Assembly: GCA_008125075.1 (NCBI GenBank)
Contig: VLTH01000001.1
Span: 1,028,671-1,092,670, forward strand
Length of the DNA stretch: 64,000 bases
Direction of reading: 5' to 3'
Source of the DNA: Acetivibrio alkalicellulosi
GTDB lineage: Bacteria > Bacillota > Clostridia > Acetivibrionales > Acetivibrionaceae
Shown here: piece after piece, positions 1 through 64,000 of the stretch
How the letters are laid out: each line of letters starts with the position of its first letter
How positions within the stretch are numbered: the first letter of the stretch is position 1
The notes under the pieces: model-generated
The model's input: the letters and a program-made list of their open reading frames with translations, nothing else
What the model was told of the DNA's origin: nothing
Database searches by the model: none
Program-made: the position numbers and the translations under genes

Positions 1-1943
1 TAAGTTTTGCTATCAAGCTCAATTATATCACCTTTTTTGCATCTTTCAACACTAATATTTTTATTATGTGCTATTTCAAGAAGATCTTCAAGTCCATCCA
101 TAAAATAAATATCGGGTATCACAAAGTGTGAAACATTAAAACTTTCAAGGACAGGTTTAAGCCCCTGAACATGATCATTATGTCCATGGGTTGCTACAAC
201 AATATCTATATTTGATACTCCATAATCTAAAAGAAATGGTATTACTACAGTGTCTCCAATATTTGATTCTGAAATATAACTTGAATAACCTCCACCATCA
301 ATCAAAATTGTTTTTCCTGTAACTGTTCTAACAAAAGCACAATCTCCTTGACCCACATCTAAAAAAACCACCTCTAGTCCCTTTGGAATAAAATTATTTG
401 TAATTATAATAATAAAACAAATTACACCTATCACCACATAATGCTTAAACACAAGAATGGCTTTATATGTAGGCTTATACCATAAAAAATAAAAAATCAA
501 CACATAGTATAAAATAATATTACTAATCATTGGTGTTGTTATTCTTACAACTGCAAAAGGAAGATTAGATGTGATGCTAGATACAAAAAGCACAAAACTA
601 AGTAGAGTGTTGCTAATTAAGCCTATTATTTGAGATAAAAATATGTGTACTTCACCTAAAACAGCCATCATAAATCCTAGTATTGTTATAATTCCTACCA
701 CAGGAGCCACCAAAACATTTGAAATAATTGATACTACGGATACTTCATTAAAATAATAGGCAACAATAGGCAGTACTCCCAATTGAGCTGATAGAGTTAG
801 GGAAACAATGTTTGTCAATGACTGGGGTAATATATTAAAACTAAGGATTTTCTTTAGATTTGTATAAAACAGGACAATTGAAATTGTTGCAGCAAAAGAA
901 AGCTGAAATCCAATATTAAAAAGAGTTGCTGGATTATATAAAAGAATTAGAAATGATGCTAATGCAATGCTATTTAAAGAATCTGGCTCTCTTTTTATAA
1001 TCTGTCCTATCAAAACTATACATGCCATTATAACTGCTCTTACAACAGACGGACCAAAACCTGTTACAACAGTATACATAACAAGTATTATTATGATAAA
1101 AATATTTGCCAAGTTTCTTTTAATTCTTATCTTTTTAAAAAAAATCACCAGTCCCAAAATAATAAATCCCACATGGGTTCCTGAAACAACAATTAAATGA
1201 GCCAGACCAGCTCCTCTGAATATTTTTTCAACATCCCCCTCTAAGCCTTCCTTATACCCTAAAAGTATGGCATTTAATAAAGACGCCTGTCTCTCTGGTA
1301 AACTTAAGTTTATATTCTCTAACACTCTATTTCTTATAGATAGTCCATATTTTACAATGAAAATACCTTTATATTCATTACCTACCCGTATATTATTTTG
1401 TGTAGCAAAAATTGTTGCAGATATGCCTGATTGATTCAAATACTTTCTAAAATCAAATCCACCAGGATTTCTTCTTCCACCTGGTAATCTTAATCTTCCT
1501 AATACAACTACTTCTCTTCCATACTCTAATAGTTCCATATCACTGTTATTTATAGTAGAAAACTGTATCCTGCCTTCTATTTCATTCCAGTCTCCTTTTA
1601 AAAGTCTTACTTTTTCAGTTTTTAAAACATATGTAATTCTAGAGTTTTTAATTTGAGGATCGGAAATTATATAACCCTTTATCTCAACTTCTTTATCAGA
1701 AAACTCGATAAATTTATTAATATTTTTATTATATACAAATAGATAGTTAGAAGCACCAATTAAGAAAAATAATATCGTCCATAGCATAACAAAACTTTTT
1801 TGCTTTCTAATATCAAAAACAACCAATACTATTAATACAAGTGTAATAAAAGACAAACCTATAAATAAATAGGATTGAGTAAAGTGAGCAATCAATATAC
1901 CACATATTAGAGAGATAGAAAACAAAAGAAGAGGTCTTTTCAT
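1..1943 (-). CDS. comEC: ComEC/Rec2 competence DNA channel protein, C-terminus cut by window edge
   Basis: Inner-membrane channel for uptake of single-stranded transforming DNA. About 647 codons are present from ATG at 1941-1943, and the frame is still open at base 1. The N-terminal part has hydrophobic helices and then the soluble DUF4131/OB-like domain with the family signature PGGRRNPGGFDFRKYL (about 1440-1500). A long multi-helix competence domain follows (about 500-1350). The C-terminal metallo-beta-lactamase-like domain starts near base 350, with DVGQGD and the metal-binding THGHNDH at about 180-205. Full ComEC is usually 700-800 residues, so only the last part of the beta-lactamase domain is missing. 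The gene is not in the supplied list of closed frames because it has no stop here. I am confident of the family; competence in this organism is inference. Confidence 0.93.
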   Translation of the reverse strand, partial: MKRPLLLFSISLICGILIAHFTQSYLFIGLSFITLVLIVLVVFDIRKQKSFVMLWTILFFLIGASNYLFVYNKNINKFIEFSDKEVEIKGYIISDPQIKNSRITYVLKTEKVRLLKGDWNEIEGRIQFSTINNSDMELLEYGREVVVLGRLRLPGGRRNPGGFDFRKYLNQSGISATIFATQNNIRVGNEYKGIFIVKYGLSIRNRVLENINLSLPERQASLLNAILLGYKEGLEGDVEKIFRGAGLAHLIVVSGTHVGFIILGLVIFFKKIRIKRNLANIFIIIILVMYTVVTGFGPSVVRAVIMACIVLIGQIIKREPDSLNSIALASFLILLYNPATLFNIGFQLSFAATISIVLFYTNLKKILSFNILPQSLTNIVSLTLSAQLGVLPIVAYYFNEVSVVSIISNVLVAPVVGIITILGFMMAVLGEVHIFLSQIIGLISNTLLSFVLFVSSITSNLPFAVVRITTPMISNIILYYVLIFYFLWYKPTYKAILVFKHYVVIGVICFIIIITNNFIPKGLEVVFLDVGQGDCAFVRTVTGKTILIDGGGYSSYISESNIGDTVVIPFLLDYGVSNIDIVVATHGHNDHVQGLKPVLESFNVSHFVIPDIYFMDGLEDLLEIAHNKNISVERCKKGDIIELDSKT

Positions 1944-2068
1944 AAAACACCTCACAGAGTAAACTTAAAGACTTCTAAGAAAATCTCGGGGTATCGAGCC
2001 CCTTCGTTTATAAGTCTTTATATTTGCTCTAAGACTTATAATAGGGACTCTTCACCACCTGAAAATCA

Positions 2069-2289
2069 CTAATATTTTAGACATTCCTTGGAATGCTAAA
2101 ACATAAATTCCACTACTATTTCACTTTAGACCTTATTTGATGCCAAATAGGTCACGTGAAAAGTGGAACTAATATTTTAGACATTCCTTGGAATGCTAAA
2201 ACATAAATTCCACTACTATTTCACTTTAGACCTTATTTGATGCCAAATAGGTCACGTGAAAAGTGGAACTAATATTTTAGACATTCCTT
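2069..2289. repeat. Perfect 100-bp tandem repeat, 2.2 copies (repeat family A)
   Basis: Unit 1 is 2069-2168 and unit 2 is 2169-2268; they are identical. A third copy is cut after 21 bases, next to the stop codon of the NlpC/P60 gene. Each unit can fold into a long hairpin: TTCCACT and TTTCAC on one side pair with GTGAAA and AGTGGAA on the other, and the tip is GACCTTATTTG / CAAATAGGTC. A small CATTCC/GGAATG hairpin follows. A diverged inverted copy lies at 11135-11214, so this is a dispersed element that was locally duplicated. A separate small GGGG/CCCC hairpin (1988-2002) lies between it and comEC. Confidence 0.9.
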
Positions 2290-3229
2290 AATCTAAGATT
2301 CTTCTTGCTGTCATATAAGTTCTTTGATAAAATCCACTTGTTATATCACTAATTACTACACTTCTTGAATTGTTTCCTGAAGAAGCATGTATAAAATTGC
2401 CACCACCTATATATATACCTGAATGATTTATATAGCTTGCATTTCCTCTGGTATCAAAAAACACTAGATCGCCTGGCAGTAAGTCTTCCTTTGCAATCCA
2501 TTTTCCTTGTGTCGCCTGACTTGATGCAACACGTTCTAGCCTAATATCAAAATTATTAAATACATACCAAACAAAACCAGAGCAATCAAATCCACTTGGA
2601 CTGCTGCCACCATAAACATACCTAACACCTAAAAAGTTTTTAGAATATTCAACTAATTGTTTGCGTATTTCGATAGAACTAAACTCTATATTATTAGAAG
2701 ATGAACCTCCACCCCTTGTAGCTAATTGGGGCATGTCCGGAATAATTGAAACATATGAACTGTGAACCCATCCTGTTGAACCTGTAGATGTAATTATTTT
2801 ATACCAACTATCATCCTGCCCTTTAATTTCAACTCTTTCATTGCTGTTCAAACTGCCGATTATCTTAAAGTTTGTACCTGCTCCTTCTCTGACATTTAAA
2901 GTTGATGCTGTTACTCTACCTATCTGATCAAGATTTTCTACTGATTGATTTACTGCTATTGATGTTTCTTCTACTAATTCAAATCCTCTATTCATACCAC
3001 TATAAACAGAATCATACCAGCCATTTGAACTACTTAGCACGCCTATTCTGTTGCTTATTGGCATTTGGTCAAAAATTTGAGTGAGTATCACAGGATCTTG
3101 CTGCGCATTTAAAACGTTTGCCGTTGTTATGACATCTCTCTTGCCATCTGCATTAGATATGTTTGTCGTCGTAGAAAGTAAACAAATGAAAGCAGATATG
3201 TACAGCATAACTCTTTTAAACTTTAACAT
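2288..3229 (-). CDS. Exported SH3b-NlpC/P60 cell-wall peptidase
   Basis: Secreted or wall-associated gamma-D-glutamyl endopeptidase-type hydrolase of 313 residues. Residues 1-27 form a signal peptide (basic start, hydrophobic core, cut near ISNADG). A bacterial SH3b domain spans about 103-162 (STLNVREGAG, GWVHSSYV). A Gly/Ser linker follows, then NlpC/P60 at about 187-313 with the catalytic Cys216 in GFDCSGF, His269 in NHSGIYIG and the third polar residue His281. All catalytic residues are intact. ATG at 3227-3229 follows GGAGGA at a spacing of 7. Residues 28-100 are not assigned. The gene end touches the family A tandem repeat. The role in peptidoglycan turnover is inferred from the family. 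Confidence 0.93.
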   Translation of the reverse strand: MLKFKRVMLYISAFICLLSTTTNISNADGKRDVITTANVLNAQQDPVILTQIFDQMPISNRIGVLSSSNGWYDSVYSGMNRGFELVEETSIAVNQSVENLDQIGRVTASTLNVREGAGTNFKIIGSLNSNERVEIKGQDDSWYKIITSTGSTGWVHSSYVSIIPDMPQLATRGGGSSSNNIEFSSIEIRKQLVEYSKNFLGVRYVYGGSSPSGFDCSGFVWYVFNNFDIRLERVASSQATQGKWIAKEDLLPGDLVFFDTRGNASYINHSGIYIGGGNFIHASSGNNSRSVVISDITSGFYQRTYMTARRILD

Positions 3230-3550
3230 GAATAGTCCTCCTACTTCTTTTGTACCTGATAGAATCTTTAGTAATAATACTAACGAAAAAATAATTCATG
3301 AATGCCTAATTGGTGCTTTATGTAAAAACAACTATGCAAAAATTACTTTTTCATAAATTCAATTCAAAAATATTATAACCTTCATATTTTTCTTTGTCAA
3401 ATTTCACTTTTTAGAAAAGTAGTAACTTTCCCTATGATTACATCAATTGTAAAGTTATTTATACTACCCTATATAATTTATCGGCTATTTTAATATTTAT
3501 ATAAACAGTTTTTTTATCTGTTTATAATAGTTTGTTCCAGCAGAATTTAC

Positions 3551-3593
3551 TGGGTATATGTAACAAAAGTGAAGAAAAATAACGCGCGCTCCA
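3551..3593 (+). repeat. Dispersed hairpin repeat, family C copy 1
   Basis: This sits in the otherwise gene-free 3230-3616. It shares the core GGGTATATGTAACAAAAGTG followed by GAAGAAAAA with copies at 10043, 33057 and 57176 (and weakly 19598). The best copies can pair GGGTGCAT-like left arms with ATGCACCC-like right arms; here the right arm has changed to ACGCGCGCTCC. All copies read the same way on the + strand. I see no other gene or RNA in this gap. Confidence 0.6.
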
Positions 3594-3616
3594 ACTTATT
3601 AAGTCCATTACAACTT

Positions 3617-4147
3617 CTACTGGGATATATACTTACACATAACAATTGGATTAAAGGGTTTTTCACTAAGCTCTAGAAAACTATTTAGACTTTCCATTTC
3701 TTCAAAACCCTGCTTATGCCAAAATTTTATGGCCTTAATATTATCTTTAGCAACTGCCAGACACACACTTTTAATATTTTTATTTGATTTAAAGTGATTA
3801 ATTAATAAATTAACAGCTTTCTGTCCATAACCCTTTCTTTGAAATCCAGATTCTATTATAACTAATCGAATCCATAGAGTTCTTTTATCTAAATTTATAT
3901 ACTTGCCTTTTAAAACTCCAATCATTTTGTACAAATTACAACTGTAAATTCCTACAAAAAATTCATCTAGACATAGTATACTTTCATTATACTTTCTAAC
4001 AAGATGGTTAAATGATATAGGATAGTCAACACCTGTAGCATATTTATACTCTTCATAATTGTTATACCATTTGTATATGTACTTAAGCTCATTAAGTTTT
4101 ATATCTTTCAAGAATATATCATCACCCTGTATGTTTAAAGAAAGCAT
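3617..4147 (-). CDS. GNAT family N-acetyltransferase
   Basis: Protein of 176 residues with a GNAT fold. Motif A is visible as LVIIESGFQRKGYGQKAV (about 94-112), where QRKGYG is the acetyl-CoA pyrophosphate loop. Motif B follows as CLAVAKDNIKAIKFWHKQGF (about 128-148). It probably acetylates a small molecule or protein N-terminus in the cytoplasm; the substrate cannot be told. AAGGAGA precedes the ATG. It stands alone between the NlpC/P60 gene and the thiamin operon. Confidence 0.85.
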   Translation of the reverse strand: MLSLNIQGDDIFLKDIKLNELKYIYKWYNNYEEYKYATGVDYPISFNHLVRKYNESILCLDEFFVGIYSCNLYKMIGVLKGKYINLDKRTLWIRLVIIESGFQRKGYGQKAVNLLINHFKSNKNIKSVCLAVAKDNIKAIKFWHKQGFEEMESLNSFLELSEKPFNPIVMCKYISQ

Positions 4148-4381
4148 AAAAAAATCTCCTTTTGTTACTTATGGGACATATTGGTTTTACGTGTAGATAG
4201 AAGTTATCATGATAATTCTTATCACAATCTTTTTACATCATTATGACTAAAAACCCTTAGCTATTTTTTATGATTTTTGTTCATTATGCCAATTAACAAA
4301 TAATGATTTTTAGTATATACTATATATAGTACAGAGAACTTTTAAGTACTTTTTCCTCTATACATTTATTATATGATATAT

Positions 4382-4407
4382 ACTGCAGGCACTAACTGCA
4401 GTTTTTT
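4382..4407 (+). terminator. Orphan plus-strand intrinsic terminator-like hairpin
   Basis: ACTGCAG and CTGCAGT form a perfect 7-bp stem with a 7-base loop, followed by TTTTTT on the + strand. No plus-strand gene lies upstream within 4 kb, so if real it would end an unannotated short transcript from about 4150-4380. The rest of 4148-4597 holds only a weak CAGTATTCA/TGAATACTG stem just past thiC (about 4535-4580). Confidence 0.4.
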
Positions 4408-4597
4408 ATTGGGCATTTATAACCACCAATAATTCCCTCTTTTTCTGATCTAAAATCTATTCCCTCTTAATATAAAAACATGTTTTCAAACTTTTTTGCT
4501 TTAACTTGGATATATAAAACTTGTAAGATAATCCAGTATTCAAAATATAACAAGCTTTTAAATATTCTGAATACTGAATTCTTGAAAATTTGCCGAT

Positions 4598-5896
4598 CTA
4601 CAATATACTAATACTTTCTCCCTTAAGGACCTTATTTGTATTTCTAACAGCACACATTTTACCACACATAGTACAAGTATCTTCATCCTCTGGCATTGAA
4701 CTTTCTCTATATTTTCTTGGTTTTTCACTATCAATGGCAAGGTCAAACATCTTATTCCAATCAAGATTTTTTCTTGCCTCACTCATTTCATAATCCCATT
4801 CTCTGGCTCCTTTAATGCCTTTTGCAATATCTGCAGCATGAGCAGCAATTTTTGAAGCAATTATTCCCTCTTTCATATCATCTAAATCAGGAAGTCTTAA
4901 GTGTTCTGCTGGTGTCACATAACATAAAAAATCTGCTCCATTTGCTGCTGCAATAGCACCTCCTATTGCACTTGTAATATGGTCATATCCTGGTGCAACA
5001 TCTGTTACAATTGGCCCTAAAACATAAAATGGTGCCCCATGGCAAAGTCTTTTTTCTAATACCATGTTTGCAGCAATTTCATTTATAGCCATATGTCCAG
5101 GACCTTCAATCATAACCTGTACATTCTTCTCCCATGCCTTTTTTGTCAATTCACCCAATACAATAAGCTCTTCTATTTGAGACGCATCTGTAGAATCGTT
5201 TATACTTCCAGGTCTTAATGCATCTCCTAAGCTAATAGCAACATCGTATTTTGCAAGTATTTCCAACACCTCATTGTAGTACTCATAAAACGGATTTTCA
5301 TTTCCTGTAAGCTCCATCCATGCAAACATAAGGGATCCACCTCTTGATACAATGTTTGTAAGCCTTTTGTTTTCTTTGAATCGTCTTGCTGTCTCTTTGT
5401 TTATACCTGCATGTATAGTCATGAAATCAACACCATCATCTGCATGCTTTTCAACTACATCTAAAAATTCTTTTGCAGTTATATCTTTTAATTCCTTATC
5501 ATAAAAGCCCACTGCATCATATACAGGAACTGTTCCAATCATAGCTGGAGAAACATTTACAAGCTGTCTTCTAAATTCCTGAGTTTTTCCATATGAGCTA
5601 AGATCCATAATTGCCTCTACTTTTAATTCTATTGCCTTTTTTACCTTACTCATTTCAATATCGAAGTCACAACAGTCTTTAGATATTCCCAGATTAACAT
5701 TTATTTTTGTCCTTAGACCTTCACCAATACCTTCAGCATCTAAGCTTTTATGGTTTTTATTTGCAGGTATTATTACTTTCCCCTCTGCAATAAGCCCCAT
5801 TATTTCCTGCTCGCTTTTTCTTTCTTTTTTAGCAACAATTTTCATTTCATCAGTTATAATACCTTTTCTAGCAGCATCCATTTGAGTTGTATACAT
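4598..5896 (-). CDS. thiC: Phosphomethylpyrimidine synthase ThiC
   Basis: Radical SAM enzyme that rearranges AIR (5-aminoimidazole ribotide) to HMP-P, the pyrimidine half of thiamin. Its 432 residues match the short bacterial ThiC. Conserved stretches include [10 protein letters not shown]-type, [15 protein letters not shown] and IEGPGHM. The C-terminal iron-sulfur motif is CTMCGKMC (CX2CX4C), about 412-419. ATG at 5896 sits right after the thiE stop (5898) with AAGGGG upstream, so it is translationally coupled as the last gene of the operon. Expression should follow the TPP riboswitch at 9891-9980. Confidence 0.98.
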
Positions 5897-5897
5897 T

Positions 5898-6950
5898 TTA
5901 TAAAACCCCTTTCGAAATACTTATTTTTACTTTTTCAATTTTTCCTTCAATATCATCTGCACCAACAATCTCCGTCACCATTGCAACACACTTAGCTCCC
6001 TTAGATAAAACTTCACTTAAATTATGCTCTTTTATACCTCCTATAGCAACGTAAGGTAAATCAATGTTCTTGACTACATACTCTAAGTACTCAAGCCCTA
6101 CTGGATCACAAACATCTTTTTTAGTATAAGTTTTATATATAGGCCCCACTCCGATATAATCAACTCCCTGAGATAAAGCGGCTTGAGCCTGTTTTGGTGA
6201 ATGTGTTGAAAGTCCTATAATCATATCTTCTCCTACAAGCTCTCTCACCTTTTCAACAGGCAAATCATCCTGACCTAAATGAACTCCATCGGCTTTAACC
6301 ATCATGGCAATATCAATATGATCATTTAATATAAATATCACATCTGATTCTTTTGTCATCTCTCTTAACTTCACACATTCTTTATACTTTTCAATGTGGC
6401 TTTTATATTTTTCTCTATACTGTATTATTTTAGCACCCGAATTTATCATCTTTTCAACAACTTCAATATTACTTCGTCCATTTGAAAACTCATGTGCCGT
6501 AATACAATATAGCCCTTTTAAATCTATTATTTTTCTTTTAGGCATCTCAAGTTTAAAAAATTCTTTTTCTAATTGATATACTGAAAATCTAAAGTCCTCA
6601 TAACTTTTAGAAAGTTGGTACAAATTCAAAACCTTTAAATTTTCTTCAATAGCCCTCAGTGCTTCCTGAAGCCTTTTGAAATTTGCAGTTATTAGTTCTA
6701 TCATTGATGTCTTAGAGTCAATTTTAAGCTCTTTTGAGACCTCTAAGCCAACATCCTTATGAGAATCTCTGCTGTCTAATAAAGAAGGAAGATGGCTCAT
6801 AACTTCCTTTCTTATTCCATGTCTTATTTCTTTTAATTTTCCACAAATATTTTTATCATTATAATAAAATCTGGCTAAGTCTTCTAAAACTCTTACGCCT
6901 TCAGAAGCTCTGTTTATATTGGCATCAATAATTCTGTATAGTTTATCCAT
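5898..6950 (-). CDS. thiE: Fused ThiD2-type domain and thiamine-phosphate synthase ThiE
   Basis: About 350 residues with two parts. Residues 1-130 ([19 protein letters not shown] ... [14 protein letters not shown]) match what I recall as the ThiD2 family, described as an HMP-phosphate kinase in thermophiles. Residues about 145-350 are ThiE, a TIM barrel joining HMP-PP and THZ-P. ThiE motifs are [36 protein letters not shown] and VAIGGI. No thiD lies in the operon, so the fusion would supply the missing kinase step. I chose ATG at 6950 (GGGAG 8 bases upstream) over an upstream TTG; it overlaps the thiF stop by 8 bases. Confidence 0.93.
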
Positions 6951-7575
6951 TTTTATCACTCCCTTCTCCCTCAAGAAAATAGGTTAATACAATATCTGCT
7001 TGCTTTGCAGCAGCAATATTAACTCTTGGTGATATGGGGGGCATATTCTCTCCTACCTCTGTAACAAAATCACCTACCATATAAAACTTATCATGAACTT
7101 TTCGTGTCTTTATACTGTCACTATTCCCCCACCCAGCAAGCCCAGATGCGCAGACAAGAAGCTTATCTGAGGACATAAAGTTTTCTACTATAAGTTTTTT
7201 ATATAAAACTTTATCAAATGCCTCGATTAAAACATCACAGTCGTCAAACAACGCTTTAATATTATCCTTAGTTACCTTATCACATATAGCTTCAATATCT
7301 ATATCCGGATTAATTCTCTTTAAATTTAATTTAAGAGCCTCAACTTTTGACATATTAATTTGATCTATAAAGAAAAATTGTCTGTCAAGATTTGAGGATT
7401 CCACTACATCAAAATCAACTATTTTAAACTTACTAAATCCACTTCTAACAAGATTAAAAGCACAATTAGATCCTAACCCACCAGCTCCTGCTATGCCTAT
7501 CTTTACTTTTTGAAGCCTTGCAAGATTTTCTTTTCCAATATATTTCACAAGACCCTTTTCAAAATTATTTAACAT
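6943..7575 (-). CDS. thiF: ThiF family 2 sulfur-carrier adenylyltransferase
   Basis: E1-like enzyme that adenylates the C-terminal Gly-Gly of ThiS before sulfur transfer. Its 210 residues fit the short ThiF family 2 rather than full MoeB-like proteins. The nucleotide-binding GAGGLGSN lies near the N-terminus, followed by DFDVVESSNLDRQ, the conserved Asp/Arg region of the family. It has no CXXC zinc pairs, as usual for this short type. The start ATG at 7575 follows GGTGG at a spacing of 5; an earlier ATG at 7587 has no ribosome binding site. Confidence 0.93.
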   Translation of the reverse strand: MLNNFEKGLVKYIGKENLARLQKVKIGIAGAGGLGSNCAFNLVRSGFSKFKIVDFDVVESSNLDRQFFFIDQINMSKVEALKLNLKRINPDIDIEAICDKVTKDNIKALFDDCDVLIEAFDKVLYKKLIVENFMSSDKLLVCASGLAGWGNSDSIKTRKVHDKFYMVGDFVTEVGENMPPISPRVNIAAAKQADIVLTYFLEGEGSDKNG

Positions 7576-7617
7576 ACTAACCACCATTTTAATTTTTTTA
7601 AAGCTTATGAATAAACT

Positions 7618-8721
7618 TTATATTGCCTGCCAATCTTTAAATACTGGTTGAAAACCCTTTTTATAAATTATATTTTTTATTTCGTCAACACTTCTTTGAT
7701 CGGATATATCAAACTGCCCCTCACTTTTTTCATCTAATGTGTGTCCTCCTACTTCAGTAGAAGATCCAGCAGACATTTTAGTAATACCAAGGCCTATAAG
7801 ATTGTCTCTTAATTCGGCTCGTTCTCTTGTAGATAATGTTATCCCTGTTCTTGGCATATAAAGTCTTAGTGCCAAAATAATCTGAACTAAATGCTTATCT
7901 TCCACATAAAATTCTGGTTGGAACTCTCCTTTGTGAGGTCTTATTCTAGGAAGTGAAATTCCTATTTCAGTATCTAAGTATTTATTTTGCAGATAATTAC
8001 CATGAAGCCCTGTAAAGAAACTTTCACGTCTCCAATGGTCAAGACCTAAAAGAGCTCCAATATTTACACTTCTCATTGATGCTTGGCATGCTCTTTCAGG
8101 TGCATCAAGCCTGTATCTGTAATTTCTCTTAGGTCCGCTCAAATGAAGGTTTTTGTATATATCTTCATTGTACACCTCTTGATATATGGTAAGCCCATCT
8201 ACTCCTGCCATAATCAACTCTTTGTACTCATGTTCATCAAGTGGATAAATCTCTATAGTTATTGATGTAAAATACTTCTTTAAAACTTGTATACACCTTG
8301 CTATGTAATCTACAGGGGTATGTTCTCTTGATTCTCCTGTCAAAATAAGTATATGTCTTAAGCCTGAGTCAGATATAATCTTAGCTTCCTTTTCAACCTC
8401 ATCCATCTCAAGTTTTTTTCTTGTAATTTTGTTTGTTACATTAAACCCACAGTATAAACATTGATTGATACAATAATTTGCAAGATAAAGTGGCGTATAT
8501 AAAAATATAACTTTTCCAAAATGTTGGATTGTAAGGTTCATTGATTTTCTTGCCATTATCTCTAAATAATTCTCTGCTTTGTGTGATAAAAGGGTTAAAA
8601 AATCAATTTCATTAAGCCTTTCTTTATTTATAGAATTTAAAACATCTTCATCAGTGATCTTATCAAAAAAACCTTTAAAGTCAAAATCTTTATACTTTAT
8701 GTACTTATCATAGTAACTCAT
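7618..8721 (-). CDS. thiH: 2-iminoacetate synthase ThiH
   Basis: Radical SAM enzyme that splits tyrosine to 2-iminoacetate (dehydroglycine), the anaerobic glycine-oxidase replacement in thiazole synthesis. It has 367 residues. The cluster motif CINQCLYC (CX3CX2C) is near residue 85. The C-terminal [11 protein letters not shown] region is typical of ThiH. Using ThiH rather than ThiO fits an anaerobe. ATG at 8721 follows AGGAGG at a spacing of 6; the ATG two codons upstream overlaps that site. Confidence 0.97.
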
Positions 8722-8740
8722 TATCATCCTCCTTTCCTAT

Positions 8741-8767
8741 TACTTTTCAGAATAGAACCTTTTTTTA
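8741..8767 (+). repeat. Fragment of repeat family B
   Basis: The thiH-thiG spacer contains TTTTCAGAATAGAACC plus a T-run, matching the hairpin right arm and box 1 of the fuller family B copies (for example 57762-57780). Only about 27 bases are present. Confidence 0.45.
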
Positions 8768-8768
8768 T

Positions 8769-9536
8769 TTAGGCTAAAAATCCTGTGAGGGGTGATGATG
8801 CCTCAGCATACTCTTTAACTGCTCCAGTACCTGACAAAAATGCTTTTCTTCCAGCCTTTACTGCCAGTGCAAATGCTTCTGCCATAGCTACCGGATCCTT
8901 TGCAGTTGCTATAGCTGTATTTACTAATACAGCTGCTGCTCCAAGTTCCATAGCCTCACATGCTTCTGAAGGTTTACCCAATCCTGCATCAACAATTATT
9001 GGCAATTCAATTTCATTAATTAGAATTTTAATCATTTCTCTTGTTTTAAGCCCCTTATTAGTTCCAATAGGTGCACCTAAAGGCATTACTGCTGCTGCTC
9101 CTGCATCAACTAATCTTTTTGCAGCCATAAGATCTGGACTCATATATGGCAACACTACAAAACCCTCTTTAGATAGTATATCAGTTGCCTTAATAGTTTC
9201 TTGATTATCAGGAAGAAGATACTTATTGTCTGAAATAACTTCTATCTTAATCAAATTACCACATCCTGATGCCCTTGCAAGCCTGGCAATTCTAACAGCT
9301 TCCTCTGCATTTCTTGCCCCTGATGTATTTGGCAATAAAATACAGTTTTGTGGAATATAATTTAACATGTTTTCATCTTCAGAATCAAAATCAATTCTCC
9401 TTAATGCTACTGTGACAATCTGGGCACCTGAGCCCATTATAACATCAGGTATTATACTATTTGAAGGAAACTTACCTGTTCCTACAAGCAATCTGCTATT
9501 AATTTCTCTTCCTCCAATCACCAATTTATCATACAT
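8769..9536 (-). CDS. thiG: Thiazole synthase ThiG
   Basis: TIM-barrel enzyme that forms thiazole phosphate from DXP, ThiS-thiocarboxylate and dehydroglycine. It has 255 residues. Recognisable stretches are LLVGTGKF near the N-terminus, [52 protein letters not shown] and LVNTAIA. The catalytic lysine is expected in the GxIKIE-type stretch (LIKIEVI). ATG at 9536 follows GGAGGTG at a spacing of 6 and overlaps the end of thiS. An upstream TTG (9554) lies within that ribosome binding site and is rejected. Confidence 0.97.
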
Positions 9537-9537
9537 A

Positions 9538-9738
9538 TCATCCACCTCCAACAAATCTTAAGACTTCTAGATTGTCCCCTTCTTTTAATATGGTTTTATC
9601 CCAATGTTCTTTACTTAGAACCTGATGATTGTACTCAACTACTATTCTTTCAGGCTCAAGCCCTTTTTGTTCAATGAGCTCAATTAAAGATAAACCTTCA
9701 TCAATATCTGTCTTTTTCCCATTTAATGATATTTCCAA
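9538..9738 (-). CDS. thiS: Sulfur carrier protein ThiS
   Basis: Small ubiquitin-fold protein (66 residues) that carries sulfur as a C-terminal thiocarboxylate. It ends in VGGG, which supplies the required terminal Gly-Gly. I place the start at TTG 9738, six bases after GGGAGGA; the longer frame from 9771 adds residues the family does not have. It is the first gene of the thi operon, directly behind the riboswitch. Confidence 0.95.
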
Positions 9739-9843
9739 AATTATTCCTCCCTTTCCTCTTGTGTCTTTCACTTTGTTCTAAGGATTTAAAATAAAAGCTT
9801 GGGTCATCCTTTAAGTCTTTGACTTAAGTATAATAATTCAAGT

Positions 9844-9871
9844 AAAAAAGCTTACCCTTTGCAGGTAAGCT
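9844..9871 (-). terminator. Riboswitch-controlled intrinsic terminator
   Basis: On the minus strand AGCTTACC and GGGTAAGCT form a strong stem with a short loop and then TTTTT. It lies between the TPP aptamer and thiS, so it is the likely expression platform: TPP binding would favour this terminator and stop thi transcription. Confidence 0.88.
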
Positions 9872-9890
9872 CTAATCACAAAAATATAAT

Positions 9891-9980
9891 TAACATGCTT
9901 CCCTACGGCGGTACTATCCGCGTCAGGTTCAAAGGGTTAAGAGTTGTACTCTTTCTCAGCCATAAAGGCACCCCTAGCTT
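9891..9980 (-). promoter_or_regulatory. TPP riboswitch (THI element)
   Basis: Reading the minus strand, the conserved blocks appear in order: GGGGTGC, then GGCTGAGA (the pyrimidine-sensor bulge), ACCCTTTGAACCTGA, GGATAGTACCG, and CGTAGGGAA. These are the hallmark THI-box sequences. It sits 150-240 bases upstream of thiS with a terminator in between and the whole thi operon downstream, which fits feedback control by thiamin pyrophosphate. Confidence 0.98.
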
Positions 9981-10042
9981 AAATATTTACTTGTCATTTA
10001 AATTATATATTATTACTATTAGGTTGTAAACAAATAGTTTTA

Positions 10043-10088
10043 CGTGGGTACATGTAACAAATGTGAAAAAGAATATACAACCTCTAAA
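10043..10088 (+). repeat. Dispersed hairpin repeat, family C copy 2
   Basis: CGTGGGTACATGTAACAAAT followed by GTGAAAAAGAATATACAACC lies between the TPP riboswitch and the GH43 stop. It aligns along its length with the copy at 3551 and has the same orientation. Confidence 0.6.
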
Positions 10089-10103
10089 CATTTCCTAAAG
10101 TAT

Positions 10104-11084
10104 TTATTTGTACGGATCAATTGTTTGAATTGTTCCATCATCATTATATTTCAGTTCGGTATACTTAACACAACGCCTGTTGTCAGCTCCACCTGATAGA
10201 GAACTATCATGGTAAAACAAGTACCACTTATCTTTAAATTTCAAGATGGAATGGTGCGTAGTCCATCCTATTACAGGATTTAAAATTCTGCCTTTGTAAA
10301 CAAAAGGACCTTTTGGACTCTTACTTATTGCATATACTATATAATGAGTTGAACCTGTAGAATAGGATAAATAATAATATCCATTATGTTTATGAAGCCA
10401 TGGTCCTTCAAAATATCTTCTATCTTCATCCCCTGCAAGTATAGGATTTCCCTCTTCGTCAACAATAGATATTTCTTGAGGTGTCTCCTTAAATGTAAGC
10501 ATATCATCACTTAACTCGGCAACTCTTGGGCCAAAAGCAGGCTCATTTTTAGGAGGTTCTCCTCCATCAGGGTCGAATTTTCCTGTTTTCCACTTTTCCA
10601 ATTGACCTCCCCAAAGACCTCCAAAATAAATATATGCTTTATTATCATCATCAATAAAAACAGCAGGATCTATACTAAAACTTCCTGGAATATAGTCCTT
10701 TTGAGGTGTAAAAGGACCATACGGTGTTGGACTTGTAGCTACACCAATTCTAAAAATATCATCTTTATCCCTTGCAGGAAAGTAAAAATAATATTGGTTA
10801 TTTTTAAAAGCAGCATCTGGTGCCCACATTTGCTGTTTTACCCATGGAACATCCTTCATATGAAGTACTTGTCCATGATCTACACAGGGAGACTCAAAAT
10901 CATCTAAAGATAAAACGTGATAATCCTCCATGTTGTATTGATCCCCATTGTCATTTGAATCTCTTACCTCATCTAAGTCATGTGAAGGATATATGTATAT
11001 CTTTCCTTCAAATACATGAGCTGAAGGATCAGCTGTATAAATGTGTTTTACCAAAGGTTCATTAGGCTTTGTAGCTTTTGACAT
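10104..11084 (-). CDS. Glycoside hydrolase family 43 enzyme, intracellular
   Basis: A five-bladed beta-propeller enzyme, likely beta-xylosidase or alpha-L-arabinofuranosidase, of 326 residues. The expected acidic triad is visible: Asp19 in TADPSAHVF (general base), Asp139 in FSIDPAVF (pKa modulator) and Glu226 in YFEGPW (general acid). It has no signal peptide, no dockerin and no carbohydrate-binding module, so it probably cleaves imported arabinoxylo-oligosaccharides in the cytoplasm, downstream of the cellulosome. AAGGAGA precedes the ATG. No transporter or regulator is adjacent. Exact specificity cannot be read from sequence. Confidence 0.9.
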   Translation of the reverse strand: MSKATKPNEPLVKHIYTADPSAHVFEGKIYIYPSHDLDEVRDSNDNGDQYNMEDYHVLSLDDFESPCVDHGQVLHMKDVPWVKQQMWAPDAAFKNNQYYFYFPARDKDDIFRIGVATSPTPYGPFTPQKDYIPGSFSIDPAVFIDDDNKAYIYFGGLWGGQLEKWKTGKFDPDGGEPPKNEPAFGPRVAELSDDMLTFKETPQEISIVDEEGNPILAGDEDRRYFEGPWLHKHNGYYYLSYSTGSTHYIVYAISKSPKGPFVYKGRILNPVIGWTTHHSILKFKDKWYLFYHDSSLSGGADNRRCVKYTELKYNDDGTIQTIDPYK

Positions 11085-11134
11085 AGTATTTAATCTCCTT
11101 TAAATTAATTTTGTAATTATGCAAGAAATAAATA

Positions 11135-11214
11135 AGGAATGTCTGAAATATTACTTTCACTTTTCACGAGGCCTATTTAGCATCAAATAAGATCTGTAGT
11201 GGAAGTTATATTTT
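11135..11214 (-). repeat. Diverged inverted copy of repeat family A
   Basis: AGGAATGTCTGAAATATTAC, TTTCACTTTTCACG, GCCTATTT, GCATCAAATAAG and TAGTGGAA here match, in order, the reverse complement of the 100-bp unit at 2069-2168. It lies just upstream of the GH43 start. Differences are scattered, so this is an old copy. Confidence 0.75.
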
Positions 11215-11320
11215 CATCAATCCTAAGTGTATATATTTTGTGTAAAACTCAAGTTAATAAACATACAATTATTATTATACCAGTGTAATTTTAAGAATCA
11301 AGTATCGATTAAAATATTTC

Positions 11321-11472
11321 ATTATTCTTAAAAAATACATTTCTCAAATAGAACCTTTAATTTATGCACTTGTCATTTATTTACTTATACAAACAGGCAC
11401 ATACTTAATTGAAAATTATTAGCACGATACTTTTTAGCCTATGTTAGTAAGCTTTTTACTCATGATTGTCTA
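11321..11472 (+). repeat. Dispersed structured repeat, family B copy 1
   Basis: A degenerate left hairpin is followed by the shared boxes AAATAGAACC, AATTTATGCA, ACAAACAGGCACAT, TAGCCTATGTTAGTAAGCTTT and CATGATTGTC. These occur in the same order and spacing at 12089, 15041 and 57749. The right edge touches the engB stop codon. Confidence 0.7.
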
Positions 11473-12057
11473 TTCACCAGTATAAGTTATAATTTCATTC
11501 CAGAGCTCTTCTCTTCCCTGCTTGGTTTCAGAAGAATACGGAATGATACTTATAGCTTCATCAAGTTGTAATGTCTTAGCTATATCTGTTAAACGTTCTT
11601 TTACTTTTGAACGAGGTATTTTGTCAAGTTTTGTAGCTACTATTAAATGAGATAAACCTACATTTAGAATCCACTGATACATAAGTTTATCGTCAGAAGA
11701 AGGAGAATGCCTTATATCAACTAGCATAATAACAAGTTTTAACTGTTCTCTAGTTGTCAAATAAGTTTCGATAAAACCTCCCCAGGTGGATTTTATTGTT
11801 TTTGACACTTTTGCATATCCATAACCTGGTAAATCCACAAAATATAATTTCTCATCAATATTATAAAAATTAATAACCTGTGTCTTTCCTGGCGTAGCGG
11901 CAACCCTTGCAAGTTTTTTTCTATTTAACAAAGAATTAATGAGTGATGATTTACCTACATTTGATCTACCTACAAAAGTTATTTCAGGTATATTATTTTC
12001 CGGATACTGTTGCGGTTTAACAGCAGTTACTTCATATTTTGCATTGTTTAAATTCAA
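11470..12057 (-). CDS. engB: Ribosome biogenesis GTPase EngB/YsxC
   Basis: Essential TRAFAC-class GTPase needed for 50S subunit assembly; 195 residues is normal length. G1 is GRSNVGKSS near residue 30, G2 is the TPGKTQ loop, G3 is DLPGYG and G4 is TKLDK. It is TTG-started with AGAGGT upstream. In many Firmicutes it follows lon; here it stands alone, flanked on both sides by direct copies of repeat family B. Confidence 0.97.
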   Translation of the reverse strand: MNLNNAKYEVTAVKPQQYPENNIPEITFVGRSNVGKSSLINSLLNRKKLARVAATPGKTQVINFYNIDEKLYFVDLPGYGYAKVSKTIKSTWGGFIETYLTTREQLKLVIMLVDIRHSPSSDDKLMYQWILNVGLSHLIVATKLDKIPRSKVKERLTDIAKTLQLDEAISIIPYSSETKQGREELWNEIITYTGE

Positions 12058-12088
12058 TTTAATTACCTCTTTTATTAAAATTAGTTTC

Positions 12089-12235
12089 TATTCTGAAAAT
12101 ACTTTTCATATAGAAGCTTTTGATTTTATGCACGTACCATTTGCTTGCTTTGCAAATAGGCACATGTACAGAGACATTTTTATCTTATGATTGTTAGCTT
12201 TATGCTCTTAAAAGTCTAATGCTCTTAAAATTATT
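12089..12235 (+). repeat. Dispersed structured repeat, family B copy 2
   Basis: TTCTGAAAA/TTTTCA hairpin, then ATAGAAGC, TTTGATTTTATG, CATTTGCTTGCTTTGCAAAT, AGGCACATG, GAGACATT and TTGTTAGCTTTATG. About 13 bases are missing in the middle relative to the 57.7-kb copy. AGACATTTTTA can pair with TTAAAAGTCT. It lies directly upstream of engB. Confidence 0.72.
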
Positions 12236-12641
12236 ATATCATTTAATTAATAAATTAAAAGTCTTTATCTTTTACTTCTTAAATAAATTTAAATAAACCC
12301 TATTATTAATATGCTTAGCATATTTTTAAACACACTATTTATTACATGCACCCAAGATGCTCACGGCAATAGCATAAAAAAATTTTACCATGGTATGAAT
12401 TACAGCTAAAATTTTAAATGCATATATAATAAACTAATGACCATAGATAATAATAGATAGTACGGTCAAAATCAATGGTCAGGAAGCAATTATATATGGA
12501 AAGTTTTTTGATTATCTTACAGTAATTTTTGATCCTAGATAAAAGATAAAGTCCTGCATAAATTGATGGATATACTTTTTATTGCTGTGATAGCTCACCT
12601 GAAGATTATAAGAGCATAGAATAATATGTAACCCTGTAAGA

Positions 12642-12681
12642 AAATAAAAGGTCGGGGCTCGATGCTCCAACCTTTTATTTG
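12642..12681 (-). terminator. Terminator after the CAP-dockerin gene
   Basis: On the minus strand AAATAAAAGGTTGG pairs with the CCGACCTTTTATTT side around an ATCGA loop, ending in a T-rich tail. It sits 20 bases after the stop at 12703. The rest of 12236-12641 shows no gene that I can support. Confidence 0.75.
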
Positions 12682-12702
12682 TTTAAAAAGAGTTTTTAAC
12701 TA

Positions 12703-13941
12703 CTACTCTACTGGAAATTTGTTAATAATGCCCAAGATATATCTTTTAAGTAACGTATAATCAATTGAATCTATTTCTCCATCACCATTTAAATCAGCTG
12801 CATCAATATTGGGAATGTCATTTAATATTTCAAGAATATATCTTCTCATTATTACTATATCTGTCGAGTCTATTTGACCATCATTATTGAGATCTCCATA
12901 TATGATTTCTTTTGATTTATCAGCAACAGCATCATTTAAGCTAAAAAACTCAACCGTGTAATTAATCTCAGCATCTATACGTTTAGAATTATCATATGTA
13001 TACATACCAGTTATATTTACATCAAAGATATCATCCTTATTGTAATTTCTATCCAATTTAGGTCTAAAAATAATGCAATTTCTCTGTCCATAATTATTAG
13101 TATCTACATTGAAGAATCCATTTTCTTCAATAGTATCTTCGTCATCTTTAAAAATCCATACTTTATTATCATTTCTTCTTGTAAGAGTTACTTCGATATC
13201 CTTTTTTGAAAATAAATAACGATACTCAGGAGTAACTGACCAAGCCATATTTCTGCCAAAGTATTCTATAGGCATATAATTTCTTGCCGGCCATGATATA
13301 TAGTCATATCTAAATTGAGGCCTTCGAGAACGGTCAAATACATATGTACTAGAACGACTTCTGTAATGACCAAAACCTATTTGTTGCATATCAGGATTCA
13401 ACAACCACCTGCGATGTCCAAGATTTTGAATATTACGATCATCTGAATCATCCATACAAGCCATTACACTTCTTCTAATATTTGAATAACCAATACTAAG
13501 ATTAGAACTTGAAGTTCCCCTATATGCAATCTTATAAAAATCTTCACACATATCATCAGGTTTTTCTGGGTGATGAGTTAAAATATTACCTAAGGCAACA
13601 AGTATTACTGCTCCGTGTTGTGCGTAATTGTTATAATTGTCATTTAAAACAATGTCATCTGGTAATCCAACTAGATAACGTGTAAAGTTAACACAATTCA
13701 ATGCTTCTTCTAAATGCTCACTTTTTACTTTTCCAGCGACATGTGGAGCTTGAGCACTAGGTTCAATTTCATAATCAACAGATGTAATCCTAGATAAAGG
13801 AAATGTGTTTTTTTGGTAATTTTCAACTATGTCCTCAATAGTTCTATCCTCTAACATACTTTCAGCGGCATTTAAACAAACCGTATTAAAAAAAGCCACC
13901 ACAATTAAAATTACAATTATTCTCTTTACTCCCATTCTCAT
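12703..13941 (-). CDS. Secreted CAP-domain protein with C-terminal type I dockerin
   Basis: Protein of 412 residues. Residues 1-28 are a signal peptide ending NAAES. A CAP/SCP-like domain spans about 75-230 (ALNCVNFTRYLVGLP, NYAQHGAVIL, LSIGYSNIRRSV, GHRRWLLNP), with the His and Glu/Asp positions of the fold partly recognisable. An all-beta tail (about 240-335) is unassigned. The type I dockerin at about 343-410 has two F-hands, DLNNDGQIDSTD and DLNGDGEIDSID, each followed by (M/L)(R/K)RYIL. It should dock onto a scaffoldin cohesin outside the cell. Start: AAGGAGGAG before ATG 13941. CAP domains on cellulosomal proteins are uncommon and the function is unknown. Confidence 0.88.
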   Translation of the reverse strand: MRMGVKRIIVILIVVAFFNTVCLNAAESMLEDRTIEDIVENYQKNTFPLSRITSVDYEIEPSAQAPHVAGKVKSEHLEEALNCVNFTRYLVGLPDDIVLNDNYNNYAQHGAVILVALGNILTHHPEKPDDMCEDFYKIAYRGTSSSNLSIGYSNIRRSVMACMDDSDDRNIQNLGHRRWLLNPDMQQIGFGHYRSRSSTYVFDRSRRPQFRYDYISWPARNYMPIEYFGRNMAWSVTPEYRYLFSKKDIEVTLTRRNDNKVWIFKDDEDTIEENGFFNVDTNNYGQRNCIIFRPKLDRNYNKDDIFDVNITGMYTYDNSKRIDAEINYTVEFFSLNDAVADKSKEIIYGDLNNDGQIDSTDIVIMRRYILEILNDIPNIDAADLNGDGEIDSIDYTLLKRYILGIINKFPVE

Positions 13942-14028
13942 AACTACTCCTCCTTGTTTTTTTAATTAATATATAATTAATTCTTTGTTTTTCTTCCTCT
14001 TTTTGAGAAAGATTTATTAATAGTATTT

Positions 14029-15003
14029 TTATATTATAGAATCTTCTATGTACCATATAGGTTGTTCGAAAATATCAATTACCAGTTCACCCTCTTCTGT
14101 CATAGAACCAATTAAAGTTAATTCATCATCATATTCAAGAGTATTTGTGTAAATATCTTGAATAGTTCGTTTTTTAAACATTTTTTCATCAAGTTCCATA
14201 ATAATTTTATTTTCAACTACACTATAAAATCCTGTTACTTTATATTTGGGAATATCAAAATCAGCATTTTGAAGAGCTTCAGGAGTATAGTACCACAATA
14301 TAAACCTACCATCTTTATTGAAATCTATTCCTCCAACAGTTAAAATAACTCCTTTTCCCCATATATACCAGTCAAGTTCTCGCAAAATAACTTTTATATC
14401 CTCATTTTTTAAAGGTGAATATCCTTGCAATAGCATAAAGTTATACTCTTTTCTTATTATGCTAAAATCGTCTTCATTTTTTATTATATCTATATATGAA
14501 TTATCAATTTTAATAATATGTTGTAAAACACTAAATAACTCATCTAGTCCATTGTGTTGAGTACGTATTAGGTTATCATTATTAATTATATTAAATTCTG
14601 TAGGAAATGAAGCATATTTTAATATCTCATAATTAATATTAATCAAACAAGAAACAGTCCTGGCATAATAATAATAAGCATTTATGTTATCCGTATTTAT
14701 AATCGCTTGATAAAATTTATCAAGCGCATTTAAATATAGTTCTGATATTTCTTCCCAATTATTTTCTGTTACTTCATAAGTTTTTGTATATTGAAATAGT
14801 TCATATCCTTCATTAAAGTATTGATTTACAACACCCGATTCTTCATTATTATTATTATCAGAAACACTAGCTTCTTCATTATTATTATCAGAAACACTAG
14901 CTACTTTATCACTATTATTAGAAATATCATTTTCCTCATTTACACTTACACACGAACTAGTAAAAAAAAGCAATATTATACTTACAAAAATTATATTTTT
15001 CAC
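14029..15003 (-). CDS. Lipoprotein of unknown function
   Basis: I do not recognise the mature domain. The 324-residue product starts with MKNIIFVSIILLFFTSSC, a lipoprotein signal with the lipobox Cys at 18. A low-complexity linker follows, with the unit ASVSDNNNEE imperfectly repeated (about 34-54). The mature part (about 60-324) is rich in Tyr, Asn and acidic residues; about 60-190 looks helical and 200-310 more beta-rich (WYIWGKGVILTVGG, GRFILWYY, KYKVTGFYSV). GTG start with AGAGGTG upstream. It lies between the CAP-dockerin and amidase-dockerin genes on the same strand, so a surface role is plausible but unproven. Confidence 0.75.
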   Translation of the reverse strand: MKNIIFVSIILLFFTSSCVSVNEENDISNNSDKVASVSDNNNEEASVSDNNNNEESGVVNQYFNEGYELFQYTKTYEVTENNWEEISELYLNALDKFYQAIINTDNINAYYYYARTVSCLININYEILKYASFPTEFNIINNDNLIRTQHNGLDELFSVLQHIIKIDNSYIDIIKNEDDFSIIRKEYNFMLLQGYSPLKNEDIKVILRELDWYIWGKGVILTVGGIDFNKDGRFILWYYTPEALQNADFDIPKYKVTGFYSVVENKIIMELDEKMFKKRTIQDIYTNTLEYDDELTLIGSMTEEGELVIDIFEQPIWYIEDSII

Positions 15004-15040
15004 ATATATTCACCTCTCATTTAGGTATATATTGGTGTCT

Positions 15041-15190
15041 AATCTGAAAGCAAATTTCAGATTAGAACCCTTCGATTTAATGGGTTTGCAATTTGTTTGC
15101 TCTTGCAAACACGCAAATGCGCATAGACATTCACTAGCAATATACTTTTCATCCTATGTTTGTGAGCTTTATGCGCATGAATGTCTATAA
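15041..15190 (+). repeat. Dispersed structured repeat, family B copy 3
   Basis: Starts with a perfect hairpin AATCTGAAA / TTTCAGATT around 5 bases, then TAGAACCCTTCGATTTAATG, a TTTGTTTGC/GCAAAC hairpin, and AGACATTCA...TGAATGTCT enclosing the box TTTTCATCCTATGTTTG. ATGCGCAT occurs twice, at both feet of the outer stem. It fills the gap between the amidase-dockerin stop and the lipoprotein start. Confidence 0.75.
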
Positions 15191-15225
15191 AGAATTTATA
15201 TTAATCATTAATTCAGTCTTGTTTC

Positions 15226-18200
15226 TTACCTCACCATATTCATATATAATTTTACATCAGATTTAAATTCCTCCCATTTTTTATTTTCACTTGGAGTATA
15301 ACCCATTCTAACTCCAGAATTAGAATCAATATATGATTTCCAAGCTTCATCTTCATTAATAAAAATCTTAGGACAATCTTTTGTAGTAAAATCATGGTGT
15401 CTTAAGAGTCCTGTTTCAACATTTAATCCATGTTCTTTTAATTTATCTGCAGTGAATCTAACTAATGCGGTGTACGTTTGTGAGCCAAAATTACCATTTG
15501 TATCAATTGGCACAACTTCAATATTCAAAGTACGATCGTGGACTCGATTACCTATGTTTTCAATTTTACCATTACTCGTAAATCTTTCTAGGACCATACG
15601 TGTATAGTAACTTCCACCACTTGTGTATGCAGCCATATCATCTGGAACTATTTTCAATATTCTTCCTTCATGACCTATTAGATAGTGTGCACTTGCATAA
15701 ACATTGCTAAAATGATGCCTAGTATTTTCAATCCTTTGGTTAGGATATGGTCCTATCCAATGAATTACTACTGCTTCTATTTTGGAATCAAGAGCTCTTG
15801 CTCTCATATTGGTTCTAATATTTTCTAATAAATTAGTTTCAATAGTATAATTCTGTTGATGTACATTATAGTTTGATGTAAATGTTCCAGCTACTTGTAC
15901 CTCAATAGTTCTTGATTCTGCAAGCATTCCTCCTGTTGGAACAGTTCTACCTTTCACTTGTATATTATGTTTACCAGCAGTTTGCATTTTGTAATTGTAT
16001 TCTAAGTCTATTTTAGCATAGTTTCCTTCTCCATGTAATGTATATACCCACTCATCATTAATAAATACAGCTAAATGATGACAATTTTCTCCTGTTGCTT
16101 TTATCCTTAATACTTCTCCTATCTCTAATTGGGCTCCATTTGAAGGTGACGTTAACGTTACTTTTGGATTACTATTTAAAAAGTTGTAATTTGACAATAT
16201 ATAGTTATACGTCCAGCTAGCCCTGTTAGGATGTGCATTTTTTTCATCCCACTGAGAAACTAATTTTTTCCACGTCTCTTTATTTACTATTCCTGTTACT
16301 TTTATTCTTTGATCTCTTTGAAAATTCTCAACTGCTTTAACCGTGCTATTACAAAAGTTCCCATATGTTATAATTGTAGGATTCATGTACCCTCGTGATA
16401 CAAGTAACTTTTGTAATACAATTAGATCATTTGTATTATTAGAGTGTCCTTGTTGTAATTTCCATATCATTTGACCTGTATTAGCATTAGTTAGTTGTGT
16501 AGTATTACCATCCATTAAAAAATTAACTAATGCACTGGTATTACCTTCATTGTATGCTATTCGTCCACTGTCGTAATATGCTACTGTTCTTCCTACTATT
16601 AAACCAGTTGTATTTCCCATTTCTTTAATAATGGCATTAACATCTGAAAAATAACCACTGTGTCTGGTATAAAAGAGAGCATATTCTTTTTGATTTGCTC
16701 TTTCTACTTTATATTCATCTAGCATTTCACTTCCACTTAACAAACCACTTTGTATTTTCCCCAGTAATCCATCCGGGTCAGGAGTTCTATTTCTAGCTGT
16801 CATTTTACTGAAATAACTATTTATATTATTTCTTAAGTTATGTTTTGCAAATTCATTATCCGTTCTTGGAAATGAAGTTTTTCCTACTTCTATATTTTCA
16901 CCATCTCTACTTTCAATAAAAACAACTCTTATATTTGTTTTTTCCATTAAATTCAATAGGGTATTAGTAATATTAATTCTGAATGTATCTAACGTGTCTT
17001 CATTAGAGTATTCGCTATCTATAACAAATGCTATATTTACTGTTCTGTTTTGAGCTTGTATAGTTGATAGAGAAAATATCCAATAATTAGTTAACACTGT
17101 CCCCAAACTTTGAGCACTTACCATACCGTTAGAATTACTGTTTGTAACTGTTGCAGTAACTCTGTTATCATCTATTCTTGTAGCTTGTGGTACCATTTCG
17201 CCTGTATCTTCGTCAAGACGATAGATTACCATATCATTTATATCTACTTCATTTAATTGCTCTTGACTTAATTCAAAACTAATTTCCAACCAGTCTAATT
17301 CAGTAGTAGTTCTTATTTCTATTGGTTCCCCATAAAAGTACATTTTTCCTTCAAATTGATCAGATACATTTGTTACTGTTGTAGTATCATTTACATTATT
17401 ATCACTGCTAATTTTAACATGTGGAACTACATTTTGATCGGTAAATCCAGTAAATTTTTGTCTTGAAAGATTCTGTGCTGTTGACCCATTTGATTGCTTT
17501 GGGATTACGCGTACTATACAAAAGATACTAGATTTAAAAAGTGGATCAAACATAGGTTGTGCAGAAATAACTGCTACGCCTTCTCCATTTGCAGTTATCA
17601 CTCCATCAGCCACAGTTACTACGCTACAATCACTTGTTGACCAGTGGAATGAATCTTTATATCTTTCTATAGGTATGATAGGGTCTACTAAACCTATTTC
17701 TTCACCCTCTTTCAATAAAACCTCATTATATAATAAATTCATTGATGGGTATATTTTAAAATCATTTATTTGAACATAATATTCATTTTGCTCAAGATCT
17801 TTTAGTATTTGCTCATACTTACCTTCATTTTCTTCGTTGACTTTTTCTAGTGCATCTATGTAATTTGTTGTGCATAAAATTCCATCTACCTTAGCATAAT
17901 TCCTGCCTTCAAGTCCATTAGGCCCTTGAATAATCTGGTCATCAGTTAAATTATAGTATCCATAAAAGCCATATCCCTTTTTCTTTCCGTCATTCCATGT
18001 TGTATCCATGTGGTACCAGTTACCTTCTATATTTACTACATTCCATGCATGATCTTCATTTTTAACTATAATGTTTTCTATTCCTGCTGCTCTAAGCATT
18101 TTATATGTCAACATTGCATAACCATTACATTTGGTTTTTCCATAATAAAGTGCACTATATGGATCGTTATATTCATCTGTAGATGAATAATCTACAAAGT

Positions 18201-19389
18201 TTAATATATAGTCATGTATAAGCTTTTGCTTTTCATGATCACTCATATCTATGTTTACAAGTTTTGATACTATAAAGTCTACTTGTTTATCAACATACTC
18301 TTCTTGCTCTTTTGTTGTATAGTAATCAACATTTAATTTAACTCCTGAAGTTTCTCTTCTAGTAGGAATAATAGTATATTCCACTCTATTTATGGCTGCA
18401 TCTAAATATGTATCTTCATTAATTATTGAATTAACTATTTCTACTAACTCTTCAAGAGTAATGTCCTCTTTATATACAACGTTTACACTCTCTTTTCGAT
18501 TATACATCTCTTTTGAAAGTGTTGACTTTAATTCACTTTTTGTTCTGGCAATATAACTGTATTCATCATCATAAAAAAATTCAAATATTAATTCTAAATT
18601 ACTATGAACTCCTCTCCATCCAATTGAACTTTCTCGAATTATAAATGGTTTCTCACTTGCTTTTTCTGCTTCACTAATTAACCTTGCAAGAGTGTCACCA
18701 ATATCAGAAAAAGTTCCTTCATATACTAAGCTATAATCAGTTCCTAGACTTCTAAAATTATGAATTAGAGCTTCTTTAAGCTCTTCTAAATTACTTGCTG
18801 TTGTAGTTACTGTACAAACATTACTTTCTTCTGAAAACTCTCCCTCATCTGATACAGCCATAACAGTGAATTCATATGTTTGCCCTGGAATCAAATCATC
18901 AAGTGTATGCGGAGACGTTTCTATATTCTCTAAAAAGTAATTTTCTGAAAAAATCACATAGGATATATCATTCCTATCTGTTGAATGTGACCATGATAGG
19001 GTTGCAGAACTGGAAGTTTGAGATACCACTGTTAAATTTTCAGGTGGATCTATTGTTGGAGATTGTGGATTTGGATTCATTCTTTCCACAGGAAACACAT
19101 CAATTATTTCAAGAAGATATCGATTTAAAAGAACATAATCTATGCTGTCAATATTGCCATCTCCATTTAAATCTGCTGCTTGAATATTTATTGCACTTTC
19201 ATCAATAATGTCAAGCATATATCTGCGTAATAAAACACGATCAGTACTATCAATTTTACCGTCATTATTTATATCTCCATAGGTAAAAGAATTCCCATAA
19301 ACTTTAGATATGTCCTCTAAAGCCAAGATTGGTGTTAACACCATACATAAAACAATAGCAAAGCTCAATAACCTTTTAAAACCATTCAT
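15226..19389 (-). CDS. Giant dockerin-FN3-transglutaminase-amidase surface protein
   Basis: Secreted 1387-residue multidomain protein; ATG at 19389 follows GGGGAGGA at 8 bases (an upstream TTG lies in that site). Order: signal peptide 1-24; type I dockerin 38-101 (DINNDGKIDSTD, DLNGDGNIDSID); FN3 about 115-200; helical region; transglutaminase-like core about 365-480 with Cys421 (KTKCNGYA), His447 (DHAWN) and Asp462 (DTTW); a BIG2-like piece (VITANGEGVAVISA); a von Willebrand A-like or uncertain middle (NIAFVIDSEYS); a PG_binding_1 domain (LQKLLVSRGYM ... VENFQRDQ, GIVNKETW); and a T7-lysozyme-like Amidase_2 domain about 1200-1355 with zinc ligands His1210, His1331/1332 and Cys1339 (KDCPK). 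All catalytic residues look intact. It probably attaches to scaffoldin and acts on peptidoglycan; the target is inference. Confidence 0.87.
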   Translation of the reverse strand: MNGFKRLLSFAIVLCMVLTPILALEDISKVYGNSFTYGDINNDGKIDSTDRVLLRRYMLDIIDESAINIQAADLNGDGNIDSIDYVLLNRYLLEIIDVFPVERMNPNPQSPTIDPPENLTVVSQTSSSATLSWSHSTDRNDISYVIFSENYFLENIETSPHTLDDLIPGQTYEFTVMAVSDEGEFSEESNVCTVTTTASNLEELKEALIHNFRSLGTDYSLVYEGTFSDIGDTLARLISEAEKASEKPFIIRESSIGWRGVHSNLELIFEFFYDDEYSYIARTKSELKSTLSKEMYNRKESVNVVYKEDITLEELVEIVNSIINEDTYLDAAINRVEYTIIPTRRETSGVKLNVDYYTTKEQEEYVDKQVDFIVSKLVNIDMSDHEKQKLIHDYILNFVDYSSTDEYNDPYSALYYGKTKCNGYAMLTYKMLRAAGIENIIVKNEDHAWNVVNIEGNWYHMDTTWNDGKKKGYGFYGYYNLTDDQIIQGPNGLEGRNYAKVDGILCTTNYIDALEKVNEENEGKYEQILKDLEQNEYYVQINDFKIYPSMNLLYNEVLLKEGEEIGLVDPIIPIERYKDSFHWSTSDCSVVTVADGVITANGEGVAVISAQPMFDPLFKSSIFCIVRVIPKQSNGSTAQNLSRQKFTGFTDQNVVPHVKISSDNNVNDTTTVTNVSDQFEGKMYFYGEPIEIRTTTELDWLEISFELSQEQLNEVDINDMVIYRLDEDTGEMVPQATRIDDNRVTATVTNSNSNGMVSAQSLGTVLTNYWIFSLSTIQAQNRTVNIAFVIDSEYSNEDTLDTFRINITNTLLNLMEKTNIRVVFIESRDGENIEVGKTSFPRTDNEFAKHNLRNNINSYFSKMTARNRTPDPDGLLGKIQSGLLSGSEMLDEYKVERANQKEYALFYTRHSGYFSDVNAIIKEMGNTTGLIVGRTVAYYDSGRIAYNEGNTSALVNFLMDGNTTQLTNANTGQMIWKLQQGHSNNTNDLIVLQKLLVSRGYMNPTIITYGNFCNSTVKAVENFQRDQRIKVTGIVNKETWKKLVSQWDEKNAHPNRASWTYNYILSNYNFLNSNPKVTLTSPSNGAQLEIGEVLRIKATGENCHHLAVFINDEWVYTLHGEGNYAKIDLEYNYKMQTAGKHNIQVKGRTVPTGGMLAESRTIEVQVAGTFTSNYNVHQQNYTIETNLLENIRTNMRARALDSKIEAVVIHWIGPYPNQRIENTRHHFSNVYASAHYLIGHEGRILKIVPDDMAAYTSGGSYYTRMVLERFTSNGKIENIGNRVHDRTLNIEVVPIDTNGNFGSQTYTALVRFTADKLKEHGLNVETGLLRHHDFTTKDCPKIFINEDEAWKSYIDSNSGVRMGYTPSENKKWEEFKSDVKLYMNMVR

Positions 19390-19597
19390 TATAAAGTTCC
19401 TCCCCAAGTTTTTTTATATTTTATATCTAAAATCCTTGTAGTATTACTTACAAAGATTATTAATAACGTTTATTAAAGTTATCTTATATTTTTAAGTGAT
19501 TTTACCATATTTATTATCAGTTTTCAAGTTGTTTTTTAAAATTGACTTAAAGAGACTTAAAGATTTAAAGACCTAACGCTGAGACTTATAGACTTAT

Positions 19598-19627
19598 ATG
19601 GGTGCATATTTAAGTGAAGAAAATATA
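19598..19627 (+). repeat. Weak family C hairpin copy
   Basis: ATGGGTGCATATTTAAGTGA then AGAAAATATA resembles the left half of family C; the right arm is lost. The rest of 19390-19815 holds short repeated AGACTTA motifs and a small GGGC...GCCC hairpin near 19670-19688, but no gene. Confidence 0.4.
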
Positions 19628-19815
19628 GCAGAAAAAGTTTTATAGCCTATTAATAAAATCTTTGGGCATGGAGCCCTGACCCTTTTAAGTCTTTCATGAC
19701 CTTCAAAGATTCTAATGCGACGAGAAAAGAGAGACCATCCTTCTTCGCAAATAGCATTATAATATTAAAAGCTAGTGTATTTGCAAATTAGAGTTAATAG
19801 TCACTTTAATATAAT

Positions 19816-20355
19816 TTATATTTGAGTAACAGAATACATTGTATTGAGAAAAGTTTCAATAGGCATGTCACATCCATTTCTATACCACATTCTTATAGAA
19901 CCAATAAAACCCGAACTATAAAATTCAAGAATATATTTATTATTAATGTTAGTAGAATCTTTCAAATATTTTTTTAGCAATCTCTTAAGAAGATTATGCA
20001 ATTTTTCTTCAAAAGCTTTGTCTCCGTTTTCACTAAATAGCCTTAAATTATATTTCTCATATTCATTACACAATGATACCATTCGTTCAGTAAAAGCTTC
20101 TGCAGTTATATTTTGGGCATCACCTAAAGAGTTTTCTATTTTCTGTTCCATTTCTAATATTATTTTTGCCTCAATGCTATTTAGTACATCGTATATATTT
20201 TCAAAATATTCATAAAATGTTATTCTGTTGTAACCAGCTTTGTCTGTTATTTTCTTTATAGTTATTTTTTTAATTTCATGATTTTTATACAGTTGCCAAA
20301 AAGCATCCATTAATGCATTTTTGGTAAACACTCTTGTTTTTGATATTTTACTCAT
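19816..20355 (-). CDS. TetR/AcrR-family transcriptional regulator
   Basis: DNA-binding repressor of 179 residues. The N-terminal helix-turn-helix (about 12-60) reads FTKNALMDAFWQLYKNHEIK-type, then ITIKKITDKAGYNRITFYEYF, the classic TetR recognition region. The C-terminal half is helical and ligand-specific. I chose ATG 20355, six bases after GAGGT, over an overlapping TTG at 20367. It is divergent from the cotH-VTC-DUF4956 operon, with a palindrome over the shared promoter region, so it probably represses that operon and perhaps itself. Confidence 0.9.
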   Translation of the reverse strand: MSKISKTRVFTKNALMDAFWQLYKNHEIKKITIKKITDKAGYNRITFYEYFENIYDVLNSIEAKIILEMEQKIENSLGDAQNITAEAFTERMVSLCNEYEKYNLRLFSENGDKAFEEKLHNLLKRLLKKYLKDSTNINNKYILEFYSSGFIGSIRMWYRNGCDMPIETFLNTMYSVTQI

Positions 20356-20391
20356 GCTATACCTCAAAAAAACTTACAAATAATATATTGA

Positions 20392-20425
20392 TGTATGTTG
20401 AAAAAACATACAACTGTTGTATAAT
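20392..20425 (+). promoter_or_regulatory. Promoter and palindromic operator for the cotH operon
   Basis: TGTATGTT and AACATACA form a perfect 8-bp inverted repeat with a 5-base centre (20392-20412). It overlaps a -35-like TTGAAA (20398-20403), and TATAAT follows at 20420-20425 with a 16-base spacer. The position between tetR and cotH makes it the likely TetR-family operator. Confidence 0.72.
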
Positions 20426-20510
20426 ATTTATTATATCATAGCCCAGCGTCATTTACAATTAAATAAGCACCCTGCACCCCAAGCTTTTTATAATGTGAGG
20501 TATATGTAAA

Positions 20511-22487
20511 ATGAAAAATGAAAGAAATAAAAAAATATTTTTTTTATTTACTGTAACAGGTGTACTTATTATGACACTTTTGTTATTGTTTATAGTAGAT
20601 AATTTTAATAGTAATAATATAGAAACGGCTTCAAACTATTTGTCAGTTGATAACATAAATTATCCTAATACTCTTTTTGATAATTCTTATATTCATACTA
20701 TTGATATTTATGTTGATAAACAGGCATGGACTTATATGATTAAAAATGCAGAAAAGAAAAAATACATTCCATGTAAAATGGTTATTGATGGGGTAGAAAT
20801 TGATCAAGTTGGAATAAGGCCAAAGGGTAATTCATCTTTAAAACAGATAGGCGGAATGAATTCCGAAAACTTCAGTTTTAAGGTTGAGTTTGACCGCTAT
20901 ATAAACCAGACATTTGATGGCCTTGATAAACTAGCACTTAATAATTTTACGCAGGATCCAACACATATGAAGGACTATCTGACCCAACAGATGATGAATT
21001 ACATTGGTATTCCTGCTCCATTAACAAGTTTTGTCAATATAACACTAAATGGTGAGCCCTTTGGATTTTATTTAGCTGTTGAAGCAGTTGAAGACTCCTT
21101 TTCCTTAAGAAACTATGGTAATAATGATGGTACGTTGTATAAACCTGACTCTCTTCAAATGGCTAATTTTGATTTTTCAGCACTTGCCACATATACAATG
21201 AGTGATGGTCAAACTACAGTTGAATTTATTTCTGACATTATGTCTGGTAAAGCATATAAGGACGCTGACCAAAATACAAGGATAGATGCACTAGGGGATT
21301 TTGCTGCTGTTCTTCTAGAAGCTAGCAATATTAGTACTGATGTTTCTGGATTAGTTTACATTGATGATAATCCTAAAAGCTATAATGCTATTTTTGATCA
21401 GGCAATATTTAATGCAACCCAAAGAGATAAAAAGAGATTGATAAATTCAATTAAAATGATAAACAATGGTGAAAATCTAGATGATGTAATAGACATTGAG
21501 AGTGTAATAAAATATTTTGTTGTACATAATTTCGTTGTTAATTATGATGGGTACACAAGTATTTTTTCTCACAATTATTATTTGCACGAAAAAGATGGTA
21601 AATTATCTATGATACCCTGGGACTATAACCTTGCCTTTGGTTGTTTAACATTTGATGCAGCTAAATCAGTTATGGATTTATTAAAAGACTATATTATATT
21701 AGACGGTATATCCTATGGAATGAGTACAGATAAGAGTATGGTTAACTATCCAATTGCCTCGCCTAATTTTACAGTTACTCTCGAAGAAAGACCTCTTATA
21801 TATCAAGTATTAAATAATAAAGAATACTATGATTTATACCATAAATACTTCGATGAATTTATATCAGATTACTTTGAAAGTGGATACTTTAATGACTTCT
21901 ATTCAAAAACCATTGATATGATATCACCATATGTAAAAAATGATGTAAAAGGTTTTTTTACCTACAATCAATTTGAGAATGGAGCAAAAGAACTTAAGAA
22001 ATTTTGTAATTTAAGATCTAAAAGCATAAGAGGACAGTTAAATGGTACCATTCCTTCAACTTTAACTGGTCAAAATGAGAATCCTGAAAGCCTTATTGAT
22101 GTTGGTGACTTAGATATCATTAAGACTATTGACTTTTCTACAATGATTACAATGCTTGGCATTTCTGTTGAGGATATTGATGAAGTTCTTAAAGCAGTTA
22201 TAAAACACATCCCTAATAAATATTTGACAGATGGTAAAATAAACATATCAAAGCTTGAAATAGCTGGAATCGACTCACTAAAGGAAAACATTGATGTTAT
22301 AGCTTCCATCGCATTTAATGTTATAAAAGATAATCATATTGTGAGAAAAAAAGTAATTACTATGATAACTCCTTTTATATTATTGGTGTTGTCATTGCTT
22401 TTAATAATAGTTTTTACAATAGTATTAAATAAGTATTCACGGGTAAAGCATAAAACAAATATGCACCGCAAATATGAGGAGGGGTAA
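20511..22487 (+). CDS. CotH-family protein kinase-like membrane protein
   Basis: 658 residues, anchored at both ends: TM helices at about 9-28 and about 618-642, with the domain between outside the membrane. The CotH kinase fold is recognised by VGIRPKGNSSL, FKVEFDRYINQTFDGLDKLALNNF, MKDYLTQQMM, PFGFYLAVEAVED and the metal-binding MIPWDYNLAFG near 370. CotH proteins phosphorylate spore-coat or extracellular proteins in Bacillus and some pathogens. It is followed after 2 bases by a VTC-domain gene and then DUF4956. I recall this trio recurring together in Firmicutes, which suggests a cell-surface polyphosphate or phosphorylation function. Confidence 0.88.
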   Translation: MKNERNKKIFFLFTVTGVLIMTLLLLFIVDNFNSNNIETASNYLSVDNINYPNTLFDNSYIHTIDIYVDKQAWTYMIKNAEKKKYIPCKMVIDGVEIDQVGIRPKGNSSLKQIGGMNSENFSFKVEFDRYINQTFDGLDKLALNNFTQDPTHMKDYLTQQMMNYIGIPAPLTSFVNITLNGEPFGFYLAVEAVEDSFSLRNYGNNDGTLYKPDSLQMANFDFSALATYTMSDGQTTVEFISDIMSGKAYKDADQNTRIDALGDFAAVLLEASNISTDVSGLVYIDDNPKSYNAIFDQAIFNATQRDKKRLINSIKMINNGENLDDVIDIESVIKYFVVHNFVVNYDGYTSIFSHNYYLHEKDGKLSMIPWDYNLAFGCLTFDAAKSVMDLLKDYIILDGISYGMSTDKSMVNYPIASPNFTVTLEERPLIYQVLNNKEYYDLYHKYFDEFISDYFESGYFNDFYSKTIDMISPYVKNDVKGFFTYNQFENGAKELKKFCNLRSKSIRGQLNGTIPSTLTGQNENPESLIDVGDLDIIKTIDFSTMITMLGISVEDIDEVLKAVIKHIPNKYLTDGKINISKLEIAGIDSLKENIDVIASIAFNVIKDNHIVRKKVITMITPFILLVLSLLLIIVFTIVLNKYSRVKHKTNMHRKYEEG

Positions 22488-22489
22488 AA

Positions 22490-23164
22490 ATGAAACTTCG
22501 GCAAGAGTTCAAGATTTTTCTTAACTATTTTGACTATCTTATTATTCGTTCACGGTTAAAAGCAGTAATTCCACAGGATAAAAATGTTAATGATGCTGGA
22601 GAATATAAAATAAGAAGTCTATATTTTGATAATGTTGATGACAAGGCTTTGTGGGAAAAACTATGCGGAGTTAACTTTCGGGAGAAATTTAGAATCCGTT
22701 GTTATAATGATAATTATGATTTTATAAATGTTGAAAAGAAAAGTAAGATTAACGGATTGTGTAACAAGATTTCTGAAAGAGTTACTAAAGATGAAGTAAG
22801 AAAGATACTAGACGGTGATATTGGATGGATGCTTAATTCAAATAGACCTCTTATTTCTGAGCTATATGTAAAAATGAAAACACAACATTTAAGACCTAAA
22901 ACAATTGTGGACTACTTGAGAGAACCTTATATATACACAGCTGGAAATGTACGAATTACACTTGACAGAAATATAAAAACTGGTGTAAACTCCATTAACA
23001 TGCTAGATCCCAATGTTCCTATGGTTAAAGCAAATGAACAAACAATACTGTTAGAGGTTAAGTATGATAATTTCATACCAACCATGATTTCTGAACTAAT
23101 ACAGATTCAAAACAGGCAAACATCTGCCTTTTCAAAATATGTATCATGTCGAACATATGGATAA
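22490..23164 (+). CDS. VTC-domain polyphosphate polymerase-like protein
   Basis: 224 residues matching the VTC (Vtc4-like) tunnel fold of the CYTH/triphosphate tunnel family: EFKIFLNYFDY, IRSLYFDNVDDKALWEKL, REKFRIRCYND, VEKKSKINGLCNK, VDYLREPYIY, NVRITLDRNI and ILLEVKYDNFIP. Basic and acidic tunnel residues alternate as expected. In yeast the domain makes polyphosphate from ATP; bacterial homologues are assumed similar. GAGGAGG precedes the ATG; the start lies 2 bases after cotH. Confidence 0.87.
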   Translation: MKLRQEFKIFLNYFDYLIIRSRLKAVIPQDKNVNDAGEYKIRSLYFDNVDDKALWEKLCGVNFREKFRIRCYNDNYDFINVEKKSKINGLCNKISERVTKDEVRKILDGDIGWMLNSNRPLISELYVKMKTQHLRPKTIVDYLREPYIYTAGNVRITLDRNIKTGVNSINMLDPNVPMVKANEQTILLEVKYDNFIPTMISELIQIQNRQTSAFSKYVSCRTYG

Positions 23165-23196
23165 AATTAAAACTAATTTTGGGAGGTAATTAAACA

Positions 23197-23862
23197 ATGA
23201 TTGATTTTTTAAATTCAAATTTTCTAACAAACGCAACAGCAGTAAGTGGTTTTGATATTGTTATAGGTATTATGTCTGCTTTTCTTGTAGGTCTATTTAT
23301 TTTTATAGTTTACAAGAAAACATTTTTAGGAGTAATGTTTTCAGCTAATTTTGGATTATCTTTAATAGGTATGGCTATGATAACATCCGGAGTTATCTTA
23401 GCTGTTTCAAGCAATGTAGTCCTGTCTCTTGGTATGGTAGGTGCACTTTCTATTGTCAGATTTAGAACAGTAGTTAAGGATCCTCTTGACTTAGTATTTT
23501 TGTTCTGGGCTATTACATCAGGTATCGTTGTTGGTGCAGGAATGATTCCTCTAGCAGTTGTAACAAGCCTTTTACTGGGTATTGTTATCATTATATTTGT
23601 AAACAAAAAAAGCAGACAAAATCCCTACATGCTAGTTGTTAACTGTGAAAACTCAGATATAGAAGATTCTGTTATGAATTTAATTGAATCTTACACAGGA
23701 GCAGCGAAAATCAAAGGCAAAACAGTTTCAAAGGTCGGAATGGAGCTTACTGTTGAAGTTCTTTTGAAAGACGGGTACAGCAAATTTGTTAATGATTTAA
23801 TTAATATTTCTGGTGTCACAAATGCTGTTATGGTAAGCTATAACGGCCAATATATGGATTAA
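23197..23862 (+). CDS. DUF4956 membrane protein
   Basis: 221 residues with 3-4 membrane helices in the N-terminal two thirds (about 20-40, 46-72, 100-140) and a soluble ACT-like C-terminal domain (about 145-221). The family signature LGMVGALSIVRFRTVVKDPLDLVFLFWAI is clear. DUF4956 proteins usually accompany VTC-domain genes and may export or channel the product. Last gene of the TetR-controlled operon; it ends in a bidirectional terminator shared with acnA. Confidence 0.85.
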   Translation: MIDFLNSNFLTNATAVSGFDIVIGIMSAFLVGLFIFIVYKKTFLGVMFSANFGLSLIGMAMITSGVILAVSSNVVLSLGMVGALSIVRFRTVVKDPLDLVFLFWAITSGIVVGAGMIPLAVVTSLLLGIVIIIFVNKKSRQNPYMLVVNCENSDIEDSVMNLIESYTGAAKIKGKTVSKVGMELTVEVLLKDGYSKFVNDLINISGVTNAVMVSYNGQYMD

Positions 23863-23887
23863 GGTGTTTCTGTGAATAGAAACACCT
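23862..23887. terminator. Bidirectional terminator between convergent genes
   Basis: AGGTGTTTC and GAAACACCT form a perfect 9-bp stem with an 8-base loop. It lies exactly at the DUF4956 stop (+) and overlaps the acnA stop codon (-), with A/T-rich flanks on both sides. Confidence 0.8.
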
Positions 23888-26588
23888 ACTTTAAAAAGTT
23901 TCGCAAAACCATATTTAGTATACCACCATTTCGGTAGTATTCAATTTCTATATTGCTGTCAAGTCTTGATATTAAATCGAAATTTAAACTACTACCGTCA
24001 TTTCTAGTTATGAAAACCTTTATTTTTTGGTTAGGGTGGAGTATTTGAGAAATACCAGTTATATCAAAGCTTTCATTACCTGTTATACCTAATGAATCAG
24101 CGTTTGTTCCATTTATAAACTGTAAAGGTAGTATACCCATTCCTACAAGATTACTTCTGTGAATCCTCTCAAAACTCTCCGCAATAACTGCTTTTACCCC
24201 TAAAAGATAAGCTCCCTTTGCTGCCCAATCTCTTGAACTACCCGAACCATACTCCTTTCCTGCTATGACAATCAATGGTGTATGAGTTTTATTATACTCA
24301 TTACAGGCCTCATATACTGTCGTTATTTCATTTGAAGATATATGTCTGGTAAATCCTCCCTCTATGCCGGGAACCATTTTGTTTCTTATTCTAATATTTG
24401 CAAAAGTTCCTCTCACCATAACTTGGTGATTCCCTCTGCGAGATCCATATGAATTAAAGTTATCTTTATCTATGTTCTTCAATAAAAGATATTTTGCAGC
24501 TGGTGAATCAAAAGGAATAGCTCCAGCTGGTGAAATATGATCAGTAGTAACGCTGTCACCAAGAAAAATTAATACTTTTGCATCAATTAAGTCCTTTTGT
24601 TCTTCTATGTTCTTCTTCATTTCATTAAAAAATGGGGGTTTTTTTATATATGATGATGTTTCATCCCACTTATAAAGTTTTTCTTTAGAATAATTTATAT
24701 CATTCCAATGCTTATTAGCTTTAAATATTTTATTATATTTATTAATATACATTTCTGATGTAATATTATCCTTTAAAATCTTCTGGATTTCTTTATGATC
24801 TGGCCATATATCCTTTAAGTAAACAGGCTTATTATCAGCACTTAAAGCAATAGGTTCTGATAATAGATCTATATTTACAGTACCTGCTATAGCGTATGCA
24901 ACAACAAGTGGAGGAGAAGCTAGATAATTCATTTTTACCTGTGGGTGTATTCTTCCTTCAAAATTACGGTTTCCACTTAGAACAGCAGCTACTGTAATAT
25001 CATTTTCATCAACAGCTTTGCTAACTTCATTTATTAAAGGTCCGCTATTACCTATACAAGTAGTACATCCATAGCCTGCAATATAAAAACCAAGCTTTTC
25101 TAAATAAGGAAGCAGGCCTGATCTTTGTAAATAATCCGTAACAACAAGTGAACCTGGTGCTAAACTGGTTTTTACATATTCAGGTTTGACAAGACCTAGC
25201 TCAACAGCCTTTTTGGCAACAAGTCCAGCACTTATCATAACGTAAGGATTAGAAGTATTAGTACAGCTAGTAATAGCAGCTATGACAATTGAACCTGTTT
25301 TTAAATCTTCAGTTTTACCGTTCTTATATTTTATTTTTACACTATCACTTACTTTGTCTTTGCTAAGTTGATATCCTCCCTTATCAATAGGTGCAGTGAC
25401 TTTGTCCCAGAAATTTTTCTTCATATCTCTTAGGTTTATAATATCCTGAGGGCGTTTAGGACCTGCAAGACTTGGCTCTATAGTTGAAAGATCTAGATGC
25501 AATGTAGAACTAAAAATAGGTTCTTTAGAACTGTCAGTTCTAAACATTCCTTGGGTCTTATAGTATGCTTCTACAAGAGATATTTGCTTTTTACTTCGCC
25601 CTGTTGACTTAAGATAGGATAATGTATTACAATCTACAGGAAAAAACGCTACTGTAGCTCCATATTCTGGTGCCATATTTGAAATGGTAGCCCTATCTTC
25701 AACATTTAAACTGCTTACACCCTCTCCGTAAAACTCAACAAATTTGCCTACAACGCCTTCATTTCTAAGAATACTGGTTATTGTAAGAGCAAGATCAGTT
25801 GCAGTAGCATAATCAGGAAGGCGACCAGTGAGTTTAAAACCTATAACATCAGGAAGTAAAAAATAAAGTGGCTGTCCAAGCATACCAGCTTCTGCTTCAA
25901 TTCCACCTACTCCCCATCCCAAAACGCCTGCCCCATTAATCATAGTGGTATGAGAGTCAGTACCTACAAGGGAATCAGGACAAATTATATTTTCACCATT
26001 AACTTCTTTTGTCACAGCTATACCAGCAAGATATTCAAGATTTACCTGATGAACTATACCAACAGATGGAGGAAATACTCGAAAATGTGAAAAAGAATTT
26101 TGAGCCCATTTTAAGAGTTTGTATCTTTCAATATTTCTTTCAAACTCTTTTGATATATTACAGTTTAAAGCATCACTATTACCAAAGCAATCAACTATTA
26201 CAGAATGGTCAATAACAAGATCTACTGGAACAATGGGATTGATTTTTGCTGGTTCCCCTCCCATTTCATAAATTTTCTGCCTCATTGCTGCTAAATCCAC
26301 AACAACAGGAATTCCTGTAAAGTCCTGAAGTACTATTCTAAAAGGTATAAAAGGTATTTCTCCTTTTTCCTTTTTAGTACCCCATGAAGCAATCCTTTTT
26401 ATATGTTCTATAGTTACTAAATTTTCATCATAATTTCTAACTGCATTTTCTAATAGAACTTTAATAGAGTATGGAAGTGATGATATATTTTCTATTCCTA
26501 GACCTTCAAGAGCATTTATATCATAGTATATATATTCTTCTTGGTCTATTATAAGTTTTTTACTTAAATTCATTTTATTAAAATTCAT
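23886..26588 (-). CDS. acnA: Aconitate hydratase AcnA
   Basis: Citrate-isocitrate isomerase of 900 residues, the AcnA/IRP1 type. Conserved elements: IPFRIVLQDFTGIP and VVDLAAMR near the N-terminus, DSLVGTDSHTTMINGAGVLGWGVGGIEAEA, the 4Fe-4S cysteines in TSCTNTSNP and GCTTCIGNSGPL, and the swivel domain with GSSRDWAAKGAYLLGV near the C-terminus. No citrate synthase or isocitrate dehydrogenase gene is adjacent. It should feed 2-oxoglutarate synthesis in a partial TCA cycle. Confidence 0.98.
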   Translation of the reverse strand: MNFNKMNLSKKLIIDQEEYIYYDINALEGLGIENISSLPYSIKVLLENAVRNYDENLVTIEHIKRIASWGTKKEKGEIPFIPFRIVLQDFTGIPVVVDLAAMRQKIYEMGGEPAKINPIVPVDLVIDHSVIVDCFGNSDALNCNISKEFERNIERYKLLKWAQNSFSHFRVFPPSVGIVHQVNLEYLAGIAVTKEVNGENIICPDSLVGTDSHTTMINGAGVLGWGVGGIEAEAGMLGQPLYFLLPDVIGFKLTGRLPDYATATDLALTITSILRNEGVVGKFVEFYGEGVSSLNVEDRATISNMAPEYGATVAFFPVDCNTLSYLKSTGRSKKQISLVEAYYKTQGMFRTDSSKEPIFSSTLHLDLSTIEPSLAGPKRPQDIINLRDMKKNFWDKVTAPIDKGGYQLSKDKVSDSVKIKYKNGKTEDLKTGSIVIAAITSCTNTSNPYVMISAGLVAKKAVELGLVKPEYVKTSLAPGSLVVTDYLQRSGLLPYLEKLGFYIAGYGCTTCIGNSGPLINEVSKAVDENDITVAAVLSGNRNFEGRIHPQVKMNYLASPPLVVAYAIAGTVNIDLLSEPIALSADNKPVYLKDIWPDHKEIQKILKDNITSEMYINKYNKIFKANKHWNDINYSKEKLYKWDETSSYIKKPPFFNEMKKNIEEQKDLIDAKVLIFLGDSVTTDHISPAGAIPFDSPAAKYLLLKNIDKDNFNSYGSRRGNHQVMVRGTFANIRIRNKMVPGIEGGFTRHISSNEITTVYEACNEYNKTHTPLIVIAGKEYGSGSSRDWAAKGAYLLGVKAVIAESFERIHRSNLVGMGILPLQFINGTNADSLGITGNESFDITGISQILHPNQKIKVFITRNDGSSLNFDLISRLDSNIEIEYYRNGGILNMVLRNFLK

Positions 26589-26617
26589 TTTTTCACGCTC
26601 TCCAATTAATATTTTTA

Positions 26618-26662
26618 AATTCTGAAAATAAAAATTTCAGAAAAGAAGCCTTTGATTTTTTA
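26618..26662 (+). repeat. Partial copy of repeat family B
   Basis: The left hairpin TTCTGAAA / TTTCAGAA is followed by AAGAAGCCTTTGATTTTTTAT, matching the first 45 bases of the full family B copies; the rest is lost. It lies upstream of acnA. The remaining 26663-26830 shows no gene. Confidence 0.6.
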
Positions 26663-26830
26663 TAAATTACCCTAAAATATAATTTTAAAACAAAAAAGAT
26701 CAGATCAATTTTGACTATTCTTAGAAAAACTGATGTTGGTAGGAGATCCTAAAATTAAATATATTCCTGCTGTTGTAAATTTTTTTCCAAGTCATTTAAA
26801 GAGTCTTTATCAGTATAATTACAACACATT

Positions 26831-27358
26831 TTATTTTAGAAATATACTTCTTTTATTTAATTGCAGTTCATTAGATGTCAACTGAATTATTAATTCTTCT
26901 ATTGCTGATATACTTGCAACAACAGAAATTATATACATTAAAGTACTTACATTAATATAGGGAATGAATAATACAGATATAAATAAAACTATTCCAGTAA
27001 TCTTATTTCCATATGTATGCAAAATAGCAAAGACTCTATATTTTTTTAGTGCTACAACAATTGATGCTAATCTAATAATAGCAATAAAAATAATCCAAAT
27101 TAGAATTTCATCAGTAAGTTTTACAATTGGATATAATATCACTAATAATATTCCTAGCATTATTAGGTCAGCTAGTGAATCCAGCCTTGCACCAAATTTA
27201 CTTGTTCCTATTCTTCTTGCAATAAACCCATCGGCAATATCACTTAATCCACAAATAATATATATTATGTAAAATGTTATGCTAAAAGGTTTAACAAATA
27301 TCAAGATTAAAGAAAAAACTATTCTACTAAATGATATATAATTCGGTATTGTATTCAT
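26831..27358 (-). CDS. CDP-alcohol phosphatidyltransferase family protein
   Basis: Integral membrane phospholipid synthase of 175 residues with about 5-6 helices. The catalytic motif DGxxARRxxxxxxxGxxxDxxxD is present as DIADGFIARR then FGARLDSLAD (about 42-64). It transfers a phosphatidyl group from CDP-diacylglycerol to an alcohol such as glycerol-phosphate or inositol; which one cannot be told. It begins MNTIPNYISFSR, typical of PgsA-like proteins, and is slightly shorter than most. Confidence 0.88.
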   Translation of the reverse strand: MNTIPNYISFSRIVFSLILIFVKPFSITFYIIYIICGLSDIADGFIARRIGTSKFGARLDSLADLIMLGILLVILYPIVKLTDEILIWIIFIAIIRLASIVVALKKYRVFAILHTYGNKITGIVLFISVLFIPYINVSTLMYIISVVASISAIEELIIQLTSNELQLNKRSIFLK

Positions 27359-27454
27359 GATCTTTTCTCACCTAAAGTAATTTTGTCTTTATTAATAATA
27401 TCATTCAATCCTTTTAATCCTTACTTTTTTATTAATTTGCCTATTTTCTTCTTG

Positions 27455-27482
27455 TGGCGTATAATTGGCCAATTACACGCCA
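27455..27482. promoter_or_regulatory. 28-bp near-perfect palindrome without loop
   Basis: TGGCGTATAATTGG is followed directly by CCAATTACACGCCA; 13 of 14 positions pair. It lies in the spacer between the methyltransferase stop (27540) and the CDP-alcohol transferase start (27358). Both flanks lack a T-run, so it could be an operator or an extrudable hairpin rather than a terminator. Confidence 0.5.
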
Positions 27483-27539
27483 AGTTTCCCCAAGCTTACA
27501 TGTAATTACAGGTCATCAATCTAACTTTAAATCAAATAT

Positions 27540-28337
27540 TTATGGGGTTTTGAGTAGGCGAATAATAATTACTGGCGGTATTTCATTCCAGTCAAAATTA
27601 CTGCAGGTTTCATCTAACTCAAATACAGGTTCTTCAAATCCGTTTAACACAAATCCAATATCGAAACACATCTTTAATAACTTGTTTAATGGTCTATGAT
27701 AGTAGAACTGAGAAACAGGTTGACCAGAAATTCCTATCCCCTCATAAACACAAGGAGTAATGTATTCAAATATCTGAATCCCCTTTCTCACACAAATTCC
27801 ATCGCCCATATCTTCTGTTTCAACAATTTGCCTCATACGAGGTGATTGAAAACACGGGTGTATAGTTGAAAAAACTAAAATCCCATTAGGTTTTAAAAGT
27901 TCATAAACACCAATTAATAGAGGCTCTACATCAGAAATATCCATTATTGCCATATTTGAAACAGCTTTGTCGAAGGGACCAAATTCACGTAACCCTATTA
28001 TTTCTTCATACTTTGTAGCATCAACAACTCTAAAGTTAATTCTGTCAAGATATTGAGAACACCGTTTCTTTGAATTTTCTATCATTTTATAGCTGTAATC
28101 AAATGCAGTCACATGAGCTCCAAATTCAACAAGTCTTTTAGAAAAATTACCGTTACCACAAGCAATGTCAAGAACTCTATCATTCTGTTTAATAGATAAT
28201 AATCTTTCTGTATCAGGTCTGATTATTTCTCTGTGGAAACGATTACTATGTTCTCCCATCTTCTCATCCCAAAAATCTGCATTTTGCTCCCATCTTTTTT
28301 TACTTCCTTCAGACATTTCTTTCCATTTGCTCATCAT
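27540..28337 (-). CDS. Class I SAM-dependent methyltransferase
   Basis: 265 residues, Rossmann-fold methyltransferase. Motif I is RVLDIACGNGNFS (about 55-67), followed by VTAFDYSYKMIENSKKR (motif II) and FDKAVSNMAIMDI (post-I/III). The C-terminal part (YITPCVYEGIG ... FYYHRPLNKLLKMCFDIGF) is typical of small-molecule (UbiE/Coq5-like) methyltransferases. The substrate is unknown. GAGGTG precedes two adjacent ATGs, 28337 and 28334. Confidence 0.88.
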   Translation of the reverse strand: MMSKWKEMSEGSKKRWEQNADFWDEKMGEHSNRFHREIIRPDTERLLSIKQNDRVLDIACGNGNFSKRLVEFGAHVTAFDYSYKMIENSKKRCSQYLDRINFRVVDATKYEEIIGLREFGPFDKAVSNMAIMDISDVEPLLIGVYELLKPNGILVFSTIHPCFQSPRMRQIVETEDMGDGICVRKGIQIFEYITPCVYEGIGISGQPVSQFYYHRPLNKLLKMCFDIGFVLNGFEEPVFELDETCSNFDWNEIPPVIIIRLLKTP

Positions 28338-28456
28338 AACACCTCAAACACGATCTATTATTTTCTTTAAATTTCTTCACATCCAATAAACCACTCAAAA
28401 TCACCTTCTACTGTACATATGTGTTGATTTTTAGTTCTTCATGAAGAAACTTTTTA

Positions 28457-28654
28457 TCAACAATGAACGATGTATATATATCTACTGTTATCCACTATAA
28501 ACTCATCATATGTCATTTTTGTATCTATGGATTGAAAAATGGCACATTTATACCAAAAATCCAAATTGTTTTGCAGGAACTTATCCTTCATACTTTCTAT
28601 TACATTTCTTTTATGTTTTAGTAAATCATAAGTTCTTTTGCTGTAATCCAGCAC
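28457..28654 (-). CDS. Small hypothetical protein or gene remnant
   Basis: A 65-codon frame from GTG 28654. The frame is open further upstream to a TAA near 28730 (adding about 25 codons ending FSVFQYEVLDYSK) but no good start or ribosome binding site is visible. The product is hydrophilic and helical (RTYDLLKHKRNVIESMKDKF). I recognise no family. It may be the 3' part of a decayed gene. Confidence 0.3.
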   Translation of the reverse strand: MLDYSKRTYDLLKHKRNVIESMKDKFLQNNLDFWYKCAIFQSIDTKMTYDEFIVDNSRYIYIVHC

Positions 28655-28721
28655 TTCATACTGAAATACACTAAAATAATATTGAAGCTGTTGTTGGGAG
28701 TAATATCTATAACCACTTTTA

Positions 28722-29543
28722 TTATATTATTCTACTATTACGTGTTATATTTGGTAAAAATAAACTATTTTTAATAGTCCAGTTGTAGGTTACTATATAT
28801 TTCCCGTGTACACGCGTATATTTAGTATCCATAATTTCTCTCGTAATACTTTCAGCAATTCCTACTTCTGACCCATAGGTAGCTATTTTCTTATATAGAG
28901 GATGTTTCCTTGGATTTATAAACCTTACTATAATTTTGTAGAAACAAAGTATTAAAATTGCAAACAATGTAATTGCTATAGCTAACTGATAATAAAAGTC
29001 TTTCGCAAAATTCCCTGTTGCATCAAACATAAATGGCAGCAGCTTTTCATCAATAGATGAATCTTCTGCTTTTACTTTGATTCTGTGTTGTAAATTTGGT
29101 GTTAAAGGTAAAATTATACCTGAAAACTTTGTAGCAGAAGAATTTAAAGGTACACGAACAACGAGAAACATTTCGTTTACCTTAATGAGAAGATATTCAT
29201 ATACAACTCCTCGTGTCTTAATATTGTTTTCATCTAACTTGTATACTGTATCTTCAACTCTAGTTCTAATTGGCCTATTATCATGAATTATATAAAAAAA
29301 CTTATTGCCGTTAGCATAATGATTAGCAGGTAATGAGCTACTGATAAATCTAGTATTATATTCTAATTCACTTGTTGAAAATAAATTTTCTAATTTTATA
29401 TCAAAAGGTCCACAAAAATAGTTATAACTATTAATGTAAACAGGTTTTAAAAAATTGATAACAATCAAAGTAATTATCAGCATTATAATTAAGAATGCTG
29501 TATTATTTTTAAAAACCATTTTATTTACATAGTTATTTTTCAT
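28722..29543 (-). CDS. Two-TM membrane protein of unknown function
   Basis: 273 residues; ATG 29543 follows AGGGGTG at about 5 bases. TM helices lie at about 16-36 (AFLIIMLIITLIVINFL) and about 185-205 (LAIAITLFAILILCFY). The stretch between is probably extracellular and beta-rich (RGVVYEYLLIKVNEMFLVVRVPLN). A cytoplasmic C-terminal domain follows. It resembles a domain-of-unknown-function family seen in Firmicutes (possibly DUF6709), but I cannot confirm that. It is divergent from the GGDEF/HD-GYP gene. Confidence 0.7.
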   Translation of the reverse strand: MKNNYVNKMVFKNNTAFLIIMLIITLIVINFLKPVYINSYNYFCGPFDIKLENLFSTSELEYNTRFISSSLPANHYANGNKFFYIIHDNRPIRTRVEDTVYKLDENNIKTRGVVYEYLLIKVNEMFLVVRVPLNSSATKFSGIILPLTPNLQHRIKVKAEDSSIDEKLLPFMFDATGNFAKDFYYQLAIAITLFAILILCFYKIIVRFINPRKHPLYKKIATYGSEVGIAESITREIMDTKYTRVHGKYIVTYNWTIKNSLFLPNITRNSRII

Positions 29544-29877
29544 AAAATACACCCCTAATACATTAACCAACTAGTTTCCTTTAACCTCTACCTCAACTTA
29601 ATACAATAACAATAAATTATTATAAAACAAAAGCTAAAAATACTACATTAATAATTATAATATAGCTTATGTGATAAGTATACTAAAAAATGAAACGGAG
29701 AAAAGGGGTGTATATTTTAGTATTTTTTTAAAAACTTTTTTCTAGACTTATTCATAATCTTTTATATTGGTTTTTACATTTTATGTATTATTCCTTTGTA
29801 AATGTTTGTTTTTTGTAATTTTTTTTTGATATATATACGCAAGTTATATATGATTAGATAAAAAATTAAGAAACCTA

Positions 29878-29937
29878 CCCCCCCCAAAAAAAATTTTAAT
29901 CATGTATATATAAATAATCTCTGTCTTTTGTTATAAT
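29878..29937 (+). promoter_or_regulatory. C8-A8-T4 homopolymer tract upstream of a -10 box
   Basis: Bases 29878-29897 are eight C, eight A and four T in a row, in a region otherwise nearly devoid of G/C. A TATAAT lies at 29932-29937, about 60 bases before the GGDEF/HD-GYP start, with no clear -35. The tract is prone to slippage and bent. The rest of 29544-29997 shows no gene. Confidence 0.5.
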
Positions 29938-29997
29938 ATAAATTGCATTGAGCCATATAAATATCATAAATCAATCAATAGTATTAGGGGTGTAAAA

Positions 29998-31551
29998 ATG
30001 AATTTAATTAAAAAACTACATCTATTCTTAACTTCTCACATAAGCTATGTAATAAAACATCACTTAAATACTCCACTTAAAATTATCGAATTTATTATGT
30101 TTCAATCATCTTACATTATACTTGCTGTTATGCTTACCAATAGGATGTTACCTCCAGAATTTGTACCAATATTAGGACAGTTTCAGCTTTTTTTTGCGCT
30201 CTATATTGCTTTTAGGTTCCGTTACTTTGGTTTGTCAATTGCTTTATTTTTTAATCTAGTAGAGGGTTCATATCTTCTTTTAATATTCACACAAACACCC
30301 AACTTATCCCTTTTAGCTGGATTGACCTCAAAATTTCTTACTATAGTATCATCTATAATAGTTGCATTTTTGGCAAACAGTTCTGAGTCAAAAAAACAAA
30401 AGCTCCAGGATCAAAAAAACAGGTTGGAGATTCTTGCCGTAACTGATGATCTTACAGAAGTATATAACCAAAGATTTTTTAACTCAGTGCTAGAGGATGA
30501 AATTGAGAAAACACAAAAAAACAAAAGTACATTAGGGTTGATACTTATTGATATAGATAATTTTAAAATGTGCAATGATATTTATGGACACAATTTTGGA
30601 GACACAATTTTGAAAACAACTGCCTCAATACTAAAAAAAGTATCTGGGAAAGATAACGTGGTTTTTAGATACGGTGGAGATGAGTTCGCAGTAATTTCTC
30701 CAAGTTCTAACCTCCAATCCATCCATCAACTGGCTCATGATATACATGATGAATTTAATATAACTGTTCAAAATTGTCATAAAGACATTTTGCACAGAAA
30801 GACAACTCTATCTATGGGTTTGTCTCTATACCCTGATATGGCATCTACTAAAGACGACTTGATTGATCAAGCGGATATGGCTCTTTATCATTCAAAAAAC
30901 CAAGGTAAAAACACCATACATTTTTATCAGGATGTGATTAAACAGCTAAGAAAAAATATTAGCTTGGACCATCAGCAGTTGATTGGGGTTTTCAGAGCCT
31001 TACTAAGCACAATATCTGCAAAAGATAGATATACCCTTGGTCACTCAGAACGAGTGTCATCCTATTGTGTAATGATAGGCGAAGCTCTTGGTCTAAGTCT
31101 TAAAGATATAAGCACTCTCCAATACGCAGGTTTATTACACGATATAGGAAAAATTGAAATAAAAAAATCAGTACTTAATAAAAAAGGTTTTCTTACAGCA
31201 AAAGAGCTTGACCATATAAGGCTTCACCCCATTTACAGTGCCAATATTTTAGAACCCCTCAAGGATATGGACAGTTTAATTGACTTTGTCCTTCATCATC
31301 ATGAAAGGTATGACGGAAAAGGATACCCTAATGGACTCAAAGGCCAGCAAATCAGCCTTGGTGCAAGAATATTATGTGTTGCTGATTCTTTTGATGCAAT
31401 GATGTCTGAACGTCCATATAGTAAAAGCATATCAATTGATGAAGCCTTTGTTGAACTTGAAAAAAACGCTGACTCACAGTTTGACCCTTATATTGTCAAC
31501 TTGTTTATTTCAACAATGAAGAAAAACAAGGAGTACAGTAATGTAGTATAG
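29998..31551 (+). CDS. Membrane GGDEF plus HD-GYP cyclic-di-GMP enzyme
   Basis: 517 residues. An N-terminal membrane sensor has about 4 helices (30-130), followed by a short coiled coil. GGDEF is at about 145-305 with an intact RYGGDEFAV active site, suggesting diguanylate cyclase activity. HD-GYP phosphodiesterase is at about 325-505 with HDIGK and HHERYDGKGYPNGL, both complete. Opposing activities in one protein usually mean one dominates under a given signal; the signal is unknown. An AGGGGTG site precedes the ATG. Likely controls motility, attachment or sporulation. Confidence 0.93.
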   Translation: MNLIKKLHLFLTSHISYVIKHHLNTPLKIIEFIMFQSSYIILAVMLTNRMLPPEFVPILGQFQLFFALYIAFRFRYFGLSIALFFNLVEGSYLLLIFTQTPNLSLLAGLTSKFLTIVSSIIVAFLANSSESKKQKLQDQKNRLEILAVTDDLTEVYNQRFFNSVLEDEIEKTQKNKSTLGLILIDIDNFKMCNDIYGHNFGDTILKTTASILKKVSGKDNVVFRYGGDEFAVISPSSNLQSIHQLAHDIHDEFNITVQNCHKDILHRKTTLSMGLSLYPDMASTKDDLIDQADMALYHSKNQGKNTIHFYQDVIKQLRKNISLDHQQLIGVFRALLSTISAKDRYTLGHSERVSSYCVMIGEALGLSLKDISTLQYAGLLHDIGKIEIKKSVLNKKGFLTAKELDHIRLHPIYSANILEPLKDMDSLIDFVLHHHERYDGKGYPNGLKGQQISLGARILCVADSFDAMMSERPYSKSISIDEAFVELEKNADSQFDPYIVNLFISTMKKNKEYSNVV

Positions 31552-31567
31552 TTTTTGCTTAAAATAC

Positions 31568-32026
31568 TTAATTATTTTGCTTTTTATTGTACTCACTTAC
31601 CTTCTCTTTTATTTTTATTACTATTATCACAAATACTGTTACTCCAGTAAAATTGAAAAATATATCTCTATACGCATTTGGATGCAATGTCTCAAAAAAT
31701 CCAACAAACCAAACATATAAAAATACAACTCCCATAGAAATAGCATAAGGTATAAGGTAAGTTAATATCTTACTTTTAGTTTTAAACTTATGAAATAGAA
31801 TAATTGTAATAACACCAATTAATACAACTACAGCTCTATTTAGAATATGTAAATTTGTGTCTGTTGTTTTCCCCTGATATAGCTGCAAAGAGCTGCTTAC
31901 TAGTGTTGTAATTGTAAAAAGCACACTAAAGATAATACCACCATGTTTTAATGTTGTTGTTATTTTGTTAATCAAATTAATCCACCTTTGCTTTGATTTT
32001 TTTATAAATATATCTGAAATAAACAA
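31568..32026 (-). CDS. Small four-helix membrane protein
   Basis: 152 residues with four hydrophobic segments (about 27-47, 61-81, 88-108, 124-144), a basic N-terminus and a Lys-rich tail. It resembles small clostridial membrane proteins of unknown function (perhaps DUF6608; unconfirmed). No catalytic motif is visible. It lies 21 bases after the lipid kinase on the same strand, so they may be co-transcribed. Confidence 0.6.
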   Translation of the reverse strand: MFISDIFIKKSKQRWINLINKITTTLKHGGIIFSVLFTITTLVSSSLQLYQGKTTDTNLHILNRAVVVLIGVITIILFHKFKTKSKILTYLIPYAISMGVVFLYVWFVGFFETLHPNAYRDIFFNFTGVTVFVIIVIKIKEKVSEYNKKQNN

Positions 32027-32047
32027 AAATTAATTCTCATCTACATC

Positions 32048-32953
32048 TTATTGTGACCTTTCTGCTGGAACAATTATAGTTAAACCTTTTGGTATAATTT
32101 TAAAATTCGCCTTTCTTGTTATATATATATCTCCATCTACATTTAGTGCAACATCATCTAAACTTTCAATGGATATTCTTTTACACTTTTTCATAGTAAT
32201 TATATCAAGTCCAATATGATTTCCCTTTTTATAAACTGGTAGTAGTTTTAATACTCTAAGTTTTGAAACATCTTTAACCATACATACATCTAACAATCCA
32301 TCATCTATAAGGGCATCTGGAGCTGGAGTTATACCTCCCCCATATTTTTTAGCATTTGCAACAACTATAAATAAATACGTTGAAGAATAAGATTTATCAT
32401 CTATTAATATTTCAAAGTGTAACGGACGCTTTTTTACTAAAGCAGTAAAAACCCCACCATAATAAGATAATGCTGAAGGAAAAAACCATAGTTTTTTAAA
32501 CTTAGAAGCTTCACTTCCAGCATTTGCATCAAAGCCAATTGATGATATGTTTAAAAAAAATCTTTCATTTACCATGCCAACATCAATTTTCTTTTCATTT
32601 CCATTAAGTAGTAAAGGCAAGTTCTTTTTGTAATGCCATGAACTTTCATCATAAATAGTTCGTGATAGATCATTTCCTGTTCCCGTTGGGATAATCCCAA
32701 TAGGTATACTTTCTTTATTTTCTTTTGATAAAACATAGTTTATTAAGCTATTAATAGTGCCATCACCACCAACAGAATATAATCTTAAATCACCACATTT
32801 TTTATATTTATCAATTGCATTAGCTACTTCACTAGGTTTTTTAGTTATTTCTAAACAAATATCAAAATCATTTTTTAGTTTTTCTACATATATCATAAAA
32901 TCTTTATATTTTTCTCTTCCTGCATTAGGGTTTATAATAAATATATGTTTCAT
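32048..32953 (-). CDS. YegS/DAGK-family lipid kinase
   Basis: 301-residue diacylglycerol/sphingosine-kinase-fold enzyme that phosphorylates a lipid at the membrane. N-terminal IINPNAGR, the ATP-binding SVGGDGTINSLIN and PTGTGNDLSR are all present; the C-terminal beta-sandwich has GIPTGGGI-like YGGGITPAPDALIDDGLLDVCMV. This matches bacterial DgkB/YegS. It probably recycles diacylglycerol released by teichoic-acid synthesis. Start follows AGGAGAC. Confidence 0.93.
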   Translation of the reverse strand: MKHIFIINPNAGREKYKDFMIYVEKLKNDFDICLEITKKPSEVANAIDKYKKCGDLRLYSVGGDGTINSLINYVLSKENKESIPIGIIPTGTGNDLSRTIYDESSWHYKKNLPLLLNGNEKKIDVGMVNERFFLNISSIGFDANAGSEASKFKKLWFFPSALSYYGGVFTALVKKRPLHFEILIDDKSYSSTYLFIVVANAKKYGGGITPAPDALIDDGLLDVCMVKDVSKLRVLKLLPVYKKGNHIGLDIITMKKCKRISIESLDDVALNVDGDIYITRKANFKIIPKGLTIIVPAERSQ

Positions 32954-33056
32954 ATATGTCTCCTTGTAAATTCATGTACCGACAATTCAATTAAACTCCT
33001 CGTTCTAGTAGTATTATACTATTTTTTTAGAATATTGACAAATAATAGTTTCAACC

Positions 33057-33094
33057 GTGTGCATTTAGTGAATGTGAAGAAAAACATGCACCCT
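33057..33094 (+). repeat. Dispersed hairpin repeat, family C copy 3
   Basis: Best-preserved copy: GTGTGCAT, then TTAGTGAATGTGAAGAAAAA, then CATGCACCC. The arms GTGCAT and ATGCAC pair. It lies between the divergent lipid kinase and dockerin beta-helix genes; nothing else is seen in 32954-33338. Confidence 0.65.
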
Positions 33095-33338
33095 TCTAAG
33101 ACTTTTCTATTGTATAATTATACATTGCATTGTACAATAGAAATAAGATTGATTTTATAATGGATACAAGCTATTTGTGCAAGACAAGTTTAAAGATTAC
33201 TGTGAACAAAATTCATAAGAAACTCATCTTAAGTTAAACTAATTCCGTTAACTGGACTTTTCGCCTGATTTCTACTCATTTATTACTGATCGTAATTACT
33301 GGAAGAAATAATTTTTAAAAAGGCCAAGGAGAGATAAT

Positions 33339-35018
33339 ATGACTAAGAAGATTTTTATTTTATTTGCATTGGTTGTGCTGATTAACAGCTTAATGCTAAC
33401 TACTGGGATTCTAGCCGAGAGTTCTGATATAAAAACCACTACTATGTCTACAAAACCACTAATCGGTGATATTGATGGAAATGGTTATATTAATTCAACT
33501 GATCTTGTTTATATGCGTAGATATCTTCTCGAAATTATTAAAGAATTGCCTGTTGAAGATAAACTTTGGGTTGCAGATTTAAATGGAGATAATTTAATTG
33601 ATTCTATAGACTATATACTTTTAAGAAGAAGGGTACTAAATATTATAAGTGTTTTTCCAAAGGAACAGATTACTCCACCTCCTGCTATAACTCCAGATCC
33701 TGATGAAGGCTGGACTGTAATTAATCCTGCCAGTGACAGTCGGATCATTTATGTAAGTAGTTCGACGGGTAACGACAGTAATGACGGTTTATCTCCTGAC
33801 AGCCCAGTTGAAACACTAACTCGCGCCAGCGCATTAATGAGAGATGGTTACCCTGATCATATGCTTTTAAAGCGTGGTGATGTCTGGAAAGATCAACCTT
33901 TAGGTCGATTTAAAAGTGGGCGTAGTGAATCAGAGCCTATGGTAATCTCATATTATGGTGAAAGTGGTAACCGCCCATTGATAAAATGTAGTAATAATTT
34001 TATTGATCATGCTGGTAGGGTATTTGGTAATTTTGCTCTCATTGGATTAGAATTAGTAGGATATAGAATGGATCCAAAAGATTCTGATTACGACCCTAGT
34101 GCAAAGCACCCTATTATTAGATTGGTAGGAGGTGGAGATAACATCCTTATTGAGGACTGTAAGCTTAAATTCATGGAGATTGTTGTTCAAGGTTATGATG
34201 GTAATATATATCGAAATTTCAAACTAAGAAGAAATATAATAATTGATGTTTATTCTCACGGTACAACCACAAACAATAGCATCAGGCCTTCTGGAATCTA
34301 TGCTTCAAATACAGATGGTTTACTGATTGAAGAAAATGTATTTGACCACAATGGATGGAATGCAGATATTCCTGAAGCTAATGCCAACATGTACAATCAT
34401 AATATATATTTGCAAGTAAGTAATGTTGGTAACAAAGTGGTAGTAAGAGGAAATATCATTACCCGTGGTTCAAGTCACGGTATTCATGGTAGACCAGGTG
34501 GACTTTATGAAGACAATCTTCTTGTATTAAATGCAATATCATTGCAGTTAGGATACAAAGGTTCCCCACTTAAGGCAGGAACTTTTGCTATTGCAAGAAA
34601 CAATGTAATACTAAATGGAAGATTAATGGATCCTAATGACTCTGCTTGGCCTCGAACAAGAGCTTTATGGGGTATACATTTTGATGACATTGGTGATGGG
34701 GACGTTAGGATAGAAAGAAACATCGTGGCAAATAGACGTGACAATGGTGTAAATAATGGAATTAAGAGTTCTACTGAAGTAAAATATATTAACAATATTC
34801 AATATAACTGGGGTGGAGGTATAGGTGACATGACTGATACCTCTTGGCCTGATCCTGATAGAAGTATAGAAAGTTACCATGGCTCTTTAGGTAAGACTCC
34901 TACATTTGAAGCGTTTATAGACGTTGTGAGAAATCGTGGATTGAAAGAATGGCCTCTAGAATACACTGCTTATGCAGTTAATGAATATATCCGACAGGGC
35001 TTTGATCTAGTTGAATAA
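33339..35018 (+). CDS. Dockerin-bearing right-handed beta-helix protein
   Basis: 559 residues. Signal peptide 1-26 (ILAES). The type I dockerin is N-terminal at about 42-106 (DIDGNGYINSTD, DLNGDNLIDSID). A Pro-rich linker (TPPPAITPDP) follows. Residues about 135-559 form a right-handed parallel beta-helix (DUF1565-like start IIYVSSSTGNDSNDGLSPDSPVETL; many N-rich turns such as IEENVFDHNGW and VVRGNIITRGSSHGIHG). This fold is typical of pectate lyases and other polysaccharide lyases or sulfatase-independent depolymerases. I cannot assign the exact family or catalytic residues. AAGGAG site. Confidence 0.87.
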   Translation: MTKKIFILFALVVLINSLMLTTGILAESSDIKTTTMSTKPLIGDIDGNGYINSTDLVYMRRYLLEIIKELPVEDKLWVADLNGDNLIDSIDYILLRRRVLNIISVFPKEQITPPPAITPDPDEGWTVINPASDSRIIYVSSSTGNDSNDGLSPDSPVETLTRASALMRDGYPDHMLLKRGDVWKDQPLGRFKSGRSESEPMVISYYGESGNRPLIKCSNNFIDHAGRVFGNFALIGLELVGYRMDPKDSDYDPSAKHPIIRLVGGGDNILIEDCKLKFMEIVVQGYDGNIYRNFKLRRNIIIDVYSHGTTTNNSIRPSGIYASNTDGLLIEENVFDHNGWNADIPEANANMYNHNIYLQVSNVGNKVVVRGNIITRGSSHGIHGRPGGLYEDNLLVLNAISLQLGYKGSPLKAGTFAIARNNVILNGRLMDPNDSAWPRTRALWGIHFDDIGDGDVRIERNIVANRRDNGVNNGIKSSTEVKYINNIQYNWGGGIGDMTDTSWPDPDRSIESYHGSLGKTPTFEAFIDVVRNRGLKEWPLEYTAYAVNEYIRQGFDLVE

Positions 35019-35095
35019 AAGGTTTGCTAAAGTTATTATAAATACCTCGAAGCAATCTCTAATCTTTTACCATAGCCTGTTTTAAAGGTTTGTGT

Positions 35096-35127
35096 TTAGC
35101 CCAGAATTATTAGTAGTTTTGGGCTAA
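35096..35127 (+). terminator. Hairpin after the beta-helix gene
   Basis: TTAGCCCA and TGGGCTAA form an 8-bp stem about 80 bases past the stop. A second stem CATTGCT/AGCAATG follows at 35138-35160. Neither has a clean T-run, so termination is plausible only. Confidence 0.4.
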
Positions 35128-35264
35128 TGGTATTATCATTGCTTTTTCTCTTAGCAATGACTCGAATATTTAACTTTTTTGCAATCTTTTTTCTAAATAT
35201 AATTCTGTTTTCCCAAAATACTTATTGGGTATAAATAATTAAAATATTCAGGAGGAAATAAAAA

Positions 35265-35921
35265 ATGGATACTATATATGATATTTTTTACACTTATCTA
35301 TCTAAAGAAGATAAAGAATCTTGTGTAAAATATGCTTTAGATCTGCTTGAAAAAAAAACTGTCAATATTGTTGAATTATATACTAAAATTTTAGAACCTT
35401 CTCTAAATAATATAGGTTGTGAAGTTGGAAAAGAAAACTTATGCATATGGAAAGAACACGTAAGAAGCAGTATAATACGTACAATAATAGAATGTTCTTT
35501 CCCATACGTTTTAAAAGAAAGAGATCTTAATAATACCCTAAAGAAGAATTTAACAGCAATTGTTATTTGCCCTGATGGAGAATACCACGAAATTGGTGCA
35601 AGAATTATTGCAGACTTTTTTACTCTTTGTGGCTACAATACTATTTTTGTAGGAGGAAGTACTCCTAAAAATGAGTTTTTGTCTGTTGTAAATACAATAA
35701 GACCTCATTACGTAGCTATAAGTGTAACAAATTATTATAATTTAGTTTCTGCAAAAAAAACAATAGAACTTTTAAGAGAAAAAGTAAATACTGATGTTAA
35801 GATTGTTGTTGGAGGTCAGGCATTTTTGAATAAAAAAAATATCTTAAAAGATATAGATGCCAATTATCTTATTCAAACTTTTGATGACATTAAAAAACTT
35901 TCTGAGGAGGATTCTTTATGA
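35265..35921 (+). CDS. Cobalamin-binding domain protein (photoreceptor/sensor type)
   Basis: 218 residues. A helical B12-binding-2 bundle is at about 1-85 (ILEPSLNNIGCEVG, IWKEHVRSS with the conserved Glu-His), and a B12-binding Rossmann domain at about 90-205. The His ligand is in CPDGEYHEIGARI. The usual DxHxxG is ExHxxG here, the form I associate with CarH/LitR-like light sensors, not methyltransferases. VGGSTPKNEF and VVGGQAF complete the fold. There is no DNA-binding or catalytic domain. It overlaps the ABC permease gene by 4 bases, so it probably senses for or partners that transporter. Confidence 0.85.
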   Translation: MDTIYDIFYTYLSKEDKESCVKYALDLLEKKTVNIVELYTKILEPSLNNIGCEVGKENLCIWKEHVRSSIIRTIIECSFPYVLKERDLNNTLKKNLTAIVICPDGEYHEIGARIIADFFTLCGYNTIFVGGSTPKNEFLSVVNTIRPHYVAISVTNYYNLVSAKKTIELLREKVNTDVKIVVGGQAFLNKKNILKDIDANYLIQTFDDIKKLSEEDSL

Positions 35922-37075
35922 GCTTACCATTTAAAATAGCATTAAGATTTTTAAAATCTAATATTGGTCAGACCATACTTATTATAATAGGAATATCTAT
36001 TGGAGTATCTGTTCAGGTTTTTATAGGGTCTTTAATTCAAGGTCTTCAAAAAAGCCTATTAGACACTACTATTGGGAGTTCTCCTCATATTACAATATTG
36101 TCCACCAACGATAACAAACTAATTGGTGATTGGAAAGAAAAAGTTAATATAATTGAAGATTTTTCAGATATAAAAACCATATCTGTTTCTTCCGATTCTC
36201 CAAGCTTTATAAACTTCAATAACAAAACAGAGTCTGTTTTAATTCGTGGTTTTTTGCCTGATAAAGCAAATAATATTTATAAAATTGAAAATAACATATA
36301 TGAAGGTAAATTTCCTTCAGAAGAATATCAGGTACTTGTTGGAAAAGAACTATCAGATTCATTAGGACTTTTTATTGGTGATAAAATAGAGATTATTACT
36401 CCTCAAAGGGAAATGATTGATTTTACAATCTCTGGTTTTTATGATTTAAAAATAGCCAGCATTAATAGATCATGGATTATTACTAATCTTGAAACTTCAC
36501 AAAAAGTTTTTGATTTCGGAGATTTTGTAACTTCTATAGAAATTCAGGTAAATGAAGTGTTTGATGCTGATTTAATAGCAAGCAACATTATAAGTTCTTT
36601 AAATAGTTCTGAAATTGATGTTCAGAATTGGAAAGATCAAAACCAACAGTTACTTAGCGGTCTTAATGGACAAAGTGTTTCTAGTATAATGATACAGGTA
36701 TTTGTAATGATATCTGTTTTACTTGGTATAGCCAGCGTTCTTGCTATTTCTGTTGTTCAACGATCCAAGCAAATTGGTATACTAAAGGCTATGGGCATAA
36801 AAGACAAAAGCTCTAGCATGATATTCATTTATCAAGGACTGTTGCTTGGCTTAGCAGGGGCTCTTGTAGGGGTTTTTCTTGGTCTAGGACTTTCATTTAT
36901 GTTCAGTAAATTTGCTGTAAACCCTGATGGCACACCTGTAGTTCCACTTTATTTGGATTATTCATTTATTGCTCTGTCTGCTATTATTGCAACAGCAGCT
37001 TCAGTAATTGCTGCACTTATTCCTGCAAGAAAAACTTCAAAATTAAATCCTATAGAGGTGATAAGAAATGGATAA
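35918..37075 (+). CDS. FtsX/MacB-type ABC transporter permease
   Basis: 385 residues with the FtsX/LolC layout: TM1 at about 20-42, a large extracytoplasmic MacB-PCD-like domain (about 45-245), then three helices at about 255-280, 305-335 and 345-370, ending PARKTSKLNPIEVIRNG, the standard terminus. Such proteins do mechanotransmission or lipoprotein/peptide export rather than import. Overlaps both neighbours, so one operon. Confidence 0.9.
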   Translation: MSLPFKIALRFLKSNIGQTILIIIGISIGVSVQVFIGSLIQGLQKSLLDTTIGSSPHITILSTNDNKLIGDWKEKVNIIEDFSDIKTISVSSDSPSFINFNNKTESVLIRGFLPDKANNIYKIENNIYEGKFPSEEYQVLVGKELSDSLGLFIGDKIEIITPQREMIDFTISGFYDLKIASINRSWIITNLETSQKVFDFGDFVTSIEIQVNEVFDADLIASNIISSLNSSEIDVQNWKDQNQQLLSGLNGQSVSSIMIQVFVMISVLLGIASVLAISVVQRSKQIGILKAMGIKDKSSSMIFIYQGLLLGLAGALVGVFLGLGLSFMFSKFAVNPDGTPVVPLYLDYSFIALSAIIATAASVIAALIPARKTSKLNPIEVIRNG

Positions 37076-37757
37076 AATTATAAATATTAAAAACCTAAAT
37101 AAAATATATGGGACAACAATTAAAACTCAGGTACTATTTGATATAAACTTAAGTTTTGATTCTGGCTCTTTTAATTCTATAATTGGAGCTTCAGGTAGTG
37201 GTAAAAGTTCACTTTTAAACATTTTGGGTACTTTAGATAAACCAACTAGTGGAGAACTATATATAAATGGCAAATTGACAACTAATATGAATAAAAATGA
37301 GCTAGCAGAATTGAGAAATGAAACTATAGGCTTTATATTTCAATTTCATCATCTGATTCCTGAGTTTACAGCTTTAGAAAATGTTCTAATACCGCATATG
37401 ATAAAAAACAAAGGTAGAATTCCAAAAGATATAAAAGAAAAAGCAGAAGACTTAATGAATTTAGTAGGATTATCAAAAGTAAAAAATAATCTTGCAACTA
37501 ATATGTCCGGTGGTCAGCAACAAAGAGCAGCAATAGCAAGATCTTTGATTAACAATCCTTCTATAGTTTTAGCAGATGAACCCACCGGAAATCTTGATTC
37601 AGAATCAACTGAAACTGTATATAAAATGCTTCGTGATATAAATGAAAAGTTTAAAACTACCTTCATTATTGTAACTCACGATAAAAAAATTGCTGAGATG
37701 ACAGATCGTATTATTGAAATAAAAGATGGAAAAATTAATTTGGATATTTTAAGATAA
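37068..37757 (+). CDS. LolD/MacB-like ABC transporter ATPase
   Basis: 229 residues. Walker A GASGSGKSS, Q-loop FQFHHLIPEF, signature MSGGQQQR, Walker B VLADEPTGNLDS and the H-loop VTHDK are all intact. It pairs with the FtsX-like permease, which it overlaps by 8 bases. The substrate is unknown. Last gene of the B12-sensor/ABC operon. Confidence 0.95.
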   Translation: MDKIINIKNLNKIYGTTIKTQVLFDINLSFDSGSFNSIIGASGSGKSSLLNILGTLDKPTSGELYINGKLTTNMNKNELAELRNETIGFIFQFHHLIPEFTALENVLIPHMIKNKGRIPKDIKEKAEDLMNLVGLSKVKNNLATNMSGGQQQRAAIARSLINNPSIVLADEPTGNLDSESTETVYKMLRDINEKFKTTFIIVTHDKKIAEMTDRIIEIKDGKINLDILR

Positions 37758-37841
37758 AGGTATATGATAAGATGGTATATAATTAAAAAAGAGATATTAA
37801 TAATTTATAACAAATCTATTTTTTAAAAGGAGTGGATAAAA

Positions 37842-38654
37842 TTGAAAACCATAACATTGCATAACAACATCGAAATGCCTGTATTAGGATTTGGAACATA
37901 CCAGCTAGAAAACAACCAAGCTACTTCAGATTTAATTATCAAGGCACTTGACATTGGATACAGGCACATTGATACAGCCTCTTTTTATGGAAATGAAGAA
38001 TCTATAGGAAAAGGTATCAAAGAAAGCTCAATTTCAAGAGAAGATATATTTCTTGTGACAAAAGTATGGAATTCAGATCAAGGATATGATAATACAATAA
38101 AGTCATTTAATGAATCATTAAAAAAATTACAAACAGATTATCTTGACCTTTACTTAATTCATTGGCCTAAAGATTTAAGTAAAGAAACATGGAGAGCATT
38201 TGAAGATTTATATAAAGAAAATAAAATCAGATCTATAGGCGTCAGTAACTTCTTGATTAATCATTTGGAAGATTTATTATCCACTGCAAAAATAACTCCA
38301 ATGGTAAATCAAGTAGAATTTCACCCTTATCTTGTACAACCACAGCTCTTAGATTATTGCTCTAAAAATAATATAAAAGTTGAAGCCTGGAGCCCACTTA
38401 TGAGAGGTGAAATTGCAAATATTGATGTAATTGATAAATTGGCAAAAAAGTATAATAAAACTCATGCACAAATTGTACTCAGGTGGAATGTACAACTAAA
38501 CATAATTACAATACCAAAATCATCAAATGTAGATAGAATTAAATCAAATTTTCAGATATTTGATTTTGAGCTTACTAAAGAGGATATGCTAAGTATTAGT
38601 CGACTAGATAGAGGAAAAAGAATTGGTCCTGACCCTAATAATTTTGATTTTTAA
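37842..38654 (+). CDS. Aldo/keto reductase
   Basis: 270-residue NAD(P)H-dependent reductase of the AKR superfamily. PVLGFGTYQL, GYRHIDTASFYGNE (Asp-Tyr of the tetrad), VTKVW (Lys), LYLIHWP (His), SIGVSNF and IPKSSNVDRIKSNF are present. TTG start, with AAGGAG 10 bases upstream. It probably reduces aldehydes such as methylglyoxal or sugars. It is convergent with an alcohol dehydrogenase gene. Confidence 0.95.
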   Translation: MKTITLHNNIEMPVLGFGTYQLENNQATSDLIIKALDIGYRHIDTASFYGNEESIGKGIKESSISREDIFLVTKVWNSDQGYDNTIKSFNESLKKLQTDYLDLYLIHWPKDLSKETWRAFEDLYKENKIRSIGVSNFLINHLEDLLSTAKITPMVNQVEFHPYLVQPQLLDYCSKNNIKVEAWSPLMRGEIANIDVIDKLAKKYNKTHAQIVLRWNVQLNIITIPKSSNVDRIKSNFQIFDFELTKEDMLSISRLDRGKRIGPDPNNFDF

Positions 38655-38662
38655 CTTTCTAA

Positions 38663-38709
38663 GGGGATTTAAGTCGTTATCACATTTTTTTGACAACACT
38701 TAAATCCCC
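38663..38709. terminator. Bidirectional terminator between AKR and ADH genes
   Basis: GGGGATTTAAGT and ACTTAAATCCCC form a perfect 12-bp stem around a 23-base loop; the loop holds a T7 tract. It sits between convergent stops. Confidence 0.85.
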
Positions 38710-38749
38710 ACCTTAAGAAATTGGAATATTCTCTTTTATAGCAAACTGC

Positions 38750-39916
38750 TTATCCTAATTTATAAATATTATAAACATCCTCTTTATTTAACTTCTTAAA
38801 ATTACCTAAAGTAATTTGATCGTTCATAGTAGCTTTTGACGCCATTTCTTCAAACCTGTCATCTTCAATATCCATCTCTTTTAATGTAACAGGAAGACCT
38901 ATTTGTCTAAAAAACTCAGTTATCTTTTCTATACCTTCTAATGCAGTTCTTTCAGGATCTTCAAAATTCATTTCTACATTCCATACCCTAACTGCAAATT
39001 GAACAAATCTATCAAGATTATTCTTATAGACATATTTCATCCATGCTGGAAATACAACAGCTAATCCAGCTCCATGTGCAACATCATAAATTGCACTAAT
39101 CTCATGTTCTATATTGTGGGAAGCCCAATCTTCAACTCTTCCTGTTCCTAAAAGTCCATTATGTGCAACAGTACCTGCCCACAAAACCTCAGCTCTTCCA
39201 TCATAGTTATCAGGCTCATTTAATACAATAGGAACATTTTTAATAATGGTTTTTAGGGTTGCTTCACATAGCCTGTCTGTCAAATCTGCATGAGTAACAT
39301 TAGTAAAATATCTTTCCATAATATGTGCCATCATATCTGCTGCACCACAAGCAGTCTGATAATTTGGAAGGGTAAATGTTAGCTCTGGATTTAATATTGA
39401 AAAAACAGGCCTTATTAATTCAGAGTACATTCCCCTCTTAAGCAAACCTTCCTCTTTTGTAATTACAGAGTTTGGACTTGCTTCACTTCCAGCAGCTGGA
39501 ATTGTTAATATTACTCCGACAGGAACAGCTTCTTTAGCTTCAGCTTTTCCTTCAAAAAAGTCCCAGACATCTCCATTATACGGTACACCTACAGCTATAG
39601 CCTTAGCGGAATCAATAGCACTTCCTCCACCAACAGCTAGAATAAAATCTATTTCATTTTCTCTACAAATCTTTATACCTTCATTTACAAGACCAAGTCT
39701 TGGATTTGGCACAGCACCACCAAGTTCTACGAATTCAACTCCTGCACTTTTTAATGAATTAACAACTTTATCATATAAGCCCGTCTTTTTTATACTTCCC
39801 CCACCATAGTGTAGTAATACTTTTCTTCCATGTCCTTTAATTTCATCTCCAACTTTTAGCTCAGTTTCACGGCCAAAAATTATTTTAGTAGCATTTTGAA
39901 AAATAAAGTTTTCCAT
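38750..39916 (-). CDS. Iron-containing alcohol dehydrogenase
   Basis: 388 residues of the group III (Fe-dependent) ADH family, closest to clostridial NAD(P)H butanol dehydrogenases. GGGSIKKTGLYD, VGGGSAIDSAKA (nucleotide binding), TIPAAGSEASPNSVIT, the metal-ligand region DMMAHIMERYF, HNIEHEISAIYDVAHGAGLAVVFPAWM and KAT are present. It probably reduces aldehydes to alcohols in fermentation. GGAGG site before ATG. Confidence 0.95.
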   Translation of the reverse strand: MENFIFQNATKIIFGRETELKVGDEIKGHGRKVLLHYGGGSIKKTGLYDKVVNSLKSAGVEFVELGGAVPNPRLGLVNEGIKICRENEIDFILAVGGGSAIDSAKAIAVGVPYNGDVWDFFEGKAEAKEAVPVGVILTIPAAGSEASPNSVITKEEGLLKRGMYSELIRPVFSILNPELTFTLPNYQTACGAADMMAHIMERYFTNVTHADLTDRLCEATLKTIIKNVPIVLNEPDNYDGRAEVLWAGTVAHNGLLGTGRVEDWASHNIEHEISAIYDVAHGAGLAVVFPAWMKYVYKNNLDRFVQFAVRVWNVEMNFEDPERTALEGIEKITEFFRQIGLPVTLKEMDIEDDRFEEMASKATMNDQITLGNFKKLNKEDVYNIYKLG

Positions 39917-39991
39917 ATATAATAAACCTCCAAAAAATTTAAGTACTATAATTATTATAACTATAACTAATAATAATTTCCACCATTACAA

Positions 39992-40477
39992 CTACAACTT
40001 ACATACCATTAAATACTCTTCTTCTGATTCATTAATTACTTCAAATCCAACATTTTTATACATCTTGACAGCATAGTTATCTTTTTGTACAGCTAAAGAT
40101 GTCCTTTCATATCCATTATCTTTTAGCAATCTTAACATGCTTTTCATAAGGGCAGTACCAATGCCTTTTCCTCTATATTCCTTGTATAAAGAAACTGCAA
40201 ATTCAGGAGTTTTCTCATCAATATTTCCATAACCTTTCACCTCTCCTGACAGTATTCTAGTCCATACAGCACCAACTACTTTTTCATTAACTTCAGCTAC
40301 AAGACACAAATCATCAGGTTTCCCAAAACCTTCAATGTACACTTTAATATCAGGTTGTTCAATTATACTTCTTGGTAAAAGATTTTTCTCATCCCTTTGA
40401 AAAATTGCTTCATAAATAAATTCTTTTAGCAGATGTATTTCTGTATCTTTAATTGGTCTAATTATGTATTCTTCCAT
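39992..40477 (-). CDS. GNAT family N-acetyltransferase
   Basis: 161 residues; ATG 40477 follows AAGGGGG at 6 bases. The GNAT core shows VAEVNEKVVGAVWTRIL, then EFAVSLYKEYRGKGIGTALMKSMLRLL (motif A, RGKGIG) and RTSLAVQKDNYAVKMYKNVGFEV (motif B). The substrate is unknown. Confidence 0.88.
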   Translation of the reverse strand: MEEYIIRPIKDTEIHLLKEFIYEAIFQRDEKNLLPRSIIEQPDIKVYIEGFGKPDDLCLVAEVNEKVVGAVWTRILSGEVKGYGNIDEKTPEFAVSLYKEYRGKGIGTALMKSMLRLLKDNGYERTSLAVQKDNYAVKMYKNVGFEVINESEEEYLMVCKL

Positions 40478-40605
40478 TTTTGTTCCCCCTTTATTAACCA
40501 ATCTATCTAAAACATATTCTACCATAGTATATCAAACTAAGTCTACTTCGATTCAGAGGCACATAAATGCTGATGGCTATATTGCTTCAGCTGATGTTAC
40601 CACAT

Positions 40606-43600
40606 CTAAAATAGTGACATCTGCTCCTGCTGTACCTTATAAAAGGCTGATTCCAAGCCATCATGGGACTTGACCAGTTTTGACTGTATTACGCTCATGT
40701 TCATACCTGTAAGTACCCTGTGAATTAAGCTGTAGACCACATCAAATTGCATATATATGTCAACTTGCATATGTCCTGTAAGACAAATCATCTGTGTATT
40801 TGTTGCCCTTGCTAAGTCAAATATATATGATAGAAGATAGTTTGCATTTGCCTGTCCGAAAGGATTGTCTATCCATATCACTTTTGATGATTCCTTCCAC
40901 CCTGTTTTTTTGTACCTTAAATATGAAATAATCGATATAAACATGGCAAAAAATCCTGCTAGCTTTTCTCCCCCTGACCAGCTTACAACAACTTCCCACG
41001 GAATATATCTTGATGCTCCTACTGTTGACTCTGGTTTAAATACTTTAATAGAGTATTCATTTAAGCTTGTTACAGCATCTAAAAGCCTTACAGGTGACAT
41101 TATCTTTGCTATTTCTCCATCAATTCGTGCTGGATCATATTTTCCCTCTTCCTTCATCTTTTCAATTTCACTTATTGAAGCTTCTATATAACGTGTCATC
41201 AATGCTTTACCCTCTTCTTTATGAAGTGCAGGCATTTCAATAATTACAGTTTTTCTACTTGTTCCTTCAAACTTTATTTTAGAAAAACCATCCACAGATT
41301 TTAACTCATCATAAACAGCCTCTGCCTTAGCATAGCATCGCTCTACTATCTCATCCTTATCTCTTAATGATTCCTCTAATTGAAAACTGGTTGCATTTTT
41401 CATATTTTCAACACTTTGTAGCATATCTTTAAAAAGTTCTTTTACAAAGCTATAGTTATACATGTCATTTTTGATAATCTTCTCTAATATCATTCGTATT
41501 GTAATGTTTTCAGCCCAATCAGCTTCCCTGTAAAGATTATCATAACTCTCATTGATGCTTATTTCAAAGTTATTAAGATTTTTAATTAATTCCTTATATT
41601 TTTTTCTATAATCATTAGCTATTACAGCAATGTTTTCAACAGGAAGCTGAATCATATCCCACATGGATATTGTCTGTTCATTATGTAAAACACTATCCAT
41701 ATTTTCTCTTGATGATGTTTTTATTACTATTTCATTTTCATTTATATAGTCCTCTAGCCTGTTTTTGTATTCTACAAGCTTCCCTTTTCTCTTTTCAACC
41801 TCTTCAAGTTTTTTAATGTTTTTTTGTTTTTTCCTATTGTATGCCTCTATTCCATCATTAAATGTCTTTTCATTGACGTTTTCTATATACTCAAAAGTAT
41901 ATGGTTCTAGGTTAAACCTTTTTTGAATTCCAATTTGTAGCTCTTCTGTTTTGCCTTCTAACACAGCAATTTCAAGAGATAGTTTACGCTCTTCACCATC
42001 TATTTTCTCATATTTTGTCTTAAGTCCATAGAGCTCTTTTTTGCTATTTTCTAAATCATCATAAGTAAAACTCTCTTTAGTCTCTTCAAAATCCTCTTCA
42101 GTAAAACCATTTAAGTGTATTTGGTTTAATAATTTTTCTGCATCTTTTTTACACTTATCAATAGACTTTCTAATTTCTTCAACCGCACTATCTTCAATTT
42201 CCCTTTCAAGCCCTTTAGCCCTTGATAAAATATAATCTAAAGTTCCATTTATTTTTTCTGTTGGCTCCTTTATATCAAGCTTTAGTGATATTTCATCAAA
42301 AAGCTTTGACCGATCCTCAATGTCTCGTTTATTGTCTTTTAAATTATCTTTTAAAATTTCAATCTTTTTCAGTAACTCTTGTAGTTCCTTATCAATTAAA
42401 GTTCTTTCCTCCTCAATATTCCTTTTCTTTTGTTCTTCTTCTTTTAGTTGCCTATTGAGCTTTTCTAACTTACCTGTAATTTTAACAAATTCTTTTAGCA
42501 TTTCTATATCTTTTTCTTTCTCCTCAATAAGCTTATTTGCACATGCCACATCATTAATATTCTTATCAATTAGTTCATTAAAACACTGTCTTTTTTCTTC
42601 TAATCCCTTTAAATCTGCTTCTTTTTTTGCAATATCATCTTGTATAGAGTTTAGACTATTTTGATTTTCACTTAAATAATTTATAGGATATAGCTCTTTA
42701 AATTCAAAGCATCTTTCCAAAAGACCTGTTATTTTTTCTACATCTTTTTTCATTATTTCATACTGTTCTTTTGTCTTGTCAATTTTCTCATCAAGACTTA
42801 TTAAATAGTCTTTAAACTTATCAGGCTTAAGTGAAAATACATTGTTTTGTGAAAACACTACATAAGCTTCCATGTCACCAAGTCTGTCAATTCCACCTGT
42901 CATTTCATTGCTTTTACCTTTTGTACTTATTCCATCCTGAGAATCTACTATAAATGTCACTGGAAAGTTTTCAACCAGTTCCAAAATTTCAGATGATATA
43001 TCATTTATCATTTGAAGTTGCCCTTTTTGAATAACAATTGAATGACACAAAAGAGGATTTTGATGCAAAAGCTCCCCTCTTAAATGATCTTCCTGATTTT
43101 TAAGCCACAATGATCCCGGTATACATCTAATGTCCTTTTCATTTAGCAACTCATAAACTTTTTTAAGTTCTATATCTGGTATATAATAATCACAACCTTC
43201 AAAAAGATACTTTCTCTTTAATAGTTCATGATACTTTCCCAATACATTTGATGCAGAGTTATCTATTTTTATTTTTTTAGCTTTTAATGCTTCATGTGCT
43301 TCATTACTATATATATCACCTAAGACCTCATACATGGATATCTCATTATTTAATTTAGAACACTTTTCATTATATAATAATATGTCCTTTTCAATATTAT
43401 TTTTCTTTTCAGCTGCTACTGCTAAAGCTTCTTTAATTCTGCTTTTTGTAATATCAACATCTTCGATTTGTTTTTTTGTCTTTTCTATTTCATCTGTCAT
43501 TTTTTTTATTTCATTTTCTAAACTTTCTTTTTCTTTTGAAAGTTTTTCCACTCCCTCATCCGCACCAATAAGCAATGTAACATCTTTAGCAAAGTATCTT

Positions 43601-45024
43601 GTGATCTTTGAATGTCCATCTTTTAAATCTATAATTCTTGTATTAATAGATGACAATACATCTCTTATACTATCTCTTTGAGTATTTATTTCTTCAAGCT
43701 TTTTAATAAGATTTTCTTTTTCCTTTATATGTTGTTCTTTTTTTTCTTCTAAGCTTTCCTTGTTTATTTTAAGTTTAGATAAATCATCATTTAAAAGCTC
43801 TTTTGCATAATAAAGACAATTTTGATACTCCTTATCTATTTCGCTTCTCTCTTTTGTTTTAGTTTCAAGCTTTGCCATAAGATTTGAAAGATGATTTCTC
43901 TGTTCTATCATCTCATTATATGCAAAATTTGATTCAATAAATTTTATCTTTTTATCATAATTTAAAATATCATTCTGAGTTTTTAAGACTTCTCTTTTAA
44001 TTTCTTCATGCCTTGATTTTAACTTTTCCATATCAATTATCTTATTTTGATAAAATAAGCTGTCTTTTTTGTATAAAAGCTCTTCGATTTTCTGTAAATA
44101 TTCATTATTCATCTCTTTTAATGATTCACCATCTTTATATAGCTTATTTACAGCAATAGATATAAGGTTTTCAAGTGCTAATATGTCCCTGCTTGTGTTA
44201 TTTATTTCTTCCACACTTACACCATAATCTTCAAGCTTTAAAAGAAGGCTATTAGCTTTATTGCAAAAAGCTTCATAAGTCTTTATGCTATGCTGATAAA
44301 GAGGTATGTTTTTTAAGTTTTCCAGATGCTTTTTAAAGGTTTGGGCTAAAATACCTTCACTTTCACCCTCTGTTGTAGGAATATTCGGAATGATAAGTTT
44401 TTCAATTACATTTCTCGACTTTCTTGCATTTTCAAAAAATTTATCAATACCACCTTCTGATTGATTTATAGTTTTGATGGCTTCAAATTCTTCTTTAAAA
44501 AGATTAAATGTGTGTATTTTATCCCTGTATTCTCTTTGTCTGTCCCTTGAATAAGTATTTATATTAAGCCTCATTTCAGAAGACATCCTTTTTAAGTAAT
44601 TATAATATTCTGAAAAATTGGCAACCTGTTTATCTTTATTTACCACTTCAATAGCTTTAATATCTAAATGGTATGGCAGAGTATATGTGTGAGTATATGT
44701 AAAAAATCTTATCCCATCTGCATTCTTAGAAACACATATTCCTGTCAAAAGGTACTCTCCCCTTGTTCCGTCAAGTTTCCATTCAACTAAAATATGTGTG
44801 GGAGATGCTCCTACTTTAAAGTAGTTTGAAAAATTCCTTGTACCCATACTTGTATTTGGCAACACTACTTGAAGTGCCAACTGGAGGATAACACTTTTGC
44901 CTCCACCGTTTTCAAGATTAATAAGGGAGTTTTTTGTGTCAAACTCATATAATTCATTTGATATATATTTTTTATCATCATCATATCTAAAATTAACTAT
45001 TCTAAATCTATTAATCTGAGGCAA
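40606..45024 (-). CDS. jetC: Wadjet JetC: SMC/MukB-like condensin ATPase
   Basis: 1472 residues. The N-terminal ATPase lobe has Walker A ENGGGKS (38-44). A very long antiparallel coiled coil (about 280-1150) is interrupted by a hinge-like region near 590-700 (CDYYIPDIELKKVYELL ... DRLGDMEAYVVFSQ). The C-terminal lobe has the ABC signature WSGGEKLAGFF and Walker B VIWIDNPFGQ. Wadjet complexes extrude plasmid DNA and cleave it through JetD. TTG start. jetB, which should overlap its start, is represented only by a 24-codon tail; the intact jetB lies 8.7 kb upstream. The separate transcription and stoichiometry are unusual. Confidence 0.92.
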   Translation of the reverse strand: MPQINRFRIVNFRYDDDKKYISNELYEFDTKNSLINLENGGGKSVILQLALQVVLPNTSMGTRNFSNYFKVGASPTHILVEWKLDGTRGEYLLTGICVSKNADGIRFFTYTHTYTLPYHLDIKAIEVVNKDKQVANFSEYYNYLKRMSSEMRLNINTYSRDRQREYRDKIHTFNLFKEEFEAIKTINQSEGGIDKFFENARKSRNVIEKLIIPNIPTTEGESEGILAQTFKKHLENLKNIPLYQHSIKTYEAFCNKANSLLLKLEDYGVSVEEINNTSRDILALENLISIAVNKLYKDGESLKEMNNEYLQKIEELLYKKDSLFYQNKIIDMEKLKSRHEEIKREVLKTQNDILNYDKKIKFIESNFAYNEMIEQRNHLSNLMAKLETKTKERSEIDKEYQNCLYYAKELLNDDLSKLKINKESLEEKKEQHIKEKENLIKKLEEINTQRDSIRDVLSSINTRIIDLKDGHSKITRYFAKDVTLLIGADEGVEKLSKEKESLENEIKKMTDEIEKTKKQIEDVDITKSRIKEALAVAAEKKNNIEKDILLYNEKCSKLNNEISMYEVLGDIYSNEAHEALKAKKIKIDNSASNVLGKYHELLKRKYLFEGCDYYIPDIELKKVYELLNEKDIRCIPGSLWLKNQEDHLRGELLHQNPLLCHSIVIQKGQLQMINDISSEILELVENFPVTFIVDSQDGISTKGKSNEMTGGIDRLGDMEAYVVFSQNNVFSLKPDKFKDYLISLDEKIDKTKEQYEIMKKDVEKITGLLERCFEFKELYPINYLSENQNSLNSIQDDIAKKEADLKGLEEKRQCFNELIDKNINDVACANKLIEEKEKDIEMLKEFVKITGKLEKLNRQLKEEEQKKRNIEEERTLIDKELQELLKKIEILKDNLKDNKRDIEDRSKLFDEISLKLDIKEPTEKINGTLDYILSRAKGLEREIEDSAVEEIRKSIDKCKKDAEKLLNQIHLNGFTEEDFEETKESFTYDDLENSKKELYGLKTKYEKIDGEERKLSLEIAVLEGKTEELQIGIQKRFNLEPYTFEYIENVNEKTFNDGIEAYNRKKQKNIKKLEEVEKRKGKLVEYKNRLEDYINENEIVIKTSSRENMDSVLHNEQTISMWDMIQLPVENIAVIANDYRKKYKELIKNLNNFEISINESYDNLYREADWAENITIRMILEKIIKNDMYNYSFVKELFKDMLQSVENMKNATSFQLEESLRDKDEIVERCYAKAEAVYDELKSVDGFSKIKFEGTSRKTVIIEMPALHKEEGKALMTRYIEASISEIEKMKEEGKYDPARIDGEIAKIMSPVRLLDAVTSLNEYSIKVFKPESTVGASRYIPWEVVVSWSGGEKLAGFFAMFISIISYLRYKKTGWKESSKVIWIDNPFGQANANYLLSYIFDLARATNTQMICLTGHMQVDIYMQFDVVYSLIHRVLTGMNMSVIQSKLVKSHDGLESAFYKVQQEQMSLF

Positions 45025-45082
45025 AATATCCCAACCCTTCTACAAATGATAAAATTTCTTTCTCGTCTGGATAATTTATAAA
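45011..45082 (-). pseudogene. 3' remnant of a second jetB, overlapping the jetC start
   Basis: Read in one minus-strand frame, this stretch encodes about 23 residues ending in a stop that overlaps the jetC start. The piece NYPDEKEILSFVEG matches the very end of the intact JetB (YYPESTRKKEILSFLEP), with a 3-codon indel. It then continues LGYFASD before the stop. There is no start codon; the left part merges into the stop of the AAA gene. It therefore marks the original jetB-jetC junction. Confidence 0.75.
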
Positions 45083-46230
45083 TGACCAAAATCATCTATA
45101 AATTGATTTACTGTTTCATAATTTACTTTATCTTTTGAACTTGTCTGTCTTTTAGATATCATGTAATTGTAAATATATATTTCAAAAATTTTATTATGTA
45201 TTTGCAAATTCGTTGTATTATTTTTAAAAATACTATATATTACACCTTTGTTGATTAAAGGATTAGCTATATTGTAAGTGTAATTTTTCCCACTTATCAA
45301 AATATCCTCTAATATTCTATATAAATCATTATCATTCTCTAGATTTTTAATTAAATCATCAAATAATGTGTTGGTTTCAGTAAGTAACTGTTTTACTGCT
45401 TCTAAAACACTTTCATTTGTCCAATAATCAATCTCCTCATCAATGATTTTGCATATCTTACTTACTAAAAATGGATATCCACTTGTGAAGTTGTAAATTT
45501 CCTCACTTATTTTATTTACATCTATTCCCTTTTTATGTTCATTTTCATATTCATTAAGCATTGTTGATATTTCAAATGAATTAAAACTCATATCAACTTT
45601 AAAATCTGATGCAATATTCCATGGAGAATTAAATTTTTTTTCATTATTAGGCATAATCTTGATTTTTAGATTTTTAATATCATATACTCCAGACAGTACG
45701 ACACTTTTAAATGTACTGTCTAATCCTTTTTCTCTTTCAAGATATTTATTTCTAAGCATACCAAGAAAGTGTAAAAAAATCTTATTATCACTACTCTTAT
45801 CAACTTCATCAATCAAAAGGATAATTTCTCGTTTGCAGTTTTTAATGAGTTGAGTTATTCTTTGAGATAATTTGTCAAAGCCATTTAAATCTTCTTTGCC
45901 TTTCTCCCAATTATCAATATTGATTTGCTCGACTTTATTATGTATTAAACTTCTAGTAACTAAATTAATAAATGCTTCAATAAAAGAATTCTCTGATGCA
46001 AAAGCATTCTCACCCATTGCTTCAAAACTAATGTCTATCACAATATATTTTTCTTTTAATCTATTGTAAATATTTAAAAGAGTGGTGGTTTTACCATATT
46101 GTCTAGCTCTGTTTATAGTAAAGTATTTTTCTTTTTCAATTAATTCTACAATTTGATTTATTTTATTACTTATATCAACCATATAGTGTTTTCTTGCAAC
46201 ACATACACCAGTTATATTAAATTCTTTCAT
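45076..46230 (-). CDS. AAA-like ATPase, probably lacking its nuclease C-terminus
   Basis: 384 residues from ATG 46230 (GGAGG 9 bases upstream; the 46311 start is rejected). The start MKEFNITGVCVARKHYMVDIS and an atypical Walker A RARQYGKTTTL, with Walker B IILLIDEVDKS, identify a clostridial AAA-like family. Homologues I recall continue past the FIDDFG region for another 130 or more residues into a PD-(D/E)XK nuclease. Here the stop falls at the junction with the jetB remnant, so the gene is probably truncated. A consensus promoter lies upstream. The role may be defence or mobile-element related; uncertain. Confidence 0.75.
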   Translation of the reverse strand: MKEFNITGVCVARKHYMVDISNKINQIVELIEKEKYFTINRARQYGKTTTLLNIYNRLKEKYIVIDISFEAMGENAFASENSFIEAFINLVTRSLIHNKVEQINIDNWEKGKEDLNGFDKLSQRITQLIKNCKREIILLIDEVDKSSDNKIFLHFLGMLRNKYLEREKGLDSTFKSVVLSGVYDIKNLKIKIMPNNEKKFNSPWNIASDFKVDMSFNSFEISTMLNEYENEHKKGIDVNKISEEIYNFTSGYPFLVSKICKIIDEEIDYWTNESVLEAVKQLLTETNTLFDDLIKNLENDNDLYRILEDILISGKNYTYNIANPLINKGVIYSIFKNNTTNLQIHNKIFEIYIYNYMISKRQTSSKDKVNYETVNQFIDDFGHL

Positions 46231-46267
46231 TTTTAATAATCCTCCAGAAAGTTTAAACACTATAATT

Positions 46268-46297
46268 ATTATAACCATAAACAATAAGAATTGCCAA
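46268..46297 (-). promoter_or_regulatory. Consensus-like promoter of the AAA gene
   Basis: On the minus strand TTGGCA (46292-46297), an 18-base spacer and TATAAT (46268-46273), 38 bases before the ATG. The bases around the -10 are nearly identical to those upstream of the alcohol dehydrogenase gene (39945-39975). The rest of 46298-46715 has no supportable gene. Confidence 0.7.
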
Positions 46298-46715
46298 TAA
46301 GGCAAATACAAAATTAAATGCTGAAATTAGCAAGATACTTAACCAGACTTAAAAGGTTTTAAATAATTAAGCATAAAGAAGAAAAACTAGAAAACTTAGT
46401 GTTTATTTTAATGCGACAAGGTCAATAATTTTCTTTCTATATTTTAGCACCTACACAACACAGTATTTAAACTTCCATGCCGTGTATTATAACTTGTATA
46501 ACTTAACATCGCTTTCGCCTTTGGAGATTTTGGAAGTGTTTACTACACTGTAAATTATACGGCAGGAGAATATTTTGTCATATACTTTAGATCACACATT
46601 TAATTCTCTTCGGTGTGGCTGGTGGATTAGATTTTGATTCATTAGAAATATTTCGACAACTATCTTGACAAACGATAAATCCTTTAAAGTATGACAAACT
46701 GTATTTAGTGAATTT

Positions 46716-47183
46716 TTATTGTTCTGCATAGTTAGTTGATAAGACACTTTGTACCTGCTGATATTCTGTTGGATTGAAATTTAATATACTATAGTCTCTA
46801 AGTAATAAACTTAAGAAACATTTATTCATATATGTTTTGATAAAGTTTAATATAGAATACACCATCGTGTAACAAACTTTTGATTCTTTTTTTGCAATAA
46901 TGTTTATTTTATCCATCGAGCATTCTCTAAACAAAAAACAAAATACCATTGATTTTGTTTCAGCTAAACAAAAATCATCACATTCATAGATGATTTGGTA
47001 TTCCTGTTCTATCAATATCTCTTTAAGTTGTTCTATAAGTTTACTATTACTCAAAGAACATAAATATTTTTCAATATTCAACTTTGCAATAACAATATCA
47101 TCAAAAATACTTTGACTATAAATTAAGTTTTTTGAATGCACAAACTCCTCATACAAAGTTTTTGTCACTTCAATACATGTCAT
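46716..47183 (-). CDS. Unknown protein, last gene of the phosphoesterase-MazG-Tmk-rSAM cassette
   Basis: 155 residues, no family recognised. ATG 47183 follows GGAAGG and overlaps the radical SAM stop (47180) by 4 bases, a sign of coupled translation. The protein looks largely helical, is Cys-rich for its size (about 8 Cys) and has no signal or membrane helix; the segment MVYSILNFIKTYMNKCFLSLLL is amphipathic-hydrophobic. Given its place, it may be a partner or small regulator of the radical SAM enzyme. This is inference only. Confidence 0.7.
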   Translation of the reverse strand: MTCIEVTKTLYEEFVHSKNLIYSQSIFDDIVIAKLNIEKYLCSLSNSKLIEQLKEILIEQEYQIIYECDDFCLAETKSMVFCFLFRECSMDKINIIAKKESKVCYTMVYSILNFIKTYMNKCFLSLLLRDYSILNFNPTEYQQVQSVLSTNYAEQ

Positions 47184-48106
47184 ACATAACCTTCCTTTGT
47201 GCTTAAACAGCATAATCTATACGTACTATTAATATTATACAGGTATTTTTTCAATTTATCAACATCAGAAATATGGCATATTTTATAATAAGGATTATTT
47301 TTTGTACATGCACATGGAAAAACATCCCCCAAATATGTAATATAAAGCAATCTTACTCCAGCTTCACACCCTCGTGAACTATCAAAAGGTCTACATGGCG
47401 CTATTTGAGGATATCCTGATATCGTAATCTGTGGAAAAAAGTTTTGTCGATTAAGATAATTGATTAAGATATTACAATGCTTGTTATGAGTTAAACACAA
47501 CTCATCCCAATTTTTTTTTGCATTACCATGCTGTATTAACTTCAATAATCGCACTTCAGATGCTCCAATAAAATTTGCATACTCTAAAATACCGTCAATA
47601 TCATTTTCGTTATCAGAATATATTACACTATTAAATTTTACATCAATACCTTCTTTTAAAAGATTTTTCATTGCATTATTCGTTAATAAGTGCGACGATT
47701 GAATGTTAGTCATTGAATCATGTATAACCGAGTCGTAACTGTATACTGATACATAACACATTTCTAATCCTATACTATGCATTTTTCTTGCTCTTTCATT
47801 AGTAATAGATTCTAAATTCCCTTCTTTATTAGATGTTATTCCTGATGTAAAAAGACCTACATGCGTATCAATAGGCTGTATGCTAACATGCTGTATCAAC
47901 TCACTAATATCTTTACTTAAAAGAGGTTCTCCACCTGTAAAAAACACATAAACCGAATATTTATTTAATAATTGAATTAATTGGGCAATATCTAAAAAAG
48001 TATATTTTCTTTTTACTTGATCTCGAATTAAATGAGATGAACAGTGTTTACATCTCAACTCACAATTGCGTTCAATTTCAAAATGAATTTCAAAAGGAAA
48101 TTTCAT
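47180..48106 (-). CDS. Radical SAM enzyme with SPASM-like C-terminus
   Basis: 308 residues. The cluster motif CELRCKHC (CX3CX2C) is near residue 14. FFTGGEPLLS (GGE motif) and conserved barrel strands follow. The C-terminal part has several Cys (APCRPF, RGCEAG, FPCACTKN, KICHISD, RLCCLS) arranged like SPASM/twitch domains with auxiliary iron-sulfur clusters. It lies 12 bases after the kinase gene and overlaps the 155-residue gene. SPASM enzymes usually modify peptides, but next to nucleotide enzymes it may act on a nucleotide. It is not obviously a prokaryotic viperin. Confidence 0.85.
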   Translation of the reverse strand: MKFPFEIHFEIERNCELRCKHCSSHLIRDQVKRKYTFLDIAQLIQLLNKYSVYVFFTGGEPLLSKDISELIQHVSIQPIDTHVGLFTSGITSNKEGNLESITNERARKMHSIGLEMCYVSVYSYDSVIHDSMTNIQSSHLLTNNAMKNLLKEGIDVKFNSVIYSDNENDIDGILEYANFIGASEVRLLKLIQHGNAKKNWDELCLTHNKHCNILINYLNRQNFFPQITISGYPQIAPCRPFDSSRGCEAGVRLLYITYLGDVFPCACTKNNPYYKICHISDVDKLKKYLYNINSTYRLCCLSTKEGYV

Positions 48107-48118
48107 AAATCCTCCTTC

Positions 48119-48754
48119 TTATAGTATTAAAAACTGTGAAATTGAATTCCAAATATTTTCAAAGACTTCTTCTATGCTTCCAGATGAATCAACAATAACA
48201 ATATTCTCTTCACTTTTTAATTTTTCAAATGCTTCAAAGTATTTATCTCTTACTTTTCTAAGCCGCTCTTCCTTTTCAAATAATTCCACGTGAAATCTCT
48301 CTCTCTCAATTCGTTCAAGAGCTTTTTTGACAGGAACATCAAGAAATACAGTTACTGTTGGACGTAAAATATCAGCACTAATTGAATTAGCTTGAATAAC
48401 CCAATCCATTTCCATGTCTACACTGTGATAAGCATAAGATGAAAAATAATATCGATCTGTAATTACCGTAATACCATTATCAATTTTTTGACATATTCCA
48501 TCTGTTTTATTTAATAAGTGATCAACTCTATCCGCAACAAATAGACTTGCAATAACTCTATTATCAGCAGAAATTCTACCTGTCATAATTTGATGTATTA
48601 ATGAACCTATAGGAGAATCAGTTGGCTCTTTAGTTTCATAACACCTTATACCGTAATCATTTAATCGATTTAATAAATTTCGAATTTGAGTGCTTTTCCC
48701 TGAACCATCAATACCTTCAAATGCGATAAATTCGCCCCTACTAATCTCGTTCAT
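48119..48754 (-). CDS. Thymidylate kinase homologue
   Basis: 211 residues from ATG 48754 (GGGGAG upstream, overlapping the MazG stop by 14 bases). The P-loop EGIDGSGKST (13-22), the DRYYFSSYAYH (DRY) motif, a lid with RERFHVELFEKEERLRKVRDKY and TVFLDVPVKKAL are typical of Tmk. Its place in a defence-like cassette instead of a DNA-replication operon suggests a second, specialised nucleoside-monophosphate kinase, perhaps for a modified deoxynucleotide. The housekeeping tmk should be elsewhere. Confidence 0.9.
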   Translation of the reverse strand: MNEISRGEFIAFEGIDGSGKSTQIRNLLNRLNDYGIRCYETKEPTDSPIGSLIHQIMTGRISADNRVIASLFVADRVDHLLNKTDGICQKIDNGITVITDRYYFSSYAYHSVDMEMDWVIQANSISADILRPTVTVFLDVPVKKALERIERERFHVELFEKEERLRKVRDKYFEAFEKLKSEENIVIVDSSGSIEEVFENIWNSISQFLIL

Positions 48755-49082
48755 AATGCTTAAATCTCCCCACATTCTTACTCATTTTGTTAATATATGC
48801 CTTTTCTATGTCAATATCTAGTTGGTACGATATTTTCAATATATAAATCAGCATATCAGCCAACTCTTCACTAATTTCGCTTATTTTATCAGCAAGTGTA
48901 AAATCTCCTCGTCGAATCTTTTTAACTATATTTGCGGTTTCGCCTAATTCACCAGTTAAAGATAATAATAAAAATTCTAGCATTTCAATATTATTTTCAT
49001 CTATTTTTACATCCCAATCAAAACGACTAACATGTTTTGAATCAAATTTTTTCTGTTTATCAATCAATTCTGAAAGATTCAT
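48741..49082 (-). CDS. MazG-like nucleotide pyrophosphohydrolase
   Basis: 113 residues, an all-alpha NTP-PPase. The metal-binding helices are visible: GELGETANIVKK (ExxE) and ISEELADMLIYILKI (ExxD). It would hydrolyse a (d)NTP to the monophosphate and pyrophosphate. ATG 49082 lies directly after the phosphoesterase stop, with AAGGAGAG at 7 bases. It probably supplies or removes the nucleotide used by the cassette. Confidence 0.88.
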   Translation of the reverse strand: MNLSELIDKQKKFDSKHVSRFDWDVKIDENNIEMLEFLLLSLTGELGETANIVKKIRRGDFTLADKISEISEELADMLIYILKISYQLDIDIEKAYINKMSKNVGRFKHYERD

Positions 49083-49083
49083 T

Positions 49084-50901
49084 TCAGCTCTCCTTAACAA
49101 AAGATTTTAATAAGTCAATAGTCTTTTTTATTTGTTTCCTTACATTATTTTTTAGCTCCTCCAACTCATCATATATCGACGTAGTTTCACGTTTATCTTT
49201 TATTTCTTTTAATGCTTCGGATATTTTTTTCATACTATCTAAAATACTTACATCATAGTGTTCAAGGTTTTCATATCGATTTACCCATTCAATAGAGTTT
49301 ATTAACTCTTCTATTCCTTTCGAAACAACAACTGTTTCAATATGACGATTTTTTCCTTCAAGAAGATTAATGATTTTATTAATATCTTTATTCCTCACAA
49401 TTTCTTGAATATCTCTTTTTGAAATTTCATGTGTTGCTAGTTTGTCTAATTCTGATTTTATAAAGCAACTAAAGCCATTTTCAATCTGTACTCTAAAAGC
49501 ATTAATATTAACTTCAATATTATCAAAACGTTTATCTTTTCTAACTTGTTCAGCCAAATGCAAAATTTCACATATATTAATTTTTAAAAAACGTCTTGCT
49601 TCTAGTGCTCGTAGATACATAGTTATAATAAGTGTATCCTCTTTTTCAAAGCCAAATTGTATAACCATCAGAGAAGGCAGAAAATAATCTTCTTTTCCAT
49701 CAATATCTTTCATGCTGATAGTAGATAGAACTGCTCTACTACTAGTTGATTTTTTCTTCAATGTATCAATAATATATGAAATGCCTTCTTTGTTAGATTC
49801 ACTGTTGTAATAATTCTCTCCATGCGTAAAATATAGTTCTTCAGGACATTTAGAGCTTTGCCATTTTGATGCAAGCGTGCCATAATCAAATTCAAAATCT
49901 TTATCTTTACTAAAAAAATGCTCCACATCTTTCTTGAATTCTGCATAGTTAAATCTTCCACACATACGTACATTGTACAGTCTTTTACTCATATTAAGTG
50001 AAGCAATAAGATCTTTATAAATATCACTTATTTTTTCTCCGCTAAAAACGTTTTTATCTCTATTGCTATAAATATTTAATTTCGTATCTTTCATTATTTC
50101 ATGCTCTTGATGCCTATCGTGATGATGTGTAAAGTTTGTTACTTCCTTAACTACTCCATTTTGGTATTCAATAAGATTAAATTGGGAGTTAACATCAGGA
50201 TAATTCCGACTAAATAAAGCTCCAACACCAATAATAGCACAATTACAACAACCAATAGAAATAGCATCTAGACCATGTGTATGTCCATGTAACAACATAG
50301 ATACTCTGTATTTTTCAATCACTTTAACAAAGCGTGCGGCATTAATAATAGATGACCTATCATTTTCATCCATGCTCATAATAGTATGGTGCAAAACAAA
50401 TATTTTCTTAGTACTTGAATCTAGTTGCTCAAGCAAACGAATTAATTCATCGTAGTTAATTTCTCCTTTATCTTTAGCTCCTTTATATAAAGAATTTATA
50501 AATATAATATCTGTAGTTAAGTCATCTTCTTCAATAGAAATGCTATAACAAGAAGACGATTTAAAATTATCACTTTCTTTATTATAATTATTAATAAAAC
50601 CTTTAAATTCAGTTAAGTCACCATCTATCAAATCATGATTACCTGGTACAAAACCAAATTTAACATTATAAGACGAAGCAAACTGACTTCTAATTTCATC
50701 TAAAACTTTTTTTACAAAGTTAAAAGCATTCTTATCGCCTTTATTTATCAAATCACCACAAACTACAACTAAAATTTGCTGATTAGTTGGTACTTCTTTT
50801 TTCACAGTCATAATAAGACTTTTTGTAATCTTTAAACAGCGATCTTCTTCTTTCTTGGTATCTTCCGAATTATGCAGATCAGATACTTGAATTATATACA
50901 T
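49084..50901 (-). CDS. Calcineurin-like phosphoesterase fused to a Cys-less thymidylate-synthase-like domain
   Basis: 605 residues. Residues 1-260 form a complete metallophosphoesterase: SDLH (7-10), CGD (48-50), GNHD (87-90), LHHT (170-173), GHTH (206-209). Residues about 339-476 follow the ThyA core in order: DYGTLASKW for the YGxxWRxW region, ISYIIDTLKKKSTSSRAVLS for the Arg-Arg phosphate loop, FLPSLMVIQFGF for LPPCHxxxQF, YLRALEARRFLKINICE for YQRSxDxxxGxPFNIA, and NINAFRVQIE for GDxHIY. The catalytic Cys is Leu411, so methylation is unlikely. The C-terminus (480-605) is helical. First gene of the cassette; ATG 50901 after GGTGG. The ThyA assignment is from pattern alignment by eye. Confidence 0.82.
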   Translation of the reverse strand: MYIIQVSDLHNSEDTKKEEDRCLKITKSLIMTVKKEVPTNQQILVVVCGDLINKGDKNAFNFVKKVLDEIRSQFASSYNVKFGFVPGNHDLIDGDLTEFKGFINNYNKESDNFKSSSCYSISIEEDDLTTDIIFINSLYKGAKDKGEINYDELIRLLEQLDSSTKKIFVLHHTIMSMDENDRSSIINAARFVKVIEKYRVSMLLHGHTHGLDAISIGCCNCAIIGVGALFSRNYPDVNSQFNLIEYQNGVVKEVTNFTHHHDRHQEHEIMKDTKLNIYSNRDKNVFSGEKISDIYKDLIASLNMSKRLYNVRMCGRFNYAEFKKDVEHFFSKDKDFEFDYGTLASKWQSSKCPEELYFTHGENYYNSESNKEGISYIIDTLKKKSTSSRAVLSTISMKDIDGKEDYFLPSLMVIQFGFEKEDTLIITMYLRALEARRFLKINICEILHLAEQVRKDKRFDNIEVNINAFRVQIENGFSCFIKSELDKLATHEISKRDIQEIVRNKDINKIINLLEGKNRHIETVVVSKGIEELINSIEWVNRYENLEHYDVSILDSMKKISEALKEIKDKRETTSIYDELEELKNNVRKQIKKTIDLLKSFVKES

Positions 50902-50971
50902 AACTCCACCTCTAATTCTAATTTTATGCAACTCCTAGACACTTGTAATTTGAAATTCAGTGCTCTTTTTT

Positions 50972-51180
50972 TCATTTATGTAGATTTTTTTCTTTATATT
51001 TGAATAAACATTTGCCTTCATAGCTTTTTTGACTAATATAATAATCAGACTCTAAATCAGAATTAATTTTATTTTTTAACTTTCAACTGAGCAATTTAGA
51101 ATTTTTGCTATTATTAACAATTGTTCAAAATCGCCCCACCTAGAAGAGTCCTCACGTTTATTATTGTCGAAATAATGCAT
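50972..51180 (-). pseudogene. Small frameshifted frame in the cassette leader
   Basis: From ATG 51180 a 34-codon frame (MHYFDNNKREDSSRWGDFEQ onward) ends at 51076. A second open frame begins one base off at 51079 and runs 35 codons to 50972 (DYYISQKSYEGKCLFKYKEK). The junction is an A6 run, so one small protein may have been split by slippage, or this is a leader peptide. No clear ribosome binding site; family unknown. It lies just after the predicted cassette promoter. Confidence 0.35.
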
Positions 51181-51209
51181 TTTAACTTTAATACGTCTTT
51201 AATTAAAAC

Positions 51210-51266
51210 ATTATACCATTAATTGTTTTGTTGTGTCAAACCACGTTTACACGTTTACACGTTTAC
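51210..51266 (-). promoter_or_regulatory. Cassette promoter with three tandem 8-bp operator repeats
   Basis: On the minus strand a perfect TTGACA (51234-51239), an 18-base spacer and a perfect TATAAT (51210-51215). Immediately upstream of the -35 lie three exact tandem copies of ACGTTTAC (+ strand) at 51243-51250, 51251-51258 and 51259-51266. The first gene starts about 300 bases downstream. A regulator binding these repeats would sit against the -35. Confidence 0.75.
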
Positions 51267-51896
51267 AAAAGTACAAAAGCGGTTACAATATTACATTATT
51301 ACATATTATAATGTATTAATAATACTATAAAATTATTTTGTGTTATTCTGTTTTTTTAACAACTTTTACACTCAAATCTATAATCAGTAATTTTAGTTCA
51401 TTAAAATTAAATCAGTTTTAATCCTTGTTTTAATGGATTTTACATTCCAACAGCCAAAATTGTTCTGAATCACTAATATAATATAATCATTCTATTCAGA
51501 AATTTAAGTCTATTATTTCTGACATTTTCAATCTGATATCCTGCACAAACCGCCTTCAAATATAGTTTTTTGTTTTAGAAAGACACTCATACACTTCTCT
51601 ATTTTTAAGGCTTTCAAGGAACACACCCACATTTTTAATATAAAAATGCAGAAAGATTATTAATGGGTAATATTTTACATTTAAATACTTTCCAAAACTA
51701 TTTAACATTACATCATAATCTTATTAAATATTGGATAGTAATGTCAAGAAGCTTTAATCTTTATATCTCTTTAGATCTTTAGAACTATAATACTTTATAA
51801 AAATTTTTATGCACGAAGTCCTGAGAGTAGTTCTTTTTTGGATTCTAAAAATATAATAATATTAGTTAATTATCTCCTGCTCATTTTCTCATATCA

Positions 51897-52058
51897 TCAA
51901 TAAGTACCAATATTACTCCCAAGTTTGTTTTCTAACTTTTCAATATCCTCGCAAAATTTCTTTACATTTTGTATCGCTTTATCAATATTATTTACTAAGA
52001 TTTCAGCATCATAACATGATTTCTTATAATTTAGAAACACCCTTATTAATTCATCTTC
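51897..52058 (-). pseudogene. Start-less coding remnant (coiled-coil tail)
   Basis: A 53-codon open frame with no start (stop directly upstream) encodes a helical piece (DELIRVFLNYKKSCYDAEIL, VKKFCEDIEKLENKL) ending TGA at 51897. Protein-like composition suggests the 3' end of a lost gene. The rest of 51270-51896 is very A/T-rich with no gene seen. Confidence 0.35.
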
Positions 52059-52128
52059 TGCCTATCTTCGCTTGGCTGTTACTTTAGGAATATGTAACAA
52101 TTTATTATGCTCAAGAGTAAACACTTCG

Positions 52129-52215
52129 TCACAATGTAACAGTGAAATACTTTTTTAAAGTTCTATCCGATTCTGATATCCTAGTTCTTTCTGCAAATGT
52201 TCTACTTTCTCTCAT
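52129..52215 (-). pseudogene. Truncated RloB-like gene start
   Basis: ATG 52215, three bases after the RloA-like stop and with AAGGAG upstream, opens 28 codons (MRESRTFAERTR ... RTLKKYFTV) and then hits a TGA. Intact RloB proteins, as I recall them, start with a similar basic stretch and then KYFxVxEGxKTE. The frame breaks just at that point. So the usual second gene of an RloAB pair is present but dead. Confidence 0.55.
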
Positions 52216-52218
52216 ACA

Positions 52219-53601
52219 CTAGCACTCCTTTATTGGGAAAACTGTGCTAAAAATTGGCACTCCTCCATAACGACCTTCTAAATAAGCTTTATCAATCTTC
52301 TTGTCAAACCTTTCATTATATTCTTCTAAAGAATATATATCTGTTTCCCCAGACTTCCTTTTATTCGCAAACCATATTTCATCTCGTCTTAGCAAATCAA
52401 AATCCATTAATCTTGATTCATGAGTAGTAACTATTAACTGAATATTACTTTTAGATGCTTTCTGTAAAAATGTTTCAATAAATTTATAAGTTAGACTTGG
52501 ATGAAGGCACCTATCTAATTCATCAACAACATATGTTTTGTTTTCTCCTGATAGTAAAATTTCCAATAAATCTAGCACTCTAATTGTACCATCAGATTCC
52601 TCTGCAAGATTAAATAAAACATTTTTTTCTCCATGGGAAAATTGTATAGTTTTACATGTAACCTTTTCATTTTTATCTATACTTAGAATAAAAAAATCTT
52701 TATCACTTCTCATAATGATACCTGTGCTTTTTAGTTTATCATTATTTTTTATTTCTACTGTTCTTTTTTCTAAATTTGCCAACAAAGCATTTCTTAATTG
52801 CTTCGGTAATTGGCTTGCTATTTTTTCGATTGGAACATTTACCATTTCAAAATTAGTAATTCCAGTACCAAATGCAGAAATCATTCTGCATATCTCTTCA
52901 ACATTTTCTGTATTTGCCATATAAGAATAATCTGAAATTGGTCTATCTGGATAATTAATATCTAATCCATCCTTAATCCACAAATAGATCTCTTTTAATA
53001 TTGATGCATTTTTATACTCTTGATAAAGATTTCTTTTATTTTGATTCATTACATATAAAAGTAATGTTGAACTATCATCTTTTATATCCTCAGCATAGAC
53101 TTTCATTTTATTCAATAATCCTTTTGTATTTAAAGAACCACCCAACTCAAAATGCCCATTACTTATATCCCTAGTAAACAAAACTTTTTCCTTATTGTCG
53201 GGTGTTAATTCTAATAACCATTCTGATAAAAACTTACTTTCATTCAACAGTACTTCAAAACCATACGAATAATACTTATCATCTAGCTTAATTTCAAACT
53301 CAAAATAACTTCCTATTGACTTATTTTCTGGATTTATTTTGCAATATTTATCGGTATGCCCTTCAGGCAATCCACTTATAACAGTTCTTTTCATAAAGTC
53401 CATAGCTTTTACTAAGTTTGACTTTCCTGCTGCATTAGCTCCATAAACAGCAGCAAGTTTCAATAGTTTTATATTTCCATCATCATATATATGCTCTTTT
53501 TTACTTCGCACTTTTCCTGCTAACATTGAGAATTCTTGGCTCTTTCCATCTTCTCTTGTTGAAAATGATAAATAATTTTTCACATTAAACCTTATAAGCA
53601 T
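52219..53601 (-). CDS. RloA-like AAA ATPase (AAA_15/AAA_21, ABC-like)
   Basis: 460 residues from ATG 53601 (GAGGAGGTG at 8 bases; an upstream start at 53658 is rejected). It begins MLIRFNVKNYLSF, with Walker A YGANAAGKSN near 55, an SMC-like insert, a signature region FSHGEKN, Walker B KTYVVDELDRCLHPSL and VTTHESRLMD. This is the OLD/RloA-type ATPase that normally works with RloB in restriction or phage defence. Its partner is truncated here (52129-52215), so the system is probably non-functional or the ATPase has another role. Confidence 0.85.
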   Translation of the reverse strand: MLIRFNVKNYLSFSTREDGKSQEFSMLAGKVRSKKEHIYDDGNIKLLKLAAVYGANAAGKSNLVKAMDFMKRTVISGLPEGHTDKYCKINPENKSIGSYFEFEIKLDDKYYSYGFEVLLNESKFLSEWLLELTPDNKEKVLFTRDISNGHFELGGSLNTKGLLNKMKVYAEDIKDDSSTLLLYVMNQNKRNLYQEYKNASILKEIYLWIKDGLDINYPDRPISDYSYMANTENVEEICRMISAFGTGITNFEMVNVPIEKIASQLPKQLRNALLANLEKRTVEIKNNDKLKSTGIIMRSDKDFFILSIDKNEKVTCKTIQFSHGEKNVLFNLAEESDGTIRVLDLLEILLSGENKTYVVDELDRCLHPSLTYKFIETFLQKASKSNIQLIVTTHESRLMDFDLLRRDEIWFANKRKSGETDIYSLEEYNERFDKKIDKAYLEGRYGGVPIFSTVFPIKEC

Positions 53602-53777
53602 TTTAAGCACCTCCTCATTCTCCAATATTATTATATGTGATTTTCTCACTTTTAACAACTTTATTAGAAATTTATTCTCTTAAAAATGATTTTTTATACG
53701 TTTTTTTCACTTTTATTTAATTGTTCTTTTTTTCTAATATATTATTGAGTATGCCACACATCAAAAAACAAAGTCCC

Positions 53778-54488
53778 TTATGGTTCTAAAAATGATAAAA
53801 TTTCTTTCTTTCTCGTACTTTCAGGATAATAACTTATAACAAGGGTTTCCATTTTATCTGTTGTATATATTTCACTGTCACCATCAATATTTACAAGTCC
53901 CTGTTCTTTTAAGAAATTAATAGTTCTTCTTATGTAACTAATCTTTGTTCCTTTTGACTGAAGATAATTTTTAATCTTTTCATCATATGTTGGAATGTCA
54001 AGCCATAGCTTTGAAACTTTTCCAAAATTAAAATTCAATGACTCATCAATATTTTCTTGATCCTCATTTTTATCAATAGACTGCATTTTTGCTGTTATAT
54101 AAGCTTCTAGTTCTTCTACTTTTAGCATTGAGCGAACTTTATTGTTATAATTCTCACCATTAAAAAACTTTATTATGATAGATAGAATTATAGTATATGA
54201 TACGTATAGCTCTGTATTATTGGAAAAACCCATTTTATCTCTAAGTTCTTCATTGGTAAAACCAAGAAATTTGTTGTCTGTTCCCGGAGTATAATATAGG
54301 GTATCCCCTGACCTTAATATCATTATTCCTGCTTCTTCTTCAAAAATGCTTGTTATAAAAGATATTTCTGGATCTTCATAGTCTAAAAAACTGTCGCTGT
54401 TATCTTTTTTTGTTATTTTAGACTTTTCAATCAAACTCAAATACAGTTTAAAAGCCCTTCTCACCGACTCAGGAGATAGATTGTCCAT
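53778..54488 (-). CDS. jetB: Wadjet JetB (KITE/MukE-like subunit)
   Basis: 236 residues. Two winged-helix-like regions typical of KITE proteins are suggested by helical SVRRAFKLYLSLIEKSK and C-terminal ISYIRRTINFLKEQGLVNIDGDSEIYTTDKME. It bridges the JetA kleisin and the JetC ATPase. ATG overlaps the jetA stop (TAATG). The C-terminus ends EILSFLEP, whereas a second copy of this tail at 45011-45082 continues EGLGYFASD, so this product is probably cut by about 7 residues at the insertion point. Corresponds to DUF6063-type proteins as I recall. Confidence 0.8.
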   Translation of the reverse strand: MDNLSPESVRRAFKLYLSLIEKSKITKKDNSDSFLDYEDPEISFITSIFEEEAGIMILRSGDTLYYTPGTDNKFLGFTNEELRDKMGFSNNTELYVSYTIILSIIIKFFNGENYNNKVRSMLKVEELEAYITAKMQSIDKNEDQENIDESLNFNFGKVSKLWLDIPTYDEKIKNYLQSKGTKISYIRRTINFLKEQGLVNIDGDSEIYTTDKMETLVISYYPESTRKKEILSFLEP

Positions 54489-56065
54489 TATTTTTCACCT
54501 CTAATTATAAAATCAGTAATTTCATTCCCATTTTCAAATTTTATTTTTTTTCCTGTTGACACTAAGATTAAAGACTTTAATCCTTTAAAATGAGGATTTT
54601 TATCAAATATACGGTCAAAAAGATAGTATATATTTATATTATATGCTGATGTATCTCTTACCATATTTGCCAATAAATCTTCTAAGTCTTTAAAATCAAT
54701 GTACTTATGTTGATGAAGTATTACAACAAGGCTGTAAAAATCAAAATCATATGAAACACCTTCTAAATATTTTTCATCAATACATTTAATGGCTGAAGAA
54801 AGGGTTGACTTTCCCTTCTCAAAAGCTTCTTTAATTATTGACTCAAGGTATGCTTCAATCTTTTTATCTCTTTTTTCTCTAATCTCTTTTTCCTCTTCTT
54901 CTTTTATTAAAAGCTGTGCTTCAATATCTATTTTTTCTCTTTGTTCTTCCTCAGCTTCACCTTTAACCCTTTGATGGTCTAATGCCTTAAATGGGTTAAA
55001 TGCTTTATTTGAAGCTGTATTTGAAAAAAGTGGAGCTAGAATGCTTTTTAATGCTTTAAAATCTAAATCTTTTGAAATAATATCATCAAATATGCTCTTT
55101 TCAAAGTCTATATATTCACTCACCCCTTGTCGGAGTCTTATTTCAATTGTCTTTAAATACTCTCCTACTATATCAAGTTTTTCATTAAATAGCCTATCAT
55201 GCTCTGATGTAGCGATATTAAGCCTTTGAGATAAAATCTTTAGTTGATCTAAATTTTTAAGTTCTCTTTGGCTTAGATCATTATAATTTATCTTTTCAAT
55301 ATTTGACCTCTGCTCTTTTAAAATTCTTTTGATGTTTTGAAATTCACGTCTCTCTGTTTCAAACTGCTCTTTTATCTTTCCAAAAAGCTTTTTTAAATCT
55401 TCAAAATCTATTCCCAATACATTTTGGCGTATATTTAAAAGAAGGTTTTCAAGCCTTTCTCTTAGCTGCCGTACTTGTAGATTAAGTTCATTTACAGTTT
55501 GTAGAGCCCCTGAAAAAACGCCCTTTTCAATCTGCTGTTTTAAATACATTTGAGTTATATTTATTCTAAATTCAGAGTAAATCTCTCTTGTTTTAAAAAG
55601 CATTTCCATTCCCTGATCTGTAAGCTTATATTTAGCAGCTTTTTTTATTTCATAGTATGATGTGTCTATAAGTTTTAATGGAATTGTTTCATCCCTATTA
55701 TTTTCTAAATTTCTATATTTAAAATCAACTATTTCTCCGCCACTTCCTGAAATAGAATCTCTTATGTAAAACGCCATTTCTTTAGACTCTTCCTGAGTCA
55801 TATTAACGTTATATGAGTTTTTTATTATGGTCTGAAGATAGTCTGCTATATCATCAATACTACATTCTTCACGACCAATCAACATATTTTCTAAAATAAA
55901 AAGAAGTACTGAAAAACCCACCGACACCATATCATAGTTTTCATATTTTTGAACCCCTACAAGCTTTCTTCCTAAGTGAATAAAAGGTGCTAGGTTTTTC
56001 ATTCTTTCCCTAAAATCTTTAAGACAATCACTTCCTGTTCCTTCATAAACTCTTTTTTCTTCCAA
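54488..56065 (-). CDS. jetA: Wadjet JetA (kleisin/MukF-like subunit)
   Basis: 525 residues. An N-terminal winged-helix region (about 35-190), a central coiled coil (about 195-330), a charged, Glu-rich linker (EEEQREKIDIEAQLLIKEEEEKE) and a C-terminal helical domain match the clostridial JetA family (DUF5716-like). It links the JetC heads and recruits JetB. TTG start, with AGGAGG 10 bases upstream inside the end of jetD (23-base overlap). Confidence 0.85.
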   Translation of the reverse strand: MEEKRVYEGTGSDCLKDFRERMKNLAPFIHLGRKLVGVQKYENYDMVSVGFSVLLFILENMLIGREECSIDDIADYLQTIIKNSYNVNMTQEESKEMAFYIRDSISGSGGEIVDFKYRNLENNRDETIPLKLIDTSYYEIKKAAKYKLTDQGMEMLFKTREIYSEFRINITQMYLKQQIEKGVFSGALQTVNELNLQVRQLRERLENLLLNIRQNVLGIDFEDLKKLFGKIKEQFETERREFQNIKRILKEQRSNIEKINYNDLSQRELKNLDQLKILSQRLNIATSEHDRLFNEKLDIVGEYLKTIEIRLRQGVSEYIDFEKSIFDDIISKDLDFKALKSILAPLFSNTASNKAFNPFKALDHQRVKGEAEEEQREKIDIEAQLLIKEEEEKEIREKRDKKIEAYLESIIKEAFEKGKSTLSSAIKCIDEKYLEGVSYDFDFYSLVVILHQHKYIDFKDLEDLLANMVRDTSAYNINIYYLFDRIFDKNPHFKGLKSLILVSTGKKIKFENGNEITDFIIRGEK

Positions 56066-57095
56066 AGTTCAACGCCTCCTGAGGAATATATCTGTTATTA
56101 TAGAGTATCCCAGTTATTTCTTTTTTGCACCTATCGTCAAAATACATTAGAAAAAGCTCCATAAAAATTTCTGTCTGACAACTTTTTAAAACTGGTGGAT
56201 TTTTAGCCACACAAAGAAGTTGCTTATATAATTCTACATGTGGAATAATCAAATGTTTTCCGTACTTATGAGCTAATGAATTAAATATCCCTATTCCTTC
56301 AAAATCTAAATCTCCAAAGTAGTATACTTTATCTATTGCAACTCCCCTAGCCACTTCATTTATAAATTTAAAGCTATTTACTATTTTCTTTCCCTCACCA
56401 TATATTAACATATCTATAGTAGTATCGTAAAGAGACTTATCTTCTCTTCTTTCAAGGTATTTTAAAACAGAAAAAAAAGTATCCTTATTTTCTATTATTA
56501 AAATATTAATTCTTTCTTTTGGCTCAAAGAGGATATAAAAAAAAGCCTCTAAAGTTTTATAACAATTTAAATCCTCCATTGATATTCCTAATCTTTTTAA
56601 TATAACCTTTCCTTTTCCATCTAAAAACTTCTCGTCATTAAATATTTCAAAAGACCTTTCGTTCATTGTACATCTATAGTTTAATGAGCAGGATTTTAAT
56701 TCATCTAAAAGGTATTTAGAAATCATCAGCACATATTCTCTATCATCTTTATAAATATTGGGATTTCTATGATAAAAGTCCTTATCAAGCTTTGGGTGAA
56801 TTGATTTAAGCTCATTTAAAAGCCTATTAAAGTCTTCTTTATCATCATCTTTTTTTAGAATTATTCTGTATTTATTATACAGGGCAGGATTTCTTCCATT
56901 GGTTTTAGAAGCTTTTACTGGTGAAAGAATATCTTTTAAACAAAAGTCATTTATAACAGATACAAGTTCTCTATATCCACCCTTTATTTCAAAACCTTCA
57001 CTTCCAAAATGCTCTTCAGCTTTTGAGATTATCTGTGGCGTTTCTATATTTTTCTTTGAATTATTGACTATTAAATTATATATAAACTTATCCAT
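56043..57095 (-). CDS. jetD: Wadjet JetD (Toprim nuclease subunit)
   Basis: 350 residues. N-terminal DNA-binding arm domains (about 1-190) and a C-terminal topoVI-A-like Toprim domain with Glu202 in ILIIENKD and Asp262/Asp264 in YYFGDLDFEG, all intact. JetD cuts the looped plasmid. First gene of the operon; GGGGGA site before ATG. The promoter must lie in 57096-57300, where I see no clear consensus. Confidence 0.9.
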   Translation of the reverse strand: MDKFIYNLIVNNSKKNIETPQIISKAEEHFGSEGFEIKGGYRELVSVINDFCLKDILSPVKASKTNGRNPALYNKYRIILKKDDDKEDFNRLLNELKSIHPKLDKDFYHRNPNIYKDDREYVLMISKYLLDELKSCSLNYRCTMNERSFEIFNDEKFLDGKGKVILKRLGISMEDLNCYKTLEAFFYILFEPKERINILIIENKDTFFSVLKYLERREDKSLYDTTIDMLIYGEGKKIVNSFKFINEVARGVAIDKVYYFGDLDFEGIGIFNSLAHKYGKHLIIPHVELYKQLLCVAKNPPVLKSCQTEIFMELFLMYFDDRCKKEITGILYNNRYIPQEALNFGRKKSL

Positions 57096-57175
57096 TTATC
57101 CCCCATTTTTAACTAGCTCTTTTTAAATAATTGTAATAGATATTTATAGATTATTCAATAATCTATAAAAACTAT

Positions 57176-57214
57176 AGGGTATATTTAATAAGTATGAAGA
57201 AAAAAATGCACCCC
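57176..57214 (+). repeat. Dispersed hairpin repeat, family C copy 4
   Basis: AGGGTATATTTAATAAGTAT, then GAAGAAAAAAATGCACCCC. The outer GGGT and ACCC pair. It lies upstream of jetD. Further hairpins follow in the 57215-57748 gap (AGGGT...ACCCT near 57349-57367), but no gene. Confidence 0.65.
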
Positions 57215-57748
57215 AAACTATGTTATAAATATTTGTTATAAATTATTTAAAAATGTCACACTGAAAAATTACTCAACATTCGAAATTTAATAAATCAAGA
57301 CAATTATAACATTTTAATTATCTGTCTTAGAACATAGTGAAAGGCTTAAAATTGTAGGGTCTTGACACCCTGAGCTTTTATTATAAGTATAGAGTAAAGA
57401 ATGGTTTGTATTAATTATATTAAATGTCTTTTACTAAGTAAATGAAATTTTGTAAAAAGAATAAGATATCTAAATAAAATAATAATAAATTGAAATTAAT
57501 TCACTCTTATTTTAAAAAAGTTTTTGATTTTTTTGAATAATAGGTATATAATATTATTATAGTAAGAATATTGCACATTCTATACTTTTATGTATTTAAG
57601 TCTTAAATCATAGAATGCTATTTATTAATATGCAGCTCTAATTTAATAATTCTAATTAAATATTTACACTAATAATACCCCAGCTTTTTTGATTAGCTTA
57701 AAAGAATCTCCATTTAATGAAGATGGAGTTTTAGAATTAGATGAACTA

Positions 57749-57900
57749 TTCTGAAAATGTGTTTCAGAATAGAACCCTTTGATTTTATGTGGGTTCCATT
57801 TGATTGCTTATCAAACAGGCACATGATCAAAGACATTCATTCACATTATAATTTTCATCCTACGTTGATGAGCTTTTTGTTGATGAGTGTTTAAGATCTT
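57749..57900 (+). repeat. Dispersed structured repeat, family B copy 4 (best preserved)
   Basis: Hairpin TTCTGAAA/TTTCAGAA, then AGAACCC...GGGTTC, a TTTGATTGCTTATCAAA hairpin, AGGCACATG, and an outer stem where GATCAAAGACATTCAT pairs with ATGAGTGTTTAAGATC, enclosing TTTTCATCCTACGTTGATGA. It ends about 85 bases before the ccmF-like gene. Confidence 0.75.
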
Positions 57901-57986
57901 AAGCAAAACATAGTAAATACACATGGTGTATTATAGATTATAGATAAAGAAGCACAAGAATGTTCTCTGTGCTTTAGGAGGATTGT

Positions 57987-59834
57987 ATGGGTATATTAGG
58001 CAACATTGCTCTGCTTATATCACTTATAAGTGGTATTTTTAGTGTTATATTTTTAATAATTTTTAAAAAATATAAGATTGGAATCAAACTAGGATTTTTG
58101 TCAAGTATTTTTATTGCTATTTCATCTATTATACTCTTATACCTTTTAATTGTGGGTGACTTTAGTATTGAATACGTCTTTAGGAATACCGACCAAGCTT
58201 TACCTTTAATATATAAAATATCTGCATTTTGGTCTGGATCTGCAGGCTCATTACTTTTGTGGGCTACTTGTATATCTATGGTTTACATTTTCATTTACCT
58301 AATATTTCGTATAAAAAAAATACAAAACAACCAGTACTTAATGTGCTTAACATCTACAACAACCATTTTCAATCTGGTATTTTTAGTAGTATTGATTTTT
58401 ATAAACAGACCTTTTAAAGTTGTTGGTGCCTTTAGCGATGGTTTTGGCCTCACACCTTCACTTCAGAGTATTGGGATGGTCTTTCATCCTCCACTTATCA
58501 TGATTTCTTATTCTTTACTCTTTGCAACATTTGCCTCAAATCTTTATGAAATTCTTTATCCTTCAAGTCAAAAATTATCTATTACAAAAAACATTGCCCT
58601 TTTAGGATGGATCATACTTACAGCAGGTATTGTAAGCGGTGGATTATGGGCATACACAGAACTTGGATGGGGTGGATACTGGGGCTGGGATCCCATAGAA
58701 AATTCTGCTTTAGTCACATGGCTCATTGTAACAGCATATCTTCATTTGTTATTCTTTAAAAAGAATGATATTTCTACTAACCGACTTTTGTTTATTTTGA
58801 TTTCTTCTACTGTTTTCTCTATTATTTTTGGTACTTTTTTAGCAAGAAGCGGAATTCTTCGTTCTGTTCACTCTTACTCAAACCATGGTAGCAAAATATT
58901 TTTTTCAATAATACTTATTGTATTAATTGTTGTAATCTTGTCAATTTTTATTATGGTTTTTAGAAAAAGAAAAACACTTAATCTTTCTACTACTACCTTT
59001 AAAAAACTTCAACTTTATATTCCAATTTTTCTTTTTATAGTACCTGCTATAATAATTATTATAATGACCATATCTCCATTATTTACATCTGAAGGTGGAG
59101 CAATTCCAGAAAAATATTATAATCTTGCTTTTGGTATTCCTGGGCTATTGATTTTAATAAGTTCAACAGCATCTTTCTCATTAAAAGGTATATCAACTAA
59201 GGTTAAAGTTTTTATAATCTCATTTTCACTAATATTAGGATTAGCCACTATGTTCCTTCCTGCCTTCACTTTCTATAGTATTTTAGTAAGGATTTCTCTT
59301 GCCGTTTGCGTTATGTGTCTAGCTGCTATGTTTATAAATTTTGGATTGAATTTTAAAAATATATTTAATAACAACAGTTACCTTTCAGTATTTGTTATTC
59401 ATCTTTCAATAATAATAATTGCAATTGGAATAATAGGCTCAAAGGGCATGAGTATAGAAACAAGAAATGTTATTAATGAGAATGAAATTATCCAAATTGG
59501 TAACTATGATTTAAAACTAATGTCTGTTTCAATTGACGACTCTCCAGAAATAACTTCATGGATTTCAACTTTTTCTATTTATAATGATCAAACGACTAAA
59601 GATGTTGATGCAGCATTTCGCTTTTATAAAAAAAGAAGTATTTACCACTCTAAAGCATTTATATTAAGTTCATTTAAAGAAGATTTGTATATCATTGTTG
59701 TGAATGTATCAGATGATGGTACTGTTCATACAAAAGTATCATTGATAAAATGGATAAATTTTTTATGGATAGGATTTCTTTTGATGATTTTAGCATCATT
59801 AGGAAGGCTGAAAATAACTTCTACATTGCATTAG
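57987..59834 (+). CDS. CcmF/CcsA-type cytochrome c haem-handling protein
   Basis: 615 residues with about 13-15 membrane helices. The haem-binding WWD motif is clear: ELGWGGYWGWDPIENSALVTWL (about 228-249 by count of the frame; key residues WGGYWGWDP). GSAGSLLLW and conserved His in MVFHPPL and VHSYSNHG match CcmF. The last third has an outside-facing domain between the final two helices, as in CcmF. It presents haem to apocytochrome c outside the membrane. The downstream gene encodes a secreted c-type cytochrome, so this is probably its dedicated lyase. No ccmA-E or resB is adjacent. AGGAGG site. Confidence 0.9.
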   Translation: MGILGNIALLISLISGIFSVIFLIIFKKYKIGIKLGFLSSIFIAISSIILLYLLIVGDFSIEYVFRNTDQALPLIYKISAFWSGSAGSLLLWATCISMVYIFIYLIFRIKKIQNNQYLMCLTSTTTIFNLVFLVVLIFINRPFKVVGAFSDGFGLTPSLQSIGMVFHPPLIMISYSLLFATFASNLYEILYPSSQKLSITKNIALLGWIILTAGIVSGGLWAYTELGWGGYWGWDPIENSALVTWLIVTAYLHLLFFKKNDISTNRLLFILISSTVFSIIFGTFLARSGILRSVHSYSNHGSKIFFSIILIVLIVVILSIFIMVFRKRKTLNLSTTTFKKLQLYIPIFLFIVPAIIIIIMTISPLFTSEGGAIPEKYYNLAFGIPGLLILISSTASFSLKGISTKVKVFIISFSLILGLATMFLPAFTFYSILVRISLAVCVMCLAAMFINFGLNFKNIFNNNSYLSVFVIHLSIIIIAIGIIGSKGMSIETRNVINENEIIQIGNYDLKLMSVSIDDSPEITSWISTFSIYNDQTTKDVDAAFRFYKKRSIYHSKAFILSSFKEDLYIIVVNVSDDGTVHTKVSLIKWINFLWIGFLLMILASLGRLKITSTLH

Positions 59835-59850
59835 ATGATAAAAACAAATC

Positions 59851-59886
59851 ATAAAAAGGTATTTTAGAAATTAAAAACCTTTTTAT
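59851..59886 (+). terminator. A/T-rich hairpin between ccmF-like and cytochrome genes
   Basis: ATAAAAAGGT and ACCTTTTTAT form a perfect 10-bp stem with a 16-base loop. It could be a partial terminator or a processing site that sets different levels of the two genes. Confidence 0.5.
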
Positions 59887-59938
59887 GGTTGAAATATAAC
59901 AATAAAATTTAATATTTGTTTAAGGAGGTATTAGTATT

Positions 59939-62900
59939 ATGTTTAAAAAAGCTTCAAAATTTACTATTTTTATTTGCATCCTATCATTATTTGTTTTCTC
60001 AGGTGTGCAAATATTTTCTGAAGCGCTTATTCCTATTAAGGGAGGCCGTGTACCCGTTGACTACTTAGCAACAGATGCTTATTCGGCTCAGAGACTTCAA
60101 GAGGGAAAAGTAGCATATGAAGAAAAATGTGGTGCATGTCATACCGACAGCGGTAGAGACATGGTAATTTTTGGTGATCCTGATTTTACTGCTGCAAGAG
60201 TAAAAGGAAGTGTTAAAAAATTTGCTGGCGCATCAGATGATCCTGAGATAGGAGAAAAAGTATACGAGTATCTTCGCTACAACCATGATGGCGCATTCAT
60301 GAGTCAGGACCAACCATTTTTACAACCTGGTCCTCTAGAGTTAGAACCTGGTGTAGTAAACCCTGTTCTTTCGAGAAGAGAAGATTTTTGGGGGGCATTA
60401 ACAGGACATATAGTTCCTACACCTGATGATATAAATCTTCATAAGATTTGGGATTCATATGATAATGTTAATGTTGTTATACCATTTAAACTAGCAACAT
60501 GGGCCGACTGGATGCCAGTTGCAGTTCCCCTTCCAGCAGCAGTAGCAGAAACAAGAACACTTTTTAATCAACAAAGATATGATCTTAGAAATTTACCATT
60601 ACGGGACAAAGGACTTGGAAGAACGTTTAACTTTAGTTCTGATAGAATATACCATAGACATCAGTTTGCAAGTCATGCTTTTAACAAAACCGATCATTCA
60701 AAAGACTTTCTAGAAGCAATGTACAGCACATCATATGTAAAATTTTTAGCATTACTTAATTTTGAATATGGCCTTCCACAGCGTGTAAATGGAGAGTGGA
60801 ATGGCCCATGGGAATTTGGCCCTCACGAAAACACAATTCTCTGGGGTCCAGGCGAGAATCTTACTCACATTAATTCCTTTGCAATAAACCCACAAGAAAG
60901 AATAAATTCCCGTGAAAAAATGAGAAATGAATGGACTAATTATTCCTTAATGTTCGTAACTGGTAAGCGTGGTAGTTTTACACCTTCATCTTACTTTCAA
61001 GTTGGTACAATGCCATGGGGATGTAAAATATATGATGGTGGAACATTCGGCGGTCAAGATTATCAAATTTTCTTAGGCCTCAAAGGATTTGCGGACTTCT
61101 GGAATCATTCTCAGCAGTATCCTGGTAGATCCTATTCGGGAACACAAGGAATTTCACATTATGGCAGAGAAACAAGAAACTTCTTAACAGCATTTTATTG
61201 GCCATATAGTGCATTTTCATATTATAGAAATAGTAGAGAGATAGCTGTAAATCCTTTTATTGAACTTATATACAGACAGTGGATGGCATCTATCGGTATG
61301 ACAAATAACGACTTAAGAAATTTTAGAACTGATAGATATAACTTGCCAACAGTAAACTCGGATCAGGAAAGATATACATATCTTGTGCGGGCATTTGAAA
61401 CCCTATCCCCTGCTATGACAAGCGAACAGAGGGATTTAGTAAGAGCATACATTAGGCGAATTTATCCTACAAATCCAACAGGATATCAAAACTCATTTAA
61501 TCCACATAGATGGGAGTTAGTGGATCCAGCTCCTAATAGACCTGTAGTTGTTCCTTTTGGATCAGACACAGCAGTTGCAGGAAAACCATATGTTTTAAGG
61601 ATTTTAAGAGCTCAAGCACAGGATGGAGATATTGAAATCACTGCATCAAACCTTCCTAGTGGTGCAAGGCTTGTTAGAACACAAGGAAATTGGGAGTCAG
61701 ACGATAATGAGTACGCTATACACTGGACACCTACTAGTAATCAAGCTGGTAGAACATATACAATTAATTTAACAGGAAGAAGTAATATGGGAAGTACTAA
61801 CGCAACAGCTGAAATAAGAGTAATTGCAACTGAAAGCCCTGTAGTACTTGATGATATACGCGAACAAACGGTTTATGTAGGTCAGGAGTTAACCTTCCCT
61901 CTTACCGTTCAAAATTATCATGCTGAAGATCTTGAATTCTCTATGACGGGAAGCTTTGGAAAAGTAATGAACAACTCATGGAATAGTGCTGGTATTTTCA
62001 CAGTAAGACCTACTGAAAGTGATGTAGGCAGACATACAGTTAGATTTACAGTAAAAGATAAGCTTGGCAATACTTCAACTAAGGAAGCAAGAATAACAGT
62101 CGCAGCAAATAGACCTCCTGAGGTTGTAATAACACCTGACGGTACAGGTCCTGGAAGAGTAAAAAATATATATAGAGCCAGAGTTGGTGAGACTCTTAGA
62201 CTTACAATTAATGCTACCGATCCTGATGGAGATAATGTTGAAATAAGCAAAACCACTGAATTCCCTGGCTTTATCGATGGCAATGTATATACTTATACTG
62301 TTGAAGAAGATATGGCAAGGCACTTCCCTGGTCCTAATGTTCTGACCTTTACAGTAAAGGATATGGATCGTAGATCAACTACCTGGAATCCTATCTACAA
62401 GGGTGGTGAAACAAAGAAAGTTCTATTGGTATACTTTGACTCTGCAAATTCAAGTACAAACCATTCACCATGGGCAATTGCAGGCTCTCCACAGACTGTA
62501 AATTCAGGACAAAGAGTAACACTAGATGGAACAGTTTCAGATGATACCAATGGAGATCCGATTACATTCCGATGGAGGCAAGCTGATGGCCCAACAGTAC
62601 AACTGTCTGGTGATAGAACTGCACAACCAACTTTTACTGCGCCTAATGTTAGCCAACCTACAGTACTTAAATTTTACTTAACTGTAACTGATCCAGGAGG
62701 CCTTAGCGACAGTGATGTAGTTAGAGTTCTAGTTAATCCTTCATCATCAACTACAGTGAAGCTTGGAGATATTAATGGTGATGGAGCCATTAACAGTACT
62801 GACTATACTCTATTGAGAAGAGTTGCACTAGGTATTGTACCAGTAACAGATGATATTCTCGCAGCTGGAGATTTAAACAAAGACGGAGTGATAAATTCTA

Positions 62901-62956
62901 CAGATTTAGTTTTAATGAGAAGGTATCTTCTTGAAATAATAACGTCTTTTAACTAG
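59939..62956 (+). CDS. Secreted c-type cytochrome with PKD/Ig-like modules and a dockerin
   Basis: 1005 residues. Signal peptide 1-29 (SGVQIFSEA). A single c-type haem site CGACH (64-68) lies in a cytochrome-c-like start (GKVAYEEKCGACHTDSG). Residues about 100-535 form a large His/Trp/Tyr-rich domain (FHRHQFASHAF-like, GPHENTILWGPGENLTH, MPWGCKIYDGG) that I cannot assign and that may be catalytic. Then come cadherin/Ig-like modules (about 545-720), another (725-830), a PKD-like module (about 845-940, PVTFRW-type ITFRWRQADGP) and a type I dockerin 942-1003 (DINGDGAINSTD, DLNKDGVINSTD). AAGGAGGT site. The pairing with a CcmF-like gene strengthens the haem call. Confidence 0.88.
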   Translation: MFKKASKFTIFICILSLFVFSGVQIFSEALIPIKGGRVPVDYLATDAYSAQRLQEGKVAYEEKCGACHTDSGRDMVIFGDPDFTAARVKGSVKKFAGASDDPEIGEKVYEYLRYNHDGAFMSQDQPFLQPGPLELEPGVVNPVLSRREDFWGALTGHIVPTPDDINLHKIWDSYDNVNVVIPFKLATWADWMPVAVPLPAAVAETRTLFNQQRYDLRNLPLRDKGLGRTFNFSSDRIYHRHQFASHAFNKTDHSKDFLEAMYSTSYVKFLALLNFEYGLPQRVNGEWNGPWEFGPHENTILWGPGENLTHINSFAINPQERINSREKMRNEWTNYSLMFVTGKRGSFTPSSYFQVGTMPWGCKIYDGGTFGGQDYQIFLGLKGFADFWNHSQQYPGRSYSGTQGISHYGRETRNFLTAFYWPYSAFSYYRNSREIAVNPFIELIYRQWMASIGMTNNDLRNFRTDRYNLPTVNSDQERYTYLVRAFETLSPAMTSEQRDLVRAYIRRIYPTNPTGYQNSFNPHRWELVDPAPNRPVVVPFGSDTAVAGKPYVLRILRAQAQDGDIEITASNLPSGARLVRTQGNWESDDNEYAIHWTPTSNQAGRTYTINLTGRSNMGSTNATAEIRVIATESPVVLDDIREQTVYVGQELTFPLTVQNYHAEDLEFSMTGSFGKVMNNSWNSAGIFTVRPTESDVGRHTVRFTVKDKLGNTSTKEARITVAANRPPEVVITPDGTGPGRVKNIYRARVGETLRLTINATDPDGDNVEISKTTEFPGFIDGNVYTYTVEEDMARHFPGPNVLTFTVKDMDRRSTTWNPIYKGGETKKVLLVYFDSANSSTNHSPWAIAGSPQTVNSGQRVTLDGTVSDDTNGDPITFRWRQADGPTVQLSGDRTAQPTFTAPNVSQPTVLKFYLTVTDPGGLSDSDVVRVLVNPSSSTTVKLGDINGDGAINSTDYTLLRRVALGIVPVTDDILAAGDLNKDGVINSTDLVLMRRYLLEIITSFN

Positions 62957-63030
62957 TTTAAACTTTAAGTTAGATAGTACAGAAAATCTTTATAATTTAA
63001 ATTTGTTCTTATTGATTTGACCTTTATAAT

Positions 63031-63074
63031 GTGGAATTTGTGCAAGCAACCCTTGCCCAAGTTCCACTTTTTTA
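63031..63074 (+). terminator. Intrinsic terminator after the cytochrome-dockerin gene
   Basis: GTGGAATTTGTGCAAG pairs with CTTGCCCAAGTTCCAC (two mismatches) around a short loop, followed by TTTTTT. The rest of 62957-63459 shows no gene. Confidence 0.85.
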
Positions 63075-63459
63075 AAGACTTTTTTTGAAAATGAGTCTAA
63101 AATTATTACTTTTATTGGAGCTTACTATATAATAAATACTGTGCTTTAAAATTTATGCCAATATACTTCTTCTGATATATTTAGACAGGTAAATGCCACA
63201 AATTCTAACAATTATATGATTAAAATTAATTAAACAGTAAACCTCTTTTCTATTTTTCAGCTATTAATGACTAATTTCATTAAACTATTTCACAAGTTGA
63301 TAAAATTTTCAATAAAAATATAATTTTTTATATATTAATAGTATTTTATTTGATATAATTATATAAATATATAATTATGTAGATATTATTTTATAAAGGA
63401 AATAAAAACTTTATTAGAGTGATATCTACAAATAAAAAAATTAAGAGGGGGATTTTAGA

Positions 63460-64000
63460 ATGAATAGTTTAGAAAAGCCAAGAGATTTATCCATTGATAC
63501 CCTAAGAGGTTTGGCTGTTTTTACAATGATTTGTGCAAATCTTGGAGCCGAAATATTAACTGAACCACATCCTCTACTATTTAGATTTTATGGAACTTTT
63601 GCCGCTCCAATATTTATTTTGCTTTCAGGTTATATGACATCTTTTTCTTCAAGCATAAAAAAATACAACTTAAGTTATTTTATTATGAGAGGATTAGTAG
63701 TTTTATTGTTTGCTGTTTTTGTAGATATGGTTTTATGGCTATGTTATCCTCTGGTTTCTTTTGACGTTTTATACATATTAGCCTTAGGAATTCCCCTTAC
63801 ATACTTGTTTGGTAAACTAAGATTTTCACTTAAAGTACTTCTTGTACTAGCCATTTTTAGCATTACCCCATTACTCCAGAGTTTACTTTCCTATAGTCAG
63901 GAATGCTTTGAATTAGATCTAACAGAAAGCCCCAAATTATTGATTGCCAACTCTAATGAAATAATACGAAACTTTATAATAAATGGATGGTTTCCTTTTT
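63460..64000 (+). CDS. Membrane acyltransferase (DUF1624/HGSNAT-like), cut by window edge
   Basis: 180 codons from ATG 63460 (AGAGGGGG upstream), still open at the window end. The start RDLSIDTLRGLAVFTMICANLG matches the first helix of heparan-alpha-glucosaminide acetyltransferase-like and DUF418 proteins. Four to five helices follow (FAAPIFILLSGYMTS, FIMRGLVVLLFAVFVDMVLW, VLYILALGIPLTYLFG, VLLVLAIFSITPLLQ). It probably transfers acetyl groups onto a cell-envelope sugar. Partial, so the catalytic part cannot be checked. Confidence 0.75.
   Translation, partial: MNSLEKPRDLSIDTLRGLAVFTMICANLGAEILTEPHPLLFRFYGTFAAPIFILLSGYMTSFSSSIKKYNLSYFIMRGLVVLLFAVFVDMVLWLCYPLVSFDVLYILALGIPLTYLFGKLRFSLKVLLVLAIFSITPLLQSLLSYSQECFELDLTESPKLLIANSNEIIRNFIINGWFPF

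Follow-up and report, generated by a model that had tools for sequence, protein, structure and literature searches.

What single task could unite a phosphoesterase, a nucleotide pyrophosphohydrolase, a thymidylate kinase, a radical SAM enzyme and a protein of no recognised family, encoded side by side among the defence genes of Acetivibrio alkalicellulosi? The genes lie within a 64,000-nucleotide stretch of contig VLTH01000001.1 (positions 1,028,671 to 1,092,670; assembly GCA_008125075.1), hereafter the window. A first-pass annotation had described them as an undescribed five-gene cassette that could sanitise, build or sense a modified deoxynucleotide. Our analysis suggests that the cassette is probably an undescribed antiviral system whose task is to read or alter a pyrimidine nucleotide and, among building, clearing and sensing such a nucleotide, we favour sensing with a phosphoesterase as the effector.

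Locus architecture and the Wadjet III setting

All five ORFs were found on the minus strand, overlapping or nearly touching as the first-pass annotation had placed them. The stop codon of gene 1 (49084..50901) occupies 49086-49084 and the ATG of mazG (gene 2, 48741..49082) is at 49082; the end of mazG at 48741 overlaps the ATG of tmk (gene 3, 48119..48754) at 48754; a 12-base gap separates tmk from the radical SAM gene (gene 4, 47180..48106; start 48106), whose stop codon in turn overlaps the ATG of gene 5 (46716..47183) at 47183. Gene 1 most likely begins at ATG 50901, with agaggtggag upstream, rather than at the first TTG, 50931. The operon also has the promoter of its own that had been proposed, a TTGACA-18-TATAAT site on the minus strand (51239-51210) that agrees with all 12 consensus positions and carries a TG before the -10 element, although promoter-like sites overall are not commoner than in shuffled sequence (58 found versus 51.1 +/- 6.7 expected). 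A leader of about 300 nt separates this promoter from gene 1, and directly upstream of the -35 element an 8-bp unit (minus strand: TAAACGTG) occurs in 3.2 tandem copies (51242..51267; TRF, 100% matches), a possible operator. Among the small ORFs upstream of the homologues, no shared leader gene was seen by eye.

The cassette sits within an 8.75-kb block (45025..53777) that separates jetB from jetC in a Wadjet III operon, in keeping with the defence island in which it had been placed. Its genes are not Wadjet components: JetC3 (40606..45024; PADLOC 8.4e-91), JetB3 (53778-54488; 3e-101), JetA3 (54488-56065; 1.1e-199) and JetD3 (56043-57095; 2.4e-92) are encoded by separate flanking genes, all on the minus strand. 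The block also holds, on the same strand, genes for an AbiLi-like AAA ATPase (52219..53658; PADLOC AbiLi 4.9e-80) and an AAA-ATPase-like protein (45076..46311; PF09820 3.3e-7), and its two ends share a direct repeat in which 20 bases are identical. The jetB-jetC gap is only 13 to 98 bases in 8 of 8 relatives examined, these being eight of the nine other genomes in which JetB has a close match; the ninth, G010, whose copy is at the end of a contig, and distant JetB-like matches were set aside. Known or candidate defence genes occur near the cassette in five of the six lineages described below, as a raw count.

A phosphoesterase joined to a ThyA-like domain

Gene 1 is predicted to encode a metallophosphoesterase (MPP; residues ~1-255), a ThyA-like domain that we call pseudo-ThyA (~285-470) and a C-terminal helical bundle (~495-605), as judged from PF00149, PF00303 and a fold model. 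The earlier description of the first part as a full calcineurin-type phosphoesterase, fused to a ThyA-fold domain, was borne out: the protein matches Metallophos (PF00149) at 2.4e-14, and the DxH, GD, GNHD, HH and GHxH motifs are intact in all six homologues. The nearest NCBIfam models for this domain are DS9_1 (1e-16 for the window protein; 6.6e-26 for its E. coli homologue) and DS8, with scores far under the DS-8/DS-9 whole-protein cut-offs (60.9 versus 420 and 51.6 versus 790 bits). According to the DefensePredictor report, the metallophosphatase catalytic residues of DS-8 and DS-9 are required for phage defence (PMC13092281). The window protein thus shares with these systems a related MPP domain with intact catalytic motifs; DS-8, however, is an MPP-NACHT protein and DS-9 pairs an MPP with a HAD phosphatase, whereas the cassette gives no NACHT or HAD match in Pfam and has pseudo-ThyA, MazG and radical SAM proteins instead. 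An MPP 36% identical to that of the window also begins a protein of 1463 aa that matches NACHT antiphage models below their cut-offs, and the same type of MPP therefore appears to sit on other immune switches.

By sequence alone the relation of the central domain to ThyA is weak. Gene 1 matches Thymidylat_synt (PF00303) at 7.8e-4 and 19.1 bits, below Pfam's threshold of 24.3; a small ThyA alignment, compared profile to profile, likewise gave a weak match (hhalign probability 46%, 40 columns); and in a profile search of the PDB a designed coiled coil outranked ThyA, with annexins in between. Two AF2 models, both of moderate confidence, were obtained. The first (pLDDT 65) gave no Foldseek match at E 0.001 and a VIA list made up mostly of helical-bundle matches. 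The second, with the Oceanirhabdus sequence placed first (pLDDT 75), had a best Foldseek E of 2.7e-5, and the titles of the best 50 of 646 matches were all thymidylate synthases, DHFR-TS fusions or dCMP hydroxylase/monooxygenase. In VIA, the Oceanirhabdus homologue model matched the dCMP hydroxylase AfhB with Z 13.2 (rmsd 3.3 over 164 residues) and the CMP 5-hydroxymethylase MilA with Z 12.1. Modelling thus clearly predicts a ThyA fold for the central domain, as the first reading of the sequence had supposed.

That reading had also held that the catalytic Cys of ThyA was lost, which is so in every homologue, and that Leu had replaced it, which was off by one: the position of C146 of E. coli ThyA is Ser in 6/6 homologues (Ser410 in the window protein), and Leu411 occupies the following His position. 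These residues were mapped by a PDB profile alignment whose two best ThyA chains themselves carry Ser at the Cys position. In ThyA, R166 is a phosphate-binding Arg and N177 the Asn that reads the base. All six homologues have Arg at the positions corresponding to R127 and R166 and Asn at that of N177, while Ser or Asn replaces the R126-like Arg of the paired phosphate clamp in all of them, and the sugar-holding residues of ThyA are not clearly kept. A study of ThyA describes the roles of R126 and R127 in phosphate binding, and reports that the C146S protein forms a complex with dUMP (PMC5981203). Pseudo-ThyA seems to share its fold with the thymidylate synthase superfamily, AfhB and MilA included, and of the ThyA pocket it seems to keep one Arg of the phosphate clamp, the further phosphate-binding Arg and the base-reading Asn; it differs from the ThyA enzymes in its Cys-to-Ser exchange, its fused or paired MPP and its added C-terminal helical bundle. 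It looks like a nucleotide binder rather than an enzyme: because Ser replaces the nucleophilic Cys and part of the pocket is kept, it should bind a ligand without turnover.

A recurrent core and its local additions

Genes for MPP, pseudo-ThyA and MazG follow one another in 6/6 of the lineages found, which span Bacillota and E. coli and were found through the MPP and pseudo-ThyA parts. Given its presence in all six, this succession is not due to chance. A radical SAM gene stands close behind mazG in five of them, and in the window tmk lies between the two. The sixth, the E. coli cassette, has a Cys-bearing ThyA homologue in place of the radical SAM enzyme; its nearest solved structure is MilA (5.8e-22). 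Because mobile-element remnants follow this cassette, the substitution could also reflect partial loss. In two of the six lineages MPP and pseudo-ThyA are encoded by separate genes, and the putative pseudo-ThyA switch is therefore a separable module. The idea of a recurrent nucleotide cassette thus stands, but not as a five-gene unit: Tmk and gene 5 were each seen in one of the six lineages, the full set turned up in this genome only, and the conserved unit is MPP, pseudo-ThyA, MazG and a radical SAM enzyme (or ThyA).

The distribution of the cassette is patchy and includes carriage on a plasmid. A first scan of genome contigs with gene 1 alone as the query found no relative, and a second with query A2 yielded three loci; one of these, a MAG locus (L005) nearly identical to that of G004, was excluded from the lineage count. 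As the scans were seeded by exact short motifs, they do not prove rarity. Identity correlations between the cassette proteins ranged from 0.31 to 0.78 (Spearman); with 10 or 15 pairs apiece, the samples are too small to support a conclusion.

MazG, a 113-aa pyrophosphohydrolase-type protein (PF03819, 1e-6), retains the ExxE and EExxD motifs in an alignment of five homologues, and the sixth (L014) reads the same. The radical SAM protein (PF04055, 4.6e-15) has the CxxxCxxC motif and, in an alignment of five homologues, five conserved C-terminal Cys resembling a SPASM/twitch arrangement. It matches the PADLOC pVip profiles at 7.1e-12; the NCBIfam models NirJ2, TIGR04053 and PqqE match it better, below their cut-offs and in a different library, and its best PDB matches are SkfB and PqqE, all of which weakens a viperin reading of this gene. 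It is also similar, at 5.3e-6, to cytosylglucuronate decarboxylase, an enzyme of nucleoside-antibiotic synthesis.

Tmk clearly belongs to a known family (Thymidylate_kin 2.3e-43; TIGR00041 2.7e-45, over the cut-off) and in PADLOC matches PDC-M51B (1.3e-18) and VakA (1.1e-11). It is 62% identical to the product of a gene beside a ProC-like gene in another genome of the same class (neighbours named by eye), and matches occur in 24 other genomes among 391. In six of these neighbourhoods, read by eye, the surroundings were housekeeping-like and the cassette was absent; these surroundings and the single lineage led us to reject Tmk as a core part. One of the six, L046, does carry a small phosphoesterase-like gene, at a distance of 5.6 kb from tmk. 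Gene 5, encoding 155 aa, is a local addition with no match in Pfam, NCBIfam, PHROGs or PADLOC, and relatives were detected in 2/391 genomes, its own and one marginal at E 9.1e-4. The host also encodes a ThyA of its own and a further gene of the Tmk family.

The cassette had not been recognised as a named defence system, and the searches agree: gene 1, MazG and gene 5 pass no NCBIfam cut-off and match none of the PADLOC families at E 0.1, and no description of an MPP/pseudo-ThyA/MazG/radical SAM set was found in the openly licensed literature. DefensePredictor reports validated defence systems with thymidylate synthase and 5-hydroxymethyluracil kinase domains, to which a legend adds dNMP kinase and NMAD, and lists MazG as a predicted, not yet validated, defence domain (PMC13092281); its text names no MPP-ThyA fusion and no radical SAM protein, although some overlap in gene architecture may exist.

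Proposed sensing of a pyrimidine nucleotide, and alternatives

We propose, with a probability of about 0.4, that the MPP is an effector gated by a pyrimidine nucleotide through the pseudo-ThyA switch, and that MazG and the radical SAM enzyme or ThyA make or clear the ligand. The pocket would hold a deoxynucleoside monophosphate with a uracil- or thymine-type base, or a modified version of it, without turnover. MazG would cleave a (d)NTP to its monophosphate, whose base or sugar would be altered by the radical SAM enzyme or, in E. coli, by the Cys-bearing ThyA homologue; jointly these enzymes would supply or clear the ligand; in the window strain an extra dTMP kinase may have joined the pathway. 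Infection would upset pyrimidine pools, shift the state of the ligand and release the phosphoesterase to attack an essential target, either a phosphodiester or a nucleotide. We infer the identity of the ligand, the direction of the switch, the target and the role in phage defence as parts of the explanation that best fits the recurrence, the folds, the intact MPP, MazG and radical SAM motifs, the Cys-to-Ser exchange and the defence neighbours. A partial precedent is Clover (CloA dGTPase and CloB), whose effector enzyme is reported to be switched on and off by thymidine nucleotides, phage-changed and partner-enzyme-made (PMC12265719). The cassette effector may work by analogy, though the five proteins give no Pfam match to the HD dNTPase or nucleotidyltransferase of Clover.

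It is equally possible that MazG and the radical SAM enzyme make a product and that the MPP carries out the last step. In a viperin-like alternative, MazG would provide an NMP, the radical SAM enzyme or ThyA would modify it, and Tmk or host kinases would phosphorylate it further, to a triphosphate poisonous to phage synthesis, while the MPP/pseudo-ThyA protein would protect the host by trimming the product or storing it. Prokaryotic viperins make 3'-deoxy-3',4'-didehydro nucleotides, and some (pVip, VakA) combine a radical SAM enzyme and a nucleotide kinase in one operon, as the window does. An intact CxxxCxxC beside nucleotide enzymes, the similarities to pVip, VakA (through Tmk) and cytosylglucuronate decarboxylase, and the MilA-like ThyA of E. 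coli all speak for this alternative. We nevertheless consider it unlikely: the radical SAM protein, with its five C-terminal Cys, seems to lie nearer NirJ2, TIGR04053, PqqE and SkfB than pVip, the kinase is found in the window lineage alone, MPP, pseudo-ThyA and MazG are additions to the viperin plan, and synthesis needs no dead ThyA. The presence of MPP and pseudo-ThyA in all lineages also counts against it, though these were the search handles.

The same parts could form a metabolite-controlled toxin-antitoxin pair, in which a nucleotide made continuously by MazG and the radical SAM enzyme or ThyA sits in the pseudo-ThyA pocket and restrains the MPP, draining away and freeing the toxin when a phage halts host expression or the pools change. 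The tight operon with its effector-like gene first would suit this, as would the inhibitory nucleotide that a partner enzyme is reported to make in Clover (PMC12265719); an activating ligand fits the arrangement equally well, however, and toxicity of the MPP is hypothetical, which makes this quite improbable.

Just as doubtful is the capture of 5-modified dUMP- or dCMP-type nucleotides, made by phages with their own ThyA-family enzymes, by pseudo-ThyA, with MazG and MPP removing them or triggering a response. The nearest structures are the phage dCMP hydroxylase AfhB and MilA, a phage dCMP hydroxymethylase (Gp42) ranks second in the viral library, and the nucleotide-kinase domain of DndF has been proposed to sense phage-modified nucleotides (PMC10853773). 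Against this, the base-reading position, Asp in MilA, is Asn in all six homologues, which favours a 4-oxo base, and capture would not call for a radical SAM enzyme. At the sensitivity of our scans the phage and viral collections yielded no close relative of pseudo-ThyA, a point in favour of the gated phosphoesterase, and the domain's only phage-family matches are weak ones to thymidylate synthase families in PHROGs (E 4e-4 to 5e-3). Viral-contig scans with gene 1, query A2, a hand-written pattern and query A9 found no relative; a scan with the whole-protein alignment A3 gave three weak matches to the MPP part, the phage collection a single match (residues 46-255) in 50,697 records, and the radical SAM protein weak matches in five phage records. 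With the viral and phage scans giving weak or MPP-part matches, we rejected a phage origin of the cassette.

Ordinary nucleotide salvage or sanitation would suit parts of known family that are all nucleotide-type enzymes or radical SAM, and a Tmk that resembles a housekeeping dTMP kinase, but is very unlikely in a host that already has ThyA and another Tmk-family gene and for a cassette with a patchy distribution, plasmid carriage, a site inside Wadjet III and defence genes in five of six neighbourhoods.

The presence of a ThyA homologue where other cassettes have a radical SAM enzyme suggests that the two share a chemical role on a pyrimidine nucleotide; the outcome may be a nucleotide signal or antimetabolite new to science. 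Somewhat more tentatively, a retired ThyA may act as an immune sensor of a uracil- or thymine-type nucleotide set by MazG and the radical SAM enzyme or ThyA, and license the phosphoesterase effector; within our searches this would be the first defence family switched by a pseudo-ThyA, perhaps with a new signal made by a radical SAM enzyme. A natural E. coli version of the cassette exists, so K-12 is a usable host. DS-8 and DS-9 place metallophosphatases in phage defence (PMC13092281), and a regulatory pyrimidine-nucleotide pocket would make the trigger of such an enzyme accessible to ligand binding.

Organization of the cassette and its position within Wadjet III

The five genes and spacings described in the first-pass annotation were reproduced on the minus strand of the window. 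Gene 1 (ATG at 50901, end at 49084) encodes a metallophosphoesterase (MPP; Pfam Metallophos, 2.4e-14), a thymidylate synthase-like (pseudo-ThyA) domain and a C-terminal helical bundle, and is followed by mazG (49082-48741; MazG, 1e-6), tmk (48754-48119; Thymidylate_kin, 2.3e-43), a radical SAM gene (48106-47180; Radical_SAM, 4.6e-15) and gene 5 (47183-46716), which is without any Pfam match. The promoter (51239-51210, minus strand) agrees with 12 of 12 consensus positions, has a TG ahead of its -10 element, and abuts an 8-bp unit repeated 3.2 times in tandem on its upstream side. The leader between promoter and gene 1 contains a 34-codon ORF (51076-51180), then more broken frame. In PADLOC at E 0.1, zero families were found for gene 1, MazG and gene 5; Tmk matched PDC-M51B (1.3e-18) and VakA (1.1e-11), and the radical SAM protein matched pVip (7.1e-12).

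The cassette lies in an 8.75-kb block (45025-53777) that separates jetB from jetC of a Wadjet III operon, genes found 13 to 98 bases apart in all eight relatives examined. The jetB 3'-end sequence recurs as a direct repeat at both ends of the block, with 20 identical bases within an imperfect longer repeat, and this pattern is as expected after site-specific or repeat-mediated insertion; no integrase was seen among the block ORFs. The site is a possible insertion point inside a defence operon. By eye, only broken frames occur at 51880-52230, 3' of the AbiLi-like gene, where a partner gene would be expected, and these are likely a decayed second gene. The genome that holds the window has a second, distant JetB-like match (G000:C2:1470477-1471109, E 2.9e-19).

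Fold and putative nucleotide pocket of the central domain

The domain 3' of the phosphoesterase was modelled twice, each time from four sequences, yielding models of moderate quality with the window sequence (pLDDT 65) or the Oceanirhabdus sequence (pLDDT 75) placed first. Among the best 50 of 447 Foldseek rows against the PDB, the first model returned, by title, thymidylate synthases, DHFR-TS chains, MilA and dCMP hydroxylase/monooxygenase, along with one designed serine hydrolase, and none of the 447 matches reached E 0.001. The best 50 of 646 rows for the second model comprised thymidylate synthases, DHFR-TS chains and dCMP hydroxylase/monooxygenase, and 22 of the 646 reached E 0.001 or better. 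Its top VIA match was the phage dCMP hydroxylase AfhB (Z 13.2, rmsd 3.3, 164 residues), followed by MilA (Z 12.1) and many thymidylate synthases (Z 10.3 to 11.1); one designed helical protein (Z 10.5) fell on the C-terminal bundle. Structure prediction supports the ThyA-like domain originally proposed. The tie at the sequence level is weak: Thymidylat_synt scored 7.8e-4 in gene 1, below the Pfam cut-off, and a PDB profile search ranked a designed coiled coil first (0.06), with ThyA chains from 0.1 and annexins from 0.28.

In an alignment of six homologues an invariant Pro-Ser lies opposite the Pro-Cys of ThyA, such that the nucleophile position carries Ser410 and not the Leu initially assigned. 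The two best ThyA chains in the profile search also carry Ser here in the printed alignment, and most other E. coli ThyA chains ranked lower (E about 1). In E. coli ThyA, R166 is a phosphate arginine and N177 the base asparagine; the residues aligned to them, Arg431 and Asn442, are invariant in the six homologues. Arg389 aligns to R127, the position of R126 is Ser or Asn in the homologues, meaning that one phosphate arginine is lost, and the sugar-holding residues are not clearly retained. According to PMC5981203, R126 and R127 reach over the dimer interface to the phosphate of dUMP, and binding studies have made use of a C146S ThyA-dUMP complex.

The second ThyA homologue in the E. coli cassette (locus L003, 12006-12941) retains the Cys and, in the printed alignment, has Asn in place of an Asp of the CMP hydroxymethylase MilA, which fits a uracil-type substrate.

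Relatives and their neighbours

The order MPP, pseudo-ThyA, MazG is common to six lineages: the window, another genome of its genus (G004), the Clostridia (Bacillota) Oceanirhabdus (L006) and Fusibacter (L007), a genome from a different class of the phylum (G475, locus L014), and E. coli (L003). A MAG locus nearly identical to that of G004 (L005) was left out of this count. As the searches that yielded these lineages started from gene 1 or its ThyA-like domain, whose homologues are few, the count speaks for that domain's company. Of the five-gene set first described, the MPP, pseudo-ThyA and MazG recur throughout and the radical SAM gene in five of six lineages, with CxxxCxxC and five C-terminal Cys kept in all five; of the six, only the window has Tmk and gene 5. 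G475 and E. coli encode MPP and pseudo-ThyA as two genes. In E. coli, whose cassette is cut off downstream, a ThyA homologue followed by mobile-element remnants stands in place of the radical SAM gene; its nearest solved structure is the CMP 5-hydroxymethylase MilA, and the phage proteins that match it best are Pseudomonas phage thymidylate synthases.

At E 1e-15, gene 1 had matches in 2 of the 58 genomes from the order and in 3 of the 391 from the class, where one of the three covered the MPP part only; the pseudo-ThyA profile (E 1e-6) matched 2 of 398 genomes of the phylum. Matches were present on 2 of 72,556 plasmids, both from E. coli and typed conjugative. Of 5,426 E. coli genomes, four cover 80% or more of a 5-kb query around the cassette; a further one, H7, covers 65% and has the four cassette genes.

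Known or candidate defence genes lie near the cassette in five of six lineages, a raw count that rests on chosen neighbour genes and includes gene pieces and candidate families. These are Wadjet III and the AbiLi-like gene in the window; a type III-like methyltransferase in G004, at a distance of 3.7 kb to the radical SAM gene and next to a large gene that had no PADLOC match; Ppl and candidate family PDC-M02A/B in G475; a piece of a type I restriction enzyme 5.5 kb upstream in Oceanirhabdus; and, amid several insertion sequences near the E. coli cassette (L010, 16746-18860), the C-terminal piece of an Avs2-like protein together with a candidate-family PDC-S50 protein. Fusibacter, with only a partial NsnC match in a short protein, was scored as no.

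The phosphoesterase and a proposed mechanism

The MPP domain comes closest to two models of anti-phage phosphoesterases, DS9_1 and DS8, with scores far below their cut-offs. Defence by DS-8 and DS-9 needs metallophosphatase residues, and their targets are unknown (PMC13092281); the DefensePredictor set described there also includes one or more thymidylate synthase systems. A 1463-aa protein from a genome of the same class (G276; L009, 8617-13008) is headed by an MPP with 36% identity to that of the window and has sub-cut-off matches to NACHT antiphage models.

A precedent for a nucleotide-switched defence enzyme, to which the cassette mechanism may be likened, is Clover, which is switched by thymidine nucleotides and the nucleotide product of a partner (PMC12265719). 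In the cassette, MazG would yield monophosphates, the form bound by ThyA folds, for modification by the radical SAM or ThyA enzyme. Competing explanations are nucleotide synthesis by the cassette, a metabolite toxin-antitoxin, and capture of nucleotides modified by phage. We give roughly two chances in five to an MPP effector under a pseudo-ThyA nucleotide switch, its ligand supplied or cleared by MazG and the radical SAM or ThyA enzyme. On a plain reading, this type of MPP would be an effector mounted on different switches, the switch here being a pseudo-ThyA nucleotide binder.
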